A stretch of DNA of 23,347 bases from a virus. Shown piece after piece: positions 1 to 23,347 of the stretch. Both the position numbers and the translations under genes were made by a program. Within the stretch, counting starts at the first letter, position 1. Each line of letters begins with the position of its first letter. The notes under the pieces were generated by a model. That model saw only the letters and a list, made by a program, of their open reading frames with translations. It made no database searches and had not been told where the DNA came from. Where the stretch lies: the IMG/VR virus record IMGVR_UViG_3300006869_000112, positions 1 to 23,347 of that record; one strand, 5' to 3'.

Positions 1-560
1 CCTCCGTAACGCTATTAAAAGCCATATTCCTAGCAACAATTGTTGCGTCAGCGATTTTTGCGCCGGTCACTGCTTTGTCATTAATACTATTCGTTACAAC
101 TTGACTGTTACCTATGTTGCTACTTAGAACTTGACCAGTTCCAATTTTGGCGGAGGTTACGGCACCATTGGCTAGTTTGTCTGTTGTAATGTTTAGATTT
201 TGGATGTTGTTTGTGGCAACAGCGTCATTTGCCAACTCCGAATTGCCTACGGCTCCTGAAGCAATTTGCCTTTCTGTAACCGCATCTGCAGCAATTTTTT
301 CCTCTGTTACTGCATCGTTTTGAATGGCAGCCGTATCCACCGCACCATTTGCCAATTCCGATACACCAACCGAATCGCCAGCGATTGCATCATCAGTCAC
401 CGAATCTGTGGCTAACTCATCTTGAGTAACAGAATCAGCAATAAGTTCGGAAGTTCCAACCGAGTCGTTCTGCATCTGCTGAAGAGCAATAGCGTCAGCG
501 GCAACTTGGTCATTGGTTACTGCATCAAAAGCAATTTGGTCTGTTGCTACAGCCTGAGGC
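1..560 (-). repeat. Ten-residue pseudo-repeat array in fibre-like protein
   Basis: About eighteen degenerate units of ten residues follow one another, with a hydrophobic residue at fixed positions (V at unit position 3, I or L near position 8) and frequent D, N, A and T between them. The DNA is repetitive enough to show recurring fragments on the plus strand such as tctgtaac, gcaattt and gccaa(t/c)tc. The boundaries are approximate and the array continues past the left edge. Confidence 0.7.
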
Positions 561-697
561 TGGATGGTTGTTCTAGTAACAACATGGTTTGATAACCGTG
601 ATGGAGAAGGACGGCCCTCAAGGTAGCTAAGCCTTCTCTGCATCTCTGTGAGGGAACCGGTTAGTCCCCGCCTACTCGCTCTTCTTCTAGTTGCCAC
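1..697 (-). CDS. Repetitive fibre-like tail protein, N-terminal part (runs off left edge)
   Basis: This is an open frame of 232 codons with no stop before the window edge, so the 3' end is missing. The GTG start at 697 is chosen because GGAAGG lies nine bases upstream and the frame begins with a basic stretch (VATRRRASRRG). The start overlaps the end of the upstream hub gene by 11 bp. From about residue 47 onward the protein consists of roughly ten-residue units of the type DAVT.D.IA.. (for example DSVTQDELAT, DAVTEEKIAA, NGAVTSAKIG). Such units are common in phage fibres, where they are expected to form a trimeric beta-helical or spiral shaft. Its position after the Dit and hub genes fits a fibre or baseplate appendage for host contact. 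No receptor-binding head is visible because the C-terminus is outside the window. I am confident of the coding frame and less so of the exact role. Confidence 0.75.
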   Translation of the reverse strand, partial: MATRRRASRRGLTGSLTEMQRRLSYLEGRPSPSRLSNHVVTRTTIQPQAVATDQIAFDAVTNDQVAADAIALQQMQNDSVGTSELIADSVTQDELATDSVTDDAIAGDSVGVSELANGAVDTAAIQNDAVTEEKIAADAVTERQIASGAVGNSELANDAVATNNIQNLNITTDKLANGAVTSAKIGTGQVLSSNIGNSQVVTNSINDKAVTGAKIADATIVARNMAFNSVTE

Positions 698-2684
698 GCT
701 GGTCTACCTTCCAATCTGTAATAAGTTCTAATGTCACTGTTTCCGGAAAAGACGGGTTGTCTGGGACAGAGACCTCGTAGGTGTCTATCTTTCGAACCAA
801 GATGTCGCTTCTCGGTTCTTGGTCGCTCGCCAAACGCTGCTTAACAAATTCATCGTCAATGATGAGAGAGCACCAATCTCCCGGAAAATAGCTCCCAACA
901 ACCGGAGAAATTGTCCCGTTCACTGTTACTGATATAACTCCGATAGGCGGTCGTGATTCGTATAAGAAGTCTTCTGCATACTGATAAAGAGTTAGCTCAT
1001 CTTGAATCTCGTCTAGCTGCTCTTTCTGGTCCAGCAAAGGCCAGCTCCTGCCAGTTGGATTATCAAGCATGTCTTTTGCAGATGCGCCTGCATACGGCTG
1101 GCTGGCGTCGTCTGTCAAGTCTTCAATGTTGCCAACAACGAAAAATCTTGTTGCTGCAGATTCTGCACTTTCCTCAACGGAAAATTCAACAATGTTTCCC
1201 GGATACTCGAAGACATTTAAATTTGCCCCTAAATCAGAGACAGCGTAAAGCTCCCCGGGGGGAGGTGCTTCGGCTAATTCAATTGGGAATATTTTGAATG
1301 TTCTTGTAAAAGAAGAAGTTGTGTAGTCGTAGTCGCAGTCAATGCGATAGTCGAATCCGCCCTCGACAGTGTTGGAGTACTCTTCTAGAATCTCTCCAAC
1401 TGTTTTCTGTTCGAATCCTCGGTATATCTGAATATCTCCATAAAAACCGCTAAGGTTAAAGTTCTCAAACTCGATACCGATATCTGAGTTAGACGTATAG
1501 CTTCCGTAGTCGCCATAGATAAACTTTGAGCCAAAGGTTGCTTGACCACCAGCTACTCCTTCGGTTGGTACATCAAGAATCCCACCGGAGCTAAAAGTGA
1601 AGCTGTTTGCGCTCGGTGTTCCCGTAATGGTGAATCGCCCATTAAATGTGGTGTCCAGACGACCAGTGAAAAAAGCATCTACGCCTTCAACGATTACTGT
1701 TTGTCCGACTGAAGCCCCATGAGGCTGGTCAAGAGTAAGAGTTGCAACATTGCTTGTTAGAGATTTGCTGATGGCGTTGATGGAACGAATCCCGGAAAGC
1801 GAGGTCCTAGCAAGGTCTGGACCGGAAAGCTGATAACGAATCGTTCTTGAGTTAGGCACTTCGATGATTGTGTGAACACCGTCCAAGCCAGAGCCCACCT
1901 CAACTACTTCTATTTCTTGCCCGGGAATCGCTTCGTGGTCAGCAGAGGTCCTCAGGGTGACGACGTTTGACGAACGCTCCTTTGAGATAACGGAAGCTTG
2001 ATACTCTTTAGCGGGTTTAATTACTTCGTTGGCAAATGCAAGACCGCCTAGGTCGGTTGAGGCTTGATAAATGAGATTGCGAGCCAAGTCATAGCCATCG
2101 ACAAGACTCCGAACTGCGCCAGCAGTGCTAAGACCGCTTGAGTTGGCTGAACTGGTTGAAAATTCAAAGGTAGTTGCGGATGTAACAGCCGTAATCTCTT
2201 GAACACCGTCTACTGTTGGATTTACAAAACCAATTCTTACTTTGTTGCCAATTCTAAAGCCGTGAGGAAATTCTGTAGTAATAGTGGCTGTTCCGTTAAA
2301 TGTTTGGTAGGCAGCCACACCCACAAAATCTGACCCGTATTGAATTGTCTGCCAGATGTTTCGATGATAGAAGTAGCTTATGAACTCAGCGCCAGACACT
2401 TCAAGGGTCTGCGAGTTTACGTTGTAGTTCCTACTCCAAATCATTCCGCCCCAAACGCACACACCGTTTCGCATAATATAAATACCGGTACGACCGGGCA
2501 TAGTTGCTTCGTAGAGGTCTAGACCTTTAGTTGCCTCAACGAATGCGATGGTTCCGCTGAACTCACCAGCACGGCGATTTGCACGAGAGAAACTCACCTC
2601 TCTAAAAGGAACTTCAGAGATGATGTTGTTGCTCAACAGGTCTGTGAGAAAGTACCTGTACTCAACTGTCTCTTGGAATGTCAT
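687..2684 (-). CDS. Gp37-like tail hub / minor tail protein with three inserted repeat modules
   Basis: The protein has 665 residues and an ATG start 21 bp after the Dit-like gene. The N-terminus (about residues 10-110) shows a jelly-roll-like pattern ending in GRTGIYIMRNGVCVWGGMIW. I recognise this as the style of the Siphovirus ReqiPepy6 Gp37-like family of tail-tip proteins in phages of Gram-positive bacteria. The C-terminal part (about 400-660) contains VGEILEEYSN, PGNIVEFSVEESAE and a closing beta-rich domain, as expected for a baseplate hub ring. Three modules of the HGF..G..V...DG...I...P.....F type lie at about residues 131-175, 239-284 and 311-364 and split the family core. The role is inferred: a structural hub at the tail tip that joins Dit to the fibres. 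No hydrolase motif is visible. The Shine-Dalgarno sequence (GGGAA) is weak. Confidence 0.75.
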   Translation of the reverse strand: MTFQETVEYRYFLTDLLSNNIISEVPFREVSFSRANRRAGEFSGTIAFVEATKGLDLYEATMPGRTGIYIMRNGVCVWGGMIWSRNYNVNSQTLEVSGAEFISYFYHRNIWQTIQYGSDFVGVAAYQTFNGTATITTEFPHGFRIGNKVRIGFVNPTVDGVQEITAVTSATTFEFSTSSANSSGLSTAGAVRSLVDGYDLARNLIYQASTDLGGLAFANEVIKPAKEYQASVISKERSSNVVTLRTSADHEAIPGQEIEVVEVGSGLDGVHTIIEVPNSRTIRYQLSGPDLARTSLSGIRSINAISKSLTSNVATLTLDQPHGASVGQTVIVEGVDAFFTGRLDTTFNGRFTITGTPSANSFTFSSGGILDVPTEGVAGGQATFGSKFIYGDYGSYTSNSDIGIEFENFNLSGFYGDIQIYRGFEQKTVGEILEEYSNTVEGGFDYRIDCDYDYTTSSFTRTFKIFPIELAEAPPPGELYAVSDLGANLNVFEYPGNIVEFSVEESAESAATRFFVVGNIEDLTDDASQPYAGASAKDMLDNPTGRSWPLLDQKEQLDEIQDELTLYQYAEDFLYESRPPIGVISVTVNGTISPVVGSYFPGDWCSLIIDDEFVKQRLASDQEPRSDILVRKIDTYEVSVPDNPSFPETVTLELITDWKVDQRGN
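1593..2294 (-). repeat. Three dispersed FCCH-like modules in tail hub protein
   Basis: The modules are at about residues 131-175 (TATITTEFPHGFRIGNKVRI), 239-284 (NVVTLRTSADHEAIPGQEIE) and 311-364 (NVATLTLDQPHGASVGQTVI). Each continues with a V.DG..(E/T)I or NGRFTI segment and a T.....F(E/T)F or TIRY end. The second has lost the HG pair (HE), and the third carries an eight-residue insertion around FFTGRLDTTFNG. They are separated by 60 residues or less of other sequence and are not in strict tandem. Confidence 0.7.
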
Positions 2685-2705
2685 CTTTTTCCCGTCTTTG
2701 TGTTG

Positions 2706-5021
2706 CTAGGCCAGCCAGCCCGACCTGTAGAAAATCCTTAGGTTTGCTTCTCCTTCAGGAGCTCCTTCGTCTTGGAACTCAATAATATTCTCACCGGGAG
2801 CTAGCTGAATGAAGTCAGCAAGCACATCAATCCGACCACGAGCCCCAACGACTTCTCCGTTGAAGGCAACCTCACGATTCTTTGTGTCAATTTCCAAAAT
2901 CTCGGGGCTGAGAAGAGCATTACCAGACAGACCGGGAGTGAATTGCACGTTGTTCTTCTTGATGACTGAGCCGAATGCTTCTGTTCTTGAAACATCCTCC
3001 GAGACCCCCGCTGTTCCAGTTGCAGCAGAAGAGGGGAGGCTTCCAGCAACAGTTGCGGTCCCGTCTGGGATAACAGCGTCCGACTGGATAGTCCCAGACA
3101 TCTCAATAAACGCACCAGTTGGTTCTGTGGAGGCGACATTGCTCATTGTCTTGGCATACTGCAAAGTGTTTGACGATGGAATCGCCGTGACTTCGTATGT
3201 ACCGTCAACATCTCCAGTTCCAGTAATAATTACCTCTTCGCCAAAGATTGCACCATGAGCACTGTTGGTTGTGATAGTGACAACATTTCCTGTCACTTGG
3301 TAAGACTTAATCACTCGACTCTTAGAGAAAACAGTCGCATTAGACACTGAAGCAGAGACTAAAGCAGAGCCATTGTTTGCGTAGGTAAACGTCGTGTTGC
3401 TTGGGAGAGTGGTGATTGTGTGCGTCCCGTCGAAACCGCTCCCCACGCCAGAGACCGTTACTTGCTCCCCCACCACGAAGTTATGCGCAGCAGATGTTGT
3501 GATAGTGGCAACATTTCCTGACCTAGCCCTGATGCTTACAGACTTTTCTGTAGCACGAGTTCTTCGATATGAAAAAGTTGTTGAGGTCAGTGAGTCAATG
3601 AAATAGCCACCGTTCAAGGATAGGTCTACTCCAGAGACGTTAACTCCCTCGTCTTGAACAAACCCGTGGGGGCCGGAAGTAGTCAGAGTAACGATGTCAT
3701 TAGACATCTCTTTATTGATAATACCTCTGGCGTTTGTTCGAGTAGCTGCGTAGCTGAACTGCGTAGAAGACGGAATGGCAATAATTTCGTAAGTGCCGTC
3801 AAAGTTGGTATCAACCCCCGACACCGTAACACTCTCTCCTAGAATAAAATTGTGCGCCTCGGATGTAGTCAGGGTTGCAATGTTAGAAACCAGAACTTTA
3901 GAAATAATAGTTCGTGGCGGAACACGGGTCTTGGAAAAAGTCAAAGTGTTTACAGTAGGAGCTGAATCAACTGTGTAGTTGCCGTCGAACACGCTGTCAA
4001 CTCCACTAACAGTGATTGAGTCCCCGGGGGAGAATCCGTGCTCTTCTACTGTTTGGAGAGTAGCTACACCGTTGAGCAGCTTCTTGAAAGCGACTTCTTG
4101 CACCTCAGCTGCGTCTGCATCAAACGTAAATGTGGTGCTTGTTGGTACAGAGGTGATTAGGCGCTCACCATCAAACTCGGTGCCGACGTTCGACACAAAC
4201 ACGATGTCTCCTTGCCGGAAACCGTGCTGACTGGTTGTGGTCAAAGTTGCAACATCCTTAAGTTGGTCAACATCAAAAGACAGTTGCTTGTTGACGACGC
4301 TTGCCGAGCTGCTACCTTTCAGTCCCTGAGTGAGGATGATGAGTTGCTCTGTGGTTCGGTTAAAAATAGTTGCCGGTGAGACAAGAGTTCCTACAACTTC
4401 TAAATAGCAAGGAACCGGGTAGTTACCGATGTTTGTAACATTTACGGACCCCGTGTATCCCTGAGTGAGGTTCCTTGCCGGAAGCTCTACGATTTCATAT
4501 CCGTCTGGCTCTTGGTCATTCCACGAATATTTGATAGGGTCTGCGGCACGGAGGCCGATAGAAAAGTCTGTTCTACCCCTTGAGTTCGTAGTGTTGATAG
4601 AAATTTCCCCGTTGAGGCGAACAAAAGTTGCCCTAATTGGGTTACTTCCAGTTTTTAGCCATACTCCCTTATATACAAGGTCGGTGGCAGAAACAAGTGT
4701 GTCCCGAGATAGCTCTACTAACGCAGGGTTCTGAGTGATAAACGAACCCTTGATTACGAAGTTTCTAGCAAGATAGCGACCTTGAACATCGTAAGAGCCG
4801 TCTCCAAAACCTCTTGGGATGTCGGGCATTTCAGGTTCTGGGTGTTGCCACCAACCCTCGATGTCCGAGATGACCCACACAACTCCGTACTCGTCAATGG
4901 TGTTAAAAATAAAGTCACCAAGAACAATGTTTGCCTGAAGTTTTAGCTTCTGAATCGGGTCAGGCTGAAGCGGAGTAAGACCCTTGTCTACGTAATAGTT
5001 CTCTTGTTCTTGCGTTGCCAT
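2706..5021 (-). CDS. Distal tail (Dit-like) protein carrying six tandem repeat modules
   Basis: The protein has 771 residues. The ATG overlaps the tape measure stop in a TAATG junction, with AAGGGG nine bases upstream. Residues 1-210 contain features expected of the Dit belt domain: GDFIFNTIDEYGVVWVIS, RYLARNFVIKGSF, and FSIGLRAADPIKYSW. The last 80 residues carry the typical C-terminal end (SPEILEIDTKNREVAFNG, LAPGENIIEF, RIFYRSGWLA). Between them, residues 253-628 hold six tandem copies of a module of about 55-60 residues, so the protein is more than twice the size of an ordinary Dit (about 250-300 residues). Dit forms the hexameric ring at the tail tip that links the tube to the hub. The neighbours (tape measure before, Gp37-like hub after) are exactly those expected. 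The function of the inserted array is unknown; carbohydrate binding is a guess. Confidence 0.8.
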   Translation of the reverse strand: MATQEQENYYVDKGLTPLQPDPIQKLKLQANIVLGDFIFNTIDEYGVVWVISDIEGWWQHPEPEMPDIPRGFGDGSYDVQGRYLARNFVIKGSFITQNPALVELSRDTLVSATDLVYKGVWLKTGSNPIRATFVRLNGEISINTTNSRGRTDFSIGLRAADPIKYSWNDQEPDGYEIVELPARNLTQGYTGSVNVTNIGNYPVPCYLEVVGTLVSPATIFNRTTEQLIILTQGLKGSSSASVVNKQLSFDVDQLKDVATLTTTSQHGFRQGDIVFVSNVGTEFDGERLITSVPTSTTFTFDADAAEVQEVAFKKLLNGVATLQTVEEHGFSPGDSITVSGVDSVFDGNYTVDSAPTVNTLTFSKTRVPPRTIISKVLVSNIATLTTSEAHNFILGESVTVSGVDTNFDGTYEIIAIPSSTQFSYAATRTNARGIINKEMSNDIVTLTTSGPHGFVQDEGVNVSGVDLSLNGGYFIDSLTSTTFSYRRTRATEKSVSIRARSGNVATITTSAAHNFVVGEQVTVSGVGSGFDGTHTITTLPSNTTFTYANNGSALVSASVSNATVFSKSRVIKSYQVTGNVVTITTNSAHGAIFGEEVIITGTGDVDGTYEVTAIPSSNTLQYAKTMSNVASTEPTGAFIEMSGTIQSDAVIPDGTATVAGSLPSSAATGTAGVSEDVSRTEAFGSVIKKNNVQFTPGLSGNALLSPEILEIDTKNREVAFNGEVVGARGRIDVLADFIQLAPGENIIEFQDEGAPEGEANLRIFYRSGWLA
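3138..4265 (-). repeat. Six tandem FCCH-like modules inside Dit-like protein
   Basis: Six units start near residues 255, 318, 379, 441, 502 and 578 with (D/N)(V/I)(A/V)T(L/I)TT..(P/Q/A)H(G/N)F. Each continues as G..V.VSGV...FDG.Y.I...PS.T.F.Y. The copies are diverged at both protein and DNA level, so this is an old or selected expansion and not a recent duplication. Unit 4 lacks the usual glycine in its loop (VQDEGVNVSGV), and unit 6 has HGAIFGEEVIITGTGDVDGT. The pattern resembles the FCCH module that I remember being assigned to phage tail proteins; I could not check this. Confidence 0.8.
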
Positions 5022-8000
5022 TACGCAGCACCCCTTCGCATCATTGAGGCGAGCTCGGTGGAAACCTTCTTGGCTAGTTCACGCTCGTTCATGCCTTCAG
5101 ACGGGTAGACATTGATTGTTGTTCCCCCGGGTCCGCCTCCACCAGCAAGAGCCATAACAAGGGCTTTATCCCTCTTAGATAGACCATTCTCATCAAGAGG
5201 TTCGACACGCTCTGGACGACCTGCCTCAGCGATGCGGGCGAGCGTTCCACCGGGGCGGGGGTAGACGACACCACCAGATGCCAAGTTAATTAACGGAATA
5301 TCGGGGGTGTTGATGGTGAAACCTTTACCACCAATTCTGAAGAAGTCTGTTACTGCGTTGCTTGGAACTTCTAGTCTCAAGCTGAAGTTGTTCCAAGCAG
5401 TAATCATCTTGTTCAGGATTCCAACAAAGCCGTCTTTCAGGAAGTCCCACAACCCGCTTGCTGCATTTTTAAACCTTTGAGGTAGTCCACGGAAGAAGCC
5501 AATCAAAGCATCAAGCTTGTCCTTGAAGAACTGATAAACAGTGGGCCAGAGCTCTTTTGCTTTGTTCCACAAAATGAGGATTGGGTGGTACTTCCTAATA
5601 AATTCAGCAACTTTGGTAGAAAGGCCGACAATTGCGTCCTTCACTCTTCCGGGTAGGCTAGTAAACCAGCCCTTAATCTTGTCCCAGTTTTCTGTAATGA
5701 GACGCCACAAAATCATAACCGGGTGATACTTATTAATAAACTCTAGGACTTTACCCCCGAATTCTTTAATAAAATCTAAAACTTTTCCGGGCAGTTCAAC
5801 AAACCACGTTTTAATCGCTTCCCAGTTTTCAGAGATAAGTCTCCATATCACCATAATTGGGTGGTATTTATTGATGAATTCGAGAACTGACGTAGCAAAG
5901 TCGCCAATTGCACCAATAATTTTTCCACCAACAGTTTTGAAGAATTCTACGATTGCGTTCCACACCGCCGAGACTTTTTCAGAAATCCACGCCATTGCGT
6001 TGCCAACGATTTCCTTAATCTTGTCCCAATTCATAACAACTAACGTGACAATGGCAATCAAAGCAACGATAAGCAAAATCCACGGGTTAGCCATCAAGAG
6101 CCTGCCAAGGGTAAGGAGGAACTTACCCACAATGGTCAAAATTTTTGCAAAGAAGCCCTTAAGCTTACCCAATACTTTTGCAATTGGTTTTAGGATTGAA
6201 GCTGCTGCCCCTTTAAATGCACTGCCAAACGCTTTGAATTTCCCAACAAGTCTTCCGCCAGCACCGGGGACTTTTAGAAGAGCAGTTGTTAGCTTTTCCA
6301 TTGCTCTCAGGGGGAATAAAATTCCACCAGCAAAGACCTTGAAAGCAAAGAATCCGACCTTACCGAATAGGGCAAAAGCACGAGTAGCAGCAAAAATAGG
6401 AGCAACAAACAAGAAGATTTTTTTGACTGTCTCGTTTCCAAAGACTTTATTGACTACCTCTAGACCGCCAGTCAAAATCTCGAAGAAGGTTTGGATAGAA
6501 CCGCTTTCAGTGAATGTCTTAATAACTTTGGCAAACTCAACGATGAACTCTCCGAAAGCTGGCAGTGCACCATCAATTTCTGCACCAATCTCACCAAAGA
6601 TGTCAACTGCCTCATTGAGACTGTCAATGAAACTTCCTACACCATCTCCTGCACCAAGTTTAAGAATCTCACCAATAATGTTGCCCAAGAGGTCCAAAAC
6701 CTTGGTGGCATTCTCTGTTGCCTTGAGGAAGTATTCACCCAGAGAGCCATCACCATTCATGTTTTCCATGAGGGTGGCAAAATCGCTTGATGCTTCTTCG
6801 AAGTAAGTAAGTAGTCGGTCTAGGGCTCCACCATTTACGACAGACTCTCCGATAGACCCGAAAGCGTCAAACAGCGTTCCAAAAATTCCGGCTAGCCGCT
6901 TAACAATAGTTGCGGCTTCTTCCATTCTTGTTTGAATAGTGCTGAAGTTTCCTTCAGCATCTTTAGCCCAGCCGCCAGTTAGGTCCTCAATCCACTGACC
7001 AAACTCTTCGATAACTGGACGACCTGCGTCGAGAAGAGTTAAGAACAGGTCAATAAGGTTTGCAATAGCCCCGCCGAAGTTCTCAATGAGCTTGTCTCCG
7101 GTCTTCCAAACTCTCTCAAGCTGCTCAAGGTTTGACTCTTCTGTAACAACATCTGCAATCTTGTTGGCAACATTAGCTAGTGCACCGCCGGTTCCCTCTA
7201 GAAGGGGGATTAGAACGGGGAAGAGTTTGTCTATAAGCTTTTGAATTGCTACCTCTAGCCCGGGGAATAGTCCTCTTGCTGCAGCATCTCGAAGTTTTTG
7301 GAACTCTTTCCTATTTTCAACAATAAACTCAACAAATTTGCGGGCCTCAGGGGACAGCTCTTGCAGGGCTTTTTGGTAAGCAGAGGCAGCACCACCGGCA
7401 TTTTTCTTTAGGTCTTCTAGGTCTTTTCTGGCCTCTTTAATAGCATCTTTAAGCTCTTGGCGCTCTTCCTTAATCTGCTTCTTGAACTCTCCATACGAAA
7501 GCTCTTTACGTGCTTTAGCAGTATCAATAGTGAGCTTTTCAAAGTCTCGCTGCTCTCTAGACAGGTCAACAAGAGCGTCTTCTTCTGCCTGCTTAGCTTC
7601 AGCAGCTGCGTATGAAGCATCCCTGACAGCTTTAGAGCCTTCTACTCCTGCTTTTGTGGCAGCAGCTTCTTCTTTCTTAAGGTCTTGGTTGCGGTCAATG
7701 GCCTTGCGTAAGTTGAGCTCTGCTTCGGCAAAAGCAAGTTCTGCCTCCTGCCGAGCACGAGAGTTTGGTGGGAGGTCCTGAACACGCTGGAGAGAGTCAC
7801 GAGCCTTTTCAAACTCAAGGCGTGCTTTCTTCTCCGAAATAGCACCGCCCTCAAGTTCAAATCGAAGCTGTTGAATTGCCTCTTTAGCGTCTTCTCTGGC
7901 CTTTGTAACAGCTTCCTGCGCATCAAGACTTCTCTTCTGCGCTCTCAGGTAGTTCCTGCCAACTCTTTGAAGATTAATCTGCGCATCGGCAAGAGCATCA

Positions 8001-8590
8001 TTTACATCTTGAAGTCTTCGCTGACGCTCGATGTTTCTGTCAGTGATTTCAGCTTCAAAATCTTCTTTAGCTTTTATAGCCTCAGCAAGACGTTTTTGAG
8101 CCCTCTCTAGCGCTCTTGCGTTGTTTACACCAGATGCAGTTGCTTTATTTCCCGCAGAAATGGCTTTCCCGACTCCACCAAAAGCCAGAACAGCAGTGAG
8201 AGCACCCTGAGCTAGGGCCGCAAGGGCTCCACCCAAAGCAATAGCCGCTGGGGTCGCTCTACTGAGAATCGTAGAGAGAGTTACAAGACCAGCACCTAAA
8301 GAGCCGATTGCCCCAACAAGACCGGTAATGATTGGTCCGAGGAAGTAACCAACTTGAACAAGTCTTTGGAACTTTCTTCGAGCGGCCTCTGCTTCATCAG
8401 CAAACTTGCCTCCGAAGATTCTTCCCCTACCGCCACCGCCAGAGTTCAACCCCCGGTCGAAGGCGTCAGAGATTCTTGCTCCCTCACGCTCTCCGATTCG
8501 GTCAATACCAGAGAACGCACGCTCAATGTCCGGCTTTACACGGTTGGTGATGGCACGAACAATTACATGCGCTTCACCTACAACTGCCAC
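5021..8590 (-). CDS. Tape measure protein
   Basis: The protein has 1189 residues and is the second longest gene in the window. It sets tail length and is threaded through the tail tube. A GTG start at 8590 is chosen because AGGAGGTGA stands upstream at 8598-8606 and an in-frame TAG closes the frame just before it; the nearby ATG at 8596 is in another frame and opens only six codons. Features in order: glycine-rich segment (about 48-60), hydrophobic stretch (82-145), long charged coiled coil (about 155-400), amphipathic helices, a strong hydrophobic segment (about 835-855, NPWILLIVALIAIVTLVVMN), three 46-residue repeats (about 896-1033), and a C-terminus ending INVYPSEGMNERELAKKVST. By the rule of thumb of 0.15 nm per residue the tail would be near 180 nm. 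No peptidase or lysozyme motif was seen. Its place between the chaperone pair and Dit is diagnostic. Confidence 0.95.
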   Translation of the reverse strand: MAVVGEAHVIVRAITNRVKPDIERAFSGIDRIGEREGARISDAFDRGLNSGGGGRGRIFGGKFADEAEAARRKFQRLVQVGYFLGPIITGLVGAIGSLGAGLVTLSTILSRATPAAIALGGALAALAQGALTAVLAFGGVGKAISAGNKATASGVNNARALERAQKRLAEAIKAKEDFEAEITDRNIERQRRLQDVNDALADAQINLQRVGRNYLRAQKRSLDAQEAVTKAREDAKEAIQQLRFELEGGAISEKKARLEFEKARDSLQRVQDLPPNSRARQEAELAFAEAELNLRKAIDRNQDLKKEEAAATKAGVEGSKAVRDASYAAAEAKQAEEDALVDLSREQRDFEKLTIDTAKARKELSYGEFKKQIKEERQELKDAIKEARKDLEDLKKNAGGAASAYQKALQELSPEARKFVEFIVENRKEFQKLRDAAARGLFPGLEVAIQKLIDKLFPVLIPLLEGTGGALANVANKIADVVTEESNLEQLERVWKTGDKLIENFGGAIANLIDLFLTLLDAGRPVIEEFGQWIEDLTGGWAKDAEGNFSTIQTRMEEAATIVKRLAGIFGTLFDAFGSIGESVVNGGALDRLLTYFEEASSDFATLMENMNGDGSLGEYFLKATENATKVLDLLGNIIGEILKLGAGDGVGSFIDSLNEAVDIFGEIGAEIDGALPAFGEFIVEFAKVIKTFTESGSIQTFFEILTGGLEVVNKVFGNETVKKIFLFVAPIFAATRAFALFGKVGFFAFKVFAGGILFPLRAMEKLTTALLKVPGAGGRLVGKFKAFGSAFKGAAASILKPIAKVLGKLKGFFAKILTIVGKFLLTLGRLLMANPWILLIVALIAIVTLVVMNWDKIKEIVGNAMAWISEKVSAVWNAIVEFFKTVGGKIIGAIGDFATSVLEFINKYHPIMVIWRLISENWEAIKTWFVELPGKVLDFIKEFGGKVLEFINKYHPVMILWRLITENWDKIKGWFTSLPGRVKDAIVGLSTKVAEFIRKYHPILILWNKAKELWPTVYQFFKDKLDALIGFFRGLPQRFKNAASGLWDFLKDGFVGILNKMITAWNNFSLRLEVPSNAVTDFFRIGGKGFTINTPDIPLINLASGGVVYPRPGGTLARIAEAGRPERVEPLDENGLSKRDKALVMALAGGGGPGGTTINVYPSEGMNERELAKKVSTELASMMRRGAA
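5492..5905 (-). repeat. Three 46-residue repeats in tape measure protein
   Basis: The motif (F)I.KYHP(I/V)(M/L).(I/L)W recurs with its tyrosine at residues 909, 955 and 1001, an exact period of 46 residues (138 bases). Copies 1 and 2 are nearly alike (WRLI(S/T)ENW(E/D)(A/K)IK.WF..LPG(K/R)V); copy 3 is diverged (WNKAKELWPTVYQFFKDK). The DNA of copies 1 and 2 is visibly similar, for example gg(g)tg(a/g)ta(c/t)tta(t)t(t/a)aat(a/g)aa. This suggests stepwise tail lengthening by tandem duplication. Confidence 0.85.
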
Positions 8591-8597
8591 TGTGCCA

Positions 8598-8606
8598 TCA
8601 CCTCCT
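8598..8606 (-). promoter_or_regulatory. Strong Shine-Dalgarno of the tape measure gene
   Basis: On the minus strand AGGAGGTGA is followed by a short spacer and a GTG codon at 8590. It decides the start of the tape measure gene, because no in-frame ATG exists upstream and a TAG lies directly before the site. It sits in the 25-bp gap after the second chaperone gene. Confidence 0.8.
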
Positions 8607-8615
8607 GTCTAAGTC

Positions 8616-9092
8616 TTAATTAAGCGGTGCGTCTAGGTCTCTACCGAATGGCAGAGGACTTTCGGGGTTGAACTCTGTTGGTGGTACGTAGGGTTTGGAA
8701 ACCATCTGCGCTGTGGGGTCAAACTCATCCACATCTTGACCGCCATAGAACCCATCAGATGGAACATGAGAACCGTCTGCGTATGTCTGGTAATTGCCGC
8801 TACCAGAGCCAGAAGTTCCCTTCATCTTGTACTTGTAAGCCCTCCCATAAAGGGACTCGTAGACCACGGTCCTAGACCGAGACTGAGCTTCGGCTTGCTC
8901 TGGAGTGGAATGTAGGAGGTCGTCTTCAAACAGATAGTGCAAGACATCTGTCATCTCTTCTGCCTCCATTTCCATCAATCTCAGTCCGCTCATAAGGGCT
9001 TTACCGTTTACAAAAGGCCAGAGGTCTATTGCCCACTCAAGGAAGGCTCTGGCTGCTGCGTAGGGCGGCCCGTGTACTCCTCCACGAGCCAT
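8616..9092 (-). CDS. Tail assembly chaperone 2 (GT-like second frame)
   Basis: This is a 158-residue reading frame that overlaps the first chaperone gene by 67 bp in the -1 frame and ends 25 bp before the tape measure start. The LMEMEAEEMTDVLHYLFEDD segment (about 40-60) and the following charged helix with an RTVVYESLYGRAY tail match second chaperone segments in actinophages. Such segments are usually made as a -1 frameshift extension of the first chaperone and help load the tube around the tape measure. Here the frame opens only after a TGA at 9102-9104, so any shift must fall between there and the stop of the first gene at 9026. I find no X XXY YYZ heptamer in that interval. An ATG at 9092 preceded by GGTGA would allow independent initiation instead. 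The C-terminal half is rich in G, S, P and D and probably disordered. Confidence 0.75.
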   Translation of the reverse strand: MARGGVHGPPYAAARAFLEWAIDLWPFVNGKALMSGLRLMEMEAEEMTDVLHYLFEDDLLHSTPEQAEAQSRSRTVVYESLYGRAYKYKMKGTSGSGSGNYQTYADGSHVPSDGFYGGQDVDEFDPTAQMVSKPYVPPTEFNPESPLPFGRDLDAPLN

Positions 9093-9382
9093 GCGGTGAT
9101 TTCACCAAGGGTCTCAACCGTGACAATCTTTTCTGGGTCCTGAAGAAGAGTGTCAAAACGCTCGTAGCTCTCATCAAGCAAGACGGTGGAGAAAAAGTCA
9201 TTAATGACCTTTGCTGCACCTGAACCAAGCTCCCCTTCTTCTGCACCAGAAACCATGTCCAAAAGAACCTTTCCTTGGATAGCTGGGCGACAGTGGAACT
9301 CTTCGTCATATAGCTTGAAAGAGAGCGGGTCTTTATTAACACCGTCTCCTCCGGCACCGAAGTCCTTGAATCGGTTTGTCAT
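9026..9382 (-). CDS. Tail assembly chaperone 1 (G-like)
   Basis: This is a 118-residue protein with an ATG start and AAGGA six bases upstream. It begins MTNRFKDFGAGGDG and contains FKLYDEEFHCRPAIQGKVLL. That reads like the N-terminal beta hairpin of a tail-tube-like fold, as seen in many actinophage chaperones, followed by helices (LLDMVSGAEE, VINDFFSTVLLDESYERFDT, LGEITAWLVEEYTG). The chaperone is expected to coat the tape measure before tube assembly and not to remain in the virion. Its position directly before an overlapping second frame and the tape measure gene supports the call more strongly than the sequence alone. The final residues (RPTQQPEPSLSGQ) lie inside the overlap. Confidence 0.8.
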   Translation of the reverse strand: MTNRFKDFGAGGDGVNKDPLSFKLYDEEFHCRPAIQGKVLLDMVSGAEEGELGSGAAKVINDFFSTVLLDESYERFDTLLQDPEKIVTVETLGEITAWLVEEYTGRPTQQPEPSLSGQ

Positions 9383-9404
9383 CTTTCTTCCTTATCTGTG
9401 TCGT

Positions 9405-9440
9405 TGAGCATTTACGGGTTTGTAAAAGCTCATTTTTTCT
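9405..9440 (+). terminator. Terminator-like hairpin with T-tract on the plus strand
   Basis: TGAGC-A-TTTAC pairs with GTAAA-A-GCTCA around a six-base loop (GGGTTT), giving two five-base-pair helices with one A-A mismatch. On the plus strand the stem is followed directly by ATTTTTTC. This is the geometry of an intrinsic terminator for transcription running left to right, opposite to every gene here. On the minus strand the stem has A-rich sequence before it and no T-tract after it, so it should not stop the structural operon. It sits in the 61-bp gap between the neck gene and the first chaperone gene. Confidence 0.5.
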
Positions 9441-9443
9441 TTG

Positions 9444-9830
9444 TTATTTTATCAATCTGAGGTTGTCACTAAGGTAGCGATTTGGCTTAGTTCCGGGGTG
9501 CCGGACTAGGTGTGTAATCACTAGTTGTCCCTTAGTTTGGAACCTCAGAACACCACCCGGGTTAGTCGGCCTAATAAGGTGAGGCCGAGTCCCCTCGTGG
9601 TGCATCCTTGCGTAGGGCAAGGAAGACCCGATTTTTACATACTGACCCCGGGGGTCACGGAAGTGACGCATGTGGATGGAGGCTCTCAAAGCCCCTGTCT
9701 GCACGCCAACTTGACGCTTTGCGGCTGCTTTAACAAGCAAACCTTTTCTCTTTAAAAACCGCCCGACTGTTCCACCGGGTTGACGAAGAAATCGGTCTAG
9801 AGCTGGTTCATAAAAAATTACGTTTCCCAT
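9444..9830 (-). CDS. HK97 gp10-like neck / tail-completion protein
   Basis: This is a 128-residue basic protein. Visible family features are an N-terminal helix (LDRFLRQPGGTVGRFLKRKG), the segment KAAAKRQVGVQTGALRASI, the YARMHHEGTRPHLIRP block near residues 73-88, and an end of the form V.HPGTKPNRYLSDNLRL. This is the pattern of the HK97 gp10-like family, whose members sit at the head-tail junction or finish the tail. The ATG lies in a TAATG junction with the upstream gene and no clear Shine-Dalgarno precedes it, so translation is probably coupled. Its place after the tail-terminator-like gene and before the chaperones is ordinary for connector genes. Confidence 0.8.
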   Translation of the reverse strand: MGNVIFYEPALDRFLRQPGGTVGRFLKRKGLLVKAAAKRQVGVQTGALRASIHMRHFRDPRGQYVKIGSSLPYARMHHEGTRPHLIRPTNPGGVLRFQTKGQLVITHLVRHPGTKPNRYLSDNLRLIK

Positions 9831-10339
9831 TACGGAACCGCCATTGTGATGGTCATTCGAGTGTTTTGGAATCCGCCTTCTGGGCCCTCAACATCAACCG
9901 TGGCAATAACTCCCAAACCAAATGCCCCATTACCGGCCCATGAATCAAACTGCTGAACGCTTTCCATCAAAATCCATGCGTCGTAAGCGGAGACTGTTGC
10001 GCCTTTTTCGATGTTTTCTGCGCTTGGGGGCTGACCGTTCTGTCCAACAATGGGGACGGCACGAGAAACCGTGATGTTGAGTGTTGCGCTACGGGGGTCG
10101 TGGCAACGGCGAGGCTCTGTGGCTTCATCGCCGGGAGCGCCAATGTACATCTGAATAAGAGAGACAACTAGCTGTTCGCAATCAACCGCAGGCGGGGCAA
10201 GGTTCCAGTACCGCTTTGAAGGAAGCGGCATGGAGTAGGAGTCGTAAGTGTTGACAACTCGGTCTAGAACATCCTGAAGAAACGTAGCGAGGTTCTTTGC
10301 CCCATCGTCTACGCCTGATACATCAGCGAACGTTGCCAT
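9830..10339 (-). CDS. Tail terminator-like protein
   Basis: This is a 169-residue protein with an ATG start and AGAGGA eleven bases upstream. It begins with a helical segment (GAKNLATFLQDVLDRVVNTY), followed by PLPSKRYWNL, CEQLVVSLIQMYIG, and two beta-rich stretches (SATLNITVSRAVPIVG and GVIATVDVEGPEG...TRMTITMAVP). This alpha-beta layout, plus its position next to the HK97 gp10-like gene, fits the tail terminator ring that caps the tube and joins it to the neck. No single diagnostic motif is known to me, so the call rests on layout and neighbours. The stop overlaps the next ATG (TAATG). Confidence 0.6.
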   Translation of the reverse strand: MATFADVSGVDDGAKNLATFLQDVLDRVVNTYDSYSMPLPSKRYWNLAPPAVDCEQLVVSLIQMYIGAPGDEATEPRRCHDPRSATLNITVSRAVPIVGQNGQPPSAENIEKGATVSAYDAWILMESVQQFDSWAGNGAFGLGVIATVDVEGPEGGFQNTRMTITMAVP

Positions 10340-10363
10340 GTCTTTTAGTTCCTCTCGTCTTTA

Positions 10364-11503
10364 TTACACAATTGCAATCGGTGTAACCCTGTCACCGAGT
10401 TGGTAAACCACGTTGCTGGTCAGCATGTGGATTACCTCGTTGACCGCAGGATTGCCAAGACTTGGACGAGTTGCATACAAGTCCAAGATTCCGGGGTCAC
10501 GGGGTCCAAGAACAGAAAGAAGGTCCGAATAACTTGCGCTTAGTCGAATAGTTTCTTCTGTTCTGTCTAGGTCAGCAGCTCCTTCAAGTGTCAAAGTTTT
10601 GGAGTTGTTGTAGCTGGAGATGACTGCGTAGACATCCCACGCAGAATCGTTGAGCAAGAAGTCTCCACCAAACTCATTGAGGTAGTAGACGTTGGTGCCG
10701 CCCTCGGTGTTGAAGTAGAGGTCGTAGGCACTGAGTTCGAAAACGGGGCTCTCACCCTGAATGCGACGAGCACGAGGCTGGTCGGGGCTAAAGACTCGGG
10801 AGCGAGCACGAGCCTTGTCTGGGTTGGCTGTCTTGAGGAAGAGGTCAACGGCGTACATTCCTGTACGCAACTCATCAACAAAGTCTTGGTTGTCGAGAAT
10901 GGTATATGTAACACCTTGGCGAACCACAGATGTCACACGCTGAGGCAGACCGCACTCTTCGTCACCTTCGTAAAGCTTGACTAGTTCGGTCGCTAGAAGC
11001 CTTGCAGCAGCCTTACCGGCTGTGGGTGGAGGTGTTCCATAGGTGTAGGTCACCTCTACGTTTGTCGCACTCCAGCTAGCGTTAGAAGTGCCGTAGACCG
11101 TTGAGTGGTCGGCAAGGTAGTAAGTATCGGGGTCGATGACGTTGCCGTCTTGGTCACGGAGAGCGTGAATCTTGACGACCTTACGACCCCGGAGACGAAC
11201 CCGAGTTAGAGCATTCGTTCCATCTCCAAGGAAATCTCTATTGGAGTAACGACCGAAGCCTCCGGAAGCAACGTTCTCAACCTGACCATCAATAAGTTGC
11301 GGCGTGTAGGTGAGGCGAGAAGACCCGGAGCGGAGGTAGGGGTCGTAGGCAGAGACGTAACGCTCCGTAACTCGGGTTGTCCCCGAAAACTTGCGGCCCG
11401 ACATGGCCCAGAGGAGGTAAGAAGCAGTCTTTACCGCCTCGTAAGCGTAATCAGAATCCGCATAGACACCTAAGTCATCAGTGTCTACCCACAGATTGCT
11501 CAT
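10364..11503 (-). CDS. Head-to-tail adaptor with C-terminal extension
   Basis: The protein has 379 residues. The first about 245 match the form of actinophage head-to-tail adaptors: the helical YEAVKTASYLLWAMSGRKFSG near residues 21-41, a beta section, VEVTYTYGTPPPTAGKAAAR (149-168), the helix LLATELVKLYEGDEECGLPQ, and RTGMYAVDLFLKTANPDKAR. Such adaptors bind under the portal ring and connect it to the tail. Residues from about 250 to 379 (VFELSAYDLYFNTEGG..., TLTLEGAADLDRTEETIRLS...) are beta-rich and beyond the usual family length. I do not recognise this extension; it could decorate the neck. An ATG at 11503 follows a purine-rich GAGAGGCGAGA stretch. A large inverted repeat lies directly upstream in the 87-bp gap. 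Confidence 0.75.
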   Translation of the reverse strand: MSNLWVDTDDLGVYADSDYAYEAVKTASYLLWAMSGRKFSGTTRVTERYVSAYDPYLRSGSSRLTYTPQLIDGQVENVASGGFGRYSNRDFLGDGTNALTRVRLRGRKVVKIHALRDQDGNVIDPDTYYLADHSTVYGTSNASWSATNVEVTYTYGTPPPTAGKAAARLLATELVKLYEGDEECGLPQRVTSVVRQGVTYTILDNQDFVDELRTGMYAVDLFLKTANPDKARARSRVFSPDQPRARRIQGESPVFELSAYDLYFNTEGGTNVYYLNEFGGDFLLNDSAWDVYAVISSYNNSKTLTLEGAADLDRTEETIRLSASYSDLLSVLGPRDPGILDLYATRPSLGNPAVNEVIHMLTSNVVYQLGDRVTPIAIV

Positions 11504-11523
11504 TACGTCTCGCCTCTCTACAT

Positions 11524-11592
11524 AGAAGTTGGGGCGGGCAGGGCCTGAGCGCTAAGCAACACCCATGGCACTCTGCCCGCCCCTTCTAACTT
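11524..11592 (-). promoter_or_regulatory. Long GC-rich inverted repeat between tail tube and adaptor genes
   Basis: The arms 11531-11541 (GGGGCGGGCAG) and 11573-11583 (CTGCCCGCCCC) are perfectly complementary over 11 bases with a 31-base loop. Flanking AGAA/TTCT and AAGTT/AACTT can extend the stem with a small bulge. On the minus strand it begins just after the tail tube stop and is not followed by a T-tract. A classical intrinsic terminator is therefore unlikely. It could protect the 3' end of the abundant capsid/tail-tube transcript, act as an RNase processing point, or lower read-through into the connector genes. Confidence 0.6.
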
Positions 11593-12640
11593 AGGAAGTG
11601 GGGTCCTCCGAAGAGGCGATGATGAAGTCAGTCGCCAAGTCGGGGTTGTAGTCATCCGCACCCGGAACGTTGTAGTTCTCTGTGGAGCCTTGGCTCTCGA
11701 AGTCAGAGACTGCGAGGTAGCCACGGTTACGAACAACGTCACCAGCTGGGCTGACAGGTGTCGAAGCAACATCAGCTGCGCCGGTCAGTGTGACACGGAA
11801 GCTGGTGGTGCTTGGCACCGCTGTGATTGTGTGGGTTCCGTTGAAGTCGCCGTCAACACCAGCGATGGTGACTGACTGTCCGACCTCAAACCCGTGGGCT
11901 GTGCCAGTGGTCACTGTGCCGACCTCCGAGGTGATGGACTTGTTGGTCACGGTGTTGCTAGCAACATCGAACCAGCGGTAGAAGCCCTTGAGGCCCTCAG
12001 GAGCCCATGTTGCACGGGCGTAGCTGTAGGGGCGCTCTGCACCAACGGGGTACTCCCAACGTCCGTCGAGGCCGCTCTGGAACTGAACGTTCCCGAGGCC
12101 GTAGCCTTCGAAGGTGTTGGCGAGGAGGCCGTTCTCAATCACACGGTCACCGCTCTGGCGGAGGCGTGCGTAGGGGAAGACCCAGTAGAAGTATGGGAGT
12201 GTGGTGTCCCGCTTGCCGTCCTTGACAGCAAAGGACCAAACCTCAATCGACACACCGTTACCGGAGGGGTCGTCACCAACGCCGGGGGAAGCCCAACCAA
12301 CGCTCTTGTTGTCTGGCGAAGCGAATGAACCGAAGTTCTTGCGAAGCAACAGACCACCTGACATAAGAGCTGTCAGTTCAGGGTCGGGCTCGCAAATCGC
12401 AATCTCCATTGTGATTCGCTTGAGGGTGTCGGGAGCCTTGTAGGAGACACAAATTGTGCCATCCGCAGACTTCTCAACGATTTCGTCACCCTCTTCGTAT
12501 TCGGGGGTAAATGAGGCTCGCAAAAATGCCGAGGTGGTGTAGCTGTCCCCTGCTCCGTTGAGGAGGTTACCAGCGGCGTCCAGTCGAGTGACTCGAATCG
12601 CCACACCTTGGACGCTAGCCGCATAGTCTTGTGTAGCCAT
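11591..12640 (-). CDS. Major tail tube protein with one inserted FCCH-like module
   Basis: The protein has 349 residues, with an ATG start and AAGGAG nine bases upstream. Residues 10-100 show a pattern I recognise from actinophage major tail proteins: VAIRVTRLDAAGNLLNGAGD, SFTPEYEEGDEIVEKSADG, ICVSYK, LKRITMEIAICEPDPELTAL. A second beta-rich part follows (WVFPYARLRQ, NTFEGYGLGN). At about residues 241-287 sits a single copy of the module found in the Dit-like and hub proteins (TVTTGTAHGFEVGQSVTIAG...FNGTHTITAVPSTTSF). Many copies of this protein stack as rings to make the tail tube, so the module would be displayed along the whole tail. The gene follows the capsid genes and precedes the adaptor, an unusual place for a tail tube gene. 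Confidence 0.8.
   Translation of the reverse strand: MATQDYAASVQGVAIRVTRLDAAGNLLNGAGDSYTTSAFLRASFTPEYEEGDEIVEKSADGTICVSYKAPDTLKRITMEIAICEPDPELTALMSGGLLLRKNFGSFASPDNKSVGWASPGVGDDPSGNGVSIEVWSFAVKDGKRDTTLPYFYWVFPYARLRQSGDRVIENGLLANTFEGYGLGNVQFQSGLDGRWEYPVGAERPYSYARATWAPEGLKGFYRWFDVASNTVTNKSITSEVGTVTTGTAHGFEVGQSVTIAGVDGDFNGTHTITAVPSTTSFRVTLTGAADVASTPVSPAGDVVRNRGYLAVSDFESQGSTENYNVPGADDYNPDLATDFIIASSEDPTS
11780..11920 (-). repeat. Single FCCH-like module in the tail tube protein
   Basis: Residues about 241-287 match the consensus of the modules in the two tail-tip proteins: T(V)TT..AHGF.VGQSVTIAGVDGDFNGTHTI and AVPST.SF. It lies near the C-terminal third, before a return to tail-tube sequence (NRGYLAVSDFESQGS). 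It reads as an insertion into or appendage on the tube domain, comparable in position to Ig-like decorations of other phage tail tubes. Confidence 0.75.
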
Positions 12641-12680
12641 TCCAGTGTGCTCCTTAAAAGTTATTACTTAGGCTTAGTCG

Positions 12681-13598
12681 TTATGATGTCGGGAGTGTCA
12701 CTCGCATTGCGTAATGCATTGAGGGGTCGGAGTACACAGCGGCAGGCCGGTACGCCTTAATCCTCATGTTGTTTATTGTAACATCTGCGCCCTGAGCCAA
12801 GTCTTCGTTTACGACCTCAATCTTGCCGAGGTGAACGTCAACCTTGCTTGTGGCGTAAATCCACTTGTTGGTAGCAGACGCAGCAGCGTTCTGGTCACCA
12901 ACAGGTCCTGTACCGGTGTACCCGGAACCAATAACAACTTCGGTGCCCAAGCGGGTCATTGCCCGACCGGGCTTTCCGTCTTCGCCCTTTTTGTAGACGA
13001 GACGGGAACCCAAAATCGAGGCAACGTCACGAGTCATGTGGATGACTGCGTTCTCTCCTGTTGGAGAATCTGAAATCGCCTCTTCTAGATACATCAGAGC
13101 AATCTGCGGTGCAAATGCTCCTGATTGAGGAATTGTTGAAGCACCTGTCTTGGTGAGATACATGTTGTTCTCACCAGCGTCATAGTCAATCGGCGGACCA
13201 GCGCTCACAACACCCCGGGCAGCAGAACCTGTCCAGAACTCGTACTCGACGGCCTTTTGGGTTACTGCTTCAAGCTCTTTCTTGACTCGCTCAAACCGGT
13301 CCTGCCCCGGAAGGCTGAAGGTCGAAGCAAAGTCCTCAACGTCAATGTAAAACGGCACGTACCGCAGGTAGCGGTCGTCTGCCTGATTGTCGGTGAGTTC
13401 ACCGTCAGTGACTGTTGCGTCATTAACGGTGAGCAGCCGGACGTATGACGGCATTGAGTCGAACTCTTGGTCAAGACCTCGAACCCAACGCTCGTCATAG
13501 TCACGGGCTGTGTGCTCAGTCACCCGGGCGACGCTCAGTAGACCGCAGGGAGCTGGAACTAACTCATTCGCAGGAAAGACTCCTTGGAATTTTGCCAT
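12681..13598 (-). CDS. Second capsid-like protein (possible pentamer or minor capsid subunit)
   Basis: The protein has 305 residues, with an ATG start and AAAGGAGAG close upstream, and lies directly after the major capsid gene. Residues about 85-130 (YLRYVPFYIDVEDFASTFSL, then a long helix RVKKELEAVTQKAVEYEFWTG) read like the E-loop end and spine helix of an HK97-fold coat protein. Later segments (GAFAPQIALMYLEEAISDSP, VIHMTRDVASILGSRLVYKK, WIYATSKVDVHLGKIEVVNE) are compatible with the A and P domains of that fold. It is only distantly like its neighbour, if related at all. Some actinophages are annotated with separate hexamer and pentamer capsid proteins, and the adjacent pair fits that arrangement. 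A decoration or head-completion protein is the alternative. Confidence 0.55.
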   Translation of the reverse strand: MAKFQGVFPANELVPAPCGLLSVARVTEHTARDYDERWVRGLDQEFDSMPSYVRLLTVNDATVTDGELTDNQADDRYLRYVPFYIDVEDFASTFSLPGQDRFERVKKELEAVTQKAVEYEFWTGSAARGVVSAGPPIDYDAGENNMYLTKTGASTIPQSGAFAPQIALMYLEEAISDSPTGENAVIHMTRDVASILGSRLVYKKGEDGKPGRAMTRLGTEVVIGSGYTGTGPVGDQNAAASATNKWIYATSKVDVHLGKIEVVNEDLAQGADVTINNMRIKAYRPAAVYSDPSMHYAMRVTLPTS

Positions 13599-13660
13599 GT
13601 TCTTACTCTCCTTTAGCTTTCTGAACGTCGCCCGGTGTGAACTGATTAGTGGTTATCGGC

Positions 13661-15853
13661 TTAGTACTCGATAGCCGCTGCGGTTGCGCCACCTGTGGTG
13701 TCACGCAGGGCAGCAGCCACACCGTTCACGCTGATGGTGCTGGTGATTGCGAGGCCCTCAATGCCGACCTTGGCAACACCCTCGAAGGTCTCAACGAACA
13801 TCTTGTAGTCGTTGGTACCAACAAGGCTGGAGTCACGGATGATTCCGAGGTCCAGTGTGCCGCCGTCGAGGAACAGGAAGGTACCCTCAGCGAAGAGGTA
13901 CCACACGAACGAGTCAGCAAACTCGTTGAGGGCACCAGCGCTCTGGGCAGCTGCCACGTTCTGGTCGAGTGAGTAGCTGACGACAACTCCACGAGCTGCC
14001 ATGTAGCCCTCAATCTCGGCGTAGGCGTTGAGTGTGCTGTCACCGGGCATCGAGAGAGCGAGGTCCGCAGCCATGGCATCCTTGACCCACGAGGGGAGGA
14101 TGGCACGAAGCGGAGCGTCGGCCTCAAGACGGTGACGGGAGCGGTACGCAGAAGCGGCACGACCCATCTGGACGAGCATGTCACGACCGAAGCCAATGAG
14201 GCTTGTGGTGGTAACGGCTGTCGAGCCAGCGGCAATCTTGCCAAGCAGGTACTGCTCTGCCTCACGAGCGTGCTGAATCAGACCGAGCTCGTTGTGGCGA
14301 GCAATCAGTTCTGGGTAAGCACGGGTAGCGAGGTTACCGAACTGCAGCTGGAGAGTAACAGCGTCGGTAGCGACGGTGTTCTCAGCAGCGGACGCAACGG
14401 TGAGGCTGTTCTTCGCAGCAGGGCTGGGAGTCTCAGCAGCATCGTTAGCGGCAGTCCAAACACCAACAGCATCCGGCATGTCCGAAAGCTGTGGGGGTGT
14501 TACGAAGCGGATTCCGCCACGGTCAGCTTGGAAACGAGGCAGAGCGTCCCGCACGGGGCGGTTCGTTGTGCCGAATCCGAAGATGTCGTAACGGGCTTCG
14601 AATGGAGCAACGTGCCCACCAGCAGCCGTAATGGCTTCTGGGGAAACGACGTTCTGAATCTTCGCCCAGTTGGACTCAGCGTCAGCGTCGAGGGTACGGT
14701 CCTCCGGGAAGGAAGTGGTGAGCGAAGCAACGATGTGCTGCTCCCCATCTCCACCATTCACCCGACGAAGCGAGTGAATGCGCTTAGCCATTGCCTCAGC
14801 AACGGCGCTCATGTCATCAAGCGGGCTACCAGCGGTGTACCCCGGAATGTCTGCGCCCGCCGTGATTGTTACGGGAGCGGCTGACTCCGTGGTCTCCAGA
14901 CGGTGCTCCGCAGGAACCTCGATGTCGAGGTTCTCGTTATCTGCAGCGGCGGTCACAGATGCCTCCATTGTTTCTTGAGCCTCTGGCTCAGTTGTTGGTT
15001 CTTGAATTGCAGCTTCTGCGTCGTCAGAAACCTCAGCGGCGGCGTCCTCTTCGGAGTCCTCAGCCTCAGCGGCCTCGTCCTCGTCCGAAGAAGCCTCAGT
15101 TGTGGCCTCTTCCTCTACGGAAGCTTCTGCAGTAGCGTCGTCCTCGACAGCGGCCTCGGCCTCAACGGCGTCGTCCTCTGCTTCGTCTTCTGCTGATGCA
15201 GTCAGTGTTTCCTCGGCGGGTGCTTCGGAAGCTGTTTCCTCTACAGCGGCTTCGGCCTCAACAGGGGCCTCCACAACTGCGTCGGTTGTTGTCTCAGTTT
15301 CAGTCGAGAGCTCTGAACTCGTCTCCTCAACGGCTGACGCTTCGGACATCTTCTTCTTCTCCTCTTCGTCCTCGTCCTTTTCATCGGACTTGGCTTCTGG
15401 TTCGGCAGGAGCGTCAGAATCAGCCGGAGCCTCTTCCTTCATCTCCTCATCGGCAGGGGCTGGAGCGTCTGCCTCGGGCTTCTTCTCTTCCTCATCCTTC
15501 ATGTCGCCCATGGCGGCTTCGGATTCGTCGGAGGAGTCTTCCTCTGGCTTCTTCTCTTCCTCTGCTTCATCCTCAGAAGAAGCAGGTTCCTTTTCGCCAT
15601 CTTGCCCACGGACACGAGACGCTGCCTCAGCGGCCCGCTGGGCGAGCTCCTCGACTGCGGCTTCACGCTGCTTGAGCTCCGAGCGAACGGAATCAAGCAT
15701 GTCGGCAAGACTGGTCATAGCGTCAACTGTTTCAGGAGTGGGGTCTTCGTTCTCAACCGTCTCAAATGCGCTGATGATTTCACCTTGAAGCTCGGCAACC
15801 TGTTCGTCGCTGAGTTCCGAAAGAGAATTCATCATCTCTTTAATTCGGTCCAC
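13661..15853 (-). CDS. Major capsid protein with fused acidic scaffold domain
   Basis: The protein has 730 residues. A GTG start at 15853 is set by AAGGAGGGG at 15857-15865. Layout: a helical, coiled-coil-prone N-terminus (1-82, MDRIKEMMNSLSELSDEQV...), an extremely acidic low-complexity region (about 85-310, mainly E, A, D, S, T and few aromatic residues), and a capsid domain (about 330-730). The capsid domain contains PFEARYDIFGFG, LPRFQADRGGIRFVTPPQLS, and SFVWYLFAEGTFLFLDGG followed by DLGIIRDSSLVGTNDYKMFV, which I recognise from actinophage major capsid proteins of the HK97 fold. The N-terminal part should act as a built-in scaffold (delta domain) inside the prohead and be removed by the protease encoded just upstream. 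The cut site cannot be read from the sequence; the switch to ordinary composition near residues 310-345 is the likely area. Confidence 0.85.
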   Translation of the reverse strand: MDRIKEMMNSLSELSDEQVAELQGEIISAFETVENEDPTPETVDAMTSLADMLDSVRSELKQREAAVEELAQRAAEAASRVRGQDGEKEPASSEDEAEEEKKPEEDSSDESEAAMGDMKDEEEKKPEADAPAPADEEMKEEAPADSDAPAEPEAKSDEKDEDEEEKKKMSEASAVEETSSELSTETETTTDAVVEAPVEAEAAVEETASEAPAEETLTASAEDEAEDDAVEAEAAVEDDATAEASVEEEATTEASSDEDEAAEAEDSEEDAAAEVSDDAEAAIQEPTTEPEAQETMEASVTAAADNENLDIEVPAEHRLETTESAAPVTITAGADIPGYTAGSPLDDMSAVAEAMAKRIHSLRRVNGGDGEQHIVASLTTSFPEDRTLDADAESNWAKIQNVVSPEAITAAGGHVAPFEARYDIFGFGTTNRPVRDALPRFQADRGGIRFVTPPQLSDMPDAVGVWTAANDAAETPSPAAKNSLTVASAAENTVATDAVTLQLQFGNLATRAYPELIARHNELGLIQHAREAEQYLLGKIAAGSTAVTTTSLIGFGRDMLVQMGRAASAYRSRHRLEADAPLRAILPSWVKDAMAADLALSMPGDSTLNAYAEIEGYMAARGVVVSYSLDQNVAAAQSAGALNEFADSFVWYLFAEGTFLFLDGGTLDLGIIRDSSLVGTNDYKMFVETFEGVAKVGIEGLAITSTISVNGVAAALRDTTGGATAAAIEY
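14924..15601 (-). other. Acidic low-complexity scaffold segment of capsid protein
   Basis: About 225 residues are dominated by E, D, A, S and T, with only a few lysine pockets (EEEKKPE, EEEKKKMSE). There are no extended hydrophobic stretches. The DNA on the plus strand shows many cctc, cttc and gcctc repeats, which create a long but meaningless open frame on that strand. The segment is expected to be intrinsically disordered and to fill the inside of the prohead before cleavage. Confidence 0.8.
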
Positions 15854-15880
15854 TGTCCCCTCCTTAGGGCAGTTAATGAA

Positions 15881-15897
15881 AAGAACTAGTAGTTCTT
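15881..15897. repeat. Perfect palindrome upstream of major capsid gene
   Basis: The plus strand reads AAGAACTAGTAGTTCTT: two eight-base arms around a single central G. The symmetry stops exactly at the arm ends. It could be a binding site for a dimeric regulator or a small RNA hairpin just before the capsid ribosome binding site. Confidence 0.6.
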
Positions 15898-15943
15898 ATA
15901 CGCTGAATCAGTCGAGGCCGAGGGACTCCGAGACGCATGGTGC

Positions 15944-15958
15944 GTGGAGGCACTCCAC
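15944..15958. repeat. Short perfect hairpin in capsid leader
   Basis: GTGGAG and CTCCAC form a six-base-pair stem with a three-base loop. The left two bases are shared with an alternative five-base-pair stem at 15933-15945, so the two hairpins exclude each other. No T-tract follows on either strand, which argues against an intrinsic terminator. Confidence 0.5.
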
Positions 15959-16021
15959 CTACCTAAATGTTACAACCCCTCAAAAAGGGTGATTGTACGA
16001 TTTTGAATCCTTTTGTGGCAC

Positions 16022-19000
16022 TTAGGTGAGGAGCCTGAGAAGCTTTGCCATCTCAGAAGAAATCTCGCTCTGGTTGAAGTAATCCCCACCCGACATAAAG
16101 GTCTTTAGTTTCTCGGTAGCAATATCGGCATCTTCTTCACCGATTTTGTTTTCTACCTTTTTCACCATGTCTTCCATGAGCTTCTTTAGGGCAGGAGGAA
16201 CATCTGAGAAACGAATCTTTTCCGCCTGCTTGCCAAAGGCAAATGGCAAATTGGCAATAACCTCACCTAGTTGACGGGAGCTCTCTCGAACGTTCTCTAA
16301 AGCTTCAGGATTTAGCGCTTTTGCGTCCAATCGGTCGATAATCCCAATCAAATCCTTGGCTGCTTCGGCTGATTTCTCATAATCCCCGGCGCTATCAAGG
16401 TTTTCTGCCTCTTCGACCTTCTCAACCACACGGTCAAGACCGGAGGTTCCTAGGTCATTCTTTAGGCGGGCTAGAACTTTCCTGTACTTTCCAGATGCAT
16501 CTCGGGGTTGAGTCTGGGGGGTGTACTTACCCCCTTCATCTTTTTTTGCCCGATTCATCCTCTCAACCTTGAGAGCTTCAATCTCTTCTTCGGTGAGGTC
16601 GTCAACATCTTCTGCAAATGTCGCAGAGGCGGTCAAACCACGCTCTTCAAAAAGTGCTCCTAAATTTGCAGATTCAGAGGCCAATTCAGCTCTCAAGCGC
16701 AAGTCGCTTGCAACATCGTCAATTGTCGATGCTGACTTCCAGTTCTCCGGAATCAGCTCTTCCTTGCCGAGGGCACGAGCACGCTTACGAATGTGAGTGC
16801 GAACCTTGGCTCGGTCTTCTGGGTTAGAACGACCGTAAGCCGAGATTGCGTTCTTTAGGTCTGACTCGTTGCGGATGGGGTATGAACCATCGGGAAGGGC
16901 TTGACCCTTCTTTGCCAGACCCTTGCGCTCGTCCTCGGTGAACTGCTTGAACTCAGCAACAGCGGCGGCGGCAAGAGTGCGCTCTTGAATTGTCGCCTCT
17001 GCACCGTCTGAAATGAACTCACCAAAGTCTTCGGCAGAAGCGTTCTTCCACTTCGACGGGATGAGGTCAATGCGACGAAGGGAACGAGCCCGACGCATGA
17101 TGTGCTTGCGAACCTTGCCCTTGCTTCCGGGCTTGGCACGACCGTAGGCACGGACTGCATTGCGTAGGTCAGTAGCGTTGCGAATCGGGAAAGACCCGTC
17201 ATCAAGAGCTTTGCCTTCCTTGGCAAGACGAATACGAACTCGGCGGGAAATGACAGCGAGCTCATTCTCTGGGTCATCATCCAGCATTTGAATCATGTAT
17301 TCCCAGCCGTTTTCATCGCCCTTGTCTTCGTCCTTGGCCTTCTTGACCTTGGCGGCAAGTTCTGCGTGCTTGCTTGCTAGGAGTGGCTCTTCGATTCGAG
17401 CGATGCGCTCGGTCAAATCTGAAAGCGGGTCATGCTTTAGTTGCGCCAAAACGCTTGCACCAGCAGCAACTAGGGCCATGACCTGTCCCGAAGCAACCCT
17501 TGCACGGGTAATCGGGAATCCCGGAACATTGACCTGACACACAGCAACTAGCTCAAGGCTTCCCTTGATTGGTCGCCAGTCTCCAGAAGGAGCCGATGCA
17601 CGGGCAGCACGGATTTGCTCCGGGGTGGTGCCGGGACGCAGAGCACCAGCTACCCAGATTCCGTAAGCGTCCTCGCCAGCGTGGACATCGGCAAAAGCGG
17701 AAGCTGTGTCGTCATAGTGCTTAGCGGCTGCAGCAGCGTCAGCCTCTAGACCGGCGTGCCCACCAGCAAGAGTGAGCTGACCGACCGGAACAGTGTCACC
17801 CTCAGCGGTGTGGATTGTCCCGGTGTGGAAGTAGGCGTACTTGCTACGGCTACGAGGAGGCTTTGTTCCAAAGCTCATTCCGATGTGGTCAACATTCCAA
17901 GCGGCGATATGCCCGAATACACGACCCTCATCAGTAATTGTTAGGGGTGTTGCCTTCTTCAGTTCGGGGTTCTGGAACCACTCTTTTGTCGGCTCAACCG
18001 GGATTGCGTCAGCAACCATTCCGCAAGCAACTAGGGCGGAGGCATCCAGAGGACTAACCCCCTCAACGTAAACTCCGTCTGGTACCACTTCGCCCTCCTG
18101 AGCTTCTGTATCTTCTTCAATCAATTGAATAAAGCATTCTTGGAACGCAGGCTTAGGAACGATTGTCACCGCCATAACCCGTGCGCTCGTGATATTTATT
18201 CTACCTGAACCCATTTTCTTCGAGTCGTCTTCGCCGTCCTCGGTTAGCTCAGGAATCTCTGGCTCTTCTGCCTCAAACTTGTCCATATCAGCGGACACGC
18301 CACGGATGAAACCGTGACGAACAAGGCGCTCTGCTTCTTTGCCGAATTCTCCGCTATCAAACATTCCGTAGGCATTTCCGATGCCTTGCTCGGTTTTCTC
18401 CATGTGGGTGATTTGTCCGACTACAACAGAGCCATCATGGCCCTGACCTGTCTTGATTTGCCACAGCAGAGGAAGAGGTAGGTCTCGGATTTGTATTGAG
18501 TCCTTCTCGAAAATACGACCGTCACCGGACTCAAGCTCTTCTGGGATTACCAGTGGAATAACAAACTTTGCACCGTGGTCGGTGGGCTTTGCTGCTTCCC
18601 GACCGGCAAGGCGTGAGCGAGCGGACTCGGCACGAGCTCGAAGCGTCAACTCACCAATAACTTGCTGTTCTGTCTTAAGAGTCTCGATATCCGCAGAACC
18701 ACGGATGCCCTTCTTCTTTTTCTTGCCAACGTTGTACTTGGACCCGGGCCATACGCCAGTCATTTCTTTGTGGCGTAGGGCGCAATAACCCTTGGCACGG
18801 GGGCCCATGTACTTGCGTAGGTAGCGGTTGCATCGGGTCCAGTCGCCGGGTGTGTTCCAGCGAATCTTGAGCCCACCCTTGCCGATAGTCCAGTAACGGC
18901 GCAGTTTTTCAGCATTCCCACGGTTGCGGTCAAGACCACCAGCAGCCTGAATGGCAGCAATGATGGCGTTGTTTGTTAGAGCAATATGGCTCGGTACCAG

Positions 19001-21067
19001 AATGCCTGACGCAGCTACGGAAGTGCTTCCATCAACCTGCTCTGTTACTGCAGCAAGGTCTTCTTGATTGAGAAGAACAACCGGAGGAGGCGTTGGGCTC
19101 TGCAGGTCACGAGCAATCTGGTCGTTGCGCTCCCACTTCTTGTTGCGACGAATAAATGTCGCAGGGGTACGAGTCTTCTTGCTAGCTGGAATCATGCAGA
19201 CAAGTTCCATAACAGCCTGAGGGTCATCAGGAGAGACAATTGCCATGTAGAGAGGAGCAACATCGGAAGTCTCTACTGTTAGAGAGGTGTCATCTTCTGC
19301 TGCAGCAGTGACTGCTCCTGATGCTGTGAGTCTTGGTCTGTACCAACCAAGTTTTCCACCGCTTCCTTCGGTTAGTGCCCGACCCCCCTCGTACCACTCA
19401 CGAATAGCAGGCGATGTCTCGTAAAGATTGGGGGCAGTAGCCGGGTTCCACTCTGCACGGTTTGTACCGTCTACGTTAGTTGTGCTTCCTGTTGCTTCGT
19501 AGTAGCGACCAAGAGCGGTGCTGATGTCGGGCGGGCTCTTGTATTGAATGGGGGGAACCGGGTCTCCGGAGTAGTCAGGAGACATGCGTTGGTCTGCAAC
19601 CCAAGCCCCCCAGTCGTTGACCATGGTGTTGACCATCGGCGCTGTTAGCGCAGGCAGACGACCCGGGAGTTGAGCGGTCGGCTGGTCAATCGGAACACGA
19701 GGCTCACCAAGGATTCCGGTGAAGTCAAGGTTCGATGCCGGAAAACTGTTGGTGATTGGCTCAAACGTGCTGACTTCTTGAACGGTGCCACCGGGAACGA
19801 CAACAGTTTCGCCGTTATCCAGCTCAACACTTACCTCTTGGCTGTCTGGGTTTAGCGCAGTGATGTTGCCCTGATAATTAGCATCGCCACCAATGATGAC
19901 TCGTTGACCCATTTCAGCGAAGCGACCAAGCTTGTCACGCACCTGTTGAGACGCAGCCTCGGAACGCTCTTCTGGCGTGTACTCTGCATCACCCTCTTCG
20001 GCAAACTCCGATTTATTTACGGAAATGACGGAAGCCATGAGACCGCCAAGGTCGTCTTCATAGTCGGGCAGCTCATCTGATGAGTCATCGCTCAGTTGGT
20101 CAAGAAACTCCCAATCAAGTTCAGGGATTGCGCTCTCGAACATGGTTGTCTCTTCAAACTCAATCTTCTTGAGATGAACAACTTCCATGGGGTCGTTGTC
20201 GAGCATGGCTGAAATCTTGAGAGCAGACTCACGGTCCACGGACAGGTGCATCTTGTGGCAGCGGTCGTATGGGTCATCAAGAGTCTTGTCGTAAGTCTCA
20301 AAATCGTGGTTGATGTTCCCGAGGTCATCCCACGAGCCGTCATCCCACACAAAGACAGCGCCATCTTCATCTACCTTGTAGAGACGGTCGATGCCTGAGC
20401 CGTCAAGACGTACACGGATGAAGAAGTCTGGCTCCATCATCGAAGGACGGAACGAGTCAACCTCTACACGCTGTGCGTGCGAGTAATCGTCCATGCCATA
20501 AGACGCAATGATTGCTGCGCTCTTCTTCTTTTTGTTCTCACGCTCAACGATTGCGGAGGCCCAACGCTGGGCAGCATCGCCGCCCCAAAGAGCCCAAGCG
20601 ATACGACCGTTAGATGGGTAGTTGTCTTGTCCGGGCTTGTAGCCCTTGCCCTTTTTATCTACCTCGTGACGAGGAAAGTACTTCGCAATGTGGCGGACCT
20701 TCTTGATTCCAATTTGTCCACCCTTAGCAAGAGTGCGAGCGGTGTTCATGCCAACAGGAGTGCCACCACGCTTCTCCTCCTTGCGCCACGCAAGACCACG
20801 CTTGGCTTCAGCAATAACGGCATCGGGAATCGTGTACATCCGGTCGTTAGAAGCAAAGACCTTAATGTCGAGGTCTGTGACGGCAGCGTTTGCTAGCTCG
20901 GAAGCAGCCCTCGTTGGCTCGCTCCCGTGCTTGGTCCACGAGGCAGAAGCGACCAAGGAGTCAGCCTTATCTACGAGCACGACTTCGTTAGTCGTCTCGT
21001 CAACTACTGCACCAAGCTCTTCATTGACGAAGAGCGTCTGATTTTTGTTTCTGCCGACGTATTCCAC
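16022..21067 (-). CDS. Multidomain capsid maturation protease polyprotein
   Basis: The protein has 1681 residues, with a GTG start two bases after the preceding stop and GAGGAAG upstream. Blocks I recognise from actinophage protease proteins, in order: GGTPVGMNTARTLAKGG..YFPRHE...IAWALWGGDAAQRWA (about 83-172); RDKLGRFAEMGQRV with an SH3-like follow-on (377-430); RRYWTIGKGGLKIRWNTPGD..YCALRHKEMTG (724-771); the prohead protease domain (about 830-980) with likely catalytic His877 (GHDGS) and Ser925 (GVSAD); and a domain at about 1030-1205 with PLTITDEGRVFGHIAAWN, HYDDTASAFADVHAGEDAYG, GIWVAGALRPGT, SGDWRPI and VNVPGFPITR. Two DUF6582-like repeats (1281-1344, 1384-1447) and a helical C-terminus follow. 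Ordinary prohead proteases have about 200 residues. The polyprotein probably cleaves itself and the acidic capsid domain inside the prohead. Confidence 0.85.
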   Translation of the reverse strand: MEYVGRNKNQTLFVNEELGAVVDETTNEVVLVDKADSLVASASWTKHGSEPTRAASELANAAVTDLDIKVFASNDRMYTIPDAVIAEAKRGLAWRKEEKRGGTPVGMNTARTLAKGGQIGIKKVRHIAKYFPRHEVDKKGKGYKPGQDNYPSNGRIAWALWGGDAAQRWASAIVERENKKKKSAAIIASYGMDDYSHAQRVEVDSFRPSMMEPDFFIRVRLDGSGIDRLYKVDEDGAVFVWDDGSWDDLGNINHDFETYDKTLDDPYDRCHKMHLSVDRESALKISAMLDNDPMEVVHLKKIEFEETTMFESAIPELDWEFLDQLSDDSSDELPDYEDDLGGLMASVISVNKSEFAEEGDAEYTPEERSEAASQQVRDKLGRFAEMGQRVIIGGDANYQGNITALNPDSQEVSVELDNGETVVVPGGTVQEVSTFEPITNSFPASNLDFTGILGEPRVPIDQPTAQLPGRLPALTAPMVNTMVNDWGAWVADQRMSPDYSGDPVPPIQYKSPPDISTALGRYYEATGSTTNVDGTNRAEWNPATAPNLYETSPAIREWYEGGRALTEGSGGKLGWYRPRLTASGAVTAAAEDDTSLTVETSDVAPLYMAIVSPDDPQAVMELVCMIPASKKTRTPATFIRRNKKWERNDQIARDLQSPTPPPVVLLNQEDLAAVTEQVDGSTSVAASGILVPSHIALTNNAIIAAIQAAGGLDRNRGNAEKLRRYWTIGKGGLKIRWNTPGDWTRCNRYLRKYMGPRAKGYCALRHKEMTGVWPGSKYNVGKKKKKGIRGSADIETLKTEQQVIGELTLRARAESARSRLAGREAAKPTDHGAKFVIPLVIPEELESGDGRIFEKDSIQIRDLPLPLLWQIKTGQGHDGSVVVGQITHMEKTEQGIGNAYGMFDSGEFGKEAERLVRHGFIRGVSADMDKFEAEEPEIPELTEDGEDDSKKMGSGRINITSARVMAVTIVPKPAFQECFIQLIEEDTEAQEGEVVPDGVYVEGVSPLDASALVACGMVADAIPVEPTKEWFQNPELKKATPLTITDEGRVFGHIAAWNVDHIGMSFGTKPPRSRSKYAYFHTGTIHTAEGDTVPVGQLTLAGGHAGLEADAAAAAKHYDDTASAFADVHAGEDAYGIWVAGALRPGTTPEQIRAARASAPSGDWRPIKGSLELVAVCQVNVPGFPITRARVASGQVMALVAAGASVLAQLKHDPLSDLTERIARIEEPLLASKHAELAAKVKKAKDEDKGDENGWEYMIQMLDDDPENELAVISRRVRIRLAKEGKALDDGSFPIRNATDLRNAVRAYGRAKPGSKGKVRKHIMRRARSLRRIDLIPSKWKNASAEDFGEFISDGAEATIQERTLAAAAVAEFKQFTEDERKGLAKKGQALPDGSYPIRNESDLKNAISAYGRSNPEDRAKVRTHIRKRARALGKEELIPENWKSASTIDDVASDLRLRAELASESANLGALFEERGLTASATFAEDVDDLTEEEIEALKVERMNRAKKDEGGKYTPQTQPRDASGKYRKVLARLKNDLGTSGLDRVVEKVEEAENLDSAGDYEKSAEAAKDLIGIIDRLDAKALNPEALENVRESSRQLGEVIANLPFAFGKQAEKIRFSDVPPALKKLMEDMVKKVENKIGEEDADIATEKLKTFMSGGDYFNQSEISSEMAKLLRLLT
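16727..17227 (-). repeat. Two tandem DUF6582-like repeats in protease polyprotein
   Basis: Residues 1281-1344 and 1384-1447 are paralogous: LAK(E/K)G.AL.DGS(F/Y)PIRN followed by (A/E)(T/S)DL(R/K)NA(V/I)(R/S)AYGR..P and K(V)R.HI..RAR.L...LIP..WK.AS. They are joined by about 39 residues (EDFGEFISDGAEATIQERTL...). The pattern is that of the actinobacterial and actinophage family I remember as DUF6582, usually single and near a C-terminus. Its function is unknown; the basic helix suggests nucleic acid or capsid contact. Confidence 0.75.
18128..18580 (-). other. Prohead protease domain within the polyprotein
   Basis: This covers about residues 830-980. It begins KFVIPLVIPEELESGDGRIF, has the histidine block GQGHDGSVVVGQITHMEK (His877), and the serine block VRHGFIRGVSADMDKF (Ser925), and ends with RVMAVTIVPKPAFQECFI. 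The spacing of His and Ser (48 residues) and the strand that ends in a VP.PAF-like motif are as in HK97-type prohead proteases. A third catalytic residue cannot be fixed by eye. Confidence 0.75.
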
Positions 21068-21069
21068 GG

Positions 21070-21348
21070 TTACTCGTCTTCCTCTTCTGGGAGGGCGTAC
21101 TCCTGCAGGTCGTCGTCCTTCACACCCTCACCAGTATCCCACTTTTCAATAAGGGGCATGGACTTGCTGGGGTCTAAATCTATGATAGGAAGGTCCTCAA
21201 ACTGATTATCAGTCTCTTCGTAGGCAACAACCCACTTACCGTCTTTACGAAGAAAACTGCCCAGACCGCTAACCATGTACATGAGGTACTTGACTTCTCT
21301 GGTTTCTGGGTCGAGAAGAGCCTCTAGTTGCTCAACACTACTCGCCAT
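21070..21348 (-). CDS. Small acidic phage protein, function unknown (92 aa)
   Basis: The ATG at 21348 (MASSVEQLEALLDPE) is preferred over an upstream in-frame ATG at 21381. AAGAGGAG stands seven bases before it, and the upstream 11 codons (MTTKKQKRSPK) lie wholly inside the coding end of the preceding gene. With this start the overlap with that gene is only 11 bp. The protein has 92 residues: an N-terminal helix, a short hydrophobic strand (KYLMYMVSGLGSFLRKDGKW), a WVVAYEETDNQF segment and a strongly acidic tail (EYALPEEEDE). I do not recognise a family. Its position between a minor head-type protein and the protease suggests a head assembly or internal capsid role. Confidence 0.7.
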   Translation of the reverse strand: MASSVEQLEALLDPETREVKYLMYMVSGLGSFLRKDGKWVVAYEETDNQFEDLPIIDLDPSKSMPLIEKWDTGEGVKDDDLQEYALPEEEDE

Positions 21349-21673
21349 CTTCGGACTCCTCTTCTGCTTCTTCGTTGTCATAAATCATTCCTGTACCATC
21401 GAGAAGGTCTTTGTCAGAATCCTTTACGGCTCTGACAACGTAATCATTTCCTTCCCATTCGTACTGAAGTTCCCCTTCGGGAGTTACGGTGATTTCTTCT
21501 CTTCGGATGTAGAAATCGTTTTGCCTATCCCCTGTGGCAATAGACAGGTAGGCTTCTTTGTCCTCATTGTCATACCAAAATGTGACTGAGCCAGTTAGAC
21601 GACGGTAAGAGTCTTCGCCCATTTTCTGTAGGACAGCTTGTTCCTCAAAAAACGTTTCTACTTCGTATGCCAT
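21338..21673 (-). CDS. Small acidic phage protein, function unknown (111 aa)
   Basis: The protein has 111 residues with an ATG start and AGGGAGA upstream, 12 bases after the preceding stop. The N-terminal half has alternating strands (LTGSVTFWYDNEDKEAYLSI, NDFYIRREEITVTPEGEL, QYEWEGNDYVVRAVKD) and reads as a small beta-rich fold. The last residues are highly acidic (YDNEEAEEESEDGE). No family is recognised. The end overlaps the start of the next gene by 11 bp. With its neighbour it forms a pair of small acidic-tailed proteins before the protease, possibly internal head or assembly factors. Confidence 0.75.
   Translation of the reverse strand: MAYEVETFFEEQAVLQKMGEDSYRRLTGSVTFWYDNEDKEAYLSIATGDRQNDFYIRREEITVTPEGELQYEWEGNDYVVRAVKDSDKDLLDGTGMIYDNEEAEEESEDGE
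21356..21363 (-). promoter_or_regulatory. Shine-Dalgarno that fixes the start of the 92-aa gene
   Basis: AAGAGGAG on the minus strand lies seven bases before the ATG at 21348. No comparable motif precedes the alternative ATG at 21381. The site is embedded in the codons for the acidic tail of the upstream gene. Confidence 0.6.
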
Positions 21674-21685
21674 GTCTCTATCTCC

Positions 21686-23347
21686 CTAGTCCGCTTTTCC
21701 TATCAAATCTTCAACCTTGTTACCGTGAAGCTCTGTAATACCTGCCTGAGTCAGCTTCTCCAAAAGAATCTTTCTGGTTTCGGAGTCCATATCAACAGTG
21801 GCTAGGTCAGCCCAAGACAGATTCTTTTTGTAAAGAACTTCGTGAAGATTCTGGTAGAACATCTTGATGTAGTCCTTGTCTTCTGAAAGTTCTCCATACT
21901 TGTCGCTAGCATTGCTATAGAAATCAAGTCGGCGCATAAGTTTCTCAGCGGGGAAGTAGAACTTTAAGAACGCACTACTTGTACTGCTTCCCTTTTTGAC
22001 ATTCGATGTCTTGCTCGTAAAGATGTAATCAGCACCGGCTCCAGACAAGTCTGCTGTACTAGACATTCCGGATGTGTTAATCCCCTCTGTCCAACGAGCA
22101 GTGGTGGAGTACAAGCCTCCGCCTTCGGTGGTGAGAAGCTTGAAAATCATGTCAGCACGTTTTTGAGCTGATGAGCTCAAGTTGCCTGAGTACCAGTTGT
22201 GGACAAAGGCTTTAGTGCCAGTGTCAGATGCAAGTTTGTTCGCCACTGACTCCGGGATGAGGTACATAAACTTTCCTCGTGAGAACTCGTCAACTACAAG
22301 TTCCATGTCGTCAGCAGTGAATCCCCACTTGTTTTCAATTTCTTCTAGATACTTCTTACGAAGTTCTCCGGCATAGTTCTTTGTACCATCAGTGTTGCGA
22401 CCAAAGATGGAAAGCATCTTGTTTTCCTTGAGACCCCGAATATCTGCTTCGGTTGCTGGTCGAACACTCTTAATTACTTCTAGAGACTCAAGAGCTTCAG
22501 CAATATCCTCAGCCGAAGAGTCAAGGGGCATGTCAATGGTCAGTCTGTTGTGCAGAGAAACCGGTCCATTATTTGAGCCGCCCATCTTGAAGAAGTTAGG
22601 GCTCTTCTCGGACTTGTTTCCTCGGAGGAAACTGAAAACACCCTTACCAGCTTCACCGCTGTAGGTAGTGCCCTTGCCGTAGTAATCAATATTTGAGGAA
22701 GACCACATTCCAACTTTTTCGACAGTTCCGTCTTCCTGAGTCTCGTACTGAGGCATCTCAAGGGTGGGGGTTCCGGTGCCCTTGTACTTCTTAGCCAAGA
22801 TATTTCCAGCCCAGTCGGTGAGCTTGAAAGAAACCTGCAGTTTCTTCTCGCCATCAACCGTAACTTGGGTCACACGCATTTCTAGGTCTTCAATTGCACC
22901 ATTGTCAGTGAGAACAGACGCACCGTTTGCAGCGACATTCGGAGTGTCAGATGTTGCTTTCTTAAGTGCAGCAGTCAAGCTAGGAACGTTTTCGTAGGGG
23001 CTTAGGTCCCAGTTGGGGGGACCCTCTGGCTCCTCGACCTCAAACCCGGGTCCGTTTACATTTTCCTTAGCTTTAAGGTCAGCAACTTCTTGTTCCAGCT
23101 GCTTCTGCGCTTTGTCTGCTTCGATTTGCTTTAGAGCATCGTCAACAGGAGTTGCGTCGTAGTCAATTCCCAGTTGCTCCTTTGAAGTCTTTCTACTTAC
23201 AGACTTCTCTCGGCTGTATACCGACTTAGCTCCGAGCTTCTTGCTTTGACCAGCAAGAGGCCCATCAAAGAAGGTCACATCAACTTCATCAGAACTTGGG
23301 TATGTCTTCGTGACAATCCCGTGGCTGTTGAGTTCGGGGTCGGCTCC
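21686..23347 (-). CDS. Conserved phage head-region protein, C-terminal part (runs off right edge)
   Basis: The frame is open from the right edge to a TAG at 21686 (553 residues seen). A GTG at 23278 has open frame for 23 codons before it (GADPELNSHGIVTKTYPSSD), so the true start is outside the window. Numbering from that GTG: charged coiled-coil (about 45-72), GASVLTDNGAIEDLEMRVTQ followed by a beta segment ending FKLTDWAGN (118-160), VIKSVRPATEADIRGLKENK (268-287), WGFTADDMELVVDEF...KFMYLIPESVANKLA (318-350), and GGGLYSTTARWTEGINTSGM plus SGAGADYIFTSK (387-423). I remember similar blocks in uncharacterised proteins of other actinophages, usually near portal or MuF genes, but cannot name the family. 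A minor head or internal virion protein is a reasonable inference from position; enzymatic activity cannot be excluded. Confidence 0.7.
   Translation of the reverse strand, partial: GADPELNSHGIVTKTYPSSDEVDVTFFDGPLAGQSKKLGAKSVYSREKSVSRKTSKEQLGIDYDATPVDDALKQIEADKAQKQLEQEVADLKAKENVNGPGFEVEEPEGPPNWDLSPYENVPSLTAALKKATSDTPNVAANGASVLTDNGAIEDLEMRVTQVTVDGEKKLQVSFKLTDWAGNILAKKYKGTGTPTLEMPQYETQEDGTVEKVGMWSSSNIDYYGKGTTYSGEAGKGVFSFLRGNKSEKSPNFFKMGGSNNGPVSLHNRLTIDMPLDSSAEDIAEALESLEVIKSVRPATEADIRGLKENKMLSIFGRNTDGTKNYAGELRKKYLEEIENKWGFTADDMELVVDEFSRGKFMYLIPESVANKLASDTGTKAFVHNWYSGNLSSSAQKRADMIFKLLTTEGGGLYSTTARWTEGINTSGMSSTADLSGAGADYIFTSKTSNVKKGSSTSSAFLKFYFPAEKLMRRLDFYSNASDKYGELSEDKDYIKMFYQNLHEVLYKKNLSWADLATVDMDSETRKILLEKLTQAGITELHGNKVEDLIGKAD

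Follow-up and report, generated by a model that had tools for sequence, protein, structure and literature searches.

What does a single viral gene do when it encodes 1681 residues around a protease domain, and does its product remain one chain? The gene lies in a window of 23,347 nucleotides (the whole stretch of DNA analysed, IMG/VR virus record IMGVR_UViG_3300006869_000112), where an earlier note had placed a protease polyprotein at positions 16,022 to 21,067. The open reading frame (ORF) was confirmed and is on the minus strand, which the note had not given; it starts 3 bases past the stop codon of the upstream gene and is preceded by a purine-rich stretch. The chain is matched by 954 phage records, 8 of which cover at least 80% of it, and a chance ORF is therefore excluded; in 7 Microbacterium phage records the whole-chain match lies inside one annotated gene. 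NCBIfam gave no name for the chain, and its sole Pfam match was S78, below threshold (13.3 bits against a cut-off of 21); the DSL-LC01 homologue scored above that cut-off (23 bits). The preferred reading is that the gene probably encodes the precursor of a capsid-maturation protease, which would split itself into its modules and would use one shared motif both for this and for trimming the capsid scaffold.

Conservation, homology and structure divided the chain into about 11 modules (N1, N2, N3, N4, M5, M6, M7, PR1, PR2, R and Ct), of which M5 is linker-rich and R is present twice in the window. The gene and the modules flanking its core are as follows:

16022..21067, minus strand: gene for the whole polyprotein, 1681 aa from a GTG start without an internal stop
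20528..20872, minus strand: module N2 (aa 66-180), basic (+12), conservation 0.79-0.90
20117..20449, minus strand: module N3 (aa 207-317), acidic, with both strands and helices
19763..19981, minus strand: module N4 (aa 363-435), Tudor/KOW-like SH3 barrel
19031..19261, minus strand: module M6 (aa 603-679)
18716..18934, minus strand: module M7 (aa 712-784; phrog_6439), strongly basic
17033..17221, minus strand: module R, copy 1 (aa 1283-1345), basic
16718..16933, minus strand: module R, copy 2 (aa 1379-1450)
16025..16525, minus strand: module Ct (aa 1515-1681), a gene of its own in some related loci

The earlier note was right to describe a multi-module chain, but its count of at least six was too low, and its view that such blocks rarely share one chain was contradicted by 80 related IMG/VR loci, in which 72 complete ORFs contain N2 together with PR2. 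Its statement that every non-protease block lacks a known function is too sweeping, as there are clues for N4, with its Tudor/KOW-like fold, and for the basic modules N2, M7 and R. N2 is also found in the capsid-protein chain of Roseobacter phage CRP-811 and in the prohead protease of Pontimonas phage phiPsal1, and in other phages N2 and R form part of proteins that carry the annotation prohead protease or capsid-maturation protease; M7 also exists by itself as a small gene of other actinophages. In 14 of the 80 loci (several of these being near-copies of one another) Ct is encoded by its own gene downstream, and its covalent linkage is thus dispensable. Relatives of the chain carry a MuF domain, along with sub-threshold 2H and wHTH-like matches. 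The three genes of DSL-LC01 were considered as three natural pieces of the chain, which was only partly right: the Ct break is located in a linker and is shared with other loci, and the first break lies inside M6. There the homologous sequence carries on in a different frame, so that this break looks like a frame change in an assembled genome. The Paschalis protein, used as a single-sequence query, found only 4 loci.

The core of the polyprotein consists of two conserved domains, PR1 and PR2:

18113..18568, minus strand: PR1 (aa 834-985), prohead/herpes protease fold
18437..18439, minus strand: His877, candidate catalytic histidine of PR1 (64 of 64 in alignment A5)
18293..18295, minus strand: Ser925, candidate nucleophile of PR1 (64 of 64 in alignment A5)
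17504..18007, minus strand: PR2 (aa 1021-1188), the most conserved part of the chain
17756..17758, minus strand: His1104 of PR2 (250 of 250 distinct ORFs)
17585..17587, minus strand: Ser1161 of PR2 (250 of 250 distinct ORFs, two by uncertain alignment)

PR1 bears out the claim of a central capsid-protease domain. In structure comparison it matched T4 gp21 (Z 10.2, rmsd 3.3, 125 residues) and the proteases of VZV (Z 9.8, rmsd 2.7, 112 residues), PrV (Z 9.3, rmsd 3.0, 117 residues) and HCMV, KSHV and HSV-2 (Z 8.0-8.4), with unrelated MCE domains at Z of 6.0 or less, and a BFVD search returned many prohead proteases at probability 1.00. D927, just past Ser925, is invariant in the same alignment (64 of 64). 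Of three S78 proteins compared with PR1 by hhalign, two gave no alignment; in the third, with an S78-like domain from a Roseobacter phage (E 1.5e-4, probability 51%), the His and Ser match those of PR1 in position. For the Ser-His-His triad of assemblin, candidate counterparts in PR1 are the Ser and one His (64 of 64 each). The protease gene is upstream of the capsid gene in the window and in the relatives examined.

Chief among the new results is the linear motif [LIV]-[VTI]-A-[SAG], found in the linkers of the polyprotein and in the N-terminal domain of the capsid protein. The earlier note had raised self-cleavage of the chain; the shared motif now gives indirect sequence evidence for it. 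The candidate sites in the polyprotein are as follows:

20501..20512, minus strand: candidate cleavage motif IIAS (aa 186-189), in a disordered linker
19301..19330, minus strand: candidate cleavage motifs LTAS 580 and VTAA 586
18953..18964, minus strand: candidate cleavage motif IIAA (aa 702-705)
17456..17509, minus strand: double motif right after PR2 (aa 1187-1204), RVAS then LVAA
17462..17473, minus strand: candidate cleavage motif LVAA (aa 1199-1202), the motif being in this stretch in 44 of 44 proteins, window included
16625..16636, minus strand: candidate cleavage motif LTAS (aa 1478-1481)

Among 6561 residue-class tetramers, the motif showed the largest excess in 9 linkers of 44 proteins (344 against 34.7 expected, counts that are not independent because the 44 proteins are related). 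Of 12 linker stretches, 10 held more copies than their shuffles did, and 8 of 10 domain segments held no more than theirs; N3 (8/44 against 1.6 expected) and N2 (6 against 3.7) were above shuffles. Polyprotein and capsid ORFs held 357 matches in 71,033 aa against 83.8 expected, and pooled control ORFs were near chance (86 against 75.2 in 93,467 aa). The motif had been noticed in the chain ahead of its testing, a bias that the tetramer ranking and the capsid sites answer in part. The double motif after PR2 is predicted to be disordered, and aa 1181-1200 form the most conserved 20-residue block (0.98); its RVAS is not strict at the first position.

Several observations limit the pattern. The motif was not first in a ranking of exact tetramers, the strict form occurs in only 3 to 8 of the 9 linkers of each protein, and the window site LVAS 38 lies within a confidently folded stretch. 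When a looser motif was counted with linkers defined by conservation only, the "domain" stretches were enriched too (164 against 59.1), 134 of the 164 matches belonging to three conserved sites between domains (near aa 1000-1020 and 1180-1220). The motif was also above shuffles in the family to which gene 9444-9830 belongs (11 against 2.7) and in that of the major tail protein (47 against 15.5), where a conserved IIAS near the C-terminus counts against the preferred reading, because a head-interior protease should not meet a tail protein.

The presumed substrate carries the motif in its acidic N-terminal part (about aa 1-411), which is read here as a scaffold domain; the 38 homologues counted below include one copy of the window:

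13661..15853, minus strand: major capsid protein, presumed substrate
14945..14956, minus strand: capsid motif VTAA (aa 300-303), 38 of 38 homologues
14855..14866, minus strand: capsid motif ITAG (aa 330-333), 38 of 38
14723..14734, minus strand: capsid motif IVAS (aa 374-377), 38 of 38
14621..14632, minus strand: capsid junction motif ITAA(GG) (aa 408-411), immediately ahead of the conserved core, 38 of 38

Among 51 loci that have a capsid gene, 49 gave a match to the junction motif. Sequence searches with the window capsid, a Rosebush-type capsid and a 7-row core profile found no solved capsid relative from which the mature N-terminus could be placed; the Rosebush-type query matched only a small C-terminal domain and the window capsid only weak, unrelated chains. 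In the passages seen of the Corndog paper, the capsid subunit is predicted, by likeness to HK97, to lose its N-terminal domain, and the capsid protease is reported in virions.

It is possible, though doubtful, that PR2 and not PR1 recognises the motif, PR1 being an accessory or earlier-acting protease that can be lost; self-cleavage would be the same and only the enzyme would differ. PR2 is found in 831 public phage records and the capsid protein of the window type in 845, with equal counts in Mycobacterium (469), Gordonia (198) and Microbacterium (129), a comparison of record counts and not a record-by-record matching. Eight of eight genomes tested have PR2 and six have PR1. In the 250 PR2-bearing ORFs in which His1104 and Ser1161 are invariant, 222 keep the His and Ser of PR1, 22 are without PR1, 5 are without its His and 1 is gapped. 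PR1 was undetected in 10 of 52 PR2 loci and in the complete genomes of phages Forza and Bakery, whose capsid proteins carry the motif; PR1 therefore cannot be the sole protease for the motif everywhere, which counts against the preferred reading. The predicted order around the PR2 serine (strand-strand-helix-strand(Ser)-strand) is as in PR1. Against this, profile comparison by hhalign gave no significant match of PR2 to PR1 or S78, and two Streptomyces phages have replaced two of the three conserved PR2 histidines while PR1 keeps both its residues. The structural match list for the chain was filled by PR1 matches and so is silent on the fold of PR2. A tandem duplication giving rise to PR1 and PR2 was also considered and was unsupported by hhalign with shallow or deep profiles, the agreement being only in strand order.

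An uncleaved product is unlikely: the chain would stay intact as a long minor head protein or internal scaffold, and the motif would serve for docking to the interior of the capsid protein or for packing. Among the papers listed by the literature search, none reported mass spectrometry of cleavage in this phage group, nor was any cleavage product, N-terminus or proteomics found for the family, and other actinophage papers searched for cleavage terms had nothing on capsid cleavage in the passages returned. However, the linkers that hold the motif are poorly conserved, and most domains lack it or have it less often than expected; it recurs four to five times in the N-terminal part of the capsid protein, the last copy right before the core, where a maturation cut is expected; and Ct can be encoded apart. 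Cutting by a host protease, as by Prp for the capsid and scaffold proteins of phage 80alpha (PMC5744158, as excerpted), would agree with the lack of any S78 or PR1 match in the Forza and Bakery genomes and of any protease family in a Pfam scan of ten of their head proteins, but is highly improbable given that the chain has its own protease-fold domain and that Prp cuts a different motif, between F and A near N-termini.

Under the preferred reading of a self-cutting precursor, the full chain would be built into the prohead, possibly through pairing of its basic modules with DNA or with the strongly acidic N-terminal domain of the capsid protein. Crowding inside the shell would then activate PR1 (His877/Ser925), which would cut [LIV]-[VTI]-A-[SAG] in the linkers, presumably between the Ala and the last residue, and so free the modules, and would also cut at the four or five copies of this motif in the capsid scaffold domain; the scaffold fragments would leave and DNA could enter. 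The freed modules might, as the earlier note proposed, become internal virion proteins ejected with the DNA. PR2 would be a partner of PR1 that perhaps binds the substrate or is itself a protease.

Prohead proteases are thought to have a common ancestor with herpesvirus assemblin. Known prohead proteases of S78 and its relatives have a mass of about 20-25 kDa and no more than one targeting tail. The T4 cut site is L/I-x-E, and to our knowledge the phage cut sites known so far (this and A-X-E of SPN3US) are not herpes-like. Like HK97 gp4 and T4 gp21 (S78 and relatives), the window chain has their fold, in PR1, with conserved His and Ser, is encoded upstream of a capsid protein with a long N-terminal part and is presumed to process itself; unlike them, it is about 180 kDa, with about ten extra modules and PR2. 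The herpesvirus assemblin precursor (pUL26/UL80 type) also joins a protease of related fold to other parts in one chain that is cut at defined sites, with a release site between protease and scaffold in PrV pUL26 (PMC4498786, in part). HCMV assay substrates, in the portion seen of PMC12632753, carry bulky aliphatic residues at P3 and P4 and are cut between Ala and Ser, close to [LIV]-x-A-S of the window motif if cut between A and S. However, the presumed scaffold of the window is fused to the capsid protein and not to the protease, the chain has many modules on both sides, and the P2 position is V/T/I instead of polar. Polyvalent proteins (Iyer et al. 2017) likewise combine several distinct domains in long phage chains, with peptidase, 2H phosphoesterase and MuF, and excerpts of that work propose that they are packaged, autoprocessed and injected (PMC5512222); in those excerpts the peptidases are metallopeptidases in injected effectors, whereas that of the window is a presumed capsid-maturation enzyme, and no effector domain was recognised in its chain. 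In Salmonella phage SPN3US one prohead protease, gp245, processes many head proteins, whose propeptides hold several copies of the cut motif; its motif is A-X-E and the substrates named are separate proteins (PMC10052503, passages seen).

We suggest, only tentatively, that actinophages with this capsid type mature their heads by a herpes-like code, an Ala/Ser-type motif common to the capsid scaffold and a cargo-carrying protease polyprotein, and that PR2 is a second, unrecognised Ser-His capsid protease able to replace PR1. The motif gives predicted N-termini in about 830 public phage records with PR2, and the matching PR2 and capsid record counts suggest that a head-assembly factor has been overlooked in widely used mycobacteriophages. 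An aliphatic-X-Ala-Ser cut motif in a large actinophage group would, if true, be a closer functional parallel to the herpesviruses.

The earlier note's long multi-module ORF was borne out, being free of internal stops over 1681 aa on the minus strand of this separate virus record of 23,347 bases. The window genes needed here are:

16022-21067, minus strand: polyprotein ORF, 1681 aa, GTG start, stop-free inside
13661-15853: capsid protein, a head gene
11591-12640: major tail protein
10364-11503: head-tail adaptor
5021-8590: tape measure

The best-supported reading of the chain (modules N1, N2, N3, N4, M5, M6, M7, PR1, PR2, R twice, Ct), built on comparison and modelling of sequences, is a self-processing capsid protease precursor in which the core domain PR1 would be the enzyme and cleavage is predicted. 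Pfam gave the chain a sub-threshold S78 match alone, and aa 674-1245 matched a head-and-packaging family (PHROGs). The gene at 12681-13598 (phrog_779) comes after the capsid protein; an annotated capsid pentamer protein occupies the matching place in related Rosebush-/Pegunavirus-type phages, and blastp of the window gene against those proteins gave no significant match. The window end truncates a larger gene, of which 21686-23347 encodes the C-terminal 553 aa; this piece has no Pfam match, and the Forza gene of the corresponding region carries an ADP-ribosyltransferase domain.

The supposition that these blocks are rarely found in one chain did not hold. The arrangement is common: tblastn with the polyprotein matched 954 phage records, and 72 complete ORFs with both N2 and PR2 are present among the best 80 loci kept from at least 577 confirmed relatives in an IMG/VR scan. 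Eight of the phage records reach at least 80% chain coverage: seven from six Microbacterium phages, and DSL-LC01. In each, the match lies within a single annotated gene (annotation inspected in Cece and Big4). Module order is near-constant across the best 80 loci (blastp with 12 window segments; about eight loci truncated at one end), complete chains there are about 1400-1970 aa, R occurs once or twice per chain, some chains have an additional M7, and in 14 of the 80 Ct is encoded by its own gene, the next one along (L015, L030-L038, L062, L068, L071, L073). Removal of near-duplicates reduced the 72 ORFs to 42, of which 41, plus the chains from Big4, Cece and the window, form a 44-protein set. 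In DSL-LC01 (L002 8986-13349), the first two 'capsid maturation protease' genes form one homologous chain with a frame change inside M6. The 160.7-kb contig IMGVR_UViG_3300047564_003843 carries the whole polyprotein locus twice (L031 and L037; 1398 and 1401 aa), which points to contig joining or to a duplication.

An AlphaFold2 model of aa 826-1212 places PR1 and the second core domain, PR2, mostly above pLDDT 90. Structural matches of PR1 are T4 gp21 and the proteases of seven herpesviruses (VZV, PrV, HCMV, KSHV, HSV-2, EBV, HSV-1), the latter with Z scores of 7.1 to 9.8 (best chain of each virus), of which values below 8 can, by the tool's own guidance, reflect merely a common arrangement. 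Foldseek E-values were weak, with the EBV protease at probability 0.99 and unrelated LetB repeats first by E (probability 0.28). PR1 residues His877 and Ser925 are each conserved in 64 of 64 sequences of the alignment behind the core-domain model (the window plus 63 of the 118 non-redundant segments, drawn from the first hundred without the longer ones and without a window copy). Both line up with an S78-like domain from Roseobacter phage CRP-811 (E 1.5e-4, probability 51%). PR1 gave no significant alignment with two further S78 proteins.

In PR2, six columns (H1053, H1104, H1117, D1119, S1161, D1163) are likewise 64/64 in this alignment, and H1104 and S1161 are each 250/250 in distinct PR2 ORFs, the S1161 column being less certain in two Streptomyces phages, where it rests on a P-S-x-x-x-R alignment. 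Of these 250 ORFs, 222 carry both PR1 residues, 5 have the His replaced, 1 has a gap at this place and 22 have no PR1. Two different queries found PR2 in 831 phage records and the Bakery capsid core as query found 845; as record counts, not record-by-record matching, the two are identical for Mycobacterium (469), Gordonia (198) and Microbacterium (129), with 18 PR2 and 15 capsid core records for Arthrobacter and 17 Streptomyces records on the capsid list only. A diverged PR2 was present by profile in both Streptomyces records examined. PR1 was found in at least 143 records (one-sequence tblastn, a lower bound). Complete genomes have PR2 in 8 of 8 and PR1 in 6 of 8, PR1 not being found in those of Forza and Bakery. 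A PR2 scan yielded 76 new loci, 52 of them at least 15 kb, and of these 52, 41 carry PR1 in the PR2 ORF and 1 carries it elsewhere. No PR1 was found in the other 10, where a permissive PR1 search reached a best E of 3.2. Because PR2 is about as widespread as the capsid protein and PR1 is not, the strongest rival to PR1 as the enzyme is that PR2 is the main enzyme. In the Gordonia phage Rofo, gp16 (L419 4905-7520) is a PR2 chain named 'RNA ligase' with a sub-threshold 2H phosphoesterase match; the label tracks the 2H domain and masks the PR2 head domain.

As a test for candidate cleavage sites, 6561 residue-class tetramers were ranked over nine linkers in the 44 proteins (tetramers with fewer than 60 occurrences skipped). 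The top excess over 20 within-segment shuffles was [LIVM][TVI]A[SAG] (344 observed, 34.7 expected). The strict form, [LIV][VTI]A[SAG], occurs by linker stretch in 24, 29, 25, 16, 33, 19, 18, 44, 27 and 26 of 44 proteins (expectations 0.4 to 5.3), and is absent from two stretches in these proteins, inside M5 and in a loop in PR1. Within domains it occurs in N2 (6 of 44), N3 (8), N4 (3), M6 (1) and PR2 (2), N3 and N2 exceeding their own expectations of 1.6 and 3.7, and is not found in M7, both PR1 parts, R (all of 44) or Ct (of 42). An earlier test, in which conservation defined the linkers and the motif was looser, counted 210 in linkers (35.4 expected) and found 'domains' enriched as well, with 164 (59.1 expected); 134 of the 164 fall at three conserved sites located between the core domains or after them. 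The window chain has strict motifs at aa 38, 186, 580, 586, 702, 1199 and 1478; among those covered by the model of the N-terminal half, 186, 586 and 702 fall where pLDDT drops below 50, 580 borders such a stretch, and 38 is in a folded region. The stretch after PR2, with two motif-like copies in several families, has pLDDT near 42 and a conservation of 0.98 over aa 1181-1200; such low order with near-invariance is the pattern that a linear recognition site would show.

A scan of 15 window genes found strict motifs in the polyprotein (7), capsid protein (5), tail protein (1) and window-end fragment (1). Polyprotein and capsid ORFs of the loci (62) hold 357 motifs against 83.8 expected, and the pooled other ORFs (140) 86 against 75.2 (block shuffles). 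By family, the adaptor has 0 against 11.0, gene 12681-13598 has 4 against 15.0, gene 9830-10339 has 9 against 8.0, and small gene 9444-9830 has 11 strict motifs against 2.7 (window member 0); the tape-measure control is a single short sequence. The major tail protein family has 47 against 15.5, most members having one conserved site, IIAS (window aa 340), about ten residues from the C-terminus, which has the pattern of the candidate head cleavage motif.

The first 300 residues of the capsid protein have a net charge of -89, and its N-terminal part is judged, from the sequence and from the general features of such proteins, to be a removable scaffold; the start of its HK97-type core is placed on the same grounds. 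Four capsid motif sites are present in 38 of 38 homologues (one window copy included) and the fifth in 25 of 38, with 147 motifs upstream of the junction directly before the conserved core, 38 at it and 23 downstream. The junction motif is found in the window, Rhinoforte, SilentRX, Bakery, Paschalis, Forza, Mimi and Cece, and in four further phages (Salete, TurkishDelight, Rofo, DonSanchon). A slightly looser pattern covers 49 of 51 loci; of the misses, L352 reads LTAAAGWC and L391 has no recognisable junction. Set beside these counts, the chain as an uncut internal scaffold is less likely, as is, beside the PR1 fold, cutting by a host protease.

Among the accessory modules, N4 has the fold of a Tudor/KOW-like barrel (best Z 8.4 over 54 residues; Foldseek probability 1.00, E 0.03); small folds of this kind are common, and having one does not establish a function. 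The basic modules N2, M7 and R have net charges of +12, +19 and +12 in the window and means of +11.0, +14.0 and +7.9 in the 44 proteins; stand-alone M7 genes occur outside the head genes in GAL1 (61 aa) and DuncansLeg (80 aa). The HK97 protease enters the prohead by means of a non-catalytic part; N2, M7 or R may have a targeting role via the acidic capsid domain or DNA. In PR2 chains of other phages, PR2 is accompanied by a MuF domain (Salete) and, below threshold, by matches of 2H phosphoesterase and wHTH-like type, so that the accompanying modules vary by lineage and the core is constant. No paper on the polyprotein or its motif was found among the open-licence papers searched; related literature comprises PMC5512222, PMC10611076, PMC7150772, PMC10635136 and PMC10052503, and further PMC4498786, PMC5744158, PMC12632753, PMC4351075 and PMC13033339. 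Pieces of the chain are possible ejected proteins. What is new for these phages is a candidate cleavage code that the polyprotein and the capsid protein would have in common, and a widespread second core domain, PR2.
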